Source: an uncultured Clostridia bacterium
Lineage (GTDB): Bacteria; Bacillota; Clostridia; Oscillospirales; Oscillospiraceae
Length of the DNA stretch: 64,000 nucleotides
Direction of reading: 5' to 3'
Assembly: GCA_946186375.1 (NCBI GenBank)
Contig: CAMHMZ010000007.1
Span: forward strand, 1 to 64,000
In this document: positions 1-64,000 of the stretch, in pieces
Layout of the letters: each line of letters opens with the position of its first letter
How positions within the stretch are numbered: position 1 is the first letter of the stretch
Position numbers and translations under genes: made by a program
Notes under the pieces: generated by a model
Told to the model about the DNA's origin: nothing
Seen by the model: the letters and a program-made list of their open reading frames with translations, nothing else
The model's database searches: none

Positions 1-54
1 ACCCCCGACCTGCTGATTACAAATCAGCTGCTCTACCGACTGAGCTACACCAGC
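1..54 (-). tRNA. tRNA-Thr (TGT), 3' end cut by window edge
   Basis: Read on the minus strand the gene begins GCTGGTGTAGCTCAG, the usual tRNA-Thr start with a normal D arm. The anticodon stem GCTGA/TCAGC encloses loop TTTGTAA, giving anticodon TGT. The T arm and acceptor 3' half lie outside the window. Confidence 0.93.
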
Positions 55-71
55 ACGGAACCGGCTTGACT

Positions 72-100
72 ATAATAGCAAACCTCTTTTCGTTTGTCAA
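72..100 (-). promoter_or_regulatory. Promoter of tRNA-Thr
   Basis: On the minus strand TTGACA (100-95) and TATTAT (77-72) are separated by exactly 17 bases, ending about 18 bases before the tRNA. This is a near-consensus sigma-A promoter. Confidence 0.8.
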
Positions 101-220
101 CAGAAAATTTTACTTTCTTTTATTTCTTAATTCTTTGTGAAGAATGCCCGCCGGATTTGCAATCAGGCACGAAATATGGTAGACTCTCGGATAGAAATAC
201 ACAAGAAGCGGGAGATCGTG

Positions 221-1087
221 ATGAGAACGAGAAGAAGATCAGGATTGCCTGTGCTTTTGGTAGCTGCCGCCGTGATCGTCGGCGTCGCGCTGCTGATGTC
301 GGCCGCGCTGCGCCCGAAGATCGCCGATCCCCACGAGGGGCAGGTCTACGTCTACGACGGCTTCGACTGGATCTGGCTGACGCCGCTGGAGGATGTGGAA
401 CCGAACCTCATGACGGCGGAGGACTTCGACTGGCAGAACAAGATCCCAAGCTACGTCCGGGACGACTATGAGGTGCTGCGCGGCGTCGACGTGTCGGAGC
501 ACCAAACCGATATCGACTGGCAGCAGGTCGCCGCCTCGGGCGTCGATTTTGCCTTCGTGCGCGTCGGGCGCCGGGGCTACTCGGCGGGCGCTCTCTTCGA
601 GGATGAGACCTACAAGGCCAATATCGAGGGGGCGCTGAACGCCGGGCTCGAGGTGGGCGTGTATTTCTTCTCACAGGCTGTCAGCGTTCAGGAGGCCATC
701 GAGGAGGCGGAGTTCGCACTCGAGCTCATCAAGCCCTATCAGATCACGCTGCCTGTTGTCTATGACTGGGAGAAGATCTACACGGACGACAGCGCGCGCA
801 CCGCGGGGCTCGACTCCCGCGTGCTGAGCGACTGCGCCGTCGCCTTCTGCGAGACGGTGAAAAAGGCCGGGTATACCCCCTGCATCTATTTTAACCGTCA
901 TACCGGCTACTACGGGCTGGATCTGTCGCGCATGACGGACTATCTCTTCTGGTTTGCCCTGCCCGAAAGCCCCTTCCCGAATTTCTATTATAAGGTGGAC
1001 ATCTGGCAGTACAGCTTCAACGACTCCGTCCCCGGCATTCCGGGCGAGACGGATATGAACCTGTATTTCCGCCCCAAGAGCGCATGA
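221..1087 (+). CDS. GH25 family lysozyme (membrane-anchored muramidase)
   Basis: Predicted beta-1,4-N-acetylmuramidase that cleaves peptidoglycan outside the membrane. I chose the start at 221 (MRTRRRSGLPV) because GGGAG lies just upstream and it is followed directly by a basic stretch and one hydrophobic segment (about residues 8-28), a signal anchor; an upstream in-frame ATG at 137 adds an unlikely tail. The catalytic domain runs from about residue 87 to the end. GVDVSEHQTDIDW carries the N-terminal Asp, and PVVYDWE holds the acidic pair of the family's DxE motif. The C-terminal WQYS and D-N-L-Y motifs are also those of GH25. The 288-aa length fits a single-domain enzyme without cell-wall repeats. 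It stands alone between two tRNA genes. Confidence 0.9.
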   Translation: MRTRRRSGLPVLLVAAAVIVGVALLMSAALRPKIADPHEGQVYVYDGFDWIWLTPLEDVEPNLMTAEDFDWQNKIPSYVRDDYEVLRGVDVSEHQTDIDWQQVAASGVDFAFVRVGRRGYSAGALFEDETYKANIEGALNAGLEVGVYFFSQAVSVQEAIEEAEFALELIKPYQITLPVVYDWEKIYTDDSARTAGLDSRVLSDCAVAFCETVKKAGYTPCIYFNRHTGYYGLDLSRMTDYLFWFALPESPFPNFYYKVDIWQYSFNDSVPGIPGETDMNLYFRPKSA

Positions 1088-1124
1088 TCTGCCTGCGGCA
1101 GCAGCGGGTAAAACGAAAAAATGC

Positions 1125-1153
1125 TTGATATTTCGGGGGAAGTAGCTTATACT
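1125..1153 (+). promoter_or_regulatory. Promoter of tRNA-Leu
   Basis: TTGATA (1125-1130) and TATACT (1148-1153) have a 17-base spacer and end 13 bases before the tRNA. The -10 box lies in one arm of a small inverted repeat (GGGGAAGT/ACTTCCCC). Confidence 0.75.
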
Positions 1154-1166
1154 TCCCCTTGAACAT

Positions 1167-1252
1167 GCCGGTGTGATGGAATGGTAGACGTGACGGACTC
1201 AAAATCCGTTGGTGGCGACACCGTGTGGGTTCGAGTCCCACCACCGGCACCA
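1167..1252 (+). tRNA. tRNA-Leu (CAA)
   Basis: An 86-nt class II tRNA with acceptor GCCGGTG/CACCGGC. Anticodon stem ACGGA/TCCGT encloses loop CTCAAAA (anticodon CAA). A variable arm and GGTTCGAGTCC T arm follow, and CCA is encoded in the DNA. Confidence 0.95.
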
Positions 1253-1262
1253 ACACGTTAGA

Positions 1263-1467
1263 AGAACGCAGCTCTACTCCGTTTCCGCGGTTTGCGTAAG
1301 TGCCGCGAAAACTGTGTATCCGCAGCGTCCTTCTTCCTTTTCCAAATCAAACCCGCTGCGCTGGGCTTTGATTTGGTGATAACGGGAGAAAAGAACGCAG
1401 CCCCACTACGTATCCGCAGCGTCCTTCTTCCTTTTCCACCTCGAACCCGTAGCGCTTACATTTCGAG
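1263..1467. repeat. Duplicated intergenic element, two units each ending in a hairpin
   Basis: A 29-bp segment (1316-1344) recurs exactly at 1410-1438. Each copy is preceded by GAACGCAGC and followed by a different inverted repeat: AAATCAAA/TTTGATTT after the first, CTCGAA/TTTCGAG after the second, with related loop sequences (CCCGCTGCGCT, CCCGTAGCGCT). No coding frame is convincing. The stretch between tRNA-Leu and the next gene holds only this element and a terminator. Confidence 0.6.
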
Positions 1468-1483
1468 GGGGACAATGATCCGA

Positions 1484-1523
1484 AAGATCGGACCTGTTTT
1501 TCCAGGCTCCGATCTTGTTTTTT
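1484..1523 (+). terminator. Intrinsic terminator downstream of tRNA-Leu
   Basis: AAGATCGGA...TCCGATCTT stem with an inner CTG/CAG pair and a T-rich loop, followed by GTTTTTT. It closes the tRNA-Leu transcript before the folate genes. Confidence 0.75.
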
Positions 1524-1562
1524 AGCTGGCACATCCTTATGATGCGTCGAAGGGAGATCGCT

Positions 1563-2147
1563 ATGGACGAAGCGCAATCCATCCGGGAGCGCAAGCGCCG
1601 ACAGCGCGAGACGGCCCTGGCCGCCCGCGCCGCTCTGAGCGCGCAGTTCCGGGCGGCTGCTTCCAGAGAGGTCTGCGGAAAGCTCCTGCGGCTGGAGGCG
1701 ACCCGTACAGCAAAAACGATCCTGCTCTTCTCCGCCTTCGGGACAGAGCTCGATCTGAGCTTTTTCGCCAGGCAGGCTGAGCGGGACGGCAAGACGCTTC
1801 TGTATCCCCGCTGTGCGGAGGGCAGACGCCTGCTGGCGCTGCGTCCGGGGGAGCGCTGGGAAACAAACGCCTTCGGCATCCTTGAACCCGCGCTCGAAGA
1901 CGCCGTCTCCTGGGAGCCGGAGCAGATCGACCTCATTCTCTGCCCCTGCGCGGCCTTCGATGAAAAGGGGAACCGCCTCGGCATGGGCGCGGGCTATTAT
2001 GACCGCTTTCTGCCGCGCTGCCCGCAGGCCAAAAAGATTTTGACCGCCTTCGAGGCGCAGCGCCTGCCCGCGGTCTGCACCGAGAGCTGCGACGTGCCGA
2101 TGGACGCCGTGATCACCGAGAAAAGGAGCGATTTCTATGAGCGATGA
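1563..2147 (+). CDS. 5-formyltetrahydrofolate cyclo-ligase
   Basis: ATP-dependent conversion of 5-formyl-THF to 5,10-methenyl-THF in the cytoplasm. The 194-aa length is normal for the MTHFS/YgfA family. An N-terminal RERKRRQRETALAARAAL helix of the KxxLRxxxxxxR type comes first. The C-terminal signature ILCPCAAFDEKGNRLGMGAGYYDRFL (described here in part: GMGAGYYDR) binds phosphate and folate. I start at 1563 because AGGGAG lies 8 bases before this ATG; the in-frame upstream ATG has no such site. Its end overlaps the next gene by 11 bases, so the two are co-translated, and both act on one-carbon folates. Confidence 0.93.
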   Translation: MDEAQSIRERKRRQRETALAARAALSAQFRAAASREVCGKLLRLEATRTAKTILLFSAFGTELDLSFFARQAERDGKTLLYPRCAEGRRLLALRPGERWETNAFGILEPALEDAVSWEPEQIDLILCPCAAFDEKGNRLGMGAGYYDRFLPRCPQAKKILTAFEAQRLPAVCTESCDVPMDAVITEKRSDFYER

Positions 2148-2760
2148 ACTGAAGTCCATGAGCTGCTCCGCGTTTACCGAGCGCCTGGCCTCCCGCGAGC
2201 CCACGCCCGGCGGCGGGGGAGCCGCGGCGCTGATCGGCGCGCTGGCGGCCTCACTGGGCTCGATGGCCGTGCAGCTGAGCATGGGCAAGAAAAAGCTCCT
2301 GCCTTATGAAGCCGACCACCGCCGTCTCGCCGCCGAGAGCGAGGCGCTGCGCCTGCGCTTTCTCTCGCTCATCGACGGCGACGCCGCGGCCTTTGCTCCG
2401 CTTGCGGCGGCCTATGCCATGGAAAGAAGCGACCCGGATTATCCTCGTGTCTTCCGGGAGGCGACGCTCGCAGCCTGCCGCGCGCCCTTCGAGATGATGC
2501 AGCGCTGCTGCGAGCTGATCGTGCTTCTGGAGGAGCTGAAGGACAAATGCAGCGCGCTTCTGCTCTCGGACGTCGGCTGCGCGGCGCTCTCTGCGCGCGC
2601 CTCGCTCGAGTGCGCGTCGCTCAATGTTTTTGTCAATACGCGCTGTCTGCCTGAGGACGCCGAGGCAGCGGCACTGGCGGAAGAAGCGAAAAGCATGCTG
2701 TCTGATTTCGTTCCCCGCGCGGCCGCGCTGGCGCGGTTCGTCAAGGACAAGCTGATGTGA
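2137..2760 (+). CDS. Cyclodeaminase/cyclohydrolase family protein (FTCD-C/FchA-like)
   Basis: Member of the formiminotransferase-cyclodeaminase C-terminal family: methenyl-THF cyclohydrolase or 5-formimino-THF cyclodeaminase. The glycine-rich PTPGGGGAAAL at about residues 22-32 and the following helix GALAASLGSMAVQLSMGKK are the family signature, and 207 aa is the normal length. It overlaps the cyclo-ligase gene, which makes the methenyl-THF that a cyclohydrolase would use. No histidine-degradation genes are nearby, so a one-carbon role is likelier than formiminoglutamate breakdown; that choice is inference. Confidence 0.9.
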   Translation: MSDELKSMSCSAFTERLASREPTPGGGGAAALIGALAASLGSMAVQLSMGKKKLLPYEADHRRLAAESEALRLRFLSLIDGDAAAFAPLAAAYAMERSDPDYPRVFREATLAACRAPFEMMQRCCELIVLLEELKDKCSALLLSDVGCAALSARASLECASLNVFVNTRCLPEDAEAAALAEEAKSMLSDFVPRAAALARFVKDKLM

Positions 2761-2793
2761 AGGGAAACGGACGTTTTTCCCGGAAAACCAAAA

Positions 2794-2832
2794 CCGCTGA
2801 GGAACGTAGATCACGATCCTCAGCGGCTTTTT
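2794..2832 (+). terminator. Intrinsic terminator after the folate pair
   Basis: CCGCTGAGGA/TCCTCAGCGG perfect 10-bp stem followed by CTTTTT. The minus-strand gene to the right ends 17 bases on, so it may serve both directions. Confidence 0.85.
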
Positions 2833-2848
2833 CATAGTTTAGGTTCTG

Positions 2849-4261
2849 TCAAGGGAGAAGCTCGGCAAAATCCTTATGGATGTAAGCGCGCTCCCCGTCC
2901 GGCGTTTCGATCGCGATCCAAGGGCCGCGATCGCCGACATACTTCAAGAGGTCTCTGCTGCTGGCAATATAAAGAATATCGCTCTTCAGACTGGGGAGCT
3001 TTCGAATATTAATCCGCCTGCCAAGAGGTTTCACATGGTGAATGCCCTCGGCTTTTGAAAACTCCATATACTCCAGCAGCTCGGGATGGTGCTCCGCGGC
3101 GCAGAGGAAGGACTCTTCAAAATAATGCGCCTCAGAGTTGTCCTTCTCCTTGTCTTCGACGATCGAGGCGAACCATCTGCGGCGATCTTCGCGCTTATAG
3201 GTCTCAATGTCAAAGGAGTTTTTGAATTTGTCGAGCGCCTCGTCGCCATAAGCGTCAAGCTCCATCAGCGTGCGGCGGCATTTCATGCATTTGCCGCAGT
3301 TGCCTGTCTTGATCAGGCAGACCTGCAGATGATCGTAACAGGGCTCGAATCGCGTGAGCTTTTCCACTTTGTCGATGCGGCGCCAGTCCTGGTTGGGCTG
3401 GAAAAATTCAATGCTGCCGGTGGACAGATGCGGGATGAGCCAGCGTTCATAGTAGGCCATGTCGGCGTGAAGAGTCAGCTTGAAGTCGTTGAGCGTATAG
3501 GTGGAGGAGTAATAATAGCGGCGGATGCCTTTCTGGAAGAGCATGGCAATGCTCAGATTGCGGAAGGTGTGCGTCCGGTCAAAGTACTTCTCGAGGAACA
3601 AGCCGGATTCAAGAAGGACCTCCCGGATGTTGGACTGGACGGCGAGAAGAGGATACCCATTCTCCTTGCAAAAATCGATCGTGCCCTGCAGTTGGTGCTG
3701 AAAAAGCTCGAGACGGCTTTCCGTGCCGTGCCCGAGATCGTGGTCGAAGCCGTGGTGAGCGCCGGCCTGAAAATAGGTCAGCGCGTTGACGCGATATTCC
3801 TTCAACTCGAAGTTTTCGGAGTATTCATAGAGACTCGCAAAGGAGTCTACACCGCGGCTCATCCCGGTGGCGACAAGCGGGCCGTGAAAAACCTCACTTG
3901 TGAGAGGAGCTTTGATCTTGATCCGGGAAATCCTGCGGTCTCCGCCTACATAGAGCTGAGGGATGACGTGATACTGCAGATTATAATATAACTTCTCAGA
4001 GATGGGGTATTCGGATTCAATCGAACTGTAGCCGTATTTCATGGCGGCCAGCGTCAAAGCCGTAACGGCCGTATCGCAGCGGTCGTCACAGAGATACTGT
4101 TCAAGAGAGCGATCGAAGAGGTACCAGAGGACAGCTTCTTTCTGTGCCGTTTTCAAGGTAAATTCAACGCGAAGCTTATCATTGCCGACTGCTTTCCTTT
4201 CGATATGGCTGATGGACAAACTTCCCATGGATGTTTTGGAGGCTTTTTCGACTTTCTGCAT
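2849..4261 (-). CDS. PP-loop (QueC-like) ATPase with C-terminal SH3-type domain
   Basis: No close named family is recognised. About 130 residues in, GMSRGVDSFASL matches the PP-loop nucleotide-binding motif (SGGxDS) of adenylating enzymes such as QueC, but with Arg in place of the second Gly. Near residue 320 GNCGKCMKCRRT is a QueC-like zinc or ligand-binding cysteine cluster. The last 50 residues (IRKLP...VGDRGPWIAIETPDGERAYIHKDF, abridged) look like a bacterial SH3 domain. So the enzyme probably activates a carboxylate or similar group with ATP. No queuosine genes are adjacent. I prefer the ATG at 4261, which follows AAGGGATGG; an ATG at 4282 is the alternative. It is monocistronic and divergent from the metallo-hydrolase. 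Confidence 0.6.
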   Translation of the reverse strand: MQKVEKASKTSMGSLSISHIERKAVGNDKLRVEFTLKTAQKEAVLWYLFDRSLEQYLCDDRCDTAVTALTLAAMKYGYSSIESEYPISEKLYYNLQYHVIPQLYVGGDRRISRIKIKAPLTSEVFHGPLVATGMSRGVDSFASLYEYSENFELKEYRVNALTYFQAGAHHGFDHDLGHGTESRLELFQHQLQGTIDFCKENGYPLLAVQSNIREVLLESGLFLEKYFDRTHTFRNLSIAMLFQKGIRRYYYSSTYTLNDFKLTLHADMAYYERWLIPHLSTGSIEFFQPNQDWRRIDKVEKLTRFEPCYDHLQVCLIKTGNCGKCMKCRRTLMELDAYGDEALDKFKNSFDIETYKREDRRRWFASIVEDKEKDNSEAHYFEESFLCAAEHHPELLEYMEFSKAEGIHHVKPLGRRINIRKLPSLKSDILYIASSRDLLKYVGDRGPWIAIETPDGERAYIHKDFAELLP

Positions 4262-4415
4262 GCTGATTTTCCATCCCTTCATGATTATCGCGCAAATTCA
4301 TGCCAAATTTCATTATATACGAACGAAACAATAGTTTCAAGACGAAATAGATAAAAATAACCATTTTTTCGGAATTTCCATTTTTTACGAAACGGTAAAA
4401 AGAGAAAAGCAGTGA

Positions 4416-4443
4416 TTGACATCGAAGCCCTGTTTGATACAAT
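4416..4443 (+). promoter_or_regulatory. Promoter of the metallo-hydrolase gene
   Basis: TTGACA (4416-4421) and TACAAT (4438-4443) with a 16-base spacer, in an AT-rich divergent intergenic region. Confidence 0.7.
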
Positions 4444-4494
4444 AAACATAATCAGGAAAGAAAGATGGAGAGTCGAAGGAAAGGAAAAGCAGAA

Positions 4495-5331
4495 ATGAAC
4501 ATCCAAATGTTGTGCTGCGGGTACATCCGCGTATCGGAAACCGTTCCCTTCGGCAACGCGATCAATTTGAAGAACACGGCCCGGCAGCTTACCGAGCCGG
4601 AGCGCTCGCGCGTGACGCTGCCGGTCTTTTCGTATCTGATTGAACATCCGCGCGGCCCGATCCTCGTCGACGGCGGCTGGTGCCGCGCTGTCAGCCCCGC
4701 GGGGGTCTATGATCCGAAGGCGGCCGCCTCGCTTCTGACGCCTGCATTGGCAGCGCTCTATCAGCCCTGGGTGCCGGAGGGCATGACCGTATCGGAGCAG
4801 CTCTCTGCGCGCGGCCTGCGTCCGGAGGATCTGAGCTGTGCGGTATTGACCCATCTTGACCCGGATCACGTCTCCGGGCTGCGGGATCTGAAGGGCCTTG
4901 AAAAGATCATCCTGCCGGAGGACGAGTATTTCTGGTCCTGCCGCACGGTATACAAGGCCCGGCAGCCGCGCAGCCTGTGGCAGGATCTGCCGATCGAACG
5001 CGTGTATTACCGCGGCTCGCCGCTCGGCCCCAACCGCTGGGCCATCGACCTCTTTGGCGACGAGAGCGTCGTGCTCGTCAATCTCCCCGGACACACCGAC
5101 GGGCAGGCGGGCGTGCTCGTTCGCAGCGGAGGACGCTTTGTGCTGCTGTGCGCCGACGCGGCCTTCTCTCCGCGCAACTGGCGACAGGGCCTGACGCCGG
5201 GCTATGGCTTCAGCCGCGCGATGCAGCTGAGATCGCTGCACTGGATCGCAGAGCAGGAGAGGGACCCCGGCTGCGCGGCCATCCTCTGCAGCCACGACGC
5301 GGCCATCACACCGCAGACGATCGCATGGTAG
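4495..5331 (+). CDS. Metallo-beta-lactamase fold hydrolase, N-acyl-homoserine-lactonase-like
   Basis: 278 aa with the MBL fold. LTHLDPDHVSGL is the first metal motif, in the HxDxDH form instead of HxHxDH, followed by NLPGHTDGQ (second His), CADAAF (bridging Asp) and SHDA near the C terminus. Overall order and length match the AHL-lactonase branch, for which lactone or other ester hydrolysis is known; the substrate here is unknown. I start at MNIQMLCCGYIRV (4495), where homologous proteins of this branch begin and where AAGGAAAGG lies upstream; an ATG at 4465 is possible. It has its own promoter and no operon partner. Confidence 0.75.
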   Translation: MNIQMLCCGYIRVSETVPFGNAINLKNTARQLTEPERSRVTLPVFSYLIEHPRGPILVDGGWCRAVSPAGVYDPKAAASLLTPALAALYQPWVPEGMTVSEQLSARGLRPEDLSCAVLTHLDPDHVSGLRDLKGLEKIILPEDEYFWSCRTVYKARQPRSLWQDLPIERVYYRGSPLGPNRWAIDLFGDESVVLVNLPGHTDGQAGVLVRSGGRFVLLCADAAFSPRNWRQGLTPGYGFSRAMQLRSLHWIAEQERDPGCAAILCSHDAAITPQTIAW

Positions 5332-5392
5332 GAACTGTTGTGAGATGCGGAAATCAGCTCTGTCAGTCTGTTGAACGGGAAAAACAGGATTG

Positions 5393-5421
5393 TTGACTTT
5401 TTATCGTATATAGAGTATACT
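5393..5421 (+). promoter_or_regulatory. Promoter of the small repeat protein gene
   Basis: TTGACT (5393-5398) and TATACT (5416-5421), 17-base spacer. It gives the next gene its own transcript with a 70-nt leader. Confidence 0.7.
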
Positions 5422-5495
5422 AACAATGTTCTTCCGATCACTTCCGCAGGGCGGAAACATCGATCAGAAACATATGGAAAGGGGATCCACAGGGA

Positions 5496-5861
5496 ATGGA
5501 TTATTTGGAAACCTTGGTTGAGAAAACGGGATGGGATCCCGAATTTGCCCGGCAGAAGATAGAAGAGGCCAGAGAGCGTCTCGGCGTCTCCGAAAAGGAC
5601 TATGTTCTGATGGGGCTATATCATACGCCGGAGGAGGAGCAGGAGAAAAAGATCAAGGACATCCTGGAGCTCCGTCTCTGTGCGGCCGATCTGGCCGAGA
5701 TGAAGGGCCTGGAGCCCTCCGTTGCCAAGCGGCGCATCCGCAAGGCCATGGAGAACTACGGGATCACCGCTGGCGAATACATGAAGATGCGCCTGTATTC
5801 TGTACCCTCCCGTCTGCAGCAAATGCACATCGAGCGCTATCGCGAGCGCAAAAAACGCTGA
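5496..5861 (+). CDS. Small protein made of two tandem ~50-residue repeats, function unknown
   Basis: 121 aa, highly charged and probably all helical. Residues 5-52 and 61-108 repeat the same pattern: a basic/acidic helix, then LGVSEKDYVLMGLYHTPEE in the first and YGITAGEYMKMRLYSVPSR in the second. The shared core is G(V/I)(S/T)xx(D/E)Yxxmx LYxxP. Similar short segments occur at the N termini of some clostridial ATP-grasp proteins, from memory only; here they form the whole protein. Start chosen for AAAGGGGAT upstream. It has its own promoter and terminator, so it is a real single-gene unit. No function is proposed. Confidence 0.75.
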   Translation: MDYLETLVEKTGWDPEFARQKIEEARERLGVSEKDYVLMGLYHTPEEEQEKKIKDILELRLCAADLAEMKGLEPSVAKRRIRKAMENYGITAGEYMKMRLYSVPSRLQQMHIERYRERKKR

Positions 5862-5906
5862 TGAGGCAAGAAAGACTCTGAGACAGGAAAAGAATAAAGC
5901 AGCAAA

Positions 5907-5938
5907 CTGACATCGCAGACTCTGCGGTGTCAGTTTTT
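5907..5938 (+). terminator. Intrinsic terminator
   Basis: CTGACA-CGCAGA stem pairs with TCTGCG-TGTCAG and is followed by TTTTT. Confidence 0.85.
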
Positions 5939-6067
5939 CTATTAAAGAATAGTATGATAGCTCATACGATATCTTCAAGGCGCGAGCGAAGCCCGGCGCA
6001 AATCCCGCCCACTTGGAAGGAAGCACGGTTTTGAGCGGCCGGGACCTTGTGCTTTTTCATGTGCTCC

Positions 6068-7267
6068 TTACAGGTTTTCGAACTCCGTCGCCTTGTAATG
6101 ATCCCGAAAGGCCTTTGGCGTCATGTTCTTATATTGCTTGAAAATCTTCCCAAAGTAGCTCTGAGTCGGAAAATGGACATACTGAGCGATCTCCGGGAGG
6201 GACAGATCGGAGTAGATCAGGAGATTGGCCGCGCGGAAGACGCGTTCCTCGTTGATGTAATCCTGCAGACACTGGCCGGTCTCCCGCTTGAAGAGCTTCG
6301 AGAGATAGCCCGCGCTGATACCGAGGGTCTCGGCGACCTCCTCCAGGTAGATCTTTTCCCGATAATGCTGCCGGATATAGCTTTTACACCGCTCCACATA
6401 GCTGGAGCCGTGCGGTTTGTTCAGCTTTTCGCGCACCCGCCCGGCCAGTTCCTCAATGGCACGGTTGCGGTAATGCAGCAGGTGAGCGGGATCGGTGGCG
6501 GCATCACAGCGCTGGATATAATAGCCGCTGACCCGATAAGCCGAGCGAGGAGATACACCGCCCTCGATCGCCGCGCGGGCGCAGAGAGAGATCCCGACGA
6601 TGGCGAGATTGCGGTGGTGCCGCACGTCGTCGCCCGAGAGTCGGCCGGAATCGCGGTCCATGTTTTCCGCCAGGCGGACCGCATCGGCGCTGCGTCCCTC
6701 GCGGATCGCCTGCATGAGCAGCTGCTCCTCGTGGTAGCTGTGCCGCATGGCAGCGTCATCGTCTTCTTCCTCTTCCTTCAGGACAAAGTGCGTCTGATCC
6801 CGCTTGTCCTGTCGTTCATTCCGGCTGATGATCCGGTTGAGCTGCAGCAGCTCTTCGTTTTCCAGACTGGCATTGGACAGCACGGTGTTGGTCAGCAAAA
6901 TCATGTTGCGGATCTCCGGCAGCGTGAAAACCGGCAGGACGCGGAGATCCTCGCTGCCGATCCCGTAGGCCTTTGCCATCTGGCGCAGCCTGCTCTGGCT
7001 CAGGCGTGTGTGCGACATCGGCCCCATATAGAGAAAGCCGTCGTCGGCGCGCAGAACGGCAAAATAACAGCCAAACTGGTTACTGCGCAGGAACGGGCCG
7101 GTCTGCCCCAGAATGCCCTCCCGCATGAGCTGCCGAAGCTTTTGCGACTGCATCAGGGGACTGTCGGGCGTGCTGTCAAAGAAAGCGGTCAGACTGCCGT
7201 CCGGCGCTTCGTACACAAGATCCACCTTGATCACGCTGCAGAGAATGCGGATATGGTTTTCACGCAT
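6068..7267 (-). CDS. AraC family transcriptional regulator
   Basis: 399 aa. The last 100 residues carry two helix-turn-helix units: EEVAETLGISAGYLSKLFKR and LPEIAQYVHFPTQSYFGKIFKQ, ending with the usual MTPKAFRD. The long N-terminal part (about 280 aa) is an unclassified sensor region without membrane spans, so it would bind a cytoplasmic ligand. I use the ATG at 7267, seven bases after GAGGTG, in place of the GTG three codons upstream. It is divergent from the GH78 gene, with the 25-bp operator between them. It is the only regulator in the glycoside locus, so it probably activates that locus and controls itself. Confidence 0.92.
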   Translation of the reverse strand: MRENHIRILCSVIKVDLVYEAPDGSLTAFFDSTPDSPLMQSQKLRQLMREGILGQTGPFLRSNQFGCYFAVLRADDGFLYMGPMSHTRLSQSRLRQMAKAYGIGSEDLRVLPVFTLPEIRNMILLTNTVLSNASLENEELLQLNRIISRNERQDKRDQTHFVLKEEEEDDDAAMRHSYHEEQLLMQAIREGRSADAVRLAENMDRDSGRLSGDDVRHHRNLAIVGISLCARAAIEGGVSPRSAYRVSGYYIQRCDAATDPAHLLHYRNRAIEELAGRVREKLNKPHGSSYVERCKSYIRQHYREKIYLEEVAETLGISAGYLSKLFKRETGQCLQDYINEERVFRAANLLIYSDLSLPEIAQYVHFPTQSYFGKIFKQYKNMTPKAFRDHYKATEFENL

Positions 7268-7310
7268 GGGGATCACCTCGTTGCTATTGTATCACAGCAT
7301 GACCGGATCC

Positions 7311-7335
7311 GGACAAAAATATTCAAATATGGATA
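7311..7335 (+). promoter_or_regulatory. Candidate AraC operator, site 1
   Basis: GGACA and GGATA are spaced exactly 20 bases apart (two helical turns) with a conserved AT-rich filler ending AAATATGGATA. It lies between the divergent araC-type gene and the GH78 gene, 60 bases before the latter. It matches site 2 at 9561 in most of its 25 positions. Confidence 0.6.
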
Positions 7336-7394
7336 TGTTTTTTTGCCAAAGCATGGTATGATGCCAGCAAAGACTGCAGATTAGGAGGTGTATC

Positions 7395-9560
7395 ATGGCG
7401 GAACTGGTCAATCACGGAACCTGGCTGACGGCGCCGGTCCGGGAGGATCGGACCCAGCTGCTGGTTTTCCGGCATGAATTTGACGCATTATCCCTGACCG
7501 GTACGTTCCGGCTGTCGGCGGACAGCCGGTATAAGCTTTTATGCAACGGCGTCCTGGTACAGTCCGGCCCCTGCAAGGGCGACGACAGGGTCTGGTATTT
7601 TGACGAGGTCTTGGTAAAAGAGCTCCTGCGTCCCGGGACGAATGTCCTTGCCATCGAGATCCTCTGGACAGGAAACGATCCGTGGAACAGCAACCACAGC
7701 CTCTTTACCATGGGCCGCCCGGCGCTCTATGTGGAGGGGATCAGTGCGCAGGGCTGGCGCTGCCATGCCGTTTCCACCGTGTCTTTCCCGGCGGAGGAGG
7801 AGGGCTTCGCCCCGCTGCATATCCATGAAGAGGCTTCACTTGACCCGAATATGGTCGGCTGGAAGCAGCCGGGCTTTGACGGCAGTGGCTGGGCGGAGGC
7901 CAAGGCCGTTCCCGTAAAGGAGCTGCCGGAAAGCCGCCGACCGGATAGACTTCGGCCTCGTGCCATCCCGCAGATGGCACTCATTCCACACAGCTTTGAG
8001 CTGCAGGACTTTGCCGTACCCGCAAACAGCGAAAAGGAGCTCGTCCTCGACGCGGGAGAGGAGATGTGCGCGTATCTGCGACTGCGCCTGTCCGGCGGAA
8101 GAGGGGCGAAAATCGAGCTTTTGCAGAGCGAATGCTATACAAGCGCAAACGGGAAGCAAAATCGGCTGGACAGTGAGCACGGGCATCTGGAGGGCTATAC
8201 CGACAGCTACACGGTGACCGGGCTTGCCGACGAATGCTACGAGCCCTTCTGGTTTCGCACCTTCCGTTTTCTGCGCCTGCGCGTCAAAACCGAAGCGGAG
8301 CCGCTGCGCATCGTCGCCCTTGACTATATGGAGACTGGTTATCCGCTGGAGGTGAAAACACAGCTTACGACTTCGGACAGTAGCCTTGCGGAGATCTGGG
8401 ACATCAGCCTCCGCACGCTCAGGCGCTGCATGCATGAAACCTACATGGACTGCCCCTTTTATGAGCAGCTGCAATACGCCATGGATACCCGCGCTGAGAT
8501 CCTGTACACCTACGCCGTGTCAGCCGACGACCGGCTGGCACGGCAGGCCATCGACGATTTTTCCCGGGCCCAGCGCCCGGACGGGCTTCTCAACTGCAGC
8601 TATCCCAACAAGAACGCCAACGTGATCCCCGGCTTTTCCGTTTACTGGATCCTCATGCTCCACGATCACATGCTGTACTTCGGCGACAAGGCGTTCCTCA
8701 CCCGGTACCTGACGACCGTCACGCGTATCCTGGAGTTTTTCCACACACATCGAAACGCCGCGGGACTGGTGGATAAGATCGGTGGGGAAAACGGCAAGGC
8801 GGCGATCTGGTCCTTCATCGACTGGGCGGAGAGCTGGATGCCCACCACCGGCATGCCGGACGCGGGGCTGCACGGGCCGATCACGATGGAGAGTCTGCTC
8901 TATCTCCTCGGCCTGCAAAAGGCGGCGGAGCTGGCGGATTACCTGGAAAAACCGACCGAGGCCTCCGAATGGAGAAAACGTGCGGAGGATCTGCAGGCTG
9001 CGATCCGTGAATACTGCCTGGACGAGAGCGGCATGCTCACCGACGGACCGGGCAGAACGGAGATCAGCCAGCACGCCCAGGTGTTCGGTGTCCTGACCGG
9101 GACGCTGAGCCGGGAAGAGGGACGGCGCAATCTGCTGCGCACGATAGAGGAGCGCGGCGTCACGCAGTGCAGCGTGGCTATGTGCTTCTACCTGTTTCGC
9201 GCCCTGGAGGAGACCGGACTGTATGACTATACCGACCGATATTGGGATATCTGGCGGCGGATGGTCGCAGACGGCTGCAGCACCTGTGTGGAGGCGGAAA
9301 ACTACGCCCGTTCGGAGTGCCATGCCTGGGGCGCCCTGGCACTGTATGAGCTGCCGTCCGTGACCCTCGGTGTGCGCCCCGCCGCGCCGGGCTATGAGAA
9401 GATCGAGGTCCGGCCGCAGCCGGGCGTACTCAGGTCTGCTTCCGGCACCGTGCATACGCCCCGGGGCGATTTGCACATCGCCTGGGAAAAGACGGACGGC
9501 GGGCTGGAACTGCAGATCAGCGGCGACGCGGAGGCCGTCGGCAGGATTACAGCAAATTAA
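7395..9560 (+). CDS. GH78 alpha-L-rhamnosidase-like glycosidase
   Basis: 721 aa, cytoplasmic (no signal peptide). An N-terminal beta-sandwich region (residues 1-310, with RYKLLCNGVLVQSGPCKGD and GTNVLAIEILWTGND typical of the jelly-roll domain) is followed by an (alpha/alpha)6 barrel. The barrel opens with MDCPFYEQLQYAMDTR, the GH78 active-site region, and IWSFIDWAESW follows. A C-terminal beta domain comes last (VRPQPGVLRSASGTVHTPRG). The family removes terminal alpha-L-rhamnose; substrate not shown by sequence. Strong AGGAGGTG ribosome site. First gene of the glycoside locus, divergent from its AraC regulator. Confidence 0.85.
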   Translation: MAELVNHGTWLTAPVREDRTQLLVFRHEFDALSLTGTFRLSADSRYKLLCNGVLVQSGPCKGDDRVWYFDEVLVKELLRPGTNVLAIEILWTGNDPWNSNHSLFTMGRPALYVEGISAQGWRCHAVSTVSFPAEEEGFAPLHIHEEASLDPNMVGWKQPGFDGSGWAEAKAVPVKELPESRRPDRLRPRAIPQMALIPHSFELQDFAVPANSEKELVLDAGEEMCAYLRLRLSGGRGAKIELLQSECYTSANGKQNRLDSEHGHLEGYTDSYTVTGLADECYEPFWFRTFRFLRLRVKTEAEPLRIVALDYMETGYPLEVKTQLTTSDSSLAEIWDISLRTLRRCMHETYMDCPFYEQLQYAMDTRAEILYTYAVSADDRLARQAIDDFSRAQRPDGLLNCSYPNKNANVIPGFSVYWILMLHDHMLYFGDKAFLTRYLTTVTRILEFFHTHRNAAGLVDKIGGENGKAAIWSFIDWAESWMPTTGMPDAGLHGPITMESLLYLLGLQKAAELADYLEKPTEASEWRKRAEDLQAAIREYCLDESGMLTDGPGRTEISQHAQVFGVLTGTLSREEGRRNLLRTIEERGVTQCSVAMCFYLFRALEETGLYDYTDRYWDIWRRMVADGCSTCVEAENYARSECHAWGALALYELPSVTLGVRPAAPGYEKIEVRPQPGVLRSASGTVHTPRGDLHIAWEKTDGGLELQISGDAEAVGRITAN

Positions 9561-9585
9561 GGACAAGAATAACAAAATAAGGATA
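9561..9585 (+). promoter_or_regulatory. Candidate AraC operator, site 2
   Basis: Same GGACA-N15-GGATA layout as at 7311, starting directly after the GH78 stop codon and 66 bases before the next ATG. A further half site, AAATAAGGATA, lies at 12434-12444. Confidence 0.6.
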
Positions 9586-9589
9586 GCAA

Positions 9590-9630
9590 ATTGACTTCCT
9601 TTCCTTTACTATAAGGCTAAGGAAGTCAAT
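9590..9630 (+). promoter_or_regulatory. Inverted repeat before the GH-A gene
   Basis: ATTGACTTCCTT (9590-9601) and AAGGAAGTCAAT (9619-9630) form a perfect 12-bp inverted repeat enclosing TATAAG. It lacks the T run of a terminator and could be an operator over a promoter or an mRNA hairpin. Confidence 0.5.
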
Positions 9631-9650
9631 TGTTTAGATAGGAGCTGCAC

Positions 9651-10853
9651 ATGGGAAATCGCTTTTTCGGGGTGGGCGAACCCCTCATCCAACGCCAGCG
9701 GGATCAGGGGATCGACGCTCCGGCCTATCTCGATCTTGTCAAGGGGCTGGGCTGCAATGCCTACCGGGCCTGGATGCATCTGACGGAGCTGCTGATCGAT
9801 CCAACGACGCCCAACGCGGAAGAAGTGGAGCGGCACCGGCGGCTGCTGGATCGGGCGGCCGAGCTGGATATCGAAGTCACGGCCATGAGTCACGAGTGGT
9901 TTTTGCCCGAAGGCTGCAGGCAGAGAAGCGGCCACGCCATGCCGAGGCGCGATCTGACGCCGGGCAGCCTCTACATGCAGGCGCTTGAGATGCTGGAGAC
10001 GAGCTGGTACACGATGGTCTCGCTGTTCCCGCAGGTGTCGCTCTGGGAGCTGGGCAACGAGTGGAACCTGAACGCCTTCCTCCACCCGGACGGCTTTCTG
10101 GAGTCGGACATGACGGCTCCTTTTACGGCGGATGAGAAAATGGACATCGCGGTGGACATGATGTACTTTGCCGCCCGCGGCGTCCGCAGGGGCAATCCCG
10201 GAGCGAAGGTCGCCTCCTTCTCTCCGGCGCTCTCCACGCCCGGCCTCGGCGGTGACATGCCGGACTATCTCCCGGTGATGTACGGCGTGGCCTGGACGCT
10301 GGACAAGGTCTACTCCCGTATCAAAAGCGGGCAGTTCTGGTCGACGGACACGGACGATTATTTTGATCTTGTCGCATGGCACCCCTATGTGTTCACCAAC
10401 CGGGACGTGCCGGACGCGGAGCTGTTTTTGGACGTGGACGAGCCGGACGGGCTCTGGAAAAGCTACAATGACGCGGCTTACAAGGTGATGAAGAAGTACG
10501 GTGACGGACACAAGCAGGTGCTGCTGACGGAGTCCGGCTTTACCGACTGCGGCGATCCGGAGCGGGAAAAGCGCTACGCCGGGTACAACAAAAAGATGCT
10601 GGAGATCGCGCGGGAGCTGCCCTATGTGCGCACACTGCACAACTTCCGGCTCCTCAACGAAAACGCCATGCTCCGGCGCGGCGGCATCGAGCAGAACCAG
10701 ATCGGCGGCTTGACGGAGGTCTATTTCGGCCTCTTCACCGACCCGGAGGAGGGCTGCCGTCCCAGAGCCCGCGCCCTCGCCATTCAGGAATTGACCGGCA
10801 GTACGGCCGATTTATATGAAACAGGAAAGAAACTGATAAACAGGGAGGCATAA
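9651..10853 (+). CDS. Clan GH-A glycoside hydrolase
   Basis: 400 aa, cytoplasmic TIM-barrel enzyme. LWELGNEWN (about residue 133) supplies the Asn-Glu acid/base pair of clan GH-A. LLTESGF (about residue 294) supplies the nucleophile Glu, so the mechanism should be retaining. AWHPYVF between them is also typical of GH5/GH39-type barrels. I cannot fix the family, so no substrate is given. Ribosome site TAGGAG. The next gene starts 4 bases after its stop codon, which makes the two co-transcribed. Confidence 0.72.
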   Translation: MGNRFFGVGEPLIQRQRDQGIDAPAYLDLVKGLGCNAYRAWMHLTELLIDPTTPNAEEVERHRRLLDRAAELDIEVTAMSHEWFLPEGCRQRSGHAMPRRDLTPGSLYMQALEMLETSWYTMVSLFPQVSLWELGNEWNLNAFLHPDGFLESDMTAPFTADEKMDIAVDMMYFAARGVRRGNPGAKVASFSPALSTPGLGGDMPDYLPVMYGVAWTLDKVYSRIKSGQFWSTDTDDYFDLVAWHPYVFTNRDVPDAELFLDVDEPDGLWKSYNDAAYKVMKKYGDGHKQVLLTESGFTDCGDPEREKRYAGYNKKMLEIARELPYVRTLHNFRLLNENAMLRRGGIEQNQIGGLTEVYFGLFTDPEEGCRPRARALAIQELTGSTADLYETGKKLINREA

Positions 10854-10856
10854 AAA

Positions 10857-12419
10857 ATGGCAGAGCATCTGGTAAAAACCACCTCCGGCCTCGTGCGCGG
10901 CTATGAGCGCGGCGGACGGATCGACTATCTCGGCATTCCCTATACGGATCCCCCTGTGGGGCCGCTGCGCTTCAAGCGCTCGGTGCCCATCACCCCCTGG
11001 GAGGGCGTGTACGACGCGAAGGACTACGGCCACGCCCCCGTTCAGTACAATAACGGCCGGGTCATGGGCGACGAGGACTGCCTGACGGTCAACGTCCAGC
11101 GGCCTCTGACGGGCGAGAAGCTGCCGGTCTTTGTGTGGATCTACGGCGGCGGCTACAACACCGGCTACTCCTACGATGAGATGTACACCGGCGAGGCCTT
11201 TGTGAAGGACGATATCCTCTTCTTCTCCTTCAACTACCGCACCAACATCCTCGGCTTCTATGATTTCACCACCTATCCCGGCTGTGACGATTTTGACTCC
11301 AACTGCGGCCTGAGCGATCAGATTTTGGCGCTCAACTGGATCCGCGACAACGTGGAGGCCTTCGGCGGCGACCCGGAGCGCATCACCATCGCGGGCGAGT
11401 CCGCGGGCGGCGCGTCGGTCACCAACATGCTGGTCTGCCCCGGTGTGAAGGGCTGCTTCAACCAGGCCATCATCGAAAGCGGCCTGCCCAACTGCGTGAT
11501 GACGCACAAGCAGGCGCGGGAGAATATCGACCTCTTCCTGGAGGGCATGCACTGGACCGAGAAGGACATGGCGCAGCACCTCAAAAACGACGATCCCCAT
11601 CTGTTCCTCTTCGGCCACGAATATGTGCAGGCAAAGCACCAGTACAAGACGCCCGGCACCTTCCTGCCCGGCCCGGTGATCGACGATCTGCTGCCTGTGC
11701 GGCCCATCGACGCCCTGCGCGCGGGCGCGGCCGAGGGGATCAAGCTCATCATCGGCACCAACATGCACGAGGGCACCATGTTCGTCCACCCGCAGAACAC
11801 GGGCTTTCCCAACAGCTGGACGATGGTGGCGGACATGATGGAGCGCAACGGCCACGCCGACGCCCTGCCGAAGATCCTCGGCTTCTACCATGAGGACGGG
11901 CGGGACTATTTCCGCTTCTTCAAGGACTCGGCCCATTCTCTGTCCTCGGCCATCCCGCCGCTGAGCGGGGACATCCGCCAGTTCGGCGGCGACGCCTTCA
12001 TCCGCTTTGCCACGGACTACGCTTTCGAGATGCCGGCGGTCAAGGTGGCCGACGCGCAGCGAAAGTTTAACCCCGACGTGTGGATGTACCGCTATGAGCT
12101 CATCACCAAGTCCGGCGTCGCCACCGGCTGGAAGGCCAGCCACGCCTTTGAGCTGCCCTTCGTCTTCGACAAGCCCGACCACCCCTTTACGCATTTCGAG
12201 TTTGACGGCGAATCCCCCGAGCTCTTCCGGAAGATGTGCGAGGATATCCACGGCGACTGGGTGCGCTTTGTCAAGACCGGCGAGCCCAACCCCGATTGGG
12301 GCCGCTTCGAGGGCGCCAACTCCCCGGTGCGCATCTACGACAGGGAGACGAGGACCGAGCAGCTGGACCGGCGCCATCTGATGGAGATCTGGGGCGACAT
12401 GCGCTTCTACGAAGCATAA
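10857..12419 (+). CDS. Carboxylesterase type B family protein
   Basis: 520-aa alpha/beta hydrolase. FVWIYGGGYNTG forms the oxyanion hole. ITIAGESAGGASV holds the nucleophile Ser. IIGTNMHEGTMF gives the acidic residue region, and KASHAFELPFVF carries the catalytic His before ELP. The N-terminal YLGIPYTDPPVGPLRF is the usual carboxylesterase entry. It should hydrolyse esters inside the cell. Placed between two glycosidases and a symporter, it plausibly removes acyl groups from imported plant glycosides; that is inference. Confidence 0.88.
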   Translation: MAEHLVKTTSGLVRGYERGGRIDYLGIPYTDPPVGPLRFKRSVPITPWEGVYDAKDYGHAPVQYNNGRVMGDEDCLTVNVQRPLTGEKLPVFVWIYGGGYNTGYSYDEMYTGEAFVKDDILFFSFNYRTNILGFYDFTTYPGCDDFDSNCGLSDQILALNWIRDNVEAFGGDPERITIAGESAGGASVTNMLVCPGVKGCFNQAIIESGLPNCVMTHKQARENIDLFLEGMHWTEKDMAQHLKNDDPHLFLFGHEYVQAKHQYKTPGTFLPGPVIDDLLPVRPIDALRAGAAEGIKLIIGTNMHEGTMFVHPQNTGFPNSWTMVADMMERNGHADALPKILGFYHEDGRDYFRFFKDSAHSLSSAIPPLSGDIRQFGGDAFIRFATDYAFEMPAVKVADAQRKFNPDVWMYRYELITKSGVATGWKASHAFELPFVFDKPDHPFTHFEFDGESPELFRKMCEDIHGDWVRFVKTGEPNPDWGRFEGANSPVRIYDRETRTEQLDRRHLMEIWGDMRFYEA

Positions 12420-12433
12420 GAAAAACAAGGTCA

Positions 12434-12444
12434 AAATAAGGATA
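12434..12444 (+). promoter_or_regulatory. Half-site of the AraC motif before the symporter
   Basis: AAATAAGGATA, identical to the downstream half of site 2, lies 107 bases before the symporter ATG. No GGACA stands 20 bases upstream, so only one half is present. An ATAACAG/CTGTTAT inverted repeat and TATATT follow. Confidence 0.35.
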
Positions 12445-12550
12445 AAAAAAGCTAAATAACAGTATAGCGATCCACGCGCAGCTGTTATATTACAATTGCA
12501 AGTGAAATCCGGCAACAGAAAAGAGAAAAAAATAACAGGAGGATGATTCC

Positions 12551-13972
12551 ATGGTCACGCTCGCAACCAAACACAATGACCCGGAAGCCGGCTTAAGCTG
12601 GGTAGAACGCATCGGCTTTGGCTCCGGTCAGCTCGGTATCAACGCAATCAACGGCATTCTCGGCTCTTTCCTCACGGTTTACTTCACGAACGTCGCGCTC
12701 CTGGACGCGGCCATCATCTCCACGATCATCGCGGTCTCCAAGATCTTTGACGGCATCTCCGACGTGGTCGTCGGCCGCCTCGTGGACAACACCAAGTCCA
12801 AGATGGGCAAGGGCCGCAGCTGGCTCTTCCGCGTGTGCATCCCCTTTGCCATCTCGGTCATGCTGCTGTTCTACGTCCCGCAGAACTGGCCCAGCGCGGT
12901 CAAGTATGTGTACGTGTTCGTCATGTACAACATCGTCAACACCATCTGCCTGACCTCCATGCTGGTGCCCTTCTACTCGATGATCTCGCTCATCACGCGC
13001 AATTCCTATGAGCGCGGCCTCCTGGGCAACATCCAGCAGATCTTCCAGACCCTCGGCAACGTCATCGTGAACGCCGTGTTCGTAACGCTGCTGGCCAAGT
13101 TCTCCTCCGACGCTGTCAACCCCAACACCCAGCAGGCCTTCACCCTCACGATGCTGATCTTCTGCATCGCCATGGTCGTCTTCTCCCTGATCTGCGTCTT
13201 CACCACCAAGGAGCGCGTGCATGACGAGCCTGCCGAGAAGACCGAGAAGAAGGCCGGTAACGGCCCCGGCTTCTGGGTCACCATCAAGGCGCTGATTTCC
13301 AACAAATACTGGGTCATGATGTTCTTCGCCAACCTCGTCGTCTTCTTCATCATCATCTTCAACGCCGTCGGCGCCATCTACTACTGCATGTATGTCTTTT
13401 ATGACATGAGCCAGTACAGCTGGCTTGCCAACTCCGCCACCATCGCGCAGTTTGCCATCATGTTCGTCACCGCCGCCCTCATGAAAAAGGTCGGCAAGGA
13501 GAAGCTGTACATCGCCGGCATGGTCATCTCCGCCATCGGCTATCTGGGCTTCGGCCTCTTCGCCTCGAGCGTTCCCGTGATGATCGTCTGCAACGTGCTC
13601 AAGGGCGCGGGCCTGGGCATCTCGGGCGCCATGGCCATGGGCATTGTGGCCGACACCCTGACCTACGGCAACCTCAAGACCGGCATCGACACCGTCGGCA
13701 TGGGCAACGCGGGCGTCTCCGCCGCCCAGAAGATCGGCATGGGTCTCGGCACCGCCGTGTTCGGCTGGATCCTCTCCGGCGCGGGCTTTGACGGCGCGCT
13801 GGACCTCCAGGGCCTGCCCCAGCCCGCCAGCGTGACCACCGCGGTGGAGTTCGTCTTCACCTGGATCCCCCTCGTCATGTTCGCCATCATCTCCGTCGTG
13901 CTGATCCTCTTCTTCCATCTTGACCGCGATCTCAAGAAGCTCAAAGAAGAAAAGGGTATTGTGGAAGCCTGA
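12551..13972 (+). CDS. GPH family (glycoside-pentoside-hexuronide) cation symporter
   Basis: 473-aa integral membrane protein with about 12 hydrophobic segments. The N-terminal FGSGQLGINAINGIL and SKIFDGISDVVVGRLVDNTKSKMGKGR (in parts: DGISDVVVGRLVDNT, then KGR) are the diagnostic loop 2-3 motif of the MelB/GPH family. These proteins carry sugars or glycosides with H+ or Na+. It is the only transporter in the glycoside locus and is placed before the GH1 glucosidase, so it is the likely importer of the intact glycoside. A terminator-like hairpin follows. Confidence 0.92.
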   Translation: MVTLATKHNDPEAGLSWVERIGFGSGQLGINAINGILGSFLTVYFTNVALLDAAIISTIIAVSKIFDGISDVVVGRLVDNTKSKMGKGRSWLFRVCIPFAISVMLLFYVPQNWPSAVKYVYVFVMYNIVNTICLTSMLVPFYSMISLITRNSYERGLLGNIQQIFQTLGNVIVNAVFVTLLAKFSSDAVNPNTQQAFTLTMLIFCIAMVVFSLICVFTTKERVHDEPAEKTEKKAGNGPGFWVTIKALISNKYWVMMFFANLVVFFIIIFNAVGAIYYCMYVFYDMSQYSWLANSATIAQFAIMFVTAALMKKVGKEKLYIAGMVISAIGYLGFGLFASSVPVMIVCNVLKGAGLGISGAMAMGIVADTLTYGNLKTGIDTVGMGNAGVSAAQKIGMGLGTAVFGWILSGAGFDGALDLQGLPQPASVTTAVEFVFTWIPLVMFAIISVVLILFFHLDRDLKKLKEEKGIVEA

Positions 13973-13991
13973 AAAATCGTATAAAATAAGA

Positions 13992-14023
13992 AACAGGGAT
14001 GTGTTCATCACATCCCTGTTTTT
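13992..14023 (+). terminator. Terminator-like hairpin between symporter and GH1 genes
   Basis: AACAGGGATGTG/CACATCCCTGTT, a perfect 12-bp stem with a 5-base loop and T run, sits inside the gene row 3 bases before the GH1 ribosome site AGAAGGAG. It may lower read-through into GH1 and stabilise the 3' end of the symporter message. Confidence 0.75.
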
Positions 14024-14039
14024 AGAAGGAGATAATAAT

Positions 14040-15389
14040 ATGTTCTGCCAGTTTCCCGAAAGCTTTGTCTGGGGCGTGGCCACCGCCGCCGCGCAGATCG
14101 AGGGCGCGGCCTTTGAGGACGGACGCGGCCCCTCTATCTGGGACGTTTTCAGCCGTCTGCCCGGAAAGATCAAAAACGGCGGCGTCCCGGACGTCTGCTG
14201 CGACTCTTATCACAACATCGAACGGGACGTGGCGCTGCTCAAAGAGCTCGGCGTGAAGGCCTACCGTCTGTCCTTCTCCTGGTCCCGCATTTTGCCGGAG
14301 GGGATCGGAGAGGTCAACCCGGCGGGGATCGACTATTATAAACGCCTGCTCACCGCGCTGAAGGCAGCCGGCATCCAGGTCAACGCCACGATCTACCACT
14401 GGGATCTGCCCTATGCCCTGCAGATAAAGGGGGGCTTTGGCAATCGGGAGATCCTCGGCTGGTATCTGAACTACGTCTCCGTCCTCTTTGACAATTTCGG
14501 AGAGCTCGTGGACTACTGGGTCACCTTCAACGAACCCATCGCCACCTACGTGGGCCACGCCAAGGGCTTTTTCGCTCCGGGACTGAGTGACGAGAAGTAT
14601 GCCCGTCAGTGCATCCACCATCTGCTCCTCTGCCACGGAGAGGCGGTCAAGCTCTTCCGTACCCGGCAGCTGCCCGGTCAGATCGGCGTGGTGGTGGACG
14701 TGTGGAAGCACTATCCCGCCCGCCCGAACAATGCCGACGACGTGGTAAGCGCCACGCTCAACAACGAGATCGAGGGCTACGGCATGTTCCTGCATCCTCT
14801 CTTCCTCGGCGGCTACAGCGAGGAGCTGACGGCCTACATGGAGGAGACCGGCTTCACGCCCGCCGTGGAGCCGGGCGACATGGATACCATCCGCCAGAAG
14901 CTGGACTTCTACGGACTGAACTTTTATAATGGTCTGTACGACAACGCCGACGAGCAGCGCGCCGCCGCCGAGGGCGGCAACTTCCAGAACCGCCCGGAAC
15001 TGCATCTTGAGGCGGTTTACGATGTGCTGCACATGCTGGCGGAGGACTACGGGATCGACGTCCCCATCTACATCACCGAAAACGGCGTGGCTCAGGACGA
15101 CGGCCCGGACCGCGAGACCATCCTCAACGACGACGGGCGCATCGCCTACGTGGCGGAGACCCTGCGCCATGTGCGCCGGGCCATGGACGACGGCATCGAC
15201 GTGCGCGGCTATTACCTCTGGTCACTGATGGATAACTTCGAGTGGTCGGCGGGCTTTGCCGCCCGCTTCGGCCTGTACTATACCGATTATGAGAACATGG
15301 AGCTCATCCCGAAAAAGAGCGCCGGCTGGTACCGGGATGTGATCCGAAACCAGGGATTTGAGGATCAACAAGATGAAAACCGCAGCTGA
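14040..15389 (+). CDS. GH1 family beta-glucosidase
   Basis: 449 aa, cytoplasmic. FPESFVWGVATAAAQIEGA is the GH1 N-terminal signature, VTFNEP holds the acid/base Glu, and YITENG (about residue 347) the nucleophile Glu. RGYYLWSLMDNFEW near the C terminus forms the aglycone site. No phosphate-binding Ser/Lys/Tyr set of 6-phospho-glucosidases is evident, which agrees with import by a symporter and not a PTS. The ATG at 14040 follows AGAAGGAG; the longer in-frame reading that starts inside the symporter gene is not credible. Confidence 0.93.
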   Translation: MFCQFPESFVWGVATAAAQIEGAAFEDGRGPSIWDVFSRLPGKIKNGGVPDVCCDSYHNIERDVALLKELGVKAYRLSFSWSRILPEGIGEVNPAGIDYYKRLLTALKAAGIQVNATIYHWDLPYALQIKGGFGNREILGWYLNYVSVLFDNFGELVDYWVTFNEPIATYVGHAKGFFAPGLSDEKYARQCIHHLLLCHGEAVKLFRTRQLPGQIGVVVDVWKHYPARPNNADDVVSATLNNEIEGYGMFLHPLFLGGYSEELTAYMEETGFTPAVEPGDMDTIRQKLDFYGLNFYNGLYDNADEQRAAAEGGNFQNRPELHLEAVYDVLHMLAEDYGIDVPIYITENGVAQDDGPDRETILNDDGRIAYVAETLRHVRRAMDDGIDVRGYYLWSLMDNFEWSAGFAARFGLYYTDYENMELIPKKSAGWYRDVIRNQGFEDQQDENRS

Positions 15390-15546
15390 GCTTTTTTCTC
15401 TCCGCACCTCCGTTTATCAGGAGTATCCCACTCCGCCGGGGCTCGTCCATATCCGACATGAGAGGCAGTCGGACGGCAGCATCAAAACCGAAGTAAACGC
15501 GCCTGCGGGCGTTTCGTATACGATCATCAAGGAGGAAGCAACATGA
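15373..15546 (+). CDS. Small coupled protein resembling a rhamnosidase C-terminal tail
   Basis: 57 aa. It starts inside the end of the GH1 gene (17-base overlap, GAGG nine bases upstream). Its stop TGA overlaps the ATG of the next gene, so it is translated between them. GLVHIRHERQSDGSIKTEVNAPAGVSYTI resembles the last beta strands of GH78-type C-terminal domains (described here from similarity of pattern; the stretch spans residues 25-53). It may be a relic of a lost glycosidase kept for translational coupling, or a real small protein. Confidence 0.5.
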   Translation: MKTAAELFSLRTSVYQEYPTPPGLVHIRHERQSDGSIKTEVNAPAGVSYTIIKEEAT

Positions 15547-16646
15547 AACCAGTCAAAACCGCCGTCGTCGGCTGCGGAGCCATCAGCGATATCTATCTGA
15601 GCAATATGATAAACAAATACGCCACACTTGACGTGCTGGCCTGCTGCGCCAGCCATCGGGAGAACGCAGAGAAGAAAGCCGCTCAGTTTGGTATTCACCC
15701 GGCCTCCACAGATGAGATCCGGGTCGATCCCGAGGTGGAGCTGGTCGTGGTGCTCAACCCGGCGCCAAGCCACTACGAGCTTATAAAAAAGGCGCTGCTG
15801 GCCGGGAAGCACGTCTATACGGAAAAGCCCATCGCCACGGAGCTCTGGCAGGCGAAGGAGCTTGTTTCCCTGGCAAAAGAGAAGGGGCTTCTGCTGGGCG
15901 CGGCGCCGGAGACCTTCCTGGGCAGCCTTTTTCAGACCGGGCGCAAGGCGCTGGACGAGGGACTGATCGGAGACGTCACCTCCTTCCACGTGGCGGCCAA
16001 CCGGGATCTGACCGTGCTGGCGAGCCTCTTCAAGTTCCTGCGCCAGCCGGGAGGCGGTATCTGCTACGACTACGGCGTGTATTATCTCACGGCGCTGGTC
16101 TCCCTGCTGGGGCCGATGGCGGAGGTCACTGCCAAAGTGGGCAACCACGCAAAGACCCGGCCCAACGTGGTGCCCTTCAGCCCGGAGTACGGCCAGGACT
16201 ACGTCTACGACAACGAGGCGCAGGTCAACGCCATCCTCACCACAAAGAGCGGCGTGACCGGTACCTTCTCCCTCAACGGCGACAGCGCCATGCAGGATCA
16301 GGCCTATTTCACCATCCAGGGCACCAAGGGCATTTTACAGCTGGGGGACGCCAACCAGTTCGGCGGCGAGGCACGCTATCTGCCCAACAATCCCCGTGAG
16401 GCCGTATGGCAGACCTTGGAGCCGGCGTCGACCTTATCGGACAACTGCCGGGGGCTCGGCGTGGCAGACATGGCAAGATGCATCCGCGAGGGCGGTATTC
16501 CGCAGGTCAGCGCCGCAATGCCCTGCCATGTGCTGGATATCATCGAAAAGATCATCGAGAGCGGAAAGAGCGGGCAGGCCTGCCGTACGGAGACCGTCTG
16601 CGACCGCCCCGCGGCCTTTGCCGACTGGCAAAGTCTATTAAGCTGA
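15543..16646 (+). CDS. Gfo/Idh/MocA family NAD(P)-dependent oxidoreductase
   Basis: 367 aa. The N-terminal Rossmann motif VVGCGAISDIYL binds the dinucleotide. VYTEKPIA carries the conserved Glu-Lys-Pro whose Lys is catalytic. The C-terminal alpha/beta domain with GGGICYDYGVYYL fits sugar dehydrogenases of this family, which oxidise sugar hydroxyls or inositol, or remove glycosyl groups by transient oxidation. AAGGAGG ribosome site; the ATG overlaps the stop of the 57-aa gene. As part of the locus it probably handles the released sugar. Confidence 0.92.
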   Translation: MKPVKTAVVGCGAISDIYLSNMINKYATLDVLACCASHRENAEKKAAQFGIHPASTDEIRVDPEVELVVVLNPAPSHYELIKKALLAGKHVYTEKPIATELWQAKELVSLAKEKGLLLGAAPETFLGSLFQTGRKALDEGLIGDVTSFHVAANRDLTVLASLFKFLRQPGGGICYDYGVYYLTALVSLLGPMAEVTAKVGNHAKTRPNVVPFSPEYGQDYVYDNEAQVNAILTTKSGVTGTFSLNGDSAMQDQAYFTIQGTKGILQLGDANQFGGEARYLPNNPREAVWQTLEPASTLSDNCRGLGVADMARCIREGGIPQVSAAMPCHVLDIIEKIIESGKSGQACRTETVCDRPAAFADWQSLLS

Positions 16647-16735
16647 GCGCATGGGGAACACAAGTGCCTTAGCCTCTGTTAACCGATCCGCAGCGGCGGC
16701 ATCGGATCTGTGAGCGAAAGAAGGGAGCTTTTCAA

Positions 16736-17656
16736 ATGTGGGAGTATGCTTTTCATGTGCCCAAGCAGAAGAAGCTGCGTTATATCGTCCATACCGACTG
16801 TAAAAACGAGGCGGACGATCAGTTCACCCTGGCGCATATTTTGATGACAGACAAGCTGGATGTGCGCGGCATCATTGCAGGGCACTTCGACAAGGGAAAT
16901 CACGGGCGCTACCCGGAGCATCAGACCGCACAGGCGAGCCTTGACGAGGTGAACAGGATCCTCGATCTGATGGGCCTGAGCGGGCGCTATCCCTTGTTCA
17001 AGGGCTCGGAGACCGGGATGAGCGACGAGAAAACGCCCATCGTCACGGAGGCGGCCCGCTTCATCGTGGAAGAGGCCATGCGCGACGATCCCCGCCCGCT
17101 GTATATCGGCATGCAGGGGGCGATCACCGATCTGGCCTGCGCCATCCTGATGGAGCCGCGCATCTGTGAGCGCATGACCTGCATCTGGATCGGCGGCGCG
17201 GATTATCCCGCGGGCGGCGAAGAGTTCAATCTCATGAGCGATGTAAACGCTGCCAACGTGGTCTTTTCCTCCTCCATGCCGCTCTGGCAGGTGCCGACGG
17301 GAACGTATAAGCAGTTTGCCGTTTCGCTCGCCGAGCTGCAGCTTCGCGTCCAGCCCTGCGGAAAGATCGGCCGGTATCTCTTTGACCAGATGGCAGCGCT
17401 GAATGACGCGCTCGCGGATCTGCCCCACTGGCCCCATGGTGAGACCTGGTGTCTCGGCGACGAGGGCGTGATCTGCGCCCTGCTGGAGGATCGGGAGCGC
17501 CGGGGCGGCTATACCGAGCTCCCCGCACCCCGGTTCGGCGACGATATGCGCTATCTGCCCGGTGATCCAGAGCGGAAGATCCGAGTCTATCACACGATGG
17601 ACGTGAGGTTAGACCTGGAGGATCTTTACGCCAAGCTGAAGATCAACTTTGGGTAA
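16736..17656 (+). CDS. Nucleoside hydrolase-like protein (IUNH superfamily)
   Basis: 306 aa of the inosine-uridine nucleoside hydrolase fold. VHTDCKNEADDQF corresponds to the calcium-binding N-terminal DxD..DD loop, but the first Asp is His and the loop is two residues longer than in classic nucleoside hydrolases. YIGMQGAITDLACAIL and WIGGADYPAGGEEFNLMSD follow the fold, the latter like the GGN..EFN region. An N-ribosyl (or other N/O-glycosyl) hydrolase is likely, with unknown substrate. A relative with the same loop but an intact first Asp lies at 55918-56994. Confidence 0.8.
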   Translation: MWEYAFHVPKQKKLRYIVHTDCKNEADDQFTLAHILMTDKLDVRGIIAGHFDKGNHGRYPEHQTAQASLDEVNRILDLMGLSGRYPLFKGSETGMSDEKTPIVTEAARFIVEEAMRDDPRPLYIGMQGAITDLACAILMEPRICERMTCIWIGGADYPAGGEEFNLMSDVNAANVVFSSSMPLWQVPTGTYKQFAVSLAELQLRVQPCGKIGRYLFDQMAALNDALADLPHWPHGETWCLGDEGVICALLEDRERRGGYTELPAPRFGDDMRYLPGDPERKIRVYHTMDVRLDLEDLYAKLKINFG

Positions 17657-17671
17657 TAAAGAAGCAGAAAA

Positions 17672-17711
17672 GCAAACGAGGGCGAAAGCTGCAGCTTTCG
17701 CCCTCGTTTGC
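17672..17711 (+). terminator. Perfect 40-bp palindrome closing the glycoside locus
   Basis: Two 20-base arms with no loop bases (arm begins GCAAACGAGGGCG) end 16 bases after the nucleoside hydrolase stop. No T run follows, so it is a strong hairpin that may work in both directions. Confidence 0.7.
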
Positions 17712-17890
17712 TGATGATCAGACCCGGCGACAGTCTCGCTGTGCCGGCGCTATATTGATACTACAAAAATAAGCAATAAAAGGATTTTCAAAGAAAGGAC
17801 AATTATTGACCGGGCGCAGCGCGCCGTCGCCGCCATTTACTGCAAGGCAAGAGGTCAGCGGTGTACGGATCTGTTTTTCCGGCAACGAAA

Positions 17891-17919
17891 AAAAGACAGG
17901 CGCAAAGCCTGCCTTTTTT
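17891..17919 (+). terminator. Hairpin with T run directly before att copy A
   Basis: AGACAGGC-GCAAA-GCCTGCCT with one mismatch, then TTTTT, ending 3 bases before the tRNA-Ala fragment. The same arrangement is seen at the other two att copies. Confidence 0.65.
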
Positions 17920-17922
17920 CGT

Positions 17923-17968
17923 TGGTGGAGATAAGCGGGATCGAACCGCTGACCTCTTGAATGCCATT
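17923..17968 (-). repeat. att copy A: 3' end of tRNA-Ala (GGC)
   Basis: 46 bp. Read on the minus strand it gives the 3' side of the anticodon arm, TCAAGAGGTCAGCGGTTCGA and the acceptor end TATCTCCACCA of tRNA-Ala(GGC), without the 5' half. It is identical to positions 37719-37764 and 52268-52313. Such tRNA 3' ends are what tyrosine integrases leave at the edge of an element. The rest of 17711-18376 has no gene; it holds this site, integrase-arm-like repeats and two short inverted att pieces (17848-17862, 18206-18219). Confidence 0.85.
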
Positions 17969-18070
17969 GAGCGCCTCGTAACTTTTGGCGGTGAAAAAGT
18001 TCGCGAAATCGCAAATATCAAATCATTTTAAAAACTATTTTTAATGGTCAGAACATTGTGTTTCTTCTTC

Positions 18071-18343
18071 ATTCCAGTCAAATTTACAGTCGGGAATTTT
18101 GGCTTATACATAAGTATATAGAGGCCCCCGAAACCCGTAGAAATCCGACTGGAATCATCCATAAGGCAACAATTATGGGCAGTACAGAATTGAATCCCAT
18201 GTTTTCATTCAAGAGGTCACCCGACTTGGTTTTTGAAATGCTTCCTGCATAGGGAGTAAACATGAAAATCTAATGTGTCTGGAAGAAATGACTGTAAAAA
18301 TGACTGGAATTGATTCGTACCTAACAGGATATTCAACTGGAAT
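18071..18343. repeat. Integrase arm-type repeats (ATTCCAGTC)
   Basis: ATTCCAGTC occurs at 18071-18079, inverted at 18147-18155 and 18302-18310, and with one mismatch at 18335-18343. The same 9-mer lies at the 3' end of the integrase gene near att copy B (37644-37652, and GTTCCAGTC at 37633-37641). Repeats of this kind, shared by both ends of an element, are typical of Int arm binding. Confidence 0.55.
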
Positions 18344-18375
18344 AACCTATAGAGTTTTAGAAGGAGACAACTATA

Positions 18376-18726
18376 ATGACCATCCAATACCATAAATCCG
18401 GAGATTATTATCTCCCCAATCTTGTGTTTGAAGATACCGAAGTACAGCCTATTGGCAAGTATGGCCGGATGCGCAAATGCTATTTGAAGGAGCACCGTCC
18501 GGCACTGTACTCCAATCTGCTTCTGTCCGGGAAGTTGTTTCAGCATTTGGCCGAAATCGACGGAGCCTGTGAGGAGCGCTTGGAACTGCTTATCCGGCAG
18601 ATGACCAAACAAGAAGGTGTGACCGAAGCGCTCAAGGCCACTGATCAGATGGAATGGGTGCGCCGCATGAACAGCATCCGCAGTCGGGCGGAAGAGAGCG
18701 TACTGAACGACCTCGTTTACTGCTGA
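18376..18726 (+). CDS. TnpV family transposon-encoded protein
   Basis: 116 aa. YYLPNLVFEDTE..PIGKYGRMRKCYLKEHRPALYSNLL, then EGVTEALKATDQMEWVRRMNSIRSRAEE (both abridged), is the pattern of TnpV, a small protein of unknown biochemical role found on clostridial transposons and ICEs. AGAAGGAG ribosome site. It pairs with the next gene (12 bases apart). Its position just inside att copy A marks the left part of a mobile element. Confidence 0.85.
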   Translation: MTIQYHKSGDYYLPNLVFEDTEVQPIGKYGRMRKCYLKEHRPALYSNLLLSGKLFQHLAEIDGACEERLELLIRQMTKQEGVTEALKATDQMEWVRRMNSIRSRAEESVLNDLVYC

Positions 18727-18738
18727 GGAGGTGTCAAG

Positions 18739-19020
18739 ATGCTGATTCTGGAAGACCTCTACCTCGGTGACGTTCGCCCCAGCGAGCGCAGCTTCAAGCG
18801 CAACAGCCAGTATGCCAAAGCGCTGGATGACCTCGTGAAAGCCGGAGATGCACTGACCGACACGCTCACCGAAAAACAGAGAGAAATGTTTGAAGACTAT
18901 ATGACTGCCCAGCGGGAGGTCAATGTGCTGACCGATTGCGAGACATTTATCTACGCTTTTCGTTTGGCTGCCAAGATCATGATCGATGTGCTGACCAACG
19001 GGACGATGAAGGAAATCTAA
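18739..19020 (+). CDS. DUF6809-type small helical protein
   Basis: 93 aa, mainly helical. The N-terminal MLILEDLYLGDVRPSER and the AGDALTDTLTEKQREMFEDY helix are seen in small proteins that travel next to TnpV on clostridial elements. Function unknown. Ribosome site GAGGAGGTG, followed by a clear terminator, so TnpV and this gene form a two-gene unit. Confidence 0.75.
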   Translation: MLILEDLYLGDVRPSERSFKRNSQYAKALDDLVKAGDALTDTLTEKQREMFEDYMTAQREVNVLTDCETFIYAFRLAAKIMIDVLTNGTMKEI

Positions 19021-19031
19021 ATCATTCAAAG

Positions 19032-19069
19032 CGAGGATGGGACGATGATCCCATCCTCGTTTCCTTTTT
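19032..19069 (+). terminator. Intrinsic terminator of the tnpV unit
   Basis: CGAGGATGGGA/TCCCATCCTCG perfect 11-bp stem, 6-base loop, then TTTCCTTTTT. Confidence 0.85.
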
Positions 19070-19122
19070 CCGTTACACCTGCACGCACTCGTCTTTTCCA
19101 GGGAAAGGCTGTTGCCGATGTT

Positions 19123-19845
19123 TCAGGGAACCTGATACGCCGCGGAGAAACGGTTGACCGAGGTGCGCTTTTCCACGATGGCTTTCAGCATGGCGTCGCT
19201 CTCCGTGATGACACGGCCGCTGAGGCGGTTGATGCCAAGAGCCAGCTGCTCCGGGCAGCAGGTGACTGTCGGCCCGGTAAGGATGACCTCAGCGTTCCGG
19301 CTCAGTTCCAGCAGGCGCGGCATGGTCTTGTTGATGGCCGCACTGCCGGTGATGATCACGAGATCGCACAGCGGCAGATAGAACTCGCTTGCGCTGTCCG
19401 GCAGGGCTCCGGCTTTTTCTTCCCGGTCCATGATGTACAGCTTCTTGGCGGAGATAAAATCCTCCTGCGTCATGTTGCTGTGGCCGATCATCATGCCCAC
19501 CATCCCCACCGTGCGGCCGCGGATTTCGACGCCGTCCAGCGTTTTGGCGTTAGTCTTTACAAAGCCGCAGCCGTCGTGGTTATAGAAGGCGTTGACCGCG
19601 GCGAAGGCCTCGCTGGCCTCCTCCATGTTCCAGGAGAGCATGGCCTGTCCGGCCTGACTGAGCGGCAAGCCGAGCAGACTTTCAAACATCCGCGCCACGG
19701 TCTCGCCCGGGGTGTGCATGGCGACGCCGGTCCGTCCGTCGCTGAGCACCGCCGCTGTCCAGGAAATCCCGTGCACCAGCTTTTGAACCGTCAAGTCCCC
19801 CGGCAGACCTGTCTGGAGGATTTCGTAATAGGACGTGTCGATCAT
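19123..19845 (-). CDS. DUF364 (DUF4213-type) putative metal-chelation protein
   Basis: 240 aa. The C-terminal Rossmann-like half has the pattern of the DUF364 family: GRTVGMVGMMIGHSN, the short ILTGPTVTCC, and LALGINRLSGRVITESD near the end. This family is often described as a putative heavy-metal chelatase. The DUF4213-like N-terminal half has SWTAAVLSDGRTGVAMHTPG. Two adjacent cysteines (TCC) in the last third could bind metal. It is the last gene of a minus-strand unit, starting one base after the stop codon of the HypB-like gene. Enzymatic activity is not established for the family. Confidence 0.75.
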   Translation of the reverse strand: MIDTSYYEILQTGLPGDLTVQKLVHGISWTAAVLSDGRTGVAMHTPGETVARMFESLLGLPLSQAGQAMLSWNMEEASEAFAAVNAFYNHDGCGFVKTNAKTLDGVEIRGRTVGMVGMMIGHSNMTQEDFISAKKLYIMDREEKAGALPDSASEFYLPLCDLVIITGSAAINKTMPRLLELSRNAEVILTGPTVTCCPEQLALGINRLSGRVITESDAMLKAIVEKRTSVNRFSAAYQVP

Positions 19846-19846
19846 C

Positions 19847-20515
19847 TTACCGGATCCAGTTCAGCGTCTGCTCCCGCAGCCAGTCGGCCCATTCCTGCAC
19901 GCCTTCGCCGGTCTTGGCGCAGATGGGGATGACCTTCATGTTGGGATTCAGGCGCCACACATACTCCTTGCATTTTTCCAGATCGAAGTCGAAAACCTCC
20001 ATGACGTCGATCTTGTTGATGAGCAGCACGTCGCAGATCGTGAACATCAGCGGGTATTTGAGGGGCTTGTCATGGCCTTCCGGAACGGAGAGGATCATGG
20101 CGTTCTTCACCGCGCCGGTGTCAAACTCCGCCGGGCAGACCAGGTTGCCGATGTTCTCCAGGATGGCCAAATCCACGTCCTCCGTGCCGAGATTTTCCAG
20201 TCCCTGCCGGGTCATATGGGCGTCAAGATGGCACATGCCGCCGGTGTGGAGCTGGATCACCTTGACCCCGGTCTTCTCGATGGTGGCCGCGTCCACATCC
20301 GAGTCGATGTCAGCCTCCATGACGCCGATGCGCAGTTCGTCCTTCAGCGCCTCGATGGTGCGGCGCAGCGTTGTGGTCTTGCCCGAGCCGGGAGAGGACA
20401 TGAGATTGAGCAGAAAGGTCTTGTTCGCTTTCAGTTCTTTCCGGAGTTCCTCCGCCTTCCGGTCATTGTTTTCCATCACGCTCTGCTTGACTTCAATGAC
20501 TTTGAATTCAGACAT
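19847..20515 (-). CDS. HypB-like nickel metallochaperone GTPase
   Basis: 222-aa SIMIBI GTPase. The Walker A SSPGSGKTT is at residues 40-48, VMEADIDSDVDA follows, then the metal site GMCHLDA (Cys-His pair of the HypB G domain), ENIGNLVCPAEFDTG (Walker B region) and LLINKID (NKxD base recognition). In hydrogenase and urease maturation HypB binds and hands over nickel. The N-terminal His-rich or CxxCGC metal store of some HypBs is missing, and no hypA, hypC-F or hydrogenase gene is present. So it likely serves nickel trafficking for an enzyme elsewhere, or for this locus itself. Confidence 0.88.
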   Translation of the reverse strand: MSEFKVIEVKQSVMENNDRKAEELRKELKANKTFLLNLMSSPGSGKTTTLRRTIEALKDELRIGVMEADIDSDVDAATIEKTGVKVIQLHTGGMCHLDAHMTRQGLENLGTEDVDLAILENIGNLVCPAEFDTGAVKNAMILSVPEGHDKPLKYPLMFTICDVLLINKIDVMEVFDFDLEKCKEYVWRLNPNMKVIPICAKTGEGVQEWADWLREQTLNWIR

Positions 20516-20572
20516 TTTCGTTTCCTCGCTTTTTATCTATTCTCCATGATTCAGATTTCCCGGGTCGATGCG

Positions 20573-21313
20573 TCACCTTTTCACATAGGTGAAGGTCGAG
20601 GCGATCTCCTTGCTGTCGTAGATCCCTTCGATCCCCTCGGCAAGCGGCTTGCGCGTTACGGCAAGATACACGCCCTTTTTCTCCACATTGAAGAAGATCC
20701 GGCCGTCCTCATCCGTATGCAGGATGCGCTCGAAATACGCTTTCCCGTCATAATGGATCACAGTCACCGTCGCCTGTTTAATCGGGAAGCGGTCGTGGAT
20801 CAGGGTCAGATGCAGGACTTCCGCGTCCGGCTCCCAGGGCTCCGGCACGAAGCTCACGCGGGATTCGTGGATGAAATTGGCCTGGCCCTCCGTCTCGCCG
20901 ACCGCAATGCAGGTCTCATAGATCTGCGGGTAATTCTTGGCGTCCAGGATATCCGGATAGGTCCGTCTGTCGCCCTCCAGATATTCGTCCTTTTCATTCC
21001 GGACATAGTTGTTGTCGTAGATTGCCATGATCGTGTGAATGCCGCGGGAGAGCGGCGTGAAGTTCAGCTCATAATAGTCGCCCCACTCATCTCCCGGCCC
21101 TTTTACCGGCGCGAGTGCGATCCGGTTCCCGGCCTCGTCACAGACGAAAGCCCGGAATTCGTCCAGACGGAAGAAGCCGTCCGGCCGCATATAGTGACCC
21201 CAGCGCAGGATGGCGTGGACTTCCTCTCCCGGTTCGTAGACGGATTTATCCGTCACGATCCAGGCCTCGTGCCCGTAAACCAGATAGTCGGTGGTGTCGA
21301 TTCCCCTTCTCAT
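20573..21313 (-). CDS. DUF4198-like protein of metal-uptake loci
   Basis: 246 aa, beta-rich. The start MRRGIDTTDYLVYGHEAW is followed at once by the HEAW motif that opens DUF4198 domains of nickel/cobalt uptake loci; DKSVYEPGEEVHAILRWGH and IHTIMAIYDNN also fit. Most relatives have a signal peptide and act outside the membrane, but none is visible here, so a cytoplasmic form or a wrongly placed start is possible. Several His residues (HEAW, RWGHYM) could bind metal. Second gene after the MATE pump. Confidence 0.65.
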   Translation of the reverse strand: MRRGIDTTDYLVYGHEAWIVTDKSVYEPGEEVHAILRWGHYMRPDGFFRLDEFRAFVCDEAGNRIALAPVKGPGDEWGDYYELNFTPLSRGIHTIMAIYDNNYVRNEKDEYLEGDRRTYPDILDAKNYPQIYETCIAVGETEGQANFIHESRVSFVPEPWEPDAEVLHLTLIHDRFPIKQATVTVIHYDGKAYFERILHTDEDGRIFFNVEKKGVYLAVTRKPLAEGIEGIYDSKEIASTFTYVKR

Positions 21314-21353
21314 GTTTCTCCTCCTGTGATGTATGTGAATTCTATTCGAAAGC

Positions 21354-22706
21354 TCAGTTTTGCCGTTTTCTTTTACTGATTAGTCCGTTTTCAGAGCAAT
21401 AGTATACGCACATGCCGAGAGCTGTGAGTCCCCAGGTGACCGGGTAGGAGGCCGCCACGCTTTGGATGCTGCGGGTGTGCGGGACGATCCAGAACAGAAG
21501 CGCCGAGCGGATCAGGCAGAGGTTGAGCAGCACGATCAGCATGGGCACTTTTGTTTTGCCCTGACCGCGCAGACTGTCTCCAAGGATCTGATGAACCGGG
21601 TACAGCACGTAATACGGGAACGTTACCGCGATGATCTGCCGTCCCAGGGCAATGACAGAGGGTTCCTTGATAAACAGGCGAAACAGCGCCCCGCCGAAGA
21701 GCAGCGATACGGCGGAGAGGATCGCCGTCAGTCCCAGCGAGATCAGAAGGCAGTCGCGCGTACCCCTTCGGATGCGCGCGAACTGCCCTGCGCCGCAGTT
21801 CTGCCCGCTGAAGGTCATGATCGCCTGGCCCAACGCCATGATCGGCAGATAGATGATCAGCTCCACCTTGAAATACGCGGTAAAGGCCGCAATCGCATCG
21901 GCGCCGAAGGCGTTGATATGCGCCTGCACCACCACGTTGGACAGCGTGATCACCAGTGCCTGCGCTCCGGCCGGCAGACCGATGGCGACGGTCTTTTTCA
22001 GCAGCGCCGGATCGAAGCGGATCCCCCGGAGGCGCAGCGCAAAGGCGTTATCCAGTCGGCACAGCTTCCGCGCAACCAGCGCCGCCGCTACGGTCTGGGA
22101 AAAGAGTGAGGCCCAGGCCACGCCCACAACGCCGTTTGCCAGCACGCGAAGCAGCAGCCAGTCGGCCGCCACATTGACAAGGCCTCCCACCAGTTGGGCA
22201 AGAAGCGGGTTTTTCGAATCCCCCAGCGCCCGCAGCATTCCCGCGCCGAAATTATACGCGACGATCGAGGGCAGTGAGAGAAAATAGATCCGTAGGTAGG
22301 CCTCCGCGTTTGCACGGATCTCCTCCGGCGTGCGGATCAAGCGCAGATAGCCCGGCGCCAGCAACCAGCCGAGCAGGGCGAGTACGACCCCGCCCGCCAG
22401 CGCAAGCGCCGCCGTGTTGCCGATCGCACGGCGCAGCTTGTCCGTGTCGCGCTCGCCCCAGCTCTGTGCAATCACGACCCCCGCTCCCACGGCCAGACCG
22501 CCGAAGAAGCCGATCAGGCAGGTGATCAGCAGCGTGCTGGCTCCGATCGCCGCAGAAGCGGTCTTGTCGATCACGTTGCCAACAAAGATCAGATCGACAG
22601 TGCTGTATAACTGCTGCACCAGCGTCCCCAACAGCAGCGGGAGCGCGAAACGCAGCAGCTTTTGTATGATCGGGCCTGTTGTCAGGTCCTCGTTTCTTTG
22701 ATTCAT
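21354..22706 (-). CDS. MATE family efflux transporter
   Basis: 450-aa membrane protein with 12 predicted spans. LTTGPIIQKLLRFALPLLLGTLVQQLYSTVDLIFVGN (in parts: FALPLLLGTLVQQLYSTVD) is the classic MATE start, and the duplicated half begins at about residue 230. MATE pumps exchange Na+ or H+ for organic compounds. As first gene of a unit with DUF4198, HypB and DUF364 it may export a small chelator or its product. There is no clear ribosome site: a hairpin in the long leader (22734-22764) lies where one would be expected. Confidence 0.88.
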   Translation of the reverse strand: MNQRNEDLTTGPIIQKLLRFALPLLLGTLVQQLYSTVDLIFVGNVIDKTASAAIGASTLLITCLIGFFGGLAVGAGVVIAQSWGERDTDKLRRAIGNTAALALAGGVVLALLGWLLAPGYLRLIRTPEEIRANAEAYLRIYFLSLPSIVAYNFGAGMLRALGDSKNPLLAQLVGGLVNVAADWLLLRVLANGVVGVAWASLFSQTVAAALVARKLCRLDNAFALRLRGIRFDPALLKKTVAIGLPAGAQALVITLSNVVVQAHINAFGADAIAAFTAYFKVELIIYLPIMALGQAIMTFSGQNCGAGQFARIRRGTRDCLLISLGLTAILSAVSLLFGGALFRLFIKEPSVIALGRQIIAVTFPYYVLYPVHQILGDSLRGQGKTKVPMLIVLLNLCLIRSALLFWIVPHTRSIQSVAASYPVTWGLTALGMCVYYCSENGLISKRKRQN

Positions 22707-22733
22707 GGCATGAAGTTGATCTTAACAGTATGT

Positions 22734-22764
22734 TAGCCCCCCGAGTGACCGGCTCGGAGGGCTA
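22734..22764 (-). promoter_or_regulatory. Leader hairpin before the MATE gene
   Basis: TAGCCCTCCGAG/CTCGGGGGGCTA (minus strand), a 12-bp stem with one G-T pair and a 7-base loop, 28 bases before the start codon in a leader of roughly 150 nt. No T run follows. It could control translation or be part of a riboswitch that I cannot identify. Confidence 0.45.
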
Positions 22765-22863
22765 TAGCAAGAGAGATCCTCGGCTGCCTTTGTGTCGGAG
22801 AGGTGAAAGAGACACATGGATTGAGGGGATCCGGGCAACCGATCAAGCATCTGATCTGATAAG

Positions 22864-22907
22864 AGCATAACAGAATTCTCGGCCGTGCGGAAGCCCCCCT
22901 GGGGGAT
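22864..22907 (-). promoter_or_regulatory. Palindrome-controlled promoter 1 (MATE-DUF4198-HypB-DUF364 unit)
   Basis: On the minus strand ATCCCCCAGGGGGGCTT (22907-22891) is followed by a -35-like TTCCGC and, 24 bases after the G run, TATGCT (22869-22864). Layout is identical to the promoters at 28713, 29555 and 29657. Confidence 0.75.
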
Positions 22908-22929
22908 GAAATTTGAAAAATGACTTGTT

Positions 22930-23505
22930 TTATTTCGCCGTGCCGGAAAGCAGAAACAGCGAGTCGTTATCACAGATACAGTCGATCGCGAAGAATTCCC
23001 GCCAGAGTTTGGCTTCCTCCTCCGCAGGGAGCAGCTGCCTTGCAAGGCCGCCCGGCATGATGCTGCCGAGCGTGTTCATCCGGTCGCGGCCAAAGGGGAA
23101 CGCCACCGTAAGCCGCCCGCGGGGCAGCAGAAGCTCTCGCGCTTTTTTCAGAAAGTCACGCGGCTGCAGGAAGTGGTGATAGGCGTTGAAAGACACGATC
23201 ACCTCATAGCCGGGCTGCTCAAGCTGCAGGAAGTCAGCCTGGGTCAGATGGATGCGCGGATCGGCACCGTACTTTTTCTGCGCCAGACGGATCATCTCCC
23301 CGGAGATGTCCACACCCTCGATCTCACAGGCGCCGCCGTCCATGAGATCGGCAAACATCGCACCGCTGCCGCAGCCGACGTCCATCACACAGGCGCCGCC
23401 CCGGTGGATCGAGGCCATGGCCGTGACGATGCGGGCGGCCTTGGCCTCCGAATAATCGTCGTCCCAGATTGAGGCGACAGAATCATAGTATTCAGCGATC
23501 TGCAT
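22930..23505 (-). CDS. Class I SAM-dependent methyltransferase (last gene of the ABC unit)
   Basis: 191 aa. CVMDVGCGSGAMFADL (motif I) binds SAM, IEGVDISGEMIRLAQKKYG is motif II, and VIVSFNAYHHFLQP the motif IV/post region. Start at MQIAEYYDSV because AAGGAGG lies upstream. It is 40 bases downstream of the second ATPase gene of the importer, in the same unit. It is shorter than the other two methyltransferases of this locus and not closely alike. The acceptor could be a metal chelator; that is inference. Confidence 0.85.
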   Translation of the reverse strand: MQIAEYYDSVASIWDDDYSEAKAARIVTAMASIHRGGACVMDVGCGSGAMFADLMDGGACEIEGVDISGEMIRLAQKKYGADPRIHLTQADFLQLEQPGYEVIVSFNAYHHFLQPRDFLKKARELLLPRGRLTVAFPFGRDRMNTLGSIMPGGLARQLLPAEEEAKLWREFFAIDCICDNDSLFLLSGTAK

Positions 23506-23544
23506 GAGTTTCCTCCTTGCGCAAATCACACACGAGCCATTTCC

Positions 23545-24294
23545 TTAATTCTTGATTTCCAGAACAGAGTCGACCAGCTTTTTTGTATAAGCCTCTCTGG
23601 GCTGACGGATCACCTGTGCCGCCGGCCCTTCCTCCACAAGGGCACCGTCGCGCATGATCATCACCCGGTCGCACAGGCAGCGGATCACCGCCAGATCGTG
23701 GGACACAAAGATCGCGGAGGTATGGCTCTCGCGGCAGATACCGGCAAGCAGATGCAGGATCTGCGCCTGGGAGGACACGTCGAGTGCGCTGGTGATCTCG
23801 TCGCAGAGCAGGATCTCCGGCTCCACGGCCATGGCGCGGGCGATCGCCATGCGCTGGCACTGCCCGCCGCTGAGCTGGCGGGGTGTGCGATCCATCAGCT
23901 CCCGCTGCAGTCCCACCCGGTCGGCCAGCGAGGCCAGGTCGAGCGGCGCGTTTCTTCCGCGCAGACTGCGGACCGACTCGGTGATCGAATCCGCGATCGT
24001 GCGGCGGGGATGGAAAGAGGCCGGTGCGTTCTGAAAAATCATCTGCATCGTCCGGTATTCTTCTTTGGTGCGCCGGGGCGAGAGCTCTTTTCCATGGAGC
24101 AGGATGCTGCCCGCGCTGGGCGCTTCCAGGCCGGAAATAAGCTTCAAGAGCGTGGACTTGCCGCTGCCGCTCTCTCCCGCAACGCCTAGGATCTCCCCGC
24201 TCTCGAGGCGAAAGTCGACCCCGCGAAGCGCGTGGATCACGGTGCTTTGCTGCTCATAGCGCTTGGCAAGGCTTTTCCCTTCCAGAACGATCAT
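23545..24294 (-). CDS. ABC transporter ATP-binding protein (Nik/Opp type, second ATPase)
   Basis: 250 aa... 249 residues plus stop. Walker A GESGSGKST, signature LSGGQCQRMAIARA, Walker B ILLCDEITSALD and switch His in VSHDLAVI are all intact. The FQNAPASFHPRRTI loop is typical of DppF/NikE ATPases. The ATG overlaps the previous stop codon (ATGA), so it is coupled to the first ATPase. It powers uptake with the two permeases. Confidence 0.93.
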   Translation of the reverse strand: MIVLEGKSLAKRYEQQSTVIHALRGVDFRLESGEILGVAGESGSGKSTLLKLISGLEAPSAGSILLHGKELSPRRTKEEYRTMQMIFQNAPASFHPRRTIADSITESVRSLRGRNAPLDLASLADRVGLQRELMDRTPRQLSGGQCQRMAIARAMAVEPEILLCDEITSALDVSSQAQILHLLAGICRESHTSAIFVSHDLAVIRCLCDRVMIMRDGALVEEGPAAQVIRQPREAYTKKLVDSVLEIKN

Positions 24295-25244
24295 GGCATG
24301 GCCTCCTTCCCGCCGCAGCAGGAGACGAAATGGCCGTCTCCCACCTGCCGCATGGCATAAGGCGCATGCGCACAGGCTTCCGCCGTCTGCGGGCAGCGGT
24401 CGCAAAACTCGCAGCCTCTCTCCGCGGGGCCGGTCATCGGCGGGCTGCCGGGCAGGCCGTCGGGCATCGTCCCGTCAAGGCTCGGGATCGCCGCGCGCAG
24501 ACTCTTGGTATAGGGGTGCTGCGGACTGCACAGCACGTCGCAGGCCCGGCCAAACTCCACCAGCCGCCCGGCGTACATGACGCCGATATGGTCGGCCAGA
24601 AAATGGGCCAGCGCCAGATTGTGGGTCACGATGACCTGTGTCACACCGTTTTTGTCGCGCAGCCGTTTGAGCTCCTCGGCCACCTGCAGCTGGATCGTGG
24701 CGTCCAGCGCGCTGGTCGGCTCATCGCAGAGCAGGATCTCCTGCTCGAGCAGCAGGGCCAGCGCCAGCGCCACACGCTGGTTCATGCCGCCGCTGAGAGC
24801 GAAGGGACACTCGCCAAGGACGCGCCGCCAGTCGTTAAGCTCCACCTTGGCGAAAGCCTCCGCCACCTTGGCGTCAAAGGTTTTCGGGTCGTATTTGCCG
24901 TGGCTCTTAAGGGTTTCGATAAACTGCCTGCGATAGCTGCGGATGGGGTTGAAGGTCGCCTCCGGCGTTTGGAAGACGATGCCCATTTTCTCGCAGCAGA
25001 GCTTGCGCCGCTGCTTTGGCGGAAGGGCGGAGAGCTCTGTGCCCTCCAGTGTGATGGCGCCGGAGAAAAGCCGGATCTCGGGTGCGGCCATCAGGGCCTT
25101 GAGCACGGTGCTCTTACCGCAGCCGCTCTCCCCCACGAGGCAGAGGATCTCGCCCCGCTGCAGGGAAAAGGACACGTCCGCGGCGGCAGGGCGGTCGCCG
25201 TATCCGACACAGAGCCGGTCGAGCGTGAGGATCGTGTCGCTCAT
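24291..25244 (-). CDS. ABC transporter ATP-binding protein (Nik/Opp type, first ATPase)
   Basis: 317 aa. Walker A GESGCGKST, signature LSGGMNQRVALALALLLEQE, Walker B ILLCDEPTSALD, and VTHNLALAHFLAD. The C-terminal oligopeptide-transporter extension (SPQHPYTKSLRAAIPSLDG) ends with a Cys set, CEFCDRCPQ...CAHAP, the iron-sulfur-type motif common in Dpp/Opp/Nik ATPases. I start at MSDTILTL after AAGGAGG; the longer reading runs through the permease gene. Overlaps the permease gene by 4 bases. Confidence 0.93.
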   Translation of the reverse strand: MSDTILTLDRLCVGYGDRPAAADVSFSLQRGEILCLVGESGCGKSTVLKALMAAPEIRLFSGAITLEGTELSALPPKQRRKLCCEKMGIVFQTPEATFNPIRSYRRQFIETLKSHGKYDPKTFDAKVAEAFAKVELNDWRRVLGECPFALSGGMNQRVALALALLLEQEILLCDEPTSALDATIQLQVAEELKRLRDKNGVTQVIVTHNLALAHFLADHIGVMYAGRLVEFGRACDVLCSPQHPYTKSLRAAIPSLDGTMPDGLPGSPPMTGPAERGCEFCDRCPQTAEACAHAPYAMRQVGDGHFVSCCGGKEAMP

Positions 25245-26077
25245 GTCTCCGCCTCCTTTGCTTCCAGCACGTCGCGCACGCAGTCGCCCAGATAGTTGAA
25301 GATCATCACCGTGATGATCGTGGCGACGGCCGGGGCGAGCACCGCCCAGGGGGCCAGCTGCAGATAGGCGCGGGAGGTGTTGATCATGCTGCCCCACTCC
25401 GCCTGCGGCTCGATCACACCGATGCCGAGGAAGGAGAGGCCCGCGATGCCGATCATCATGACGCCAATCTGGGTCGCCGCCGTGACGAGCAGCGGCCCGA
25501 GCATGTTGGGCAGCAATGATTTTATCATGATCGTCCAGCCGGAGCAGCCGGAAAGCCGGGCGGCGTGGACGTAAGGTTCTTCTTTCAGACTCAGTACCTG
25601 GGCGCGGGCGAGGCGCGCATAGAGCGTCCAGCCGCTGATGCCCATAGCGAGCATGGCGTTGCCCATGCCGCCTCCCAGGATGCCCGCCACCGCGATGGCC
25701 AGTACCATCTGCGGGAAGGCCAGCATCACATCCGCAAGGCGCATGATCAGCGTGTCGACCACGCCGCCGTACCAGCCGGCCAGCAGGCCGAGCACGGAGC
25801 CGGCGAGGAAGGTGAGCCCCACCAGTGCGACAGCGGAAAAGATGGAGGTTCTCGCCCCCATCAGCACGCGCGAGCAGACACAGCGGCCGTAGCGGTCTGT
25901 GCCGAAGGGAAACTGCGCGCAGGGTGCGCGGTTCATATCCGCGGCAGAAGTTGCATAGGGGTCATTGGGGCAAATGAGCGGTGCGATCAGGCTGATGACG
26001 ACCAGGATCCCGGCCAGGGCCAGAAAAACGATCGCACGGCGGCGGATGCGCTCGGGTGTTTTGATCCGTTTTTTCAT
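25241..26077 (-). CDS. ABC transporter permease (NikC/DppC type)
   Basis: 278-aa membrane protein with 6 spans. The N-terminal LICPNDPYATSAADMNRAPCAQFPFGTDRYGRCVCSRVL (key part: FGTDRYGRC) is the DppC/NikC entry. The EAA loop region ARAQVLSLKEEPYVHAARLSGCS couples to the ATPases. It starts MKKRIKTPERIRRR at 26077, overlapping the stop of the other permease by 4 bases. Forms the pore with its neighbour. Confidence 0.93.
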   Translation of the reverse strand: MKKRIKTPERIRRRAIVFLALAGILVVISLIAPLICPNDPYATSAADMNRAPCAQFPFGTDRYGRCVCSRVLMGARTSIFSAVALVGLTFLAGSVLGLLAGWYGGVVDTLIMRLADVMLAFPQMVLAIAVAGILGGGMGNAMLAMGISGWTLYARLARAQVLSLKEEPYVHAARLSGCSGWTIMIKSLLPNMLGPLLVTAATQIGVMMIGIAGLSFLGIGVIEPQAEWGSMINTSRAYLQLAPWAVLAPAVATIITVMIFNYLGDCVRDVLEAKEAET

Positions 26078-27012
26078 GCGCCGCCCCCCTTTCTGCGAAG
26101 CCGGGGATCGATCCATGCATAGCAGATGTCGATCAAGAGGTTGATGACGACATACACCGTGGAGGTAAAAAGCACAAAGCCCTGGATCACCGGGTAGTCG
26201 CGGTTGCTGATCGCGTCCATGGCAAGCTTCCCAAGCCCCGGCCAGCGGAAGATCGTCTCGATGACGACACTGCCGCCAAAAAGCGTGCCGATGGAGAGTC
26301 CCACGATCGTAAGGATGGAAATGGAGGCGTTGTGCAGCACGTTTTTCAGCACATAGCGTTCCTTTACGCCGCGCAGTCTGGCGCCGGAGACATAGGGCTT
26401 GCCCAACTGCTCGAGGATCTCCGCCCGAAACTGGCGGATAAAGCGCCCGCAGATTGGGATGGAGAGCGCCAGGCAGGGCATGATGAGTCCCTTGACGCTC
26501 TCTTTCGCCGTCAGCGGAAGTAGATGCGCCTTGACGCACAGGAAGTACATCAGCAGTACCGAGATCAGAAAGTTCGGCAGCGAGTTGCCGGCGAAGCTGA
26601 AAAGCCGCGTGATGTCGTCCAGCAACGAATCCTTGTGGAGCGCTGTGAGGATGGCAAGCGGAAGCGCCACCAGGAAGGCCAGCGCCAGACTGCCGAGGGC
26701 GAGGATTGCCGTGTAGCGCAGCGCCTTGACAAGCTTCCCCGCCACGGGGAAGCCGTCCTTATAGCTCTCACCCAGATCAAAGCGCAGTGCATGGAGCGCC
26801 CAGTCGCCGTACTGCACCAGGAAGGGCCGGTCGAGGCCCATGCTTTCTCTTGTTTTCTCAATGATCTCCTCCGAGACGGCCACGCCCTGGGCGTTGAGCT
26901 TTTTCATCGCCGCGTCGCCGGGTGAGAGGTACATCAGCAAAAACGTCAGGAAACTGACGGCGATCAGGATGCCGACAAGGTGAAGCAGTCGTCTGCCTAT
27001 GTATTTGGCCAT
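26074..27012 (-). CDS. ABC transporter permease (NikB/DppB type)
   Basis: 312 aa, 6 membrane spans. MAKYIGRRLLHLVGILIAVSFLTFLLMYLSPGDAA (in parts: IGRRLLHLVGILIAVSFLTF, SPGD) is the usual DppB start, and the EAA loop is PYVSGARLRGVKERYVLKNVLHN. AGGAGG ribosome site. It stands 70 bases after the binding-protein gene and is coupled to the second permease. Confidence 0.93.
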   Translation of the reverse strand: MAKYIGRRLLHLVGILIAVSFLTFLLMYLSPGDAAMKKLNAQGVAVSEEIIEKTRESMGLDRPFLVQYGDWALHALRFDLGESYKDGFPVAGKLVKALRYTAILALGSLALAFLVALPLAILTALHKDSLLDDITRLFSFAGNSLPNFLISVLLMYFLCVKAHLLPLTAKESVKGLIMPCLALSIPICGRFIRQFRAEILEQLGKPYVSGARLRGVKERYVLKNVLHNASISILTIVGLSIGTLFGGSVVIETIFRWPGLGKLAMDAISNRDYPVIQGFVLFTSTVYVVINLLIDICYAWIDPRLRRKGGGA

Positions 27013-27082
27013 CGGTCAGTTTCCTCCTTTCATGCAATTTGGGGCCGGTGTAGACGCACCGGCCCCATCGGATCATTGGGTT

Positions 27083-28669
27083 TTATGCGATATCCGTCTC
27101 AGGCGTGAGGCCATAGAAGTCGAAGGGGATGTCCTCCGAGAATCCGGTGACGCCGGGCCTTGCGACAGAGACTTTGTTGAACAGGCCGACGTAGCCGAAG
27201 GCGTTGTCGTCAATGCTCATCTGAACGATCTGGTTGGCAAGCGCGGCACGCTGATCGATATCAGTCTCAAATTGGAGCTGATTGATCAGCGCCTCGGACT
27301 CGTCGGTGGGGAAGCCGGCCTTGGCCCACTTGCCGCTCTGGCGGTACAGAGCATCGACGCAGTAGTAGGGATCGCCGCCTGTATCGGCGATCATGCAGTA
27401 GAGCGCGATGTCATAGTCGCCGGTCGCCACATAGCCGGCGTCCGGATCCTCTTCCACGACCAGCGTCGCCTTGATGCCGATCTTCTCAAGCTGCTCCTTC
27501 ATCAGGAGGGCGAGGTCGGGCAGCTGGCGGGACTTGTAGTGGGCAATGCTCAGCTCGAGCACTTTTCCATCCTTCTCATAAAATCCGTCGGCGTTCAGCG
27601 TATAGCCGTCAGCCTCCAGCAGGGCCTTGGCCGCGGCGGGATCGGGTGCGGGCTTTGTGACCTGGCCATAGGGCGCAGACGCGATAAAGGGGCCGACAGC
27701 CGCGGAGGTCGTGCCCTTGAGGAACTCGGCAATGGCTTCGCAGTCCACCGTCAGGTTGATCGCCGCGCACACGCTGTCATCGAGACGCGTCTGGTTGATC
27801 ACATAGAATTGCATGCGGGTGCCGGGAATGACCGTGAGATTGTAGCTGGCCGGATCGGCTTCGTAAATCTCCTTGGCGGCCGCGTCCACGCTGGTGTAGC
27901 AGTCGATCTCCCCGGCCTGCATGGCCAGGAGTTTGGAGTCTGCATCCGGCATATAGAAGAGCGTGGCGCCGTCGAGCTTGACCTCGCCGTTCCAGTACTT
28001 GTCGTTGCGCACGACCTCCACGTCGCCCTCCGGCTGGAAGGACTGGATCACAAAAGGTCCCGTGCAGATGGGCGCATTGTCAAAGTCGGTGGTGGCGTCC
28101 AGATCCATGATCGCAAACTCGGGGTCCGTCAGCGCGACGAGCATCGTCGGGAAGACGTCCGGGGTCGTGATGACGAAGGTCTTTTCATCCTCGGCGGTGA
28201 ACGTGAAGTCCGCCCAGTCGTCGTAGCGTTCGTTGACCTCGATCAGACGCTGGAAGTTGCGCGCCACCATGTCGGCGGTGACGGGATTGCCGTTGGAGAA
28301 GCAGGCGTCCGCCAGCGTAAAGGTCCAGGTCAGGCCGTCTTCGCTGACGCTGGAATCCTTCGCCAGCAGCGGGCTGACAGACATATCCGCATCGATCCGG
28401 TACAGGGTCTCGGTCATGCCGTAGATCTGCGTATACCAGCCATAGTAGTCTTTATGGGCGTCCAGGCTGGGATAAGCGAAGTTTGTGGCCATCCGCAGCC
28501 ACTTGGCCTCCTGCGGGGCCGGGGCGGCATCCGCGGCAGGTGCAGCGTCCGCAGCCGGAGCCGGTTCGGCAGCCGGAGCCTCGGCCGGTGCCTTCTGACC
28601 GCAGGCCGCGAGGGCAAGGATCATGCACAGTGCAAGCAGAAGCGCAAGAGTCTTTTTCAGATTCTTCAT
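27083..28669 (-). CDS. ABC transporter substrate-binding lipoprotein (SBP_bac_5, NikA/DppA type)
   Basis: 528 aa. The signal MKNLKKTLALLLALCMILALAACG (LAAC lipobox, Cys about residue 23) anchors it outside the membrane, followed by an Ala/Pro/Glu-rich linker. The body has the class C cluster fold: VSPLLAKDSSVSEDGLTWTFTL and ATLFYMPDADSKLLAMQAGEIDCYTS are family patterns. Peptides, haem, nickel or nickel-chelator complexes are known ligands of such proteins. The locus context (HypB, DUF4198) favours a nickel complex, by inference. First gene of the six-gene transport unit. Confidence 0.92.
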   Translation of the reverse strand: MKNLKKTLALLLALCMILALAACGQKAPAEAPAAEPAPAADAAPAADAAPAPQEAKWLRMATNFAYPSLDAHKDYYGWYTQIYGMTETLYRIDADMSVSPLLAKDSSVSEDGLTWTFTLADACFSNGNPVTADMVARNFQRLIEVNERYDDWADFTFTAEDEKTFVITTPDVFPTMLVALTDPEFAIMDLDATTDFDNAPICTGPFVIQSFQPEGDVEVVRNDKYWNGEVKLDGATLFYMPDADSKLLAMQAGEIDCYTSVDAAAKEIYEADPASYNLTVIPGTRMQFYVINQTRLDDSVCAAINLTVDCEAIAEFLKGTTSAAVGPFIASAPYGQVTKPAPDPAAAKALLEADGYTLNADGFYEKDGKVLELSIAHYKSRQLPDLALLMKEQLEKIGIKATLVVEEDPDAGYVATGDYDIALYCMIADTGGDPYYCVDALYRQSGKWAKAGFPTDESEALINQLQFETDIDQRAALANQIVQMSIDDNAFGYVGLFNKVSVARPGVTGFSEDIPFDFYGLTPETDIA

Positions 28670-28712
28670 CTTGTTTCCTCACTTTCTTTTGCCTTTTGGG
28701 CTTCTGGAAAAC

Positions 28713-28756
28713 AGTATAGACCCCTGCCAAATGCTGCGGAAGCCCCCCTGGGGGAT
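28713..28756 (-). promoter_or_regulatory. Palindrome-controlled promoter 2 (ABC importer unit)
   Basis: On the minus strand ATCCCCCAGGGGGGCTT (28756-28740), -35-like TTCCGC, 17-base spacer, then TATACT (28718-28713). Leader to the binding-protein ATG is only about 40 nt. Confidence 0.8.
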
Positions 28757-28779
28757 ACAAATTTCAACAATTTTTCACA

Positions 28780-29505
28780 CTATTTGTAGGCGGCAAGGCA
28801 AAAGATCGGCGTCGGGTTGAAGAATTCGTCGATCTCGGCATAGATGCGCCGGTAGGCACCCATGTCCACCGAAACGCGCTCAAAGCCCGCTTCGATGAGC
28901 AGCTGTACGTCCCATTGCGGTCGCGGCCCGTGATAGGCGCCGACCTCCATGGTGATCGCCTCGTTCTCTTCTTTCATGTATTCCGGCACCAGCTTGTGGG
29001 CGTGGTTTTCCGGCAGCTCGTGCTCCTCCTCATCCTCCAGCGCCGCGCTGTAATCTGCGTCGAAATTGATCAGTACGCCGCCCGGCTTTAACAGCCTGTA
29101 CCATTCCCGGTAGGCCTTTTCGATATGCGGCAGCGTCCAGGTGAGATTGCGCGTCACCAGCACGTCGAAGCTCTCCGGCGCAAAGTCCGGCTCCTCGGCG
29201 TCCATGACGGCAAAATCCGCTTTCAAGCCAAGGATCTCCGCCGTCTGGCGTGCCCGGTCGATCATGTCCGGGGTCAGGTCGATGCCCGTGGCCTCGTGTC
29301 CCTCCGCCGCAAAGACGAGGGCGAAAAAGCCCGTGCCTGTTCCCAGATCCAGCACGCGCAGCGGACGGTCCTGCGGGATATAGAGGTTAAATTCCCTGAG
29401 CCAGCGCTCATGCTTTTCATCTTCAAATTCCCGAATGCGCTGGGTCTGAAAGGCCTCCGCCCGGTGAGACCAGTAATGGGTGATGCGGTGCTTGATAGGT
29501 TCCAT
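28780..29505 (-). CDS. SAM-dependent methyltransferase (metal locus, second)
   Basis: 241 aa, class I fold. LRVLDLGTGTGFFALVFAAEGHEATGIDLT (motif I DLGTGTGFF) binds SAM; VLVTRNLTWTLPHIEKAYREW and LKPGGVLINFDADYS are nearly the same as in the methyltransferase at 30655, so the two are paralogues with a related acceptor site. It is transcribed alone from promoter 3, toward the importer unit. A role in making or modifying a chelator is possible; the substrate is unknown. Confidence 0.88.
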   Translation of the reverse strand: MEPIKHRITHYWSHRAEAFQTQRIREFEDEKHERWLREFNLYIPQDRPLRVLDLGTGTGFFALVFAAEGHEATGIDLTPDMIDRARQTAEILGLKADFAVMDAEEPDFAPESFDVLVTRNLTWTLPHIEKAYREWYRLLKPGGVLINFDADYSAALEDEEEHELPENHAHKLVPEYMKEENEAITMEVGAYHGPRPQWDVQLLIEAGFERVSVDMGAYRRIYAEIDEFFNPTPIFCLAAYK

Positions 29506-29554
29506 AGGTCGTTCTCTCTCCGTTCCTTTTGCTTGCTCCCGGCTGTTTCTCTGT

Positions 29555-29598
29555 ATTATAGGGCATCTCTTTTTCCCGCGGAAGCCCCCCGGGGGGAT
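29555..29598 (-). promoter_or_regulatory. Palindrome-controlled promoter 3 (methyltransferase)
   Basis: On the minus strand ATCCCCCCGGGGGGCTT (29598-29582), TTCCGC, 17-base spacer, TATAAT (29560-29555, consensus). It faces away from promoter 4, 59 bases to the right. Confidence 0.8.
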
Positions 29599-29656
29599 AA
29601 TCCTTTTTTCTGAGAAAGCCTTTGCTTTCTGCGCGTTTCCGCATTTTTCGCCGCGT

Positions 29657-29700
29657 ATCCCCCCGGGGGGCTTGTGGCGTTTCGCCGCGCATGATACTTT
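29657..29700 (+). promoter_or_regulatory. Palindrome-controlled promoter 4 (M14 peptidase unit)
   Basis: ATCCCCCCGGGGGGCTT (29657-29673), TTGTGG as -35, and TACTTT (29695-29700) at the same 24-base distance from the G run as in the other three copies. Confidence 0.75.
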
Positions 29701-29726
29701 GTAAAAAAAGATTATCGGAGGTTTCT

Positions 29727-30680
29727 ATGCAGGTCAAAAGCATCGCCGGGCATGAGCTGACGCCCGGCAAAACCGTCAAGGATCATATCCATGTGGAGGG
29801 CACCGAACTGCACGTGCCCCATGTGTTGCTCTGCGGCGAGCAGCCGGGGCCGACCGTGCTGATTTCCGCCGGCATCCATAATGCGGAGTACGTGGGCATC
29901 CAGGCGGCCATCGAGCTGTCGAATGAACTGGACGTCTCCGCGCTGCACGGCAACGTGATCCTGCTGCCGCTTGCCAACCGCTCCGGCTTTGAAAACCGCA
30001 CCATGTCCATGGTCTATGAGGACGGGAAAAACCTCAACCGGGTCTTTCCCGGCGACCGGGAGGGCAGTGAAGCCGACAAGCTGGCGCACATGCTCTTTGA
30101 AGTGTTTATCCGAAACGTGGACGCCTACATCGACCTGCACAGCGGCGACGGGTATGAGGCACTGATCCCCTACGCCTACTATCTGGGCGACACGCCCGCC
30201 GAGGAGACGGCGAAGGCCATGATCGCCTGCGTCAACACGAAATACTATGTTCGCTCCCGCTGCCGCACCGGCGGTGCATATAACCTCGCCTCCGTCCACG
30301 GCGTCCCCAGCGTACTGATCGAGCGCGGACAGCTCTCTCTTTTCAGCCGGGAGGAGATCGAGGCGGACAAGGCTGACGTGCGGAACATCCTCCGCTGCCT
30401 GGGTGTGTTGCCCGGTGAGGCGATGCGCTATCCTAAGACGCAGCTGCTGGAATACAGCGACGACGCGCCATGCACCGGCTGCTGGTATCCGGAGAAAAAG
30501 GTGGGCGAAGTCTTCCGTAGGGGTGAAAAGCTGGGCGAGATCCGCGACTACTTCGGGCGCAGCCTCTTTGTGGAGTACGCGCCGGACGACGGCGTGCTGC
30601 TGCATCAGTGCGCGTCGCTGAATATCATTGAGAAAGGCCCGATGGTGACTTACGGTGTCCCGACAGACGATATTATCTGA
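29727..30680 (+). CDS. M14 family AstE/AspA-like zinc amidohydrolase
   Basis: 317 aa of the succinylglutamate desuccinylase/aspartoacylase branch of carboxypeptidases. Zinc ligands are in SAGIHNAEYVG (HxxE) and DLHSGD (His). GKNLNRVFPGD holds the Asn-Arg pair that binds the substrate carboxylate. The C-terminal beta domain (GEKLGEIRDYFG) fits the family. It should cleave an amide of an N-acylated amino acid. Start at 29727 after CGGAGG. It shares a transcript with the next methyltransferase (26-base overlap), so it may process or break down an aminocarboxylate chelator; that is inference. Confidence 0.85.
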   Translation: MQVKSIAGHELTPGKTVKDHIHVEGTELHVPHVLLCGEQPGPTVLISAGIHNAEYVGIQAAIELSNELDVSALHGNVILLPLANRSGFENRTMSMVYEDGKNLNRVFPGDREGSEADKLAHMLFEVFIRNVDAYIDLHSGDGYEALIPYAYYLGDTPAEETAKAMIACVNTKYYVRSRCRTGGAYNLASVHGVPSVLIERGQLSLFSREEIEADKADVRNILRCLGVLPGEAMRYPKTQLLEYSDDAPCTGCWYPEKKVGEVFRRGEKLGEIRDYFGRSLFVEYAPDDGVLLHQCASLNIIEKGPMVTYGVPTDDII

Positions 30681-31437
30681 AAACAAGAGCTACTGGACCG
30701 GCCGCGCCTCCTCCTACTCTGAGGTCAATCAGCTAGAGCTTGCCACGCAGCAGCGGCAGAAGTGGAGCGACTGCCTCCATGCCGAGATCACGCGGCAGTT
30801 CCCGGACAGCGCGTCTAAATCCCTGCGCGTGCTGGAGGTGGGCACCGGCCCGGGCTTCTTTGCCATCCTCCTGCGGGAACTGGGCTATGATGTGACGGCC
30901 ATCGACCTGACGCCCGCCATGCTGACCGAGGCAAAGAAAAATGCCGGCGAGCTTGCCGGCAAGATTCGATGGATGGAGATGAACGCAGAGGAGCTGGATT
31001 TTGCGGACGCTTCCTTTGACGTGGTGGTCAGCCGCAACCTGACCTGGAACCTGCCCCACCCCGAAAAAGCCTATGCCGAATGGGCACGGGTGCTGAAACC
31101 GGGCGGACTGCTGCTGAACTTCGACGCCAACTGGTACGCCTATCTCTTCGACGACGAGGCCCAGGCCGCCTACGACCGGGATCGGGCCAACAGCGCCGAG
31201 CAGGGCGTGTGGGATCAGAACGTGGGAGAGAATTTCGACGTGATGGAGGACATCGCCCGCCGGGTTCCGCTGTCGAATATCCGCCGCCCGGATTGGGATC
31301 TCGCGCTGCTACAGGGCCTCGGCCTGCACGCGGAAGCGGACGAGCAGACCTGGCAGCGCGTCTGGTCGGAGGAGGAAAAGCTGAACTTCTCGTCCACCCC
31401 GCTGTTTTTGGTGCGAGCAACAAGAACGGTATCGTAA
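30655..31437 (+). CDS. SAM-dependent methyltransferase (metal locus, third)
   Basis: 260 aa, class I fold. LRVLEVGTGPGFFAILLRELG is motif I (EVGTGPGFF), with VTAIDLTPAML and the shared core VVSRNLTWNLPHPEKAYAEW seen also in the paralogue at 28780. The start is a GTG at 30655 inside the M14 gene; no strong ribosome site is visible, which agrees with translational coupling. The C terminus (LNFSSTPLFLVRATR) also resembles the paralogue's FNPTPIFCLAAYK end. Acceptor unknown. Confidence 0.87.
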   Translation: MSRQTILSENKSYWTGRASSYSEVNQLELATQQRQKWSDCLHAEITRQFPDSASKSLRVLEVGTGPGFFAILLRELGYDVTAIDLTPAMLTEAKKNAGELAGKIRWMEMNAEELDFADASFDVVVSRNLTWNLPHPEKAYAEWARVLKPGGLLLNFDANWYAYLFDDEAQAAYDRDRANSAEQGVWDQNVGENFDVMEDIARRVPLSNIRRPDWDLALLQGLGLHAEADEQTWQRVWSEEEKLNFSSTPLFLVRATRTVS

Positions 31438-31470
31438 GCATAAAGGGGTGTGCTTTTACCAGAAGAAAAG

Positions 31471-31520
31471 AAAGACCCGAAATCATTTGCTCGTTCGTAC
31501 AATGGTTTCGGGTCTTTTTT
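31471..31520 (+). terminator. Intrinsic terminator of the M14-methyltransferase unit
   Basis: AAAGACCCGAAA-CATT pairs with AATG-TTTCGGGTCTTT around a 13-base loop and ends in TTTTTT. Confidence 0.9.
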
Positions 31521-31660
31521 ATTTTCGGAATTGCAGAAGTGCAATTCTTCGCCTGATGCGCCTTGAAGAATTGCAAAAATGTGGATTTCAGACTTTCGTG
31601 AAGTTTTTCCTCGTATAATTGGGTTGAAGCAGGAAACGGAACGGGCTTAGAAAAAAGCCA

Positions 31661-32479
31661 TTACTTCCTCTTGCTGTTCTTCCCGCGCTTGTTGGGCTGC
31701 CCTTTGAGCAGAGATGACTTTTTCAGGATGCTGATCAGGCTGACAAACTCGTCCTTGGACAGCTTGTCGTAATTGATCCCGAGCTGCTTGCAGAACAGGC
31801 GGGCCTGGCGCTCCTCTGGGCTGCCCTCGTAGCTCATGGCTGCCTCCAGCTCCTGCCGTGCGGTGTCGGAGGGGTTGTCCGCATCGGCGGTGGTCGTATC
31901 TTTTATGTGCGCTTCCCGGATATCCGCGATGATCTTATCGAGATCGTCATGCACGACCCGGCTGAAATACTCGTCCTCATTGATTTGGGCCAGCTCCAGT
32001 GTCCGCATGTACAGATCGTTCTCGCCGGGATTGTGCTTTTCCATGACCGTTTTCCGAGCCTCGGCCAGGACGACGTTCATGTCATGTACCCGCATGGCCG
32101 CGATCCGATCCACACAGATCTCCGTGTCCACCATCAGGCGCTGAAAGTCCGGATGCGTGGCAATCTCACCCAGCAGGCGGTTGTTGATCTTTCCGCTTGC
32201 CAATAGCTTCATCATATCATCACTCAGATGCAGACCCGCCAGGTCTGTGTCTGGGTGTTTTTTTATTTCCGAGACCCCCAGCAGGTAATCCGTGGACACC
32301 CCGTAGTACTCCGCCAGCGTCACGATGCTGAACGGGCTAATGTCCTTGTAATCATCGGCTTCATAGCTGCCGAGGGCGGATTTGGAAAGCCCGGTGGCCT
32401 CGGCCAACTCTTCCAGGGTCAGATGACGCTCCACGCGCAGATCCTTCAGACGCTCGGGAATGGACAGCTTTACGTACAT
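31661..32479 (-). CDS. XRE-type helix-turn-helix regulator of the mobile element
   Basis: 272 aa. The Cro/C1 domain is at the start: RLKDLRVERHLTLEELAEATGLSKSALGSYE (key: TLEELAEATGLSKSALGSYE). A long acidic helical C-terminal region follows. Start at MYVKLSIPERL (32479), preceded by GAAGGAGAG. It is divergent from ParM and the mobilisation genes, the usual place for an element repressor. Confidence 0.85.
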   Translation of the reverse strand: MYVKLSIPERLKDLRVERHLTLEELAEATGLSKSALGSYEADDYKDISPFSIVTLAEYYGVSTDYLLGVSEIKKHPDTDLAGLHLSDDMMKLLASGKINNRLLGEIATHPDFQRLMVDTEICVDRIAAMRVHDMNVVLAEARKTVMEKHNPGENDLYMRTLELAQINEDEYFSRVVHDDLDKIIADIREAHIKDTTTADADNPSDTARQELEAAMSYEGSPEERQARLFCKQLGINYDKLSKDEFVSLISILKKSSLLKGQPNKRGKNSKRK

Positions 32480-32985
32480 TTTCGTTCTCTCCTTCGCTGA
32501 AAAACACGGCTTTTTAACAGTATACCACATCATTTCCTTGATCGTGGAATTTTTCACTTTTTACCCCTGTTTTCCTACATCCCGGATATACGGGAGGAGG
32601 CCTTTTTTCTTGGTACGATACGGTTCGACAAGTGAATGACCGTCCGAACTGAGATAAACCGCGAAGATCTCGCAAGAGGGAGCGCGGCCCCTACGGGGCC
32701 GACGGCACAGCGCCGAGCAGGGTTGCCTGTCAGGAAACAGGGAGGGAAGAACGGCAAGCGGTAAAGGGAGATTTCGTTCTTAAATAACTGCTTTCACTTT
32801 TCGAGGGCGAAGAAAGGAGGTGAACCCTGTGATAAACATTTTTGCGGCCGTGCCGAGACGTTGGAAAAGCGGATCAGCGCCGTAGGACCCACGGCAGACA
32901 GCAAAATGGATCAGCCGGAGGAACGCTTGACCCGGCTGACCCTGGAAGAAAACACAAGCAAAAATCATTTTTAGGAGGAAATATA
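32480..32985. other. 506-bp region between the repressor and parM
   Basis: No gene that I can defend. It has a GGCCCC-TAC-GGGGCC hairpin near 32690, AAAGGAGGTGAACC at 32815, and an open frame from a TTG at about 32861 to 32974 coding for a 37-residue acidic peptide (ends ENTSKNHF). That frame has no ribosome site of its own. The promoters of both flanking genes should be here. Confidence 0.4.
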
Positions 32986-33912
32986 ATGGAACATTACAAC
33001 TACAACGGAAAAGAAATCATCGGGATCGACCATGGCTTTGGCAACATCAAATGCCGGCATGTGGTCTTTCGCTCGGGCGTCAAAGCCTACGACAGCGAGC
33101 CGCCCATGACGCCGGACGCGCTCTTCTATGAGGGCAAGTACTATGTGGTCGGAGAAGAGCACAAGGGCTTTGTCAGCGACAAGAGCCAGGACGAGGACTA
33201 CTACATCCTCACCGTGGCCGCTCTGGCCAAAGAACTGGAGTTCCGACACATCACGGAATGTGAGGCAGTGCTGGCGGTGGGGCTGCCCATCCAGTGGATC
33301 GGCGCACAGAAGGAAGCATTTCGCAAATACCTCATGCGCAACGAGCTGATTGAGTTTCGGTATCACAGGCAGGATTATCTGGTGCGCATCGACGATGTGC
33401 AGGTCTTCCCCCAGGGCTTCGCCGGAGTGGTGCAGCGCCTGGGAGACTTCAAGGGCCTGAACATTCTGGCGGACATCGGCAACGGGACCATGAACACCAT
33501 GCTCATCAAGGACGGAAAGCCCATCTCCAGCCGCTGCTACACGGACAAGCTGGGCGTGGAGCAGTGCATCATCCGCATGTCCAACGAGCTGCTGGCCGTC
33601 AGTGGTTTCGCCATGCCCTACGATGTGTGTGAAGACTTCCTGCGCCGTGGGAACGCAGACCTTGCAGAGAAATACACCTCAGTCATGCGCAAGGCCGCCG
33701 AGGAGTACTCGGACACGATCCTTGCCAAACTCCGGGAATACGAGTTCAACCCGGAGATCATGCGCCTTACGGTCATGGGCGGTGGAGCCTGCATCCTCAA
33801 GCACTTCTGGAACGATGATGGTTGCCGCGTGCAGTATATCGAGGATATCTGCGCCACGGCCAAGGGCTATGAGCTGCTGGCTCTGAACAATCTGAAACGG
33901 AGGGATACGTGA
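32986..33912 (+). CDS. ParM/StbA-like actin-type partition ATPase
   Basis: 308 aa. IGIDHGFGNIKCRH is the phosphate-1 loop of the actin/Hsp70 fold, ILADIGNGTMNTMLI phosphate-2, and LTVMGGGACIL the adenosine motif. ParM filaments push plasmid copies apart. Start at 32986 after TTAGGAGGAAA. The next gene begins 6 bases after its stop and looks like the ParR adaptor. In an integrated element such a system suggests a circular, replicating stage. Confidence 0.87.
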   Translation: MEHYNYNGKEIIGIDHGFGNIKCRHVVFRSGVKAYDSEPPMTPDALFYEGKYYVVGEEHKGFVSDKSQDEDYYILTVAALAKELEFRHITECEAVLAVGLPIQWIGAQKEAFRKYLMRNELIEFRYHRQDYLVRIDDVQVFPQGFAGVVQRLGDFKGLNILADIGNGTMNTMLIKDGKPISSRCYTDKLGVEQCIIRMSNELLAVSGFAMPYDVCEDFLRRGNADLAEKYTSVMRKAAEEYSDTILAKLREYEFNPEIMRLTVMGGGACILKHFWNDDGCRVQYIEDICATAKGYELLALNNLKRRDT

Positions 33913-33918
33913 TGTGAT

Positions 33919-34239
33919 ATGAGAAAGAACGAGAAGACGCTGCTTCTGCGCTTCGATCTCTCCCGTAAAACAGACCGGGAGATCTGGGAATGGCTTCATG
34001 AAAAGAGCGAATCGCAGACGCTCTCCATGAACGCCTTTCTGATCGAAGGTCTGCGAAAGCTGATGGCGCAGGAGGCAAACAAGAAGCCGCTGGATGTGCG
34101 CGCCCTGGCAGAGGAACTCTGTCGGGAAATGCGTACCCAGCGGCTTTTTGTGCTTCCGGAGGGCGAGAGCCCGGAATCCACGATGGAGGCAGACGATGAC
34201 ATTCCCGCCGACATCCTGGATTTCGCCAACAGCTTTTGA
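33919..34239 (+). CDS. ParR-like partition adaptor protein
   Basis: 106 aa. The N-terminal LLLRFDLSRKTDREIWEWLHEK..SMNAFLIEGLRKLM has the size and pattern of a ribbon-helix-helix DNA-binding domain, followed by an acidic tail (EADDDIPADILDFANSF) of the kind that binds ParM filaments. Assigned mainly from its place directly after the ParM gene. The repeat pair at 34240-34292 just downstream could be its binding site. Confidence 0.65.
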   Translation: MRKNEKTLLLRFDLSRKTDREIWEWLHEKSESQTLSMNAFLIEGLRKLMAQEANKKPLDVRALAEELCREMRTQRLFVLPEGESPESTMEADDDIPADILDFANSF

Positions 34240-34292
34240 TGCTTTCAAAATGATAGCACACGGTTGAAGGGGTGCTTTCAATTTGAAAGCAC
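34240..34292. promoter_or_regulatory. Candidate partition site (parC-like repeats)
   Basis: Two related palindromes directly after parR: TGCTTTCAAAATGATAGCA (34240-34258) and TGCTTTCAATTTGAAAGCA (34273-34291), 33 bases apart. Sites of this kind next to a ParMR pair are candidates for ParR binding. Confidence 0.4.
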
Positions 34293-34382
34293 GGATCGGC
34301 GGCGCGGATGAGGCGGCGATCCGGCGAAGGGGTACAGGGGAAAAAGCTGTTTCCCCTGTGCTCTCGGCAGAGCCCACGATAA

Positions 34383-34440
34383 ATGGTACTTTGCAGCCTG
34401 TGGATGAAAGTACCATAGTGGGTTATTACACTTCCGCAGA
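34383..34440 (+). other. Predicted origin of transfer (oriT) of MobV type
   Basis: ATGGTACTTT (34383-34392) and AAAGTACCAT (34407-34416) form a 10-bp inverted repeat, followed at once by AGTGGGTTATTACACTT. MobV origins, as in pMV158, have a hairpin followed by AGTGTG/TTA with the nick before TTA. By analogy the nick would lie between 34422 and 34423. It is 70 bases before the relaxase gene. Confidence 0.65.
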
Positions 34441-34493
34441 AGTGATCCCCGGAACCCTAATGGTTCTCAAAAAAGGAAAAGGAGGCGTTGCCC

Positions 34494-35858
34494 ATGGCAA
34501 GAAACGACGGGATCGATCGCACCGTCGCCAGAAATCGCGATCTGAAAAAGAGCGACACCATCAAAGGCGCTCAGGCCCACAACGAACGGCAGAAGGAAAT
34601 CTACTCCAACCCGGATATCGTTCCGGAGCGTACCCCGTTCAATGTTCATTTCAAAGAGCCGACCGGCTCCTACGAAGACATGTTCAAAGAATTGGAACAG
34701 CAGAAGGTCATCTCCACCTGGGGCCAGAAGCCGGACTCCACGAAATTCTGCGAGCTGATCTTTGACGTGAACTCCGCCTATTTCTACAACAACGGCGGCT
34801 ACGAGTTTGCCAAGCAATTCTATGCCGACGCTTATGAAGCCGCGGTGAAGATCGTCGGAGGCGAGCAGTTTATCCTCTCCGCCGTCATGCACGCGGATGA
34901 GCGGAACCGGGCCATGTCCGAGGCGCTGGGTGAGGATATCTACCACTACCATCTGCATGTGGTCTATGTCCCGGTGGTGGAGAAGCAAATTCTCTGGTCA
35001 AAGCGATGTAAGGACCCGGCTTTGATCGGAACGGTTAAAGAGACGGTCATGCAGGTCAGCCGGAGCAAGAAGTGGGACTCCAAGCAGATGCTGGACGATC
35101 ACGGTGAGCCGATGCTCACCGCCAGCGGGAAGAAGATGCTGAAAAAGTCCTACTCCGTCCTGCAGGACGATTTCTACAATCACATGGTCGAGGCCGGGTA
35201 CACGGATCTGCAGCGCGGCGAGCGCGGCAGCACGGAAGAACATCTGACGGTGACCCAGTTTAAGGTGAAACAGGAAAAGCAGCGGCTTGCGGATATCTCC
35301 GCGGCCAAAGTCGAGGCACTGGATGATCTGGAAAAACTGGCCGAGGAAGAGAAGCAGAAGCAGGACAGCATCGCCCAGCTCAATGAGCAGGCGGACGCTG
35401 CCCAGGCCCGGGTGAACGAAATCGTTCCGAAGGTAAAAAACCTGGAAGAGCAGGCGCGCAAATATGCCTACGACGAGGAAGAGCGGCTTCCCCAGCCGGA
35501 TGTGCTGGAGACGGCAAAAGCCTACCGGGAGCATAAGGCTAAGCCCGCCATGCGGAAGTTCCAGAAGGTTTACCTAGCCATCTATGAGGCCTACCAGGAT
35601 CTAAAGCGCGCTTACAACAATCTGAAGAAAGAACTGGAGCGCGCGCTGGGCCGGGTCGCCACCCTGGAGGCCACGGTCGACCATATGATCGAGGAAAACG
35701 CGGAGAAGACCGTGACGGTCGAGAAATACGACACGCTCTGCCGTTCCTACGGAAAGGACTATATCGAAGGGCGCGTCCGGGAGATCTGGCAAGAGGAGGA
35801 ACTGCAAAAACAGCAGCGCAAACTCGCCCGCAAGAGCCCTGATCGAGACGCCCGCTAA
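34494..35858 (+). CDS. MobV family relaxase (Pre/Mob)
   Basis: 454 aa. The N-terminal ARNDGIDRTVARNRDLKKSD start and GEDIYHYHLHVVYVPVVEK (His cluster HYHLH, metal-binding) belong to the plasmid recombination/mobilisation enzyme family that nicks one strand at oriT. Residues 250-450 form a long coiled coil (many Lys/Glu/Gln) ending in a basic tail. ATG at 34494 after GGAGG. No coupling protein or secretion genes are in this half, so the element would need a helper conjugation system. Confidence 0.85.
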   Translation: MARNDGIDRTVARNRDLKKSDTIKGAQAHNERQKEIYSNPDIVPERTPFNVHFKEPTGSYEDMFKELEQQKVISTWGQKPDSTKFCELIFDVNSAYFYNNGGYEFAKQFYADAYEAAVKIVGGEQFILSAVMHADERNRAMSEALGEDIYHYHLHVVYVPVVEKQILWSKRCKDPALIGTVKETVMQVSRSKKWDSKQMLDDHGEPMLTASGKKMLKKSYSVLQDDFYNHMVEAGYTDLQRGERGSTEEHLTVTQFKVKQEKQRLADISAAKVEALDDLEKLAEEEKQKQDSIAQLNEQADAAQARVNEIVPKVKNLEEQARKYAYDEEERLPQPDVLETAKAYREHKAKPAMRKFQKVYLAIYEAYQDLKRAYNNLKKELERALGRVATLEATVDHMIEENAEKTVTVEKYDTLCRSYGKDYIEGRVREIWQEEELQKQQRKLARKSPDRDAR

Positions 35859-35908
35859 AAAGGACGGTCATGTTGATCGCCCTTCATTTTTATCCAAGAG
35901 TCAGAATC

Positions 35909-35928
35909 ATCTGTACGTACGTACAGAT
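35909..35928. promoter_or_regulatory. 20-bp perfect palindrome before the xis-int genes
   Basis: ATCTGTACGTACGTACAGAT, 44 bases before the next start codon. It may be an operator of the excision/integration genes or a weak terminator of the relaxase gene; no T run of note (TCTTTT). Confidence 0.45.
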
Positions 35929-35971
35929 CTTTTGAACTCCATTACTATTTTTAAGAAAGAAGGATTATACC

Positions 35972-36214
35972 ATGAATACCACAAGAAACGAAATCAAAGC
36001 AAGGATCGTCGGCGCAGGCCTCACCATGCAGGAGACCCTGGATCGGCTTCACCGACAGTACGGCTGGAGCGATTCCGCCTCCAACTTCTCCAACAAGCTG
36101 CAGCGGAATTCACTGCGCTACCGGGAAGTCGTGGAGCTGGCCGATGTGATCGGGTACGAACTGAAATGGGTACCCAGAAAGCGAGGGGATGCCGATGACG
36201 AATGCCGACATTGA
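35972..36214 (+). CDS. DUF6471-type small putative DNA-binding protein
   Basis: 80 aa. MNTTRNEIKARIVGAGLTMQ..SNFSNKLQRNSLRYREVVELADVIGYELKWV has the outline of a small helix-turn-helix protein: a short first helix, a recognition-like segment SNKLQRNSLRY, then ELADVIGYEL. Such genes sit before xis/int on clostridial elements. AGAAGGA ribosome site; its 3' end overlaps the next gene by 20 bases. Confidence 0.7.
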   Translation: MNTTRNEIKARIVGAGLTMQETLDRLHRQYGWSDSASNFSNKLQRNSLRYREVVELADVIGYELKWVPRKRGDADDECRH

Positions 36215-36386
36215 GCGCATGCCCTATAGTCTGAACGCGCAGCAGGTGGCGGAGATCCTCGGTATCGCCAAGAACTCCGCCTACACGCTGATGCACAGCG
36301 AGGGCTTTCCCACGCTGCACATCGGGCGGAGGCTCGTCGTGCCGAAAGAAAAGCTGCTCCAGTGGATGGACGATCAGCTTGAATAA
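36195..36386 (+). CDS. Excisionase-like helix-turn-helix protein
   Basis: 63 aa. LNAQQVAEILGIAKNSAYTLMHSEGFPTLHIGRRLVVPKEKLLQWMD is the MerR-like HTH_17 pattern of tyrosine-integrase excisionases (wing GRRLVVPKE). I choose the ATG at 36195, six bases after GAGGGG, over the ATG at 36189, which touches the ribosome site. It precedes the integrase and probably sets the direction of recombination. Confidence 0.82.
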   Translation: MTNADIERMPYSLNAQQVAEILGIAKNSAYTLMHSEGFPTLHIGRRLVVPKEKLLQWMDDQLE

Positions 36387-36390
36387 GAGG

Positions 36391-36426
36391 AATTCCAGCC
36401 GGGTTTCGACCCGACTGGAATTTTTT
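36391..36426 (+). terminator. Intrinsic terminator between xis and int
   Basis: AATTCCAG-CGGGT pairs with ACCCG-CTGGAATT around TTCG with one C/A mismatch, then TTTTTT. The arms contain the ATTCCAG core of the arm-type repeats. Confidence 0.8.
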
Positions 36427-36506
36427 CAACAAAACACTTGAAAAATCGAGAAAGTTATGTAAACAATAGATCAGAGAAACACAATGCTCTGAGGAAAGGA
36501 GTTATT

Positions 36507-37661
36507 TTGGCAAAGAAACGCTGTAACGGCGAAGGCAGTATCAACAAAAGAAAAGATGGGCGCTGGGAGTGCTCCATCATGTTCGGCTTCCAGAAGGATG
36601 GCCGGAGAAGGCGAAAGTCCTTTTACGGCAGAACCCGCAAGGAAGCGCTGGACAAGATGCACGACTTCAAGCAAAAGCTGGAGGCCGGGCTTATTACCCT
36701 TGACGAGCGGCCCCTGGTGCAGCCGGATATCCTGTTCTCCCAATGGGCGGACACCTGGTATGAAGGGCACAAGGACAGCATCTCCAAGACGACGCAGCAG
36801 AGCTACAAGTACACGCTGACCACGCTGAAGGAGAAAATCGGGGAACGACCGGTCAACACCATCAAGGCGATGGACATTGAAGACCTGCTGCGGGATCTCA
36901 GGAAGGAGGGCAAGTCCGACAGCTATGTGGCCAAGGCGAGAGGGATGCTGTTTCAGATCATGAATAAGGCCGAGGCGAATGAACTGATCCGTCGAAATCC
37001 GGTGGCCTGTGCGGAGAAGATGAAGGCAAACAAACCCATGGAAGCCAAGGAAGCCTTTACCGCCGAAGAGGTCAAACGGATGATGGAGGGACTCCCGCAC
37101 GACAAGTACGGAGACAGCATCCGCCTGATGCTGGGCACCGGGATCCGCATGCAGGAACTCTTGGCGCTGGAGCCAAGGCTGATCGAGGAGGACGGCTCTG
37201 TGATCCACGTTCGGCAAGCGGTGAAGACCGTTTCGGGACATGTGGAGATCGGCGTGCCGAAATCCAGAGACAGTGTGCGGGACGTGCCGGTGCCGGAGGG
37301 CCTGCGGCCCATCGTGATCGGGCTGCGCAGCACAAAGGACAAGTTCGTTTTCCAATCGCCGAAGAAGGAGCAGCCCTTCGATCCCAAGATGTACCGGGAG
37401 AAATTCAAGGACTATATCGAGGCCCTGGGCGATGTTCGTGTGCTGACGCCGCACTCCTGCCGACACACTTATGTGTCGCAGATGCAAGCCCTTGGAGTGG
37501 ATCTTGCTACTATCCAAAGCATGGTGGGGCATGCGGATTTGGACATGACGCAGCACTATCTGCACGTGCAGTCACCGGTCAAGCAGAAGGCGGTGGAGGC
37601 GTTCAACAAGGCGTTTTTGGGAAACGATCCCGGTTCCAGTCATATTCCAGTCGGCGCCTAA
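36507..37661 (+). CDS. int: Tyrosine recombinase/integrase
   Basis: 384 aa. The start is TTG at 36507, six bases after AAGGAG, giving the common MAKKRCNGEGSINKRKDGRWE opening (arm-binding, AP2-like domain). A SAM-like core-binding domain follows (residues 65-160). The catalytic domain has GTGIRMQELLAL (first Arg), PHSCRHTYVSQM (HxxR) and MVGHADLDMTQHYLH (His and the nucleophile Tyr). All key residues are present. The gene ends 56 bases before att copy B, the normal layout for integration into a tRNA 3' end. Confidence 0.93.
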   Translation: MAKKRCNGEGSINKRKDGRWECSIMFGFQKDGRRRRKSFYGRTRKEALDKMHDFKQKLEAGLITLDERPLVQPDILFSQWADTWYEGHKDSISKTTQQSYKYTLTTLKEKIGERPVNTIKAMDIEDLLRDLRKEGKSDSYVAKARGMLFQIMNKAEANELIRRNPVACAEKMKANKPMEAKEAFTAEEVKRMMEGLPHDKYGDSIRLMLGTGIRMQELLALEPRLIEEDGSVIHVRQAVKTVSGHVEIGVPKSRDSVRDVPVPEGLRPIVIGLRSTKDKFVFQSPKKEQPFDPKMYREKFKDYIEALGDVRVLTPHSCRHTYVSQMQALGVDLATIQSMVGHADLDMTQHYLHVQSPVKQKAVEAFNKAFLGNDPGSSHIPVGA

Positions 37662-37683
37662 TTTCAGGGCTTAAAAAGTACGA

Positions 37684-37716
37684 AAAAGTCCTGAAATCTT
37701 ACGATTTCAGGACTTT

Positions 37717-37717
<1 letters not shown>
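37684..37717 (+). terminator. Terminator of int abutting att copy B
   Basis: AAAAGTCCTGAAATC/GATTTCAGGACTTTT, a perfect 15-bp stem with a TTAC loop, ends where the tRNA-Ala fragment begins. Confidence 0.9.
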
Positions 37718-37777
<60 letters not shown>

Positions 37778-37844
37778 GGACCCATCGGTTACATACCCCT
37801 CCAACCGGGCCAAAAGAGCGCTTCGATACGTGGGAAATATAGGA

Positions 37845-38849
37845 CTATATCTGTGGTTTTTTTTCGGATATTTTTTGAGGTGGTGTTAAATCAAATATAT
37901 AACATCGATCTCCGGCGATTGAATATGCTGAATAGTTATAAATTAACGCAGGTGCATAGCATATTTGTATCTCTGGCTTTTCAAATGCAACCAACGCCGC
38001 TCCAATGGTTGATATTTTATTGTTCATTGGTACAATTATAATATTTTTATCTGAACCAATGTTCTCAACTTGTTCACGTATTGCTTGGTATGCTTTATAT
38101 GGGTCGTTGCAGGGAACCTGAAAGTCTTGAATTTCATCATAGTACGTTGCCATCTGTTTTACTAACTGAGTATAGTGCTCATTGGCTCCGCGATTTTTTT
38201 CAGTGGTTGAATCCGAGGCAAGTCCGTAACCAAGTGACAGGAAATCAGGTTCAACTGTTTCAATAATCCGAACTGCTCTCTCATATTCATATCCAACAAT
38301 GACCATCAATAAATTCTTTTTAGAAGGCTTTAACACACCTGAATACCCCAAAACAGAACGAATTTCACCTATACCTCTACTTAGCCACTTGTCTTTTTGA
38401 TCCTCGCAATCATATGAGTATTCTTTGGCATTTACATATCCACAAACCACGTGGGTATCCGAAAACTTTTCCCTAAAGATAGCCAGTAAGATTAGTAACG
38501 TTTCGTGTGTAAAAGTAGTGATGTCAATAAAGACTTTTTTTAGCTCGCATGATTTTGCAAGAGACTTAATCGTTTCTTCCATCTTATCAGCTACACTTAT
38601 TGGAGATGATACGGTCAGTTCAATGATCTGGCTTTTCCCTGCGAATAATTGGTTTATGATATTAAGATTGTTCTCCGATTGTTCTCGAGTATCCCTATTT
38701 GTAAATATTAAGCAATTGGCAAAGTTGTCTTTGGAAACCTGTGATGGAATTGTCGTGCAACGCGCTTCAAAACTATTAAAGCAAATTAGGGCATCATAGT
38801 ACTCTTCTGTTAACTCATTAAGTTGATTTACAGGAAATGTTATTAACAT
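37845..38849 (-). CDS. Rossmann-like protein of the MTase-HD-ATPase operon, unknown
   Basis: 334 aa, not recognised. Alternating hydrophobic strands and helices suggest one or two Rossmann-like units: DALICFNSFEARC, KKVFIDITTFTHETLLILLAIF and KNIIIVPMNNKISTIGAALVAF are strand-loop-helix segments. The pattern recalls nucleotide-sensing domains such as CARF, but no defining motif is present. I start at MLITFPVNQLNEL (38849), one base after the ATPase stop codon, with GGTGGTGAG upstream. Last gene of a four-gene overlapping operon, so it works with the ATPase and HD protein. Confidence 0.7.
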   Translation of the reverse strand: MLITFPVNQLNELTEEYYDALICFNSFEARCTTIPSQVSKDNFANCLIFTNRDTREQSENNLNIINQLFAGKSQIIELTVSSPISVADKMEETIKSLAKSCELKKVFIDITTFTHETLLILLAIFREKFSDTHVVCGYVNAKEYSYDCEDQKDKWLSRGIGEIRSVLGYSGVLKPSKKNLLMVIVGYEYERAVRIIETVEPDFLSLGYGLASDSTTEKNRGANEHYTQLVKQMATYYDEIQDFQVPCNDPYKAYQAIREQVENIGSDKNIIIVPMNNKISTIGAALVAFEKPEIQICYAPALIYNYSAYSIAGDRCYIFDLTPPQKISEKKPQI

Positions 38850-38850
38850 T

Positions 38851-40701
38851 TTACTCACCACCTTCAACTGTAAATTCTTGCTCATCATCGACATTAAAAA
38901 GTGATAATTGATACTCAGATTCTTGGGGCAACGTTTTCCCTAAACGACGTAATAGTGTAAAGGGTTCCAGCATTGCCTCTTCGAGCAAACGATTCTGGAC
39001 AAATAGATATCCAGCAAAAGCTGTGGGGTCAAGTGTCCAAATTGGAGAAAGCCTTCGATTTAGAATATATAGTTTTGTTCTACCTCCGCTCTTTCCATCT
39101 TTCCTACCAATAGTTGAACTATGCAAATACCCCAGCTGTATTCCTAGAGCAAGAATTCTCTCAACTTCTTTTGACGGAGAATCCGATATAGCAATGGAAA
39201 ACACCCTTCGTTCAGATCTGTCCGACAAAAGTATTTGCCTAAACAATCCTCCAAGTGCTTGAATAAGATTCGATAGTTTATCAATATCTTCTTTAGGATA
39301 AGCCTCGTCGCCGATAGCAACTTGAATTTCCTCAACGTCCTCAGGTAATGCATACCTAGGTAAATCATGAAACAAGAAATTATTCGCTTCTTCGCGTATA
39401 GTTTGACTTTGTATAGATGGGGGGATACTGTCAATGATATGGTTATCAGCCTGCGATACGGCTTCCGCATACATTTTATACGCTGGTTCAAGAAAATACC
39501 GCACAATTCCAGACGATAAATGTACTAATTGATCAAATCCAGAATAGCTGTATGTTCCGCTTGATTTTGAAGTTCCACTCAAACTCTTAATAAAATCAGG
39601 TCTGGCATAACGCAAAGCGTCATCGCCCCGCTTGTTGCCACGGCCCCTTCCCTCGTCAAATTTTTTGAGATACATCTCTTCGATTTCTTTAATTTTCTTC
39701 TCTTGTTCCTCATCCGGTGGGAAAAACTCGTCCGCAGTCTTGTGTATATTAGCATTCAAAAGTCTTTTTTCAATTATTTTAGTAATTCTTTCCTTATACT
39801 TTGGCTTTGCTTTACCAGTATACACAAAAGTCATATCAATTTCGGAATAGTCATGTGGGGTGTCAATAGTTGCACCAGTTATGGTGTAAAAATGTTTATA
39901 GTTATATTGGCTTGAAATTTTTAAGCTAACTATTCCAGATGTACGTGTAGAAACCCAAAAATTCAAAATTTGTGTCTGAATTGTTGTTAGGCAATGGGCA
40001 TCATCAATTAAAAAGTAGATTGTTTGTTGCGGAAAACATTTTATCACAGATAGATGGGACATAAGTGGAAGCACAAAATCTAAGTATTCATATAATGGCC
40101 CATCGTATGGATAAACATCTTTAGTAAATGAAAGCCTTTTAGTATAATCGATCGCCTGTAAATAAAAGCGCTCCATAACAGTTGCCATTTTAGAAAAAAC
40201 TTCGTGAATTCTTGCATTATCATTAATTTGATTATGGTCGCCACGAATTCGAGGCAAAAATTCTTCATTATAATATTGTCTCGCGCTACTATCCCATTCT
40301 GGATTTTCATCATATAGGTCAGCATTTGAGAGACTGGTAAAAACTTTTTGCAAAAAGAATGTGACCATAATATGCTCATTGATAATATGAGCTGCATTGC
40401 GTTCTAACCGCGTTAATTCCGTTATTTTAGTAAAGCCAGCATTTCTCAACGGAATATATAGCCCCAAAAACTCTAATTCATTAATTTTGACTTTATTATA
40501 TTCAGATTTAATACACTGACAATCCGGCTCAAGATATCGAAAAATCATACTTTTTCCAATACCACGAGGCCCCATAATGAATGTATGCCCCTGTGCTTTT
40601 ATTTTCTGATAATCAGTGAATACATCCACAAAAAGACTGACGGCCTCCTCAGGAGCTAAACTTTCTGGAGTTTTAATCTGAAATGGATTTGTGCTATTCA
40701 T
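38851..40701 (-). CDS. P-loop ATPase (ORC/STAND-like) of the putative defence operon
   Basis: 616 aa. GPRGIGKSMIFRYLEPD is the Walker A loop (about residue 43), and TIYFLIDDAHCLT the Walker B with its acidic pair (about residue 228). The region after it (LNFWVSTRTSGIVSLKIS) looks like sensor 1. The C-terminal half contains a winged-helix-like part. The order resembles ORC/Cdc6- or STAND-type ATPases in bacterial conflict systems. No transmembrane or nuclease motif is visible. It overlaps the HD gene by 8 bases. AT-rich compared with the flanking chromosome, hence probably acquired. Confidence 0.75.
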   Translation of the reverse strand: MNSTNPFQIKTPESLAPEEAVSLFVDVFTDYQKIKAQGHTFIMGPRGIGKSMIFRYLEPDCQCIKSEYNKVKINELEFLGLYIPLRNAGFTKITELTRLERNAAHIINEHIMVTFFLQKVFTSLSNADLYDENPEWDSSARQYYNEEFLPRIRGDHNQINDNARIHEVFSKMATVMERFYLQAIDYTKRLSFTKDVYPYDGPLYEYLDFVLPLMSHLSVIKCFPQQTIYFLIDDAHCLTTIQTQILNFWVSTRTSGIVSLKISSQYNYKHFYTITGATIDTPHDYSEIDMTFVYTGKAKPKYKERITKIIEKRLLNANIHKTADEFFPPDEEQEKKIKEIEEMYLKKFDEGRGRGNKRGDDALRYARPDFIKSLSGTSKSSGTYSYSGFDQLVHLSSGIVRYFLEPAYKMYAEAVSQADNHIIDSIPPSIQSQTIREEANNFLFHDLPRYALPEDVEEIQVAIGDEAYPKEDIDKLSNLIQALGGLFRQILLSDRSERRVFSIAISDSPSKEVERILALGIQLGYLHSSTIGRKDGKSGGRTKLYILNRRLSPIWTLDPTAFAGYLFVQNRLLEEAMLEPFTLLRRLGKTLPQESEYQLSLFNVDDEQEFTVEGGE

Positions 40702-41845
40702 TTAGCATTCCCTCCTTTCGAAGCTCAGCAAGCAATTCAGTACCGGTTTTTATATTGCAATCAACATCTTTTATCGTGGCAAAAGGCGTGGATGGATATC
40801 CACTTTCCTCTAGCGTATAAGTAATAGGATAAGATAGGAACTCGTCGCTAGCATTAGTAATGGTAATCTGTACTTTAATTCTTTCTAAAGGACAGTATGG
40901 ACGCAAATAGCGTATACAATATCGCCGTTCGCGCTCCATCTTTAGTGTTCTTTCATATATTTCGTCAATAAGATATTTTTGTTGTCCAACCTTTCCATAA
41001 AGTGTTGCGGCTATGTTCGAGTCAAACTCATATGCTAGGACAACTTCATAGGATTGGTTTATGTCGTTTTTTCTGAGCTCAACGGTGTGTAGAGCAGTTG
41101 AATATACATGATAGATTTTGCTTGCTTCCGTAATAATGTCACTTTTTAAGGCTGCATGATTAGCTCTTGTAGAGTCATCTGCCAGTTCATCGGCAAAACG
41201 CAAAACGGCAGCCAATAGGCGCTCTCTAACATTTCGATTATTAATTTTATCTGACTCTTTCAAATTACTAATGGTATCAGAGTTCCCTGAAATACTTCCA
41301 CCATGTGCTCTTGCAATGCGGGCGATTACTCGTCGCTCAATTGAGTCTGGAAGTATATCAGTACATTCACTATCTAATATTGCTTTAATATTTCGCTCAT
41401 GCCCCTTACGGCCAAAAATATTACCAATATCATGTACGACTGCAGCACAAAGCAGAAGATACAATTCATAATATGTTAAATCCAAATTATTGAAGCATTT
41501 TAAAATCTCTTTTGCTTTCTCTTGTACCTTATTTGTGTGCGTAACATCATGTCTATTCAAAAATACTATAGGATCTTCTACAAACAAGTCGGCAAGTTGA
41601 GCACTACGCTCTCGCTCGTTTTGGATTTTACTAATTTCTGCTGCTTTTTCTTGCGTTTCCTTAATCCACGCTTCAAACGAACTTGACATTGCCCCTATTT
41701 CTACAGGGTAATCAGCAAATTTCTCCTTTAGCTCTTTATAACGCTCATAATGTTTTTTCCCCATGCTGGAGGGGAACTCCTCATCTTTAGCTTGACATAA
41801 GAGCTCTTCAAGAGTAGATGTAGATAATATCTCATTGCAAATCAT
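40694..41845 (-). CDS. HD-domain phosphohydrolase (HD-CE-like)
   Basis: 383 aa. HDVTHTNKV, AAVVHDIGNIFG (the HD pair), KGHERN, IARAHGG and LRFADELADDSTR together make an HD phosphohydrolase of the kind found in bacterial conflict systems, where they are thought to break down a nucleotide signal or nucleic acid. The N-terminal 90 residues are helical and the C-terminal 120 are beta-rich, possibly for ligand or partner binding. It begins within the methyltransferase stop codon (ATGA overlap) and overlaps the ATPase gene. Confidence 0.8.
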   Translation of the reverse strand: MICNEILSTSTLEELLCQAKDEEFPSSMGKKHYERYKELKEKFADYPVEIGAMSSSFEAWIKETQEKAAEISKIQNERERSAQLADLFVEDPIVFLNRHDVTHTNKVQEKAKEILKCFNNLDLTYYELYLLLCAAVVHDIGNIFGRKGHERNIKAILDSECTDILPDSIERRVIARIARAHGGSISGNSDTISNLKESDKINNRNVRERLLAAVLRFADELADDSTRANHAALKSDIITEASKIYHVYSTALHTVELRKNDINQSYEVVLAYEFDSNIAATLYGKVGQQKYLIDEIYERTLKMERERRYCIRYLRPYCPLERIKVQITITNASDEFLSYPITYTLEESGYPSTPFATIKDVDCNIKTGTELLAELRKEGMLNE

Positions 41846-42915
41846 ATGTTGCCTCTCTCTGCCTCAATTATGGCTTGAAATACGATTTTCGCCAGATATG
41901 GCGGAACTGCATTACCGACTTGTTGCTGTTGGAATCCAATGCTGCCACAAAAACGATAGCAATCGGGAAAAGACTGTAGTCTTGCTGCTTCTCGTACAGA
42001 CAGCCCTCTATTCTCCCAAGGATGTATCAACATACTTTTTCTATAATTTCCAACGGTAATCGCTGGGCTTTCTGCAGAAAGCCTTTTATAAATGCCTGTA
42101 TGACATCTGCTTTTATCTTTATAGTTATCCATAAGATAATCAGGAATATCTGCCCAGTTTCCACCTTGTGGCACATATGAGTATCTTTGAATAATCTTTG
42201 CAGCATTTCTGGTTACCAAATGACCACTACATTCCAGAAGTTCACCACGTAGTAATTTGGCGTAGCTAGATAGCTTATTTAAGTCATTTACTTTATAATT
42301 AAGAATGTCAATATTGGCGCCATTTTCAAGCGCTGGCAAATCTGAGATGGCATCAGCAACTGTAACAACAGGTGTAATACGTTTAGGCTTCTTTACTGTT
42401 TTTCCAGACAAAGAACCAATTAAGAAAAAACGCGAACGTGTTTGGGGCACACCATAATCGGATGCACATAAAACCATTGTCGAACAAGTATATCCAAGTT
42501 TGCCAATTTCGGATGAGATTAGTTCAGCAAAATAGCCTTTCTCTGTCTCGACAATTCCACGTACATTTTCAAACACAATCCAATCCGGCCTCAAAGAATC
42601 TGCAAGTCTAATAAACTCTTTGAACAACCAATTTTGGGGATTATTCTTATTACGAGTCTTTTGATTAGAAGTTGAGAATCCTTGACATGGAGGGCCTCCG
42701 AATAGCACAACTACATTATTTTCTTTATCAAGGGAAATTCGATTTATATTCTTTATATCATCTGTAATAACATTTGTCTGTGGATGATTAAGTTTATATG
42801 TTTTGGCCGCATAGACATCATTTTCAACTGCGATTTGTACGTCAATGCCAGCCATTTCTGCCCCTAGCGACAGTCCGCCCGCTCCAGCGAACAAGTCAAC
42901 ACCCACAACTTTCAT
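41842..42915 (-). CDS. DNA (cytosine-5-)-methyltransferase
   Basis: 357 aa with all core motifs in normal order: DLFAGAGGLSLG (I), GGPPCQGFS (IV, nucleophile Cys), ENVRG (VI), QTRSRFF (VIII), and QQQVGNAVPP (X). The target-recognition region lies between VIII and X. No restriction endonuclease is next to it; instead an HD protein, an ATPase and an unknown protein follow in overlapping frames. So it probably marks self-DNA for that system. Confidence 0.93.
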   Translation of the reverse strand: MKVVGVDLFAGAGGLSLGAEMAGIDVQIAVENDVYAAKTYKLNHPQTNVITDDIKNINRISLDKENNVVVLFGGPPCQGFSTSNQKTRNKNNPQNWLFKEFIRLADSLRPDWIVFENVRGIVETEKGYFAELISSEIGKLGYTCSTMVLCASDYGVPQTRSRFFLIGSLSGKTVKKPKRITPVVTVADAISDLPALENGANIDILNYKVNDLNKLSSYAKLLRGELLECSGHLVTRNAAKIIQRYSYVPQGGNWADIPDYLMDNYKDKSRCHTGIYKRLSAESPAITVGNYRKSMLIHPWENRGLSVREAARLQSFPDCYRFCGSIGFQQQQVGNAVPPYLAKIVFQAIIEAERGNI

Positions 42916-43320
42916 GTTTTTCTCCCCAAATACTTTTCATTGCACTGTGTTCAAAATATATATCTCGGTTTTTTAATCAAACGATGTATGCTATTCTTGA
43001 ATTTTTGTTCTCTGGCTGAAACGCAGAAATATACGTGCACAAAACTATAATAATACAATAATAATATACAACAACATTCAATGAGGTGCAATATAGAAAT
43101 TGTTCTTAACCACTCCAACAAAAACTTCTTAAGTGCAATTCTGAGATATGTTATGGATATACTGTGAATGAATATGTGGTAATATTTAGACGGAACTCAC
43201 AGCACACAATAGTAAACTTCTGTTAAGATAAAAAACTCGTAACTCAAAACTGTACCCCCACTCTGGCACAGACAGTATGATATAATTTTCTTATTCCATA
43301 GCGGATAGGGGGTGTTGGGT
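42916..43320. other. AT-rich spacer upstream of the methyltransferase operon
   Basis: About 400 bp without a plausible gene on either strand. Contains the ribosome site of the methyltransferase (TTGGGGAG on the minus strand) and runs of AT; no promoter with good -35 and -10 spacing could be picked with confidence. Confidence 0.4.
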
Positions 43321-43497
43321 ATGGAGTAAGAATATATAGTTGGTGAACCACAAAAATATAAGATTGGAAATCACGTTTTTATTGTGGAGCCACGCTGCAA
43401 TAAAAACGGCGAGAGTATGTCAAACATCCTGTTAAAGCTGATGATGGCCGATGTTGAAGAAAAAATATGGAACGAAGGCCACCACGAGAAAATCTAA
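43321..43497 (+). pseudogene. TnpW-like small element protein with an early stop
   Basis: The frame reads ATG GAG TAA, then stays open for 55 codons: ...VGEPQKYKIGNHVFIVEP, then NGESMSNILLKLMM and a stop at 43495. KIGNHVFIV...ESMSNILLKLM resembles TnpW-type transposon proteins. The stop at codon 3 (43327-43329) would abolish translation unless it is read through or another start is used. Confidence 0.55.
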
Positions 43498-43557
43498 AGA
43501 ATTTTACAACTTGTCAAGCAAGAGGTTTTTATCCTAAAAAATTGAATATTGAGCATT

Positions 43558-43590
43558 ACGCCGCCCAAGTGAGACTATGGGTGGCGTTTT
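43558..43590 (+). terminator. Intrinsic terminator
   Basis: CGCCGCCCA/TGGGTGGCG stem with G-T pairing and a 10-base loop, then TTTT. Confidence 0.7.
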
Positions 43591-43628
43591 CATATACCAC
43601 AATCTGAAAGGAGGAGTCTCTCTATCTT

Positions 43629-43652
43629 CTGCCAGCCATCGGGCTGGCTTTT
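43629..43652 (+). terminator. Intrinsic terminator before parB
   Basis: GCCAGCC-ATCG-GGCTGGC, 7-bp stem with TTTTTT, 28 bases before the ParB start. It insulates the ICE genes from upstream transcription. Confidence 0.8.
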
Positions 43653-43679
43653 TTCATGCCACGATAAGGAGGTTAGTAA

Positions 43680-45068
43680 ATGGCAGATGACAAAAAGAAT
43701 ATTGGCCCCGAGGTAGAACCACCTGCCGAGGCCCCTGCACCGGAGCAGCCTGTTCCCGACAAGCTGGGGCCCGTTATAGGAGATTCATCCCCGGCGGAAC
43801 AGACTATTCCCACGGAAAAGGTGGAGCCCAGTGTCCCGGAGTCCCACGGTGCAGCTGCACCCGAAGCTCCCGCACCTGACAAGCAGGCCCAGCAAACGGC
43901 TATCTCTGGTATGGATGGCCCGGTTCCTGCTTCCCCCGGCAAGGTGGTGGACTTTGCAGCCGCCCGTGAAGGTGCGGCAAGAAATGAGGCTCCTAATCAA
44001 CGGGCCGCAAAGCCCCGCCGTGACCGTCCTCCCAAAGGGGACAAGGGAGAAAAGCCCGCAAAAGGCAAGACAAAAGCACCTCGAGACAAAATGTCCCAAA
44101 GTAAGGCTGCCCCGGAAAACGCTGCGCCCAATCCGCAGGTGGCCCCGCCCCCTGCCGGGCCGGAACAGCCGCCCGCGCCCCGTGACGCTACCCGCCCGGA
44201 AAAGGAGGAGATCGTTTACCTCAATCTTTCCGAGCTGCGTCCGTTCAAAAACCACCCCTTTGGCGTCCGTGACGATGCGGAGATGCAGGGGCTGGTGGAG
44301 TCCGTCCGGGCAAGCGGTGTAAACCAGCCCGCGCTGGTACGTCCCTGTGAGGATGGCGGCTATGAAATCATCGCGGGCCACCGCCGCCAGCGGGCCAGTG
44401 AGCTGGCCGGGTTTGCGAATATGCCCTGTATCGTCCGCAACATGACCGACGATGAGGCCATCCTCGCCATGACGGATGATAACCTGCGCCACCGCGAAAA
44501 GATTTTGCCCACAGAAAAGGCACAGTCTCTGAAAATGCAGGTGGAGGCCATTAAGCACCAAGGCGCTCGTCCCGGTGAGGATGCACAGGAGGCGGGTAAA
44601 CGCTCCACGCAGATTGTGGGTGATCGCAACGGCATGAATTACAAACAGGTGCAGCGGTATATCCGCTTGACCGAGCTTGTCCCGGATTTGCAGAAAATGT
44701 TGGACGAGAAAAAGCTGGCCTTTACCCCCGCCGTGGAGATTTCCTTTATCCGTCCCAAGCATCAGAAGTATATTGCCGTTGCCATTGAGGGCCAGCAGTC
44801 CTCGCCGTCCCTGTCTCAAGCCCAGCGGCTCCGCAAGCTGGATCAGGAGGGCAAGCTTAACGGCGATGTGATCGACGGCATTTTGAGCGAAGAAAAGAAG
44901 GAGGTTGACAAGGTGATTATCAACAGCGCGGAACTGGAAAAGTATTTTGGCAAGGATAAGTCGCCCCGTGAGATGAAGGATCAGATCATGTCCCTGCTGG
45001 ATGACTGGAAGGCCAAGCAGCCCCCGGAGCTGGGCAAGCCCGAAAAGAAAACGGATAAGAGCCTGTAA
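43680..45068 (+). CDS. ParB/Spo0J-type partition protein of the ICE backbone
   Basis: 462 aa. The first 180 residues are Pro/Ala/Lys-rich and disordered. The ParB domain starts at VYLNLSELRPFKNHPF and includes IIAGHRRQRASELAG (CTP-binding GxxRxxA box) and AMTDDNLRHREKILPTEKA, then an HTH region with GMNYKQVQRYIRL. ParB proteins load at palindromic parS sites and slide as CTP clamps. No ParA is adjacent. Palindromes close to the chromosomal parS consensus occur at 51.6-55.8 kb. GGAGG ribosome site. Confidence 0.9.
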   Translation: MADDKKNIGPEVEPPAEAPAPEQPVPDKLGPVIGDSSPAEQTIPTEKVEPSVPESHGAAAPEAPAPDKQAQQTAISGMDGPVPASPGKVVDFAAAREGAARNEAPNQRAAKPRRDRPPKGDKGEKPAKGKTKAPRDKMSQSKAAPENAAPNPQVAPPPAGPEQPPAPRDATRPEKEEIVYLNLSELRPFKNHPFGVRDDAEMQGLVESVRASGVNQPALVRPCEDGGYEIIAGHRRQRASELAGFANMPCIVRNMTDDEAILAMTDDNLRHREKILPTEKAQSLKMQVEAIKHQGARPGEDAQEAGKRSTQIVGDRNGMNYKQVQRYIRLTELVPDLQKMLDEKKLAFTPAVEISFIRPKHQKYIAVAIEGQQSSPSLSQAQRLRKLDQEGKLNGDVIDGILSEEKKEVDKVIINSAELEKYFGKDKSPREMKDQIMSLLDDWKAKQPPELGKPEKKTDKSL

Positions 45069-45099
45069 CCTCGAGACATTTTGTCCCGAGGTTATTTCT
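45067..45099 (+). terminator. Inverted repeat terminator after parB
   Basis: AACCTCGAGACA/TGTCCCGAGGTT (one G-T pair), TTT loop, then ATTTCTTT. The core GACA..TGTC is shared with the palindrome at 46165. Confidence 0.7.
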
Positions 45100-45118
45100 T
45101 TGAAATGGAGGTTTTACC

Positions 45119-45451
45119 ATGAAACGCCCCCTCGCATACATCACCGCTGCATGGTATGGCGATTGTGAAGAAGAAGCCGCCCGGTACTGCCGTTCCGTTT
45201 ACGAGGCGGGCTTTTCGCCTATCTGTCCCACGCTATTCCAGCCCCTGTTCCTCAACGATGCCATTCCCGAGGAGCACAAAAGCGGGATCGACATAGCCCG
45301 CGATCTGCTCAAACGCTCTCATGTGCTGGTGGTGTGCGGCCATACCGTCACCGAGGCTATGAAGAACGATATTGCCGTGGCACAGCGGCTGGGGATCACG
45401 GCAACCACGCTGGAGGGCATCCTGACGGTCAAGGGGCAGGGCCGCCGCTGA
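45119..45451 (+). CDS. DUF7768/DUF4406-like nucleoside deoxyribosyltransferase-fold protein
   Basis: 110 aa. LAYITAAWYGDCEEEAARYCRSVYEAGFSP and the later HVLVVCGHTVTEAMKNDIAVAQRLGI (in parts: SPICPTLF, LVVCG, TEAMKNDIAVAQ) follow the nucleoside 2-deoxyribosyltransferase-like fold common on ICEs and phages. True activity is unknown. GGAGG ribosome site; the next gene follows without a gap. Confidence 0.75.
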   Translation: MKRPLAYITAAWYGDCEEEAARYCRSVYEAGFSPICPTLFQPLFLNDAIPEEHKSGIDIARDLLKRSHVLVVCGHTVTEAMKNDIAVAQRLGITATTLEGILTVKGQGRR

Positions 45452-45452
45452 T

Positions 45453-46166
45453 ATGGCGGCCCTGTTGGAAGCCTACATCACCAACCTCGGCAAATACAAC
45501 GAGGGGCAGCTTGTAGGTGAAACGCTGAAGTTCCCCACCACCCAGGAAGAGGTACAGGCCCTCCTAAAACGGATCGGCGTGGACGGCATACGGTATGAGG
45601 AAATCTTCATCACCAGCTTTGACGGCGATGTGCTGGGGCTGCATGAGCATTTGGGCGAGTATGAAAACCTCGACGAGCTCAACTATCTGGCCGTACTGCT
45701 GTCAGAAATGGATCAAGGGGATTTGGAAAAATTCGAGGCTGTCATAGACGCTGGCGAATACACGGGCAGCGTGAAGGACTTAATCAACCTCACGCAAAAT
45801 CTGGATTGCTTTGAGTTCTATCCGGATGTCCATAGCGACGAGGAATTGGGCCGTATGTATGTGCTGGAGTTCGGCGGTGTGGAAGTACCGGAGCATTTGA
45901 TCGACTACATCGACTATGAGGCATACGGGCGGGACGTGCGGATCAACGACAGCGGCCACTATGCCCCCGGTGGCTATGTGGCCGACAACCGCAGCAGATT
46001 CTTAGAGTACTACACGGGCCTGGATGACATTCCAGACGAGCACCGCGTTTTCTCCATGCCGAAGCTGTCAATCCGGGAGCAGATGTCTGCTTTTAAGGAA
46101 ATCATTGACCGTTCTTCGTTGGAGGGTGAGCGCCTGCATCCGAGAAAGGAGCGTGAAGATCGCTGA
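45453..46166 (+). CDS. ArdA-type antirestriction protein
   Basis: 237 aa, strongly acidic, the DNA-mimic family that inhibits type I restriction enzymes when an element enters a new host. AYITNLGKYNEGQLVGE at the start is the ArdA signature; EIFITSFDGDVLGLHEHLGEYENLDELNYLA (key: LGEYENLDELNYLA) is also characteristic. Its stop overlaps the first bases of a 27-bp palindrome. Confidence 0.92.
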   Translation: MAALLEAYITNLGKYNEGQLVGETLKFPTTQEEVQALLKRIGVDGIRYEEIFITSFDGDVLGLHEHLGEYENLDELNYLAVLLSEMDQGDLEKFEAVIDAGEYTGSVKDLINLTQNLDCFEFYPDVHSDEELGRMYVLEFGGVEVPEHLIDYIDYEAYGRDVRINDSGHYAPGGYVADNRSRFLEYYTGLDDIPDEHRVFSMPKLSIREQMSAFKEIIDRSSLEGERLHPRKEREDR

Positions 46167-46191
46167 CCTTGGGACAAGTTGTCCCAAGGTC
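46165..46191. promoter_or_regulatory. 27-bp perfect palindrome between ardA and pcfB
   Basis: GACCTTGGGACAA/TTGTCCCAAGGTC around a single base. It may end the ardA message, though the T content after it is modest (CATTTTGAG), or bind a regulator. Confidence 0.6.
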
Positions 46192-46218
46192 ATTTTGAGC
46201 AAAAAGGAGGCGATGTAG

Positions 46219-46698
46219 CTGATAGAAGAAGATATTTCCCGGCGTACCATAGCAATCTCGGTGAAAGCCAGTAAGCTGACGGCGCGGAGCCTTGCCTATG
46301 TGGTGGCCGCTGTGGGGCGCAAAATTGCCAAAGATCACCGCGCCCGCCAGACCCCTCACGGCAAGCAGACCGTAAAGCAGCTTATGCGGCATGGCGTGTC
46401 TACCAACAGTCTGGAGCTGTCCGGCGATACCAAGAGTTTTGACCGGGTGGCCCGGAAATGGAATGTGGACTATGCCTTTTATAAGACAGGCCCGGACAAA
46501 TACCTGTTGTTTTTCAAGGCGGGACAGGCTGATGCCATGACCTCCTGTTTCTCGGAGTATTTCAATAAGGTGCTCAACAAGTCCAAGTCCAGGCGCATCC
46601 CCATCCGGGATCAGATCAAGCGGGCCGGGGATCAGCTCACCCGCGAAAAGCCCAAACAGCGGGAGCGTGTGAAGGAGGCGGTGCATGAAAACAGATAA
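46219..46698 (+). CDS. PcfB family conjugation protein, apparent CTG start
   Basis: 159 aa from CTG at 46219 (or 145 aa from GTG at 46261). ISVKASKLTARSLAYVVAAVGRKI and HGKQTVKQLMRHG fit PcfB (DUF3801), an accessory of Gram-positive conjugative transfer. AAGGAGG ends 8 bases before the CTG, while the nearby ATG (46213) is only 2 bases away and is followed by TAG. The family normally has the 14 extra residues, so the CTG start is favoured. Overlaps the VirD4 gene by 14 bases. Confidence 0.8.
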   Translation: MIEEDISRRTIAISVKASKLTARSLAYVVAAVGRKIAKDHRARQTPHGKQTVKQLMRHGVSTNSLELSGDTKSFDRVARKWNVDYAFYKTGPDKYLLFFKAGQADAMTSCFSEYFNKVLNKSKSRRIPIRDQIKRAGDQLTREKPKQRERVKEAVHENR

Positions 46699-48283
46699 GC
46701 TCCGAAAATTCCTCATTCCCAATATCCCGTATGTGTTCATCGGCTGGGCGTTCCTCAAAGTGGGTACGGCCTATCGGCTGGCCGCTGGCGCGGATTTCCT
46801 ATCAAAAGTCATGGGGATCGGCCAGACCATCGGCCCGGCCTTTGCCGATTTCGCGCCGGGACTAAACCCTGTTGACTGGCTGGTGGGTATCGTGGGAGCC
46901 GTGGCGTTCCGTCTGTTCATCCACATGAAAAGCAAAAAAGCCAAGAAGTTCAGACGGGACAAGGAGTACGGCTCGGCACGGTGGGGCAACGAAAAGGACA
47001 TCAAGCCCTTTGTCGATCCCAAGTTTGAAAACAACGTCATTCTGACCGCTACCGAGTCTCTCACCATGAACACCCGGCCCAAAATCCCGGCCAATGCCCG
47101 TAACCTCAATACCTGCGTCATCGGATCGTCCGGCTCGGGCAAAACCCGCTTTTGGCTCACGCCCCAGCTTTTACAGGCTCATTCCTCTTTTGTGATAGTA
47201 GATCCAAAGGGCGGCGTCCTGTCCCAAGTGGGCAGCTTTCTCCAAAAGCGGGGGTACAAAATTAAGGTTTTCAACAGCATCGACTTTTCCAAGTCCATGC
47301 ACTATAACCCGCTGGCATATATCAAGAACGAGTCCGACATCTTAAAGTTCGTCAATGCCCTTATATCCAACACCAAGGGCGAGGGCAAAGAGGGCGATCC
47401 GTTCTGGACGAAGGCTGAAACGCTCCTATACTGCGCCCTGCTGGGCTATATCATTTTCGAGGGCGCGGAGGAAGATCGCAATATGAATACGCTGGTGGAC
47501 ATGATTTCCGGCATGGAGGTCAAGGAGGATGACGAGGATTTTATGAGCGCGGTGGACTATATGTTCGCCGGGTTGGAAAGGCGCAAGCCGGATTGTTTCG
47601 CCGTCAAGCAGTACAAAAAGTACAAGTTAAGCAGCGGCAAGACGGCCAAAAGCATTTTGATTTCCTGCGGCGCTCGTTTGGCTTCCTTTGACATCCCCCA
47701 GCTCCGGGAGATTATGAGCTACGATGAAATGGAACTTGACCGTATGGGAGACAGACGGACGGCAACATTTTTCTGCATCAGCGATACGGACAGCACCTAC
47801 AATTTTTTGGTCGCTCTCGCTTTTTCGCAGATGTTCAATCTCCTGTGCGAACGGGCAGACAATGTGCATGGGGGCCGCTTGCCCCATCATGTGCGCGTCC
47901 TGTGGGACGAGGCGGCCAATACAGGCCAAGTGCCGGGGCTGGAAAAGCTGGTGGCCGTCATTCGCTCCCGCGAGGTGAGCCTTGTGCTGCTGTATCAGCA
48001 GCTTGCTCAATGCAAGGCCATTTACGAAAAAAACGCGGAAACGATCCTCGGCAACATGGACAGCGTAATTTTCCTTGGTGGCCGCGAGGCCAGCAGGTTC
48101 AGACGCGGACACGATTTCAAGGATGTGACACGATCATTAGCTTCCTTGGCACAGAGAGGACAAATGGCGTTTATCAAGGCTGTTTTCGCGTGGCGGGATC
48201 GGTTCCATTCGATAAGTCCTTACTGCCTGAAAACTTTGTTTTCGATTCGGGAATGGATGATAGCTGTGCGATCTATCAATTAG
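46685..48283 (+). pseudogene. VirD4/TraG type IV coupling protein, 3' truncated
   Basis: The first 470 residues are a normal TraG/VirD4 ATPase that would feed relaxosome DNA to the mating channel. There are two membrane spans in the first 80 residues, Walker A CVIGSSGSGKTRFW, Walker B region VRVLWDEAANTGQ, and SVIFLGGREAS. After this (about 48093) the expected KELSE... continuation is lost, and the frame runs for 60 unrelated residues into a foreign gene fragment. The C-terminal part and all later conjugation genes (VirB4, VirB6, relaxase) are absent. So the protein is almost surely inactive and the ICE is defective. Confidence 0.88.
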
Positions 48284-48813
48284 AGCCATTAGATATTCTT
48301 TCTGATCTTAAAGATCGGCTCGTGATTGATTGGGGGCGCGGCACAATCAACTGGTGTCAAAATGGCACAACCGCGAAAGAGATACTTGAAATCAGACCTG
48401 CTCAATCGGAAATACGCTTCAAGAGCTATGAAGATGTTATCCTGTCTTTTGATACCTTGCATACCATAGTCTACAATCAGTCCGCATACAAAGAATGGTA
48501 TGATAAACTCTCCGCAGTAGCGGGTGTATATCTAATAACGGATAAAAGAACGGGAAAGCATTATGTTGGCTCTGCCAGCGGTGAACAAGGTGGCATTTGG
48601 GGACGATGGAGTGAATATGCCCGGACTAAGCACGGTGGAAATAAGCGTCTTATTGAGTTGATCAATGCTGATCCGGAATACTGTCACAACTTCCAGTATT
48701 CTATCCTTGAAGTATTCCCTATAAAAAGGGATAGGAATGAAGTGTTAGAATGTGAGAGGCTGTATAAGAACAAGCTCCTCTCCGTGCAGTACGGTCTGAA
48801 TGACAACTATTGA
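48100..48813 (+). pseudogene. GIY-YIG nuclease-domain protein, 5' truncated
   Basis: From about 48115 the second frame reads CDTIISFLGTERTNGVYQG, SVPFDKSLLPENF, LKDRLVIDWGRGTINWCQNG, then VAGVYLITDKRTGKHYVGSA (GIY-YIG start), GRWSEYA and ECERLYKNKLL. Such proteins usually have about 40 more residues at the N terminus, which are missing at the junction with the coupling-protein gene. An ATG at 48253 could still start a shorter product with a full GIY-YIG domain. Confidence 0.75.
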
Positions 48814-48874
48814 TATTATTGCCACGGCGTCACCCATACATGCGAGAACGCCCGCATAAGAAAGTGAGAAGAAT

Positions 48875-49057
48875 ATGGACGTGAATATAGAAAACTCCAC
48901 ATGGGATCATCTGACCTATGCGGAGAAAAACAAGCAGCTATTCTTAAAGCAGAAACAAACTCTTGATATGTTCCTGGAGCGCGGGGCGATCAGTATAGCC
49001 CAGCATGATAAGAGCCTCCACGATCTGAAAGAGAAGATGGAGATTGATGATATATGA
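48875..49057 (+). CDS. Small helical protein, unknown
   Basis: 60 aa, charged, probably two helices (YAEKNKQLFLKQKQTLDMFLE, GAISIAQHDKSLHDLKEKM). Ribosome site GAGAAGAA is moderate. Its stop overlaps the start of the next gene (ATGA), so it is made together with that unknown protein. Similar short helix pairs are common on clostridial elements; no function can be given. Confidence 0.65.
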   Translation: MDVNIENSTWDHLTYAEKNKQLFLKQKQTLDMFLERGAISIAQHDKSLHDLKEKMEIDDI

Positions 49058-50403
49058 ATAAACCTGAGCTAACAGAGCTTGTTGAGTATTCAGATTCTGT
49101 TTTTTCAAAATGTTTTGATACCCTGATGAAATTAAAATCAGCAGAGCTGGATAATGGACAATCCCTCTTGGATTTTCAACCTGACTTAGCAAGTTGTATG
49201 CTAAAAATAATGAACGCATACAAAAAAATCTGTTCAGACGAAAGAGCGCTTGTTTGTGAAAAAAGCTCTTACAAAGAATCTGCTTTTTCCGAGATTGTGA
49301 GCAATTATGCGGAAGAAAAGCGGATGCTCAAAAAGCTGATCTCTATAGGGAAAGCGCTTGGTGACGGCTTTGCGTGGTTTTTTTATCGCAACAGCAAACC
49401 TCAGCTCAGAAAACACTTAGAGCATGAAAGCAATGGGCTGTTCTCTGGAGGAATTGGTGGCGCAGGAGAAGTGGAGTTTATAAAGAGGAACCAAAACATT
49501 AACGGTTTTTTTGCTGTATATCATGGCATTACGTCCATGCTGCGTATAGGCGATTTTTCTCTTTGCGGTATTGATGGGATAGTTGTCGCCGTAGGAGAAT
49601 TGAAAACACAAAAGGAAGAGAACAGATTATGTATCTCTGCATATATCTCATCAAAAGTTGATATTACGCTGGAAGGAGCAACAGAGCAATCCGGAGAAGC
49701 TGTTAATCCTGATCCTATGCGGCTAATAAAAGAACTGAACAAGCAGGACGATCTTCTTAAAGCAAAAGATGCTGAAATACAGGCAAGCAGAGAGGCTAAA
49801 GACAACAATCTCGAAACCATTATTAAAGCAGTAGAGTCTGGAGATAACGTGGCAGTCAGCGACGACAAATCAACGTTAGTCGTAACGGGACGTCTGCAAG
49901 GTTCACTTGCCAGCTTGTTAACTCAAAAAGAAAATGATACTTATGAACTTCCAGAAAAACTAAAATCCGCAGCTCAAGAAATAATAATAAAGGATTCACC
50001 GTATAACGAAATTAGGTACACAACAATCTCTTTAGCAGTATGGGGGTTCCGTCGACCTATTGTTTGGTGGGAGATAGCTCCAGAGTACATTAAAGACATC
50101 ATCTGGGGGAATCTTTGGGTTATGACGGCTTTCAACATGTCCCATTTTTATTCAAAGCTCGAAAATGAAGGCTTTTCGCTAATGCTGGTTTCAAAAGACG
50201 GTGAAAGGCCTAAATACAGAATATCAAAGCAAATTGATGGCCGAGAAGTACATATAGAATCAAACGAAATGATTATTGATCTCATCCTTCAGAATCTGTA
50301 TAAACCGTCAGAAGTGGTAGATATTCTATGCACAATGATAAGGGATACGAAGGATTTGCATAAAGAAAATAATGTAAAAATTGACTTGTTTATCAATCAA
50401 TAA
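49054..50403 (+). CDS. Unknown protein with a DxnExK nuclease-like motif, next to Shedu
   Basis: 449 aa, not recognised. Helical N-terminal third; then FFAVYHGITSMLRIGDFSLC followed by GIDGIVVAVGELKTQ, where Asp and the ExK (GELK) have the spacing and strand context of PD-(D/E)xK nucleases. The middle holds a charged coiled-coil stretch (KELNKQDDLLKAKDAEIQASR). The C-terminal third has aromatic patches (RRPIVWWEIAPEYIKDIIWGN). AT-rich, like the Shedu gene 92 bases downstream. Possibly a second anti-phage or self-immunity factor; this is inference from place and motif. Confidence 0.6.
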   Translation: MNKPELTELVEYSDSVFSKCFDTLMKLKSAELDNGQSLLDFQPDLASCMLKIMNAYKKICSDERALVCEKSSYKESAFSEIVSNYAEEKRMLKKLISIGKALGDGFAWFFYRNSKPQLRKHLEHESNGLFSGGIGGAGEVEFIKRNQNINGFFAVYHGITSMLRIGDFSLCGIDGIVVAVGELKTQKEENRLCISAYISSKVDITLEGATEQSGEAVNPDPMRLIKELNKQDDLLKAKDAEIQASREAKDNNLETIIKAVESGDNVAVSDDKSTLVVTGRLQGSLASLLTQKENDTYELPEKLKSAAQEIIIKDSPYNEIRYTTISLAVWGFRRPIVWWEIAPEYIKDIIWGNLWVMTAFNMSHFYSKLENEGFSLMLVSKDGERPKYRISKQIDGREVHIESNEMIIDLILQNLYKPSEVVDILCTMIRDTKDLHKENNVKIDLFINQ

Positions 50404-50439
50404 TCATCTAGTTTAGTTGTGAGATGTGTTTCTGTTGTC

Positions 50440-50468
50440 TTGCTATGGCAGCACTCAGATGATATAAT
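50440..50468 (+). promoter_or_regulatory. Promoter of the Shedu gene
   Basis: TTGCTA (50440-50445) and TATAAT (50463-50468), 17-base spacer, 28 bases before the start codon. Confidence 0.75.
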
Positions 50469-50495
50469 TGCCCATAATGCCTATGGAGGTGTCAT

Positions 50496-51599
50496 ATGGA
50501 CATTATCACAACCCAAAGCAGAGGAAACAACTATGCGGAAGTCGTGCAAGACTTCATTCTTGAAGATACTCCTCGAACACGAACAGTTTTTAGGGCAGCG
50601 ATGCACCCAGGTGGTATTCGAGGGGATATTATTCGCTTCCGGAAGGATGCGACTGGGAAATGTGAAGAAATCGTTCCTGTTAATTTCAACTCCCTCCATC
50701 CTGATGATGGTGTTAAAATAACACTATCAACAGAGCCGACTAAAATCTTATACGAAAAGCTGAAGGAACTAGAAGTATTACTTGAGGAACGCGGTATTCA
50801 TTATGGTGTCCGTGACTTTGCCTTGACTGATGCTCGTGCATTGGTAATAAATGATCGAAATAAAGCTGCAGTTATTCAGCGGCTGTTAGAGGCAGACTTG
50901 GGGCAGGAAGTCTGGGATGCCCTTGTTCAAAGTAATCCAAATATTGCAACACGATTGGCACATTCACGACTTCATGAGGCCAGAGTTACAGTGCTTCACC
51001 AATTTGAGGCTATGCTGGCCGATGATTCATTAAATGAGAACGCTTGGCAATCATTTTTTGAGGAAAACACCTGGATTTTTGGTTATGGACTGCGTTATCA
51101 GATTATCAGGGTGGTTCAAGCCCAACCGAATTATGGTGGTGCTGCAGTAAACAGACAAGGTGGGCAACGAGGCGATTTTCTTGGTGCCACCGAGGCTGAA
51201 ACGAAATATACTTGTTTAGTCGAAATAAAAAAGCCGGGAACCCAACTATTACAGCGTGAAGAATACCGCAATGGAGCATGGGGGATAAGCGCTGATCTTT
51301 CAGGTGCAATTTCTCAGATTCAAGTCAACTGTGCGCAATGGGAAATCACAGATGCGAGAAATGATCATAACAGAGAGTTGCTAGCAGATATATACACTAT
51401 TCACCCAAAAGGTATTGTCATTATCGGAAATACAAATCAGTTAGATAACTGGGATAAGCGAAACTCTTTTGAAAGATTTCGACGAGAATTGAGCAACCCA
51501 GAAGTAATAACCTATGATGAATTGTTTGAACGAGCAAAATTCATTGTTGGTATTCCAAATACTCCTGAAATTGAAGAGGAAGAAGAATTCCCGTTCTAA
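50496..51599 (+). CDS. sduA: Shedu anti-phage protein SduA (DUF4263)
   Basis: 367 aa. The C-terminal half is the DUF4263 nuclease domain: ENAWQSFFEENTWIFGYGLRYQ, GQRGDFLGATEAETKYTCLVEIKKPGTQLL (GDFLG Asp and VEIKKP, the ExK of a PD-(D/E)xK fold) and GAISQIQVN. The N-terminal part is a variable sensor region. Shedu is a single-gene anti-phage system. It has its own promoter and a GGAGGTG ribosome site, so it is autonomous within the broken ICE. Confidence 0.9.
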   Translation: MDIITTQSRGNNYAEVVQDFILEDTPRTRTVFRAAMHPGGIRGDIIRFRKDATGKCEEIVPVNFNSLHPDDGVKITLSTEPTKILYEKLKELEVLLEERGIHYGVRDFALTDARALVINDRNKAAVIQRLLEADLGQEVWDALVQSNPNIATRLAHSRLHEARVTVLHQFEAMLADDSLNENAWQSFFEENTWIFGYGLRYQIIRVVQAQPNYGGAAVNRQGGQRGDFLGATEAETKYTCLVEIKKPGTQLLQREEYRNGAWGISADLSGAISQIQVNCAQWEITDARNDHNRELLADIYTIHPKGIVIIGNTNQLDNWDKRNSFERFRRELSNPEVITYDELFERAKFIVGIPNTPEIEEEEEFPF

Positions 51600-51611
51600 C
51601 GATGAAGAACT

Positions 51612-51628
51612 TGTCTTGCGGTGAGACA
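51612..51628. repeat. parS-like palindrome 1 (degenerate)
   Basis: TGTCTTGCGGTGAGACA, two changes from the family TGTCTCACGGTGAGACA; lies 13 bases after the Shedu stop. Confidence 0.5.
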
Positions 51629-51738
51629 CATTTTCGGACTCTATAAAGTCTAGATTAGATAGCAAACTAACGAGAACTCCACCGCACAATGGAATCTACT
51701 GATAAGGACAGGCGAAAGCTGGCGTGAAACAGAAAACC

Positions 51739-51810
51739 ATATAATGTATAATGTAATAAACATAGCGCGTATACGAATTGACAATCCTATTTTTTTATTA
51801 TACATTATAT
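51739..51810. promoter_or_regulatory. Promoter with flanking perfect inverted repeat
   Basis: ATATAATGTATAAT (51739-51752) and ATTATACATTATAT (51797-51810) are a perfect 14-bp inverted pair 44 bases apart. TTGACA (51778-51783) and TACATT (51801-51806) with 17 bases between form the likely promoter of the next small gene, so the right arm covers the -10 box. Confidence 0.55.
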
Positions 51811-51847
51811 GTAGTTTATAACCATTTTTCATTAGGAGGTTGCTCAA

Positions 51848-52057
51848 ATGGCTACTGTAACAGTTTACAACAGATGGGATTATGATAATACCTTGACCGG
51901 AGCTCGTACCGCTTTAGGCAGAGGAGATTATAGTACAGCGTTTTGTAATTTCAAAGCCTGTCTTGAGTACATTAAAGATTATGAACCGTGGAATGATTCT
52001 GAGATAAGCATGTTAGAGTCTGCCATCAGCAACGTTGAAACAATGCTGAAGTATTAA
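51848..52057 (+). CDS. Small TPR-like hypothetical protein
   Basis: 69 aa. GARTALGRGDYSTAFCNFKACLEYIKDYEPWNDSEISMLESAI has the helix-turn-helix pair outline of a single TPR-type repeat. TAGGAGGTTG ribosome site and the promoter at 51778 make it a likely real gene. It stands between two parS-like palindromes. Not recognised beyond that. Confidence 0.65.
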   Translation: MATVTVYNRWDYDNTLTGARTALGRGDYSTAFCNFKACLEYIKDYEPWNDSEISMLESAISNVETMLKY

Positions 52058-52074
52058 AAAGGTGCCTTGATTTA

Positions 52075-52091
52075 TGTCTCACGATGAAACA
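52075..52091. repeat. parS-like palindrome 2
   Basis: TGTCTCACGATGAAACA; its right half equals the TGAAACA half of the chromosomal parS consensus. Intergenic. Confidence 0.5.
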
Positions 52092-52106
52092 CATTTCCGG
52101 GCAACA

Positions 52107-52153
52107 AAAAAGGCCGCTTTCACGATCTCTTGATTCGTGGAAACGGCCTTTTC
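52107..52153 (+). terminator. Intrinsic terminator
   Basis: AAAAGGCCG-TT-CACGA pairs with CGTG-AA-CGGCCTTTT. The 52058-52384 gap holds no gene, only palindrome 2, this hairpin, a second hairpin and att copy C. Confidence 0.75.
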
Positions 52154-52224
52154 AATAGGAGGGGGATGCTTGAACGGCGGTGGAAGCTGCCAGCATCATC
52201 CCGATATTCATTTTTGGGGGAACA

Positions 52225-52258
52225 AAAAGGCTTGATCTCCGAAGAAATCAAGCCTTTT
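52225..52258. terminator. Hairpin directly before att copy C
   Basis: AAAAGGCTTGAT/ATCAAGCCTTTT perfect 12-bp stem, 10-base loop, ending 7 bases before the tRNA-Ala fragment. T/A runs on both sides allow two-way termination. Confidence 0.75.
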
Positions 52259-52265
52259 CAAAGTA

Positions 52266-52324
<59 letters not shown>

Positions 52325-52384
52325 GCAAGCCATAATTAGTATGCCCCCGTTCATGTCGAACGGAAACGATAAAGAAAGAAACTT

Positions 52385-54055
52385 TCATGCGACCATCTCG
52401 ATAGTGTTCAAAAACTGCTCTATGCTGATATTCAGCGTGATTCTGATCTCATAGTCCCGGTACATATCCACGCGGTCAATGATCCGGGAAACGATCATTT
52501 TCTTGGCTGAAATATCAGCATTGTCATACATGACCGCCCATTGCAAAACATCGTCAAACTTCTCTGTCAAAGCGAGGAGGTTGTTTTCGCTGTCGTGCAT
52601 TTCTTCCTCGGCGACTCGGAGCTTCATCATCAGATCGGCGTATTTGCGCTCCTGCGCGTCTATGACAGGTCTTAACATTTCGGGAGTAAAGGCGCTTTCC
52701 CCGGTCAAAGACTTAATAATCTCGCTCTGAAGCCGCTGCAGCTCGCTCTCCGCTTTCGTTGCTTCGCGGCGCAGTTCTTTAACGTGCTGCCTCCGAGCCT
52801 CAATGTCGATCTGATTTTGGGCTTGTATGATCTCGGAACGGTTGACTGCCCGCACTCGCTCCAAAATGCTCCGCACAAAGGCGTCTATCGTTTCGTCCAC
52901 CTTATGAACGGTATAGCCAGTCTGCCCGTCGCAATCACCGTGTTTACGGGTTTTTGTCTGGCAGCAATACCGGGTACGGACAATGCTTTCACCGCCCGGC
53001 CCGCGCTTGTGCTTGCCGCTGGTCGTAACGCACAGACGCGCCCCACAATGGCCGCAGAAGATGTTACCGGCCATAAGGGAGTTGCCGCGTGTGTTCAGCG
53101 GCGCAGACCGTGTCTCCTGGTATTTCCTTGACCGTGTCTGCAATAGGGCCTGTACGCCGTTAAAGGTCTTATCGTCCACGATCCGCAAATGCTCTTGAAC
53201 GGGAGACAGGGTATCTCCGCTTCTCAACACGCCTGTGTAGAGGACGTTTCTCATAATGGACTGGAGCGTGGCGGGATGCCAGTTGTTCCCGGAGCGGTTT
53301 TTATAGCCGTGAGCGTTTAGGTGATTAGCGATGCATTGAGCGCCGTAGCCGTATGTATAGGCCAGATGGAACATGAGACGGACTTGGGCGGCTTCTTCCT
53401 CATTCACAGCCAAGTCGTGAACTTCCTGTTTCTTCTTGTTCATGCGCCCGGACTTTACAAGGGTATATCCATAAGGGCAAGTGCCGCCTGTGTAGTACCC
53501 CTGCTCGGTCAGTATGTGCATACTGTTCGCCGTGCGGATCGAGGTCTTTTGGCTCTCGCCGTCGGCCTGCCAAAAACGGATATAGTTCATCAGCTTGTCC
53601 GTGTGGTTGTCAATGCGCTGTTCGCCCTCCTGTGAAGCCCATACGCGGATTCCGTGACTTACGAGCCACTCTACCACAAAGGGCGTCTCGTCAGCGATAC
53701 GGCCTATACGGTCAAACATAAAGACAAGGAAGATGTCAAACTTCTGCTTTAGCGCGTAGTCCTTGATCATCTGTATCTTATCGCGGTTTTCAGCTCTGAC
53801 CTTGTGGCCGGAGATTCCTTCCTCCTGAAGCTCACAAACAATAGTCCACCCGTTTTGCTCGGCAAACTCCCGGCAGCGGAGTCTCTGCATGGGAATGTCC
53901 GCCTCGTCGTTTGCGTCGTGGTAAAGCTGCTTCGCGGTTGACACTCGGTATAGGCACAGCACCCGCGTTCCCGGCTCGATGTATGCGGGCAAATCAATTC
54001 GCCAGCCTGTTTCTTTATCAAAATTATAGCTTGTGACAGTGCTTGTATTTCTCAT
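52385..54055 (-). CDS. Large serine recombinase
   Basis: 556 aa. The resolvase domain has CLYRVSTAKQL with catalytic Ser39 and FDRIGRIADETPF. The Recombinase domain follows (ANHLNAHGYKNRSGNNWHPATLQSIMRNVLYTG in part), then a zinc ribbon (IFCGHCGARL...YCCQTKTRKHGDCDG) and a long coiled coil for synapsis. ATG at 54055 after AAAGGATGG. Such enzymes integrate and excise ICEs at short core sites, not at tRNA ends. So it belongs to a different element from the tyrosine integrase. Confidence 0.93.
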   Translation of the reverse strand: MRNTSTVTSYNFDKETGWRIDLPAYIEPGTRVLCLYRVSTAKQLYHDANDEADIPMQRLRCREFAEQNGWTIVCELQEEGISGHKVRAENRDKIQMIKDYALKQKFDIFLVFMFDRIGRIADETPFVVEWLVSHGIRVWASQEGEQRIDNHTDKLMNYIRFWQADGESQKTSIRTANSMHILTEQGYYTGGTCPYGYTLVKSGRMNKKKQEVHDLAVNEEEAAQVRLMFHLAYTYGYGAQCIANHLNAHGYKNRSGNNWHPATLQSIMRNVLYTGVLRSGDTLSPVQEHLRIVDDKTFNGVQALLQTRSRKYQETRSAPLNTRGNSLMAGNIFCGHCGARLCVTTSGKHKRGPGGESIVRTRYCCQTKTRKHGDCDGQTGYTVHKVDETIDAFVRSILERVRAVNRSEIIQAQNQIDIEARRQHVKELRREATKAESELQRLQSEIIKSLTGESAFTPEMLRPVIDAQERKYADLMMKLRVAEEEMHDSENNLLALTEKFDDVLQWAVMYDNADISAKKMIVSRIIDRVDMYRDYEIRITLNISIEQFLNTIEMVA

Positions 54056-54191
54056 TTCAATACCATCCTTTCGCCGGGATGATATTGGCACTTCCACAAG
54101 TGCTTTATGAACTTTTCAAGGTACATAAAGGATACTTCCTATTCATATTTTCTCATATATGTCATATCGTGTCAAATTTTCGCTCACTTTT

Positions 54192-54401
54192 TTACCCCAA
54201 AACCGTACTCAATAGGATTCCTTTGATCCTGTCATATATCTCTGGATCGGCCTTTTCCCGGCAGACGGCGGTGATCTTGCAGCCGTTCACCTGCGCGTAT
54301 ATGGTATTCGCGCTTTTGTCAACGCCGATAATGCTTACTTTGTTATCCTGGCTGTCTGTTCTCTCTCTTTCCGGCAGCGTCCGAGGACGCCTTTCTGTCA
54401 C
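54192..54401 (-). CDS. Small protein associated with the serine recombinase
   Basis: 69 aa. VSIIGVDKSANTIYAQVNGCKITAVCREKADPEIYDRIKGILLS suggests a compact alpha/beta protein ending in an amphipathic DPEIYDRIKGILLS helix, a pattern I associate with short genes upstream of clostridial serine recombinases. It lies in the same direction, 136 bases before the recombinase. Function unknown. Confidence 0.6.
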   Translation of the reverse strand: MTERRPRTLPERERTDSQDNKVSIIGVDKSANTIYAQVNGCKITAVCREKADPEIYDRIKGILLSTVLG

Positions 54402-54442
54402 GCTACCACTCCTATCTGCTTCTCTTATTCACTTGGGAATAA

Positions 54443-54535
54443 TCAGTCCCGGTCGCTCCGACCGGCTTGAAATACGCACATGATCGCTACGCCGAAAAAG
54501 CCGCCGACCATAAGGCCGAGTATGAAGTTAACCAT
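54443..54535 (-). CDS. DUF3789 single-span membrane microprotein
   Basis: 30 aa: one hydrophobic helix MVNFILGLMVGGFFGVAIMC followed by a short charged tail (FQAGRSDRD). This is the DUF3789 pattern (ILGxxxGGxxGVxxMC), common on clostridial ICEs. AGAGG lies 8 bases before the ATG at 54535. Role unknown, probably in the cell membrane. Confidence 0.75.
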   Translation of the reverse strand: MVNFILGLMVGGFFGVAIMCVFQAGRSDRD

Positions 54536-54562
54536 GATTTTTCCTCTCTTTCCAAGAAAAAA

Positions 54563-54583
54563 TGTGTCTCACGGTGAGACACA
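54563..54583. repeat. parS-like palindrome 3 (perfect)
   Basis: Perfect 21-bp palindrome with core TGTCTCACGGTGAGACA, between the DUF3789 gene and the next open frame. Confidence 0.65.
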
Positions 54584-54628
54584 AAAAACGACAAAATCCG
54601 CACTCTTGGTTAGTGCGGATCGAAGGTA

Positions 54629-54925
54629 TCACGGGCTTTTCAAAGGCAAAGAACAGACGGCGGCGGGGCGGGCCGCTCCGTAGGATATGTGTATCGTGCC
54701 TCCCTCCATGCTTATGGCGGGACGTTTGACTCTGTGACGTGCCATCAACGTAGGTATCATTATACCCGTTTGCAGATCTTGGCCAGCTGCCGTGCCATAG
54801 GCTGCATACAGCGTTGGTGTAATTCGCTCTGCCGTCGGTCTGTTCACCTCCCGACCGACTGACGATCTCGGCGCACCCGCTGCCTGGCTCCCTGCAAACA
54901 GAATGTATCTGCCTGCCCTATTCAC
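54629..54925 (-). CDS. Open frame of doubtful coding status
   Basis: 98 residues (GTG start) with no ribosome site. TPTLYAAYGTAAGQDLQTGIMIPTLMARHRVKRPAIS has a natural composition, and the frame fills the space between two perfect parS-like palindromes. But no family is recognised and the N terminus looks random. Kept as a weak candidate since the 400-bp gap is otherwise empty. Confidence 0.3.
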   Translation of the reverse strand: MNRAGRYILFAGSQAAGAPRSSVGREVNRPTAERITPTLYAAYGTAAGQDLQTGIMIPTLMARHRVKRPAISMEGGTIHISYGAARPAAVCSLPLKSP

Positions 54926-54934
54926 TTGACGAAA

Positions 54935-54955
54935 TGTGTCTCACGGTGAGACACA
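54935..54955. repeat. parS-like palindrome 4 (perfect)
   Basis: Second perfect 21-bp copy with core TGTCTCACGGTGAGACA, 62 bases before the 3' end of the small HTH gene. Confidence 0.65.
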
Positions 54956-55016
54956 TTCTGGGCTTTTCCAGCCCGCAGAAACGCGCCTTGTGGGTGCGCT
55001 TCTGCCGGATGGGAAA

Positions 55017-55259
55017 TCACGACTCAAAATCGTCCGGCGGTTCTTTGAATTGGAATTGAAAGATTGCGGCATAAAGGGCAATTTCGCCCAGGTACTGCAG
55101 ATCCTCGTCCACAAACTGCCGTTCCATTCCACTGTCATCTGTATAGCTGCAGAGGGCGCGACGGGCGATGTAGCCCTCAAAAAAGCTGACGATGCTTTGC
55201 GCCGCCTCTATATCGTTTTCTTTCGCGGCTTTTATGATTTCGTAAGGGATCGTTTTCAT
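55017..55259 (-). CDS. Tn916-type helix-turn-helix regulator
   Basis: 80 aa. IPYEIIKAAKENDIEAAQSIVSFFEGYIARRALC followed by a short acidic segment and IALYAAIFQFQF is the helix_turn_helix_16 type seen next to sigma-like Orf7 proteins of Tn916 elements. Its start overlaps the end of the sigma-like gene by 4 bases, so both are co-translated. Probably controls excision and transfer genes. Confidence 0.82.
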   Translation of the reverse strand: MKTIPYEIIKAAKENDIEAAQSIVSFFEGYIARRALCSYTDDSGMERQFVDEDLQYLGEIALYAAIFQFQFKEPPDDFES

Positions 55260-55678
55260 TCGGCAACCCCCATCAATCGCTGGATTCGCTTCAGCGCTGC
55301 AATTCTCCGGCGCTGCGCGGCGCTTTTGGAGATATGGAGCACGGAGCCAAGCTCGGCGTCGTTATCTCCGATAATGTAGGCAAGCAGGAGTATGTTCCTC
55401 TTTTGCGGCGGCAGAGAGCAAAGAGCCTTGGCAAGATCAGGATTGACAATGGGGATTTTCAGCCCATCCACGTCAAAGATCGCTTCGGGCAGCTCGACTT
55501 CTTTTCCGCCGCTGTCCCGGCCCAGGGCGTTGTCCAGGTCGCCCAGCTCGTCCAGGGAAATCTCAGCCTGCGTACGCCGATCCTTCTCTCTACGTCCCCG
55601 GCTGATCGCCCGGTCAATGGAGGTCATGCAGTACATGACAAAGGTGATCTCGTTGTAGCGTCTATATCTATCAAACAT
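55256..55678 (-). CDS. Sigma-70-like regulator of the ICE
   Basis: 140 aa. A short region-2-like N terminus (RRYNEITFVMYCMTSIDRAI) and a C-terminal region-4 HTH (ALCSLPPQKRNILLLAYIIGDNDAELGSVLHISKSAAQRRRIAALKRI; key SKSAAQRRR) match the sigma-factor-like regulators of Tn916-family elements. First gene of a two-gene unit, 135 bases downstream of palindrome 5. Confidence 0.85.
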   Translation of the reverse strand: MFDRYRRYNEITFVMYCMTSIDRAISRGRREKDRRTQAEISLDELGDLDNALGRDSGGKEVELPEAIFDVDGLKIPIVNPDLAKALCSLPPQKRNILLLAYIIGDNDAELGSVLHISKSAAQRRRIAALKRIQRLMGVAE

Positions 55679-55813
55679 TTCTGAGCCCTCCTGTTCTTCT
55701 CTGCTCTATAACAGGAAAATCCGGCCCTCTCCGACCCGTTTTTCGCAAAATGCGATAAAACTTCCCATAACAAAATTGTTTTCAACAGCTTTCGCGCAAG
55801 GGTGCAAAAAATA

Positions 55814-55830
55814 TGTCTCACCGTGAGACA
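55814..55830. repeat. parS-like palindrome 5
   Basis: TGTCTCACCGTGAGACA, centre base C in place of G. Upstream of the sigma-like gene, in a 239-bp gap that otherwise holds only the terminator at 55848. Confidence 0.6.
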
Positions 55831-55847
55831 CAAAAAGAGAAATATAG

Positions 55848-55894
55848 AAAACCGCAGGATTATAGTGTGTTCACACATAAAGCCCGCGGTTTTT
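55848..55894. terminator. Bidirectional terminator at the island's right edge
   Basis: AAAACCGC/GCGGTTTT outer arms with an inner GTGT/ACAC pair and T runs on both sides. It separates the island from the nucleoside operon, whose last stop codon is 24 bases on. Confidence 0.7.
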
Positions 55895-55917
55895 GTTTGT
55901 TGTTATTGTGATAAGGA

Positions 55918-56994
55918 TTATTTCTTGGTCAAACACGCGATCATGTCACCGAAGATAAGATCACGATGGCAGAAGTTAACGACGCGAATCTTGTGGCGGG
56001 AATCATCTTTCGGGCCCCATGTCAGATTATCATTGAGAACAGGTGATGTTTCCTCAGTAGAAAGTGCCCAGTTTGGATTCTTGAGAAAGGCCACCGTGGA
56101 GATATCCCAAATAATTCGAGATGGGGCAAATTCCGTCGTGGGGAACTGGAAAAGGTACTCGTTTTCTCTGTCTTCGCGGCCAGCGAGATAACTGAAGCGG
56201 AAGCCGGTCGTCATCATCAGGATAGTTTTGAGATCACCAAATGCATCCACTACAATCTTTGCCAGATAATCACTTATTTCGTTTTTGCCGAGAAGCAGTT
56301 GCTCGACTTCCGGCTTCGTCAGTGTGAGTGCGGAGGCTACATTCATACACGGAATGAGCACAAGCGGTACACCGGAATTAAAGAGCACGCGGGAAGCCTC
56401 AATATCCTGCATCAGGTTGAATTCGACGCCGTGCGGGAAGTACAGCGGCTGTCCGCCGAGCCAAACAACAACGATCTTTTTTACAAGCTCCGGCTCCATC
56501 ATAAGAGCAGAAGCGATGTTGGTCGGTGCTCCAATAGCCGCGACATAAATGGTTTCGTCGCTGGCCATTGCGCGGTCAATCAGATCTCTTGCAGCTTCAC
56601 TTTCGACCGGGCCTCCGATGTCGCTGATATAGTTTTTTGAGCCGCGGAAGACATGACCTTCAGGATTCACGCCCAGCAACCCATAGAGCTTCAAAAGTTC
56701 CTGGTAACTGGCTTCCATTCCGTCACCGGGATGATTGGCGTAGGTTATTCCACCTACTTCATCAAACATTGTAGGATCACCAGCCATTTTCCTGAAACAG
56801 TCATGAGAATACGGCGCCGCATAAACAGCATCGACTTCAAATCTCTCCGGGGAGCGAAGCGCCCACGACACCGCGAACTGATCATCCACTTCGTTCTTCG
56901 CATCAGTGTCGATGATCAGATGGATTTTGCCGGTAGGCACGTTGAGTTTCTGCCTGCGTTCTTCCTCAGTCAACACTGGAAATTTGATATTCAT
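55918..56994 (-). CDS. Nucleoside hydrolase (IUNH superfamily)
   Basis: 358 aa. LIIDTDAKNEVDDQFAVSWAL is the calcium-binding loop in the DTDxKNExDDQ form. YVAAIGAPTNIASALMMEP, VWLGGQPLYFPHGVEFNLMQD (GG..EFN) and the late WDISTVAFLKNP complete the fold. It should split an N-ribosyl compound into base and ribose. Last gene of the ABC/ribokinase operon, 15 bases after the permease stop on the same strand: imported nucleoside is cleaved, and ribokinase traps the ribose. AGAGGAGATC ribosome site. Confidence 0.87.
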   Translation of the reverse strand: MNIKFPVLTEEERRQKLNVPTGKIHLIIDTDAKNEVDDQFAVSWALRSPERFEVDAVYAAPYSHDCFRKMAGDPTMFDEVGGITYANHPGDGMEASYQELLKLYGLLGVNPEGHVFRGSKNYISDIGGPVESEAARDLIDRAMASDETIYVAAIGAPTNIASALMMEPELVKKIVVVWLGGQPLYFPHGVEFNLMQDIEASRVLFNSGVPLVLIPCMNVASALTLTKPEVEQLLLGKNEISDYLAKIVVDAFGDLKTILMMTTGFRFSYLAGREDRENEYLFQFPTTEFAPSRIIWDISTVAFLKNPNWALSTEETSPVLNDNLTWGPKDDSRHKIRVVNFCHRDLIFGDMIACLTKK

Positions 56995-57009
56995 TGCTGA
57001 TCTCCTCTC

Positions 57010-58014
57010 TTAGTTGCTATTTGCCTTGCTGTATGCTTCGTTTGCCAGTTTTGCTCTCTTAGTATTGTTAACCCATCTCGTAAAGTACGGCTGATTGGAG
57101 GAAAGCGCCAGCAGTACAAACAACACCGCACTACTAAAGATATTTCGGGATGTAGAACTGACTCCAAGCATCAGCAATCCGTTCAAAAGTGTAGTCATCG
57201 TGATAACAGATATGATGATACCAAGTGAGGCATCGCAAAACCTGGATAAAAACATACCAAGGAATAATCCAAGGAAAGCGTTCATTACCGTTACTAGGGA
57301 GCTGAACGCCGTAGGTGCATTCACTTGTCCGTTGCTGCACATATAAACCGCCGCGGCAATCCCGGCAAACACACCACTTATTGTGAAGCTGAGTTGAGTA
57401 ATCCGGTCGACTTTCAATCCCGCTCGGGTGGCAAGTTCTGAGTTGCCACCCAGAGCGCGGATATTGTGTCCGTATACTGTTTTATTCGTAAGAATAAAGT
57501 AGATCACAAAAGCCACAGCCAGCACAATAAGAATCGTTGGCATCTGTGCAAGAGCAGCGTACTTTACATTGATTTTTGCTGTCTGCGTTTTAGGAAACGC
57601 TATCATTGGAAGCGCTTCATATACCAGCGCCAATCCCAATGAGATAACCAACAGCGGAACGCGCAATTTGTTGTTCAGAAAACCGGTAAGACTGGTTAGT
57701 GCAACAGCAATAATAAGGGAAAAAGCGATGAGTCCCACATAGCCAGTGTTTGTCATATTCATCAGGTTCCCGGCGAAGATAGCAGAGGTCATGACTACCG
57801 CGCCAATAGAAAAGTCCATCATACCCAGAGAAAGATTGGGCATCATTGCCATGATAATGATCGCCGGAAGAACGGACTGCCTGAGAATAACAACAATGGA
57901 TCTTGCGGTGAATATGCGTCCGCCGGTTGCTATTCCGAAGAACAGAAACACAATAGCAGGGAATAATGCCGTCTTCCATGCCCGTGTAAGATACTCTTTA
58001 GTCCTTGATGACAT
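57010..58014 (-). CDS. Sugar/nucleoside ABC transporter permease (RbsC-like, second)
   Basis: 334 aa, about 9-10 membrane spans, BPD_transp_2 family. MMPNLSLGMMDFSIGAVVMTSAIFAGNLM and GLKVDRITQLSFTISGVFAGIAA (in part) are the ribose-type permease motifs. It probably forms a heterodimer with the permease at 59323, since the operon has two different permeases and one double ATPase. Confidence 0.9.
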   Translation of the reverse strand: MSSRTKEYLTRAWKTALFPAIVFLFFGIATGGRIFTARSIVVILRQSVLPAIIIMAMMPNLSLGMMDFSIGAVVMTSAIFAGNLMNMTNTGYVGLIAFSLIIAVALTSLTGFLNNKLRVPLLVISLGLALVYEALPMIAFPKTQTAKINVKYAALAQMPTILIVLAVAFVIYFILTNKTVYGHNIRALGGNSELATRAGLKVDRITQLSFTISGVFAGIAAAVYMCSNGQVNAPTAFSSLVTVMNAFLGLFLGMFLSRFCDASLGIIISVITMTTLLNGLLMLGVSSTSRNIFSSAVLFVLLALSSNQPYFTRWVNNTKRAKLANEAYSKANSN

Positions 58015-58083
58015 ATGAAAACACCCGCCTTAACTTCTTGCGTCGCAAATCTATTATATATTGCTGAATTAGCTTCTTATGGT

Positions 58084-59280
58084 TTACCCGATTGAGCGCG
58101 CTTTGACTTCTGCGATGGAATAATTTGTCTGAGCTTCCTGGAACTGCTCAAAGCTGTAATCAGGATTGAAGCCGATGATCATGTAGCCGATCTCCTCCGG
58201 AGAATAAACCGTAGAGAAGCGGATGTATTCATTGAAGTCGGCAGCATCTTCCGCGTTGCAAAGATTAATCCAACTGCGGACTACCATACTAGAGCGGTCA
58301 GAAATAAGATACGTTCCGTCATAGAGGTAGTTATAGAGGACTGCAAAGGCCGCCATAATTGTTCCTTGCTGACCACAGGCAGTGTAAACCATCGTTCCAT
58401 TATTCAAAAATTCCACGCAGTTTTCAGTGAAGTCAAAGCTGGCAAGTTTAGCATTGCCAACGAGACCTTCCGTGGTGAACGCCTGGAACACACCTTCGTT
58501 GAGGAACGCGCTGAATACACCATCCATTTCCGGGTATGCAGCAGCAAAGCTGGAAATGGAATCAGCAAAAGCCATCAGAGTATAGTCCTCAGCAACGATA
58601 TTGCCGCCGAGTTCGGTAAAGCGCTCCATAAACTTATCGCAGCGGCTATCGATATTCAACGCAATACCACGCGTAAGGCCAGCAACCGCTACATTTCTGC
58701 ATCCAGCATCAAACATGGCTTCCGCCGCTGCAATTCCTCCAAGCCCATCCTCTTCGGTTACAACGCCTAGGAAGGTTTTGTACTTAGAGAAAGTGGCCAG
58801 TTCTTCGTCGCTGAATTGCATGCAATATACTGCGAGAGGAACATTATACTTCTCCGTGATTTGAAGGATAGATTCGGAGCACCCCTGCATCAGAATGCCG
58901 TTGACACCTGCAATGCACATGTTCTCCACATCGTCAGGGGTCTGTGAGTCAACGAACTGGAAGCTCACATTAAACTTCTCTTCGAGAGACTGCAGATTGT
59001 TCTTCCACTGGATATAGAGCTCGCTTCCCGAGAAAACGCCCAGGCATCCAATTTTGAATTCCGGGAGATCGCTGGGGAATTCAAAACCCTTTGTTTCTTC
59101 GGATGTAGTCGATACTGCGGTACCGATGTCAGAGCCAGTTTCAGAACTGTTGGCTGGTGCATCCTGCGATGCGGGGGCAGCGGGAGCTGCGGGTGCCGGA
59201 GCTTCGCCGCACGCTGCGAGTGCCAGTACCATTGCGAGAGCTAACACAAGGCAAAGGACTTTTTTCGCTTTCATTTTCAT
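58084..59280 (-). CDS. Sugar/nucleoside-binding lipoprotein of the ABC transporter
   Basis: 398 aa. Signal MKMKAKKVLCLVLALAMVLALAACG with LAAC lipobox (Cys24), then an Ala/Pro linker, then a type I periplasmic-binding fold: FKIGCLGVFSG at the start, DDVENMCIAGVNGILMQGCSES, and GGIAAAEAMFDAGCRNVAVAG. The ligand is likely ribose or a riboside given ribokinase and nucleoside hydrolase in the operon. Confidence 0.9.
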   Translation of the reverse strand: MKMKAKKVLCLVLALAMVLALAACGEAPAPAAPAAPASQDAPANSSETGSDIGTAVSTTSEETKGFEFPSDLPEFKIGCLGVFSGSELYIQWKNNLQSLEEKFNVSFQFVDSQTPDDVENMCIAGVNGILMQGCSESILQITEKYNVPLAVYCMQFSDEELATFSKYKTFLGVVTEEDGLGGIAAAEAMFDAGCRNVAVAGLTRGIALNIDSRCDKFMERFTELGGNIVAEDYTLMAFADSISSFAAAYPEMDGVFSAFLNEGVFQAFTTEGLVGNAKLASFDFTENCVEFLNNGTMVYTACGQQGTIMAAFAVLYNYLYDGTYLISDRSSMVVRSWINLCNAEDAADFNEYIRFSTVYSPEEIGYMIIGFNPDYSFEQFQEAQTNYSIAEVKARSIG

Positions 59281-59322
59281 TCCTCCATTTTTATTTGTTA
59301 TGTAATACCTTTCGGTTATACA

Positions 59323-60327
59323 TTACATAAAAACCACTTGTTTTAGATTGGTACGATCATAGGAGAGAGCAACGATTACTACAAACAGAACGCCTTTAAT
59401 TACATTGATGTAGCTGTTGTCCACTCCCGCAATGGTTAGTCCGTTTGTAAGAAATGTAATTGTCAAAACACCTATGATCACACTACGGATTTTTGCGGCT
59501 GCGCCGCCTTCCATCGGAAAACCACCAAGAGCCATTGCGATCATTATATTGAATTCCAAACCGCCACCGGATCCAGAGGTGATCATCCCATTTCGTGCCA
59601 TCATGAAGCATGCTGCGACGCCAACCATAATTCCTAGGATCAAATGAGACAAAACAATCACGCGAAGCGGTCTGATACCAGACTGCCGGGCGGTGACTCG
59701 GTTGCCACCAATCAGCTTTGCCTCTTTCCCCAGCTTAGTCTTTTCAAATATGAACCAGCTAATGACAAGAGTAGCCAAGAGAATAATGGTTTTCAGCAAG
59801 TTGTTGTTGAAAAAACCAAAGGTGTCCATAGGAACGACAATTTTGCCGCCCATAGAGTTATTGCCCGCTTCCAGTAAACCGGTACAGATGCTACGCACAC
59901 ACAGTGAAACGATAAAGGGTTGCAGATGGAGAAGATGCGATCCAGCACCAACGATCATTGTGGCGATGATGCAAGTCAGGATAGCAAGGATAATCCCGAC
60001 CCAAACCGGCATGTCAAAGCGCATGAATGAGCCAATGAACACGATCTGTGCCAAGCCACAGGCTGGTCCGAGCGAAAAATCCATTCCGCCATATGCGTAT
60101 ACAAATGCTGCGCCAACACCCACAAGAGCGGTTGTAAAGCATTGGTTGATGATGTTTACCAGGTTCTGTCCGCTAAGTAGCAGTCCGTGCGTTGCGATAG
60201 TTAAGAGAACGATCGTAAAGACGAGGCCGAGAAACGGGAGCACATTTCTGATCATGTCTTTTCGCTGCGCTTTTTTTATTAGGAGTTCGTCAATGTCTTC
60301 TATGACAGCAACCTTTTCAGCTGGCAT
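59323..60327 (-). CDS. Sugar/nucleoside ABC transporter permease (RbsC-like, first)
   Basis: 334 aa, 9-10 membrane spans. AFVYAYGGMDFSLGPACGLAQIVF and GGNRVTARQSGIRPLRVIVLSH (EAA-like coupling loop) identify the family, and a cytoplasmic N-terminal stretch rich in charge (VIEDIDELLIKKAQRKDM) precedes span 1. It overlaps the ATPase gene by 11 bases. Confidence 0.9.
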   Translation of the reverse strand: MPAEKVAVIEDIDELLIKKAQRKDMIRNVLPFLGLVFTIVLLTIATHGLLLSGQNLVNIINQCFTTALVGVGAAFVYAYGGMDFSLGPACGLAQIVFIGSFMRFDMPVWVGIILAILTCIIATMIVGAGSHLLHLQPFIVSLCVRSICTGLLEAGNNSMGGKIVVPMDTFGFFNNNLLKTIILLATLVISWFIFEKTKLGKEAKLIGGNRVTARQSGIRPLRVIVLSHLILGIMVGVAACFMMARNGMITSGSGGGLEFNIMIAMALGGFPMEGGAAAKIRSVIIGVLTITFLTNGLTIAGVDNSYINVIKGVLFVVIVALSYDRTNLKQVVFM

Positions 60328-61849
60328 TGCTTTCCACGCTCCCGATCATGTATTTGATAATATCTGCTTCCGTCAGTTCTGCACTACGGCGAAATTCTGC
60401 TGTTATTGCGCCGTCCTTCATCACAAGCATCCTGTCGCACATACCGATCATTTCAGGAAGCTCCTCAGAAATCAGTACAATACTTTTCCCTTCAGCTTTC
60501 ATTTCCTCGAGGAGTTGATAGATTGCGGCCTTTACACCTACGTCAATTCCTCGGGTAGCGCAATCGAGAATCAATATGTCGCTTTTGCAGCCAAGCCACT
60601 TTGAAAAGACGACCTTCTGCTTATTACCACCAGAAAGCTCGGTCAATCGCTGTTTTGAATCCCGGCATTTGATTTTCAGAATGTCAATCTGCTCTTGGGC
60701 CAGCTTCTTCTCACTATTTGAAGAAATATATCCTAACAGGCCAGCCAGACGATTTAATGACGGCATCTCAATGTTCTCGAGAATCGAAGCGTTCAAAATA
60801 ACCGATTCTCTGTCGCGGTCTTTGGAAAGGTATCCCATGCCATGCTTAACAGCAAAGCTGGGGCTTATGACCTCAGCGTCTTTATCGAGTTGTGGCAGTG
60901 TTACACGACCGGTAATCGGCTTTTCGATGCCAAACAGCACCTTCCCAAGCTCATGCATTCCACAATCTGAAAGGCCACAGAGACCAAGTATCTCTCCTTT
61001 GTGAAGCTGCAGATCAACATTGGTAAAGGAACCATAGGTAATCTGCTTTCCATCGAGCACTACTTCATCTCCATAGGTACACTCATAATCTTCCCTGAAA
61101 TAGTGTTCTGAAAGCTCGCGCCCAACCATCAGCTTCCGCATATTATTTTGTGTGATTTTGTCTCCCTCTAAGGATTGAATGATACGGCCGTCACGAAGAA
61201 CTGTGACAATACTGCAAACGCTCATCAATTCGTCCAAATCATGAGATATGAATATGACTGCCTTGTTGTTCGCTCGGAAGCGTTCAATCAGATTGTAGAG
61301 GATTTTACGGCCTTTCATGGCAAGCGCGGTTGTCGTCTCGTCAACAATTAGAATGTCGGGATCGGCGACCATGACGCGAGCAATCTCAACAATTTTACGA
61401 TCCTCGAAATTGAGGGTCGCCGTAAGGGAAGCAGCGTTAATATCCCCCGCGCCAATTTCATTGAGAATCTCTTGGGCTCGCTTGGTCACAGCCTTCATGT
61501 TAATAAAACCGAACTTTGAAAACTCTTCGAGCCGCCCGGTAAAGACATTGGAAGCAACGGAAATATTGCCGATGGTTCCTTGCTCCTGGACAATCATGCC
61601 AACACCATGGTTTTGTGCGTCAACCATGTTCTTGGGCATATAGTCTTGTCCTTTGAGCTGAAATGTACCGCTGTCGCATGGCTGCGCTCCGGCAACGATG
61701 CTGGAAAAAGTTGATTTTCCTGATCCGTTTTCTCCGATCAAGCCGTGAACTTCACCTCGACACAAATCGAAGTTCACATCAATCAAAGCTCTCGTAGGGC
61801 CAAACGCCTTACTTATTCCACGCGCGGAAAGGAGTAATTCTTTTTCCAT
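60317..61849 (-). CDS. Sugar ABC transporter ATPase with two nucleotide-binding domains (RbsA-like)
   Basis: 510 aa. The first domain has Walker A GLIGENGSGKST and Walker B ILIVDETTTALA, but a poor signature (LTATLNFEDRKIVEIARV). The second has a degenerate P loop (GLCGLSDCGMHELGK) with a good signature, LTELSGGNKQKVVFSKWL. This asymmetry is usual for RbsA/MglA. Start at MEKELLLS (61849) after GGGGTG. Overlaps the ribokinase gene by 41 bases. Confidence 0.93.
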   Translation of the reverse strand: MEKELLLSARGISKAFGPTRALIDVNFDLCRGEVHGLIGENGSGKSTFSSIVAGAQPCDSGTFQLKGQDYMPKNMVDAQNHGVGMIVQEQGTIGNISVASNVFTGRLEEFSKFGFINMKAVTKRAQEILNEIGAGDINAASLTATLNFEDRKIVEIARVMVADPDILIVDETTTALAMKGRKILYNLIERFRANNKAVIFISHDLDELMSVCSIVTVLRDGRIIQSLEGDKITQNNMRKLMVGRELSEHYFREDYECTYGDEVVLDGKQITYGSFTNVDLQLHKGEILGLCGLSDCGMHELGKVLFGIEKPITGRVTLPQLDKDAEVISPSFAVKHGMGYLSKDRDRESVILNASILENIEMPSLNRLAGLLGYISSNSEKKLAQEQIDILKIKCRDSKQRLTELSGGNKQKVVFSKWLGCKSDILILDCATRGIDVGVKAAIYQLLEEMKAEGKSIVLISEELPEMIGMCDRMLVMKDGAITAEFRRSAELTEADIIKYMIGSVESNAS

Positions 61850-62735
61850 CGTTGTCACCCCCTTTGACCTCTTTCGCAAACGGAATAGATTGCGATGCTC
61901 CATGCCGGGAAACAGAAATGCCGCTTGCAATCGCCGCGTTTCTTAACGCACCTTCAATATCTCCGGTTGCCAATGCTTCTGAAAGGAAGAACCCCGTGTA
62001 TGTATCACCGGCAGCCGTTGTGTCTACTGCATTTGTTACATAAATGCCAGAGGTCAACACACTGCCATTCTTGCCGACAAAGACGGATCCGGCGCAGCCA
62101 AGTGTCAGGACGACATTTGCATTAGGATACATCGCATGTATTGCGCCTGCCATCTTCTTCGGATCGTCACAGTCGGTCAAAAGCGCGCTTTCGACTTCAT
62201 TTACAAGCAGATAGTCAACCTTTGAAAGATCATAGCTTTTGATCTTCTCATTAAACGGAGAGGGATTCAGAGCGACGATCATGCCGCGTCCTTTTGCCTG
62301 GTCAATGATGTAATCAACACTTGAAATCTCGTTCTGCAGCACAACAAGGTCGCCAGCAGAAAACGCACTGAGAACATGATCTACGTCCCCATGTGAAATA
62401 TTCCCGTTGGAACCTGCCATGATAATGATGCTGTTCTGCCCGTCCGGTGTGACTTGGATTACAGCATGGCCGCTCGGTCCGGTTACCACTTTCAAATGTT
62501 CGACATTGACGCCGTTTTCTTTCAACGTATCAATGAGCATTCTGCCGTCTTCTCCGACAGCACCGGCAAAGTACACATCACTCCCGGCCCGGGCAAAGGC
62601 AATGGCTTGATTGAATCCTTTGCCGCCGCAGTGCAAGTCCATCTTATCAGCAGAAAGAGTTTCACCTGCTTTTACAAAATGTTCGACAGCATAGGTGCGG
62701 TCTATATTGGCTGATCCAAAGACAAGGACTTTCAT
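61809..62735 (-). CDS. Ribokinase-like sugar kinase (PfkB family)
   Basis: 308 aa. VFGSANIDRTYAVEHFVKAGETL and CGGKGFNQAIAFARAG make up the ribokinase N terminus (GGKGxNQA). NAVDTTAAGDTYTGFFLSEAL is the PfkB signature 2 with the catalytic Asp (AAGDT). It phosphorylates ribose (or deoxyribose) at O5 after release by the nucleoside hydrolase. ATG at 62735 with AGGAAAGG upstream. First gene of the operon, divergent from the LacI regulator. Confidence 0.92.
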   Translation of the reverse strand: MKVLVFGSANIDRTYAVEHFVKAGETLSADKMDLHCGGKGFNQAIAFARAGSDVYFAGAVGEDGRMLIDTLKENGVNVEHLKVVTGPSGHAVIQVTPDGQNSIIIMAGSNGNISHGDVDHVLSAFSAGDLVVLQNEISSVDYIIDQAKGRGMIVALNPSPFNEKIKSYDLSKVDYLLVNEVESALLTDCDDPKKMAGAIHAMYPNANVVLTLGCAGSVFVGKNGSVLTSGIYVTNAVDTTAAGDTYTGFFLSEALATGDIEGALRNAAIASGISVSRHGASQSIPFAKEVKGGDNDGKRITPFRAWNK

Positions 62736-62993
62736 AGGCAGGCATCCTTTCCTCAGCAATTCATGTTAAATCATTTTATTAAAATCATTTTACATCTTCA
62801 ATTTAGCAAACTGCGACCATGTTTTCAAGCACGATTTCTTTCTCGAGCTCAATTTCTATGTTTTGAAGTAAATTGGTCTAATAAAATTGTTTAATTTACC
62901 CAATGATTTAAGAAGCATCTCGACAAGCGCAGAAAGATCATGTAAGATGATACAAATGAAAAGTCTTCCCAACAGTTTGAAGGGGGCAATCGT
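62736..62993. promoter_or_regulatory. Divergent regulatory region of the ribokinase operon and LacI gene
   Basis: 258 bp, very AT-rich. It must hold both promoters and a LacI-type operator, but no palindrome with a central CG was clear enough to name. TTAAATCATTTTATTAAAAT near 62765 contains a direct repeat AATCATTTTA (twice, 62771 and 62785 region). Confidence 0.4.
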
Positions 62994-64000
62994 GTGACAA
63001 TTAAAGATATTGCGAAAGCAGCAGGCGTCTCCCCATCGACGGTCTCTTTGGTTATTAATCAAAAGGACGCCCGCATCAGCGAAGAAACGCGCCAGCGTGT
63101 GCTGCAGGTCATAGAGCAAAGCAACTATATCCCCTATGCCGGCGTTCGCGGGCGGCTGCTTTCTCAAAACAATCAGATTGCTCTTGTTATGCCCTCGTTA
63201 AAGGACACCTTTCTTTCTGATTTCGCTGACAGAGTTCAAAACCTTGCGCGGAGCCAGGGCTTTGCGTTAACGGTACAATCCTCCTCTGGCCGGTCAGAAA
63301 ACGAAAAGACGATCTTCTCCGAACTGAGCGAGGCGTATATTGCTGGGATGCTGGTTTTCCCTTGCGATCCCGAAAGCGTTTCATTTCTGTGCAGCGACGA
63401 TTGTAATATCGGCAGCGTAGTTCTGCTGGATTCTGCGTATGCCAATCTTCCTTTTCCGCAGTTAAGCCGTGATTTTGCTGCTGCAGCAGAAGCAGGCACA
63501 GCGTATCTATTGAAGAATAATCATCGTAGAATCGCACTTGTCCTGCAAAGCAGTACCTCCTCTGATACACGAGATAGAGTCATTTCCGGGTATAAAACCG
63601 GGCTCTCTTCTTACAGAGCTCCATTTGACGATCAGCTTTTGGTCTTGACCGGTGATGAATTTGGGTATCAGCTTGGCAACTTAATTGACGCGGGGATTGA
63701 TGCTGTTGTATGCCAGGACAGCGCATCGGCCGGTGAAACCTATCGCATTCTTTCTCAGAAACAATATAAAATCCCGGATGATATTTCGGTTATCTGTCTG
63801 GAGGACAGCCCCCTCATGGAGCAACTTTCTCCGGCAGTCACCTCTGTGAAAACCGATGTGAACGAGCTGGCGCGCCTTGCCGTTGAAACACTCATTTCTC
63901 AGATCAACGGCAACCAGGCCCCTGCGTTTGCTACCAACCTTCCTGTGCAGCTGATCCGGCGCGAGAGTGTTAAGCGCCACGCGAAGCCGAAGCATAAGAT
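62994..64000 (+). CDS. LacI family transcriptional regulator (runs off the window)
   Basis: 335 residues visible, nearly complete. GTG start, 7 bases after AGGGGG. TIKDIAKAAGVSPSTVSLVINQKDARISEETRQRVL is the LacI HTH and hinge helix (key: DIAKAAGVSPSTVSLVIN). A type I binding-protein-like effector domain follows (IALVMPSLKDTFLSDF, HRRIALVLQSSTSSDTRDRVISGY, DDISVICLEDSPLMEQLSP). Divergent from the ribokinase operon, so it likely represses that operon until ribose or a nucleoside binds. Confidence 0.93.
   Translation, partial: MTIKDIAKAAGVSPSTVSLVINQKDARISEETRQRVLQVIEQSNYIPYAGVRGRLLSQNNQIALVMPSLKDTFLSDFADRVQNLARSQGFALTVQSSSGRSENEKTIFSELSEAYIAGMLVFPCDPESVSFLCSDDCNIGSVVLLDSAYANLPFPQLSRDFAAAAEAGTAYLLKNNHRRIALVLQSSTSSDTRDRVISGYKTGLSSYRAPFDDQLLVLTGDEFGYQLGNLIDAGIDAVVCQDSASAGETYRILSQKQYKIPDDISVICLEDSPLMEQLSPAVTSVKTDVNELARLAVETLISQINGNQAPAFATNLPVQLIRRESVKRHAKPKHK

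Follow-up and report, generated by a model that had tools for sequence, protein, structure and literature searches.

The window, by which we mean the whole 64-kb stretch of DNA analysed here, contains four transcription units, each headed by an exact match to the 17-mer ATCCCCC(A/C)GGGGGGCTT. Unit 1, on the minus strand, has its palindrome at 22891-22907 and a -10 box (TATGCT) at 22864-22869, with the predicted +1 at 22857. Its genes encode a MATE family exporter (21354-22706; PF01554, TIGR00797), a DUF4198 protein (20573-21313; PF10670), the nickel GTPase HypB (19847-20515; TIGR00073 at 258.7 bits, cut-off 121.2) and a DUF4213/DUF364 putative heavy-metal chelation protein (19123-19845; PF13938, PF04016). 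A structured RNA about 123 nt long (22735-22857, minus strand) opens this unit; its loops are CU-rich and a terminator-like hairpin stands at its 3' end. It was recognised from alignment A1 and covariation and had been missed by the first-pass annotation. Unit 2, likewise on the minus strand (palindrome 28740-28756; -10 box TATACT, 28713-28718), encodes a nikABCDE-like ABC importer and a methyltransferase: a NikA-type substrate-binding protein (27083-28669; PF00496; best NCBIfam model Opp5A_nikA at 265 bits against a cut-off of 600), a NikB-type permease (26074-27012; Opp2B nickel permease at 357 bits, cut-off 350), a NikC-type permease (25241-26077; PF00528), a NikD-type ATPase (24291-25244; PF00005, PF08352), a NikE-type ATPase (23545-24294; PF00005, scanned from 24405) and SAM methyltransferase 1 (22930-23529; PF13649). 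Unit 3, again on the minus strand (palindrome 29582-29598; -10 box TATAAT, 29555-29560; predicted +1 at 29548), consists of SAM methyltransferase 2 (28780-29505; PF13649). Unit 4, on the plus strand (palindrome 29657-29673; weak -10 box TACTTT, 29695-29700), encodes a succinylglutamate desuccinylase/aspartoacylase (AstE/AspA)-like protein (29727-30680; PF24827) and SAM methyltransferase 3 (30655-31437; PF08241). The assignment of 13 genes to four units agrees with the ORF layout.

The first-pass annotation had described this palindrome with its promoter geometry, and both were recovered from the sequence. At up to three mismatches only two further matches appear in the window, both of them the same palindromes read from the opposite strand, so that the motif indeed occurs nowhere else in it. 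At this threshold 100 shuffled windows gave a mean of 0.35 matches (maximum 3) against six in the real window, and seven exact 17-mers were found in the 3.29-Mb genome where 0.0025 are expected from window base composition alone. At all four window sites the -10 box starts 24 nt past the G run, and the -35 position is off consensus, reading TTCCGC three times and TTGTGG once. The palindrome abuts the -35 and partly includes it.

The three additional exact copies in the genome lie upstream of cbiM-cbiQ-cbiO, of a FecCD-type ABC operon that includes a methyltransferase gene, and of a gene for a His-rich CsoR/RcnR-family protein. Two genomic cores lacking the AT/CTT flanks were not counted: one (C18) is part of the promoter of the paralogous CsoR gene and the other (C19) apparently lies in coding sequence. 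Absence of the motif from orthologous loci had been named as the outcome that would speak against a shared regulator, and we found the opposite: allowing one mismatch, it is present in 53 of 61 genomes of the genus (none with the reversed control), and exact copies occur in 28 of 250 genomes of the family, spread over 18 of 106 sampled genera (control 0). Of 168 distinct sites, 140 have a TAnnnT box exactly 24 nt away and 162 have one at 23-25 nt, whereas distances of 5-18 and 32-39 nt each have such a box at no more than six of the 168. These 168 sites come from a recount without prefilter, using a 60-base key; an older set of 172, which includes four duplicates cut at locus ends, underlies the promoter-base statistics, the first-ORF counts and the regulator and paralogue locus counts.

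In this older set, the first ORF 3' of the motif encodes CbiM (29 sites), a methyltransferase (28), the His-rich CsoR (20), a FecCD permease (19), NikA (9), a BtuF-type substrate-binding protein (8), an AstE/AspA-like protein (7) or a NikB-type permease (7). These calls follow a crude rule that left 27 sites in single-member clusters, some in the wrong frame, and four sites without a call; a further cluster of nine is represented by an ORF called out of frame at a FecCD locus. A scan of named genomes, whose pattern took in the -10 box and which served for names and gene types only, returned at least 126 sites, and 34 of those listed were unmatched to the reference gene set. One of the listed sites belongs to the cultured commensal Flavonifractor plautii ATCC 29863, where a methyltransferase gene follows it. 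The targets are mostly nickel/cobalt uptake genes, methyltransferases and the regulator gene. Transporter type cannot separate cobalt from nickel as the metal; the genome also encodes HypA and a hydrogenase-like large subunit, although the complex I 49 kDa subunit model gives the latter 243.8 bits, more than NiFeSe_Hases does (59.4 bits). A single motif in a single register, before targets of one functional class, is conserved in the genus and in 18 of the 106 family genera; we therefore agree with the earlier proposal of a single regulon, with one regulator predicted to bind all sites.

Across 146 promoters of this regulon the -35 reads TTGYG, with A at position 4 in 5% and C at position 5 in 5%, and matches the consensus on average at 3.0 of 6 positions. 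The palindrome is centred at about -42.5 relative to the predicted +1. Class II activator sites centre near -41.5, and the regulon promoters resemble such promoters in three sequence features: the fixed register (24 nt in 140 of 168 sites), the position of the centre and the weak -35. A transcription start 6-8 nt past the -10 had been anticipated, and as far as sequence can speak this fits, since at the expected +1 there is a conserved CA step whose A stands seven bases past the -10, and the RNA has a conserved 5' end that coincides with the predicted +1. The CsoR/RcnR family is best known for repressors released by metals, and a near-constant distance is also expected of a repressor abutting the -35, because the motif contains the TT of the -35. 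Nonetheless, the layout as a whole favours activation over steric repression, in keeping with the earlier remark that a site upstream of a weak -35 would also suit an activator. The paralogous CsoR provides the contrast within the same cell: its operators, ATACCCCCNGGGGGTAT, lie within the -35/-10 spacer, in 21 of 30 cases a perfect TTGACA stands 1-2 nt before them, and its promoters are of the repressor type, whereas the candidate operator of the His-rich CsoR stands upstream of an off-consensus -35 and before uptake genes.

No regulator gene had been seen in the window; for the CsoR family this is correct, as the two CsoR-family genes of the genome lie on other contigs. One of them, at C105:2111-2455, is the gene for the His-rich protein with its exact motif copy. 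Its product matches Trns_repr_metal (PF02583) at 91.7 bits (92.1 in a second scan; cut-off 22.8) and stays below the NCBIfam cut-offs for RicR (47.9 of 175 bits), FrmR (42.6 of 133) and RcnR (38.6 of 138). The closest solved sequence is InrS (5fmn, E 5.2e-24), whose ligands are given as Cys53, His78, Cys82 and the N-terminal His21 (PMC7055735); in the alignment to 5fmn the Cys-His-Cys ligands are kept, and the protein carries an N-terminal His run. Of the 30 best genus loci, 29 of them scored, 19 have the motif (up to two mismatches) 5' of the regulator gene. Among 28 loci examined from other genera, six had no anchor and one belonged to the same genus; the 21 scored loci gave no clear operator before the gene, with L098, where the motif is exact, as the one known exception. 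At two further loci the motif stands beside the regulator gene on the opposite strand (L090) or behind it (L100).

Regulator and motif also co-occur. Of the 28 family genomes that have an exact motif, 27 carry a strong orthologue of the regulator; of the 222 that lack it, 76 do (Fisher p 7.6e-11, with genomes treated as unrelated). Six genus genomes, 68-84% complete, have the motif without a strong orthologue (G007, G014, G022, G025, G041 and G046), and five have the regulator without the motif at up to one mismatch (G009, G010, G035, G056 and G057), one of them 92% complete. NikR was discarded as a candidate, as its domain NikR_C (PF08753) was found in none of the 61 genus genomes. The earlier suggestion of a G/C-tract repeat of the CsoR/RcnR type, to be sought together with a co-occurring regulator gene, thus led to an InrS-type family member that probably reads the palindrome.

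Could the same protein act with the opposite sign, as a nickel-bound repressor of inverted allostery that, like NikR or Nur, blocks the -35 region of the uptake promoters? Nickel-dependent co-repression is a known logic for uptake, for which NikR and Nur are named in PMC4235346, and a palindrome abutting or partly covering the -35 could occlude it. However, PMC4235346 also describes InrS, the closest solved relative, as losing DNA on nickel binding, and if a strong promoter were being blocked, its -35 should still be good, as in the promoters of the paralogue, whereas positions 4 and 5 are off consensus in most of the 146 promoters; we regard co-repression as unlikely. Less likely still is that a protein of some other, unspecified family reads the palindrome and that the His-rich CsoR is merely a member of the regulon, for instance as a nickel buffer or another sensor. 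Its gene is headed by the motif just as the other members are, some genomes carry the regulator or the motif alone (76 of the 222 family genomes without an exact motif carry the regulator), and the candidates scanned were the CsoR family and NikR. Yet G-tract pseudopalindromes are a known CsoR operator type (PMC3902906), the other CsoR gene of this genome has a near-identical core upstream, the family-wide co-occurrence is strong and no NikR turned up in the genus genomes.

The RNA at the predicted +1 of unit 1 covaries: 18 of 28 pairs show double changes, and the covariation score of 0.402 (0.197 shuffled) was reached by none of 500 shuffles. The RNA model (R1) matches the window copy at 22724-22857 with 143 bits, a circular result as this copy is a training sequence; matches in other genera score 26-36 bits. 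At one of these (L372, genus g11) the layout is the same, with a degenerate motif lying 50 nt upstream; three others (L373, L374 and L375) lack the motif and were left out of the count. Within the genus, the matches at L357 and L371 follow a one-mismatch variant, AACCCCCC, and one strong (L366) and two weak matches (L368 and L362) have no motif. A riboswitch or other known RNA was set aside, since Rfam gave only two chance-level rows at E <=1 in positions 18000-32000 of the window.

This RNA is probably a nickel-starvation sRNA that may read through into the MATE gene. As a reading that we would not favour but rate above those just weighed, it could instead be a cis-acting leader, a metal- or metabolite-sensing riboswitch or an attenuator. 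Eight of the 25 strong copies have a regulon gene without a motif of its own within 150 nt past the hairpin, and one more has it at 220 nt; in the window copy no U run follows the hairpin, and the RNA ends about 29 nt 5' of the MATE start; in all, 12 of the 25 lie before either a regulon gene or a further promoter of the regulon. Against a leader, 13 copies have no intact regulon gene of the reference set close behind (one has a MATE remnant), three run straight into a new operator and promoter, the genes behind the RNA differ (MATE, DUF4198, HypB, SBP, DUF364), and the Rfam scan of the region returned no riboswitch. Crude duplex scoring of 148 gene starts against the RNA was dominated by long gapped pairings and picked out no target; the RNA is inferred to act in trans.

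Our preferred reading, to which we assign a probability of about 0.62 as a whole, is that an InrS-like apo-protein activates a nickel uptake regulon, including the RNA, and is released by nickel. When nickel is scarce, the metal-free His-rich CsoR would bind the G/C-tract palindrome near -42.5 and, beside the off-consensus -35, would act like a class II activator, helping RNA polymerase to start at the -10 that lies 24 nt further on. This would switch on Nik-type, CbiM-type ECF and FecCD-type ABC importers for nickel or cobalt, together with HypB, methyltransferases, other putative chelation or metallophore genes and, in many genomes of the genus, the regulator gene itself. The RNA, with its loops resembling an anti-Shine-Dalgarno sequence, would probably down-regulate other mRNAs during nickel starvation. 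Once nickel rises, it would occupy the Cys-His-Cys site and the N-terminal His, the protein would leave the DNA and uptake would stop. DNA binding, activation and nickel as the effector are predictions of this model.

CsoR, RicR, RcnR and FrmR are repressors that serve export or detoxification. The His-rich CsoR shares with them a Trns_repr_metal domain above cut-off and a G/C-tract inverted repeat, here known from sequence, but its candidate operator stands before an off-consensus -35 and serves uptake. Like NikR and Nur regulons, the system has the task of turning nickel importers on at low nickel, but by proposed apo-activation instead of nickel co-repression. The nearest precedent is InrS of Synechocystis PCC 6803, whose Cys-His-Cys ligands and His-bearing N-terminus recur here and whose host genome reportedly also lacks NikR. 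The review PMC7055735 describes InrS as binding in front of the nik operon and raising its expression, just as uptake genes are proposed to be activated here, and through this review InrS at nik is the only CsoR-family activator that we met in the literature searched. InrS is described mainly as the repressor of the exporter gene nrsD, whereas the regulon here belongs to Clostridia, is large and centred on uptake, and combines a single promoter register with an RNA; apart from the MATE gene of unit 1, no exporter-like gene was seen in it.

Loops that are C/U-rich and unpaired could let metal-starvation sRNAs cover ribosome sites, and the loops of the unit 1 RNA could do likewise. Known sRNAs of this kind are RyhB and its analogues, RsaC, s-SodF and NikS (PMC9294342). 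The unit 1 RNA resembles them as a short RNA from a putative metal-sensor promoter and differs in its tie to a CsoR-family sensor, of which a table passage in PMC9294342 lists no case, and in having no Rfam match; judged by that passage it would, if the model holds, be the first starvation sRNA tied to such a sensor.

We see an even chance that a CsoR-family nickel sensor has here become a dedicated class-II-type activator of a nickel-starvation regulon in gut and rumen Clostridia, with an sRNA, not described before, by which nickel is spared or rerouted, and with a nickel form that just lets go. Nickel feeds the hydrogenases of hydrogen-cycling gut and rumen bacteria, and in the literature searched we found no answer as to how those without NikR control its uptake. 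The 17-mer with its 24-nt register offers a signature for finding nickel-uptake genes and orphan methyltransferases, which may make or modify a metallophore. The CsoR family thereby becomes a place to study activation by a classic metal-released repressor fold, for which the repressor-type paralogue, present in the same cell, is a ready control. In these bacteria, nickel uptake is seemingly switched on at nickel shortage by a protein that replaces the usual nickel repressor.

Matching the palindrome ATCCCCC(A/C)... against the window returned the four copies described in the first-pass annotation, at 22891-22907, 28740-28756 and 29582-29598 on the minus strand and 29657-29673 on the plus strand, with strands and distances as claimed and with a -10 box (TATGCT, TATACT, TATAAT and TACTTT) 24 nt after each G run. 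At up to three mismatches the window holds six matches, against a maximum of three across 100 shuffles. The window's genome, a draft of 3.29 Mb in 133 contigs that is 83.9% complete, carries the core CCCCCNGGGGG in nine places, seven of which have the full 17-mer: the four window sites and one each upstream of cbiM-cbiQ-cbiO (contig C20), of genes for a FecCD permease, ATPase, binding protein and methyltransferase (C27), and of a CsoR/RcnR-family gene whose product has a long His-rich N-terminus (C105). The eighth core, flanked differently (ATAC...GTAT), goes with the one further CsoR-family gene that the genome has (C18), and the ninth (C19) apparently lies in coding sequence. At one mismatch or fewer, the 17-mer occurs in 53 of 61 genus genomes and the reversed pattern in none; the exact 17-mer is present in 28/250 genomes and 18/106 genera of the family. 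Among the matches listed in a scan of named genomes for the motif plus -10, it lies upstream of a methyltransferase in Flavonifractor plautii ATCC 29863 and heads a nikA homologue (60% identity) in Lachnospiraceae bacterium XBD2001.

The spacing holds well beyond the window. Across 168 distinct sites (135 exact, 33 with one mismatch) from the window and the first 191 fetched loci, which were picked by motif or regulator with the -10 playing no part in the choice, TAnnnT lies exactly 24 nt away in 140 and at 23-25 nt in 162; at control distances of 5-18 and 32-39 nt it is found at 6 sites at most. In the window's genome six of seven sites have the 24-nt spacing, the FecCD site being compatible with 25 nt. 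In the 146 promoters selected for a -10 at 24 nt, TTGYG stands at the -35 (its first TT being part of the search motif), with a mean match to TTGACA of 3.0 of 6 and the consensus A (position 4) and C (position 5) in 5% each. Because a CA step marks the expected +1 in these promoters (C 57%, A 68%; in the window, A in three and C in one), the palindrome centre can be placed at about -42.5.

The paralogous CsoR gene serves as a control. Its operator, ATACCCCCNGGGGGTAT, sits between -35 and -10, and a perfect TTGACA lies 1-2 nt upstream of it in 21 of 30 fetched loci; of the other nine, two (L192 and L217) run off their contigs and so escape the position rule. In the window's genome this gene (C18; locus L005, 5582-5824) has its operator ATACCCCCTGGGGGTAT at 5449-5465, inside the spacer between TTGACA and -10, a layout that recurs across the genus. 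Within the same genomes, therefore, a nearly identical core occupies a position typical of a repressor site, together with a strong -35, whereas the motif studied here, judged from promoter layout, is placed as an activator site would be, next to a -35 that departs from consensus.

Clustering the first downstream ORFs of a 172-site set, which includes four duplicates, gave CbiM (29 sites), methyltransferase (28), His-rich CsoR (20), FecCD permease (19), NikA (9), BtuF-type binding protein (8), AstE/AspA-like (7) and NikB-type permease (7) clusters; a further cluster of 9 is represented by a FecCD-locus ORF called out of frame, and the rest comprise small groups, 27 sites that each stand alone in their cluster and 4 that have no call. 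The CbiM, FecCD, methyltransferase, NikA, NikB and AstE/AspA names come from Pfam matches of members in the window's genome, the BtuF name from sequence reading. TAnnnT stands at 23-25 nt in 28/28 methyltransferase, 27/29 CbiM, 20/20 His-rich CsoR and 19/19 FecCD sites. The window's own targets are a NikABCDE-like importer, HypB, DUF364, DUF4198, MATE, three methyltransferases and an AstE/AspA-like gene. One predicted nickel regulon contains three different SAM methyltransferases (22930-23529, 28780-29505 and 30655-31437) and an aspartoacylase-like enzyme, and the methyltransferases may make or modify a metallophore. A Rex-like redox regulator gene (L191) and a HypB-like GTPase gene (L174), both named from ORF reading, are each preceded by a single site, which hints at a tie between nickel supply and redox control. 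The HypA gene of the window's genome adjoins a large-subunit gene matching Complex1_49kDa (243.8 bits) and NiFeSe_Hases (59.4 bits, above cut-off); group 4 hydrogenases may match both. This pair, together with HypB, points to nickel as the metal, with cobalt also possible.

Putative mobile elements adjoin some of these genes. A Mob_Pre plasmid recombination protein (34488-35858) and a phage-type integrase (36438-37661), preceded by an ORF that is ParM-like by reading only, probably mark 32842-37661 as an integrated element beside the regulon. A C-5 cytosine DNA methylase (41842-42915), the neighbouring ORC-CDC6-like ATPase (38851-40701) and an ORF that is HD-domain-like by reading only possibly form a defence cluster (37845-42915). 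At another locus (L008; 4579-6669, 9439-13088, 16695-18005) a motif-headed FecCD operon has a serine recombinase with Resolvase/Recombinase domains on one side and a MobA/VirD2-type relaxase on the other, so this nickel-uptake unit may be carried by a mobile element.

The candidate regulator is the His-rich protein. Its closest solved structures are InrS (5fmn, E 5.2e-24) and 6ahx (E 1.1e-23), an entry named only as a putative cytosolic protein; alignment to 5fmn shows the Cys-His-Cys ligand set retained, with His residues ahead of it, and the protein scores below the cut-offs of named NCBIfam members. Of the 30 best genus loci, 19 carry the motif (two mismatches or fewer) upstream of its gene and one was unscorable. 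In other genera no clear operator lay upstream of the gene in 21 scored loci; an exact motif heads a His-rich CsoR gene in L098, from another genus, and at two further loci from other genera the motif adjoins such a gene on the other strand (L090) or lies behind it (L100), without heading it. Strong orthologues (E below 1e-19; 103 family genomes by hand count) occur in 27/28 family genomes with the motif versus 76/222 others (Fisher p 7.6e-11, kinship uncorrected), the exception, G199, being 66% complete. Within the genus, by hand count, the regulator is present in 47/53 motif genomes and 5/8 motif-less ones; the six motif genomes lacking it are 68-84% complete, and G001 (95% complete) has neither. 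NikR_C was found in 0/61 genus genomes.

At the 22891-22907 site and in many relatives the transcript would open with AGATCAGATG, right at the predicted +1. It folds into a structured RNA (22735-22857 on the minus strand in the window) made up of an outer stem, two hairpins and, at the 3' end, a hairpin resembling a terminator; its unpaired stretches CCCUC, CACCUCUC and GAUCUCUC resemble the anti-Shine-Dalgarno sequence. In 22 aligned sequences chosen by motif and 5' start, compensatory changes affect 18/28 pairs, 92.4% of cells pair (35-44% in slid controls), and the covariation score was reached by 0/500 shuffles. The covariance model, which itself contains no motif, matches 24/61 genus genomes at E ≤0.001 and yields 25 copies of at least 65 bits in 21 genomes; 24 of these have the motif (one mismatch or fewer) 49-50 nt upstream of the RNA start. 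Because the model was trained on 18 of them, only the remaining seven give a fair test: six have the motif (L366 does not), as does an eighth from the family scan (L371). A weak match in another genus (L372) shares this layout, with the motif in degenerate form, and Rfam gave no match. A regulon gene without its own motif follows nine copies (eight within 150 nt, one at 220 nt), so it is possible that the RNA acts as a leader; immediately behind three copies comes a fresh motif and promoter serving FecCD, and the remaining 13 lack any intact reference-set gene nearby, a distribution that favours a trans-acting small RNA. The MATE gene behind the RNA (21354-22706) is one open frame in the window; among relatives it is matched in several frames in L340 and only in part in L343, which would fit decay of the gene alongside retention of the RNA. 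The accessible text of PMC9294342 lists small RNAs of nickel limitation for Nur and NikR only.

How might such a regulator act? The usual behaviour of CsoR-family proteins is to bind DNA in the metal-free state and to come off once metal is present, and nickel inhibits InrS binding to the nrsD site (excerpts of PMC4235346). If the regulator is metal-released like InrS, the bound apo-protein would have to activate, because such binding would otherwise leave the uptake genes not on in nickel shortage. A constant position near -42 beside a -35 that departs from consensus fits activation by bound apo-protein; the rival, nickel-dependent repression, we put at about one chance in five. Activation has a precedent: according to a review (excerpt of PMC7055735), InrS has a further site upstream of the nik operon in Synechocystis and enhances expression of that operon; our literature search for CsoR-family activators found none besides InrS. 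We conclude that the pattern is genuine and delineates a predicted nickel-uptake regulon that includes a new RNA family and is most likely governed by an InrS-like CsoR-family protein as predicted activator.
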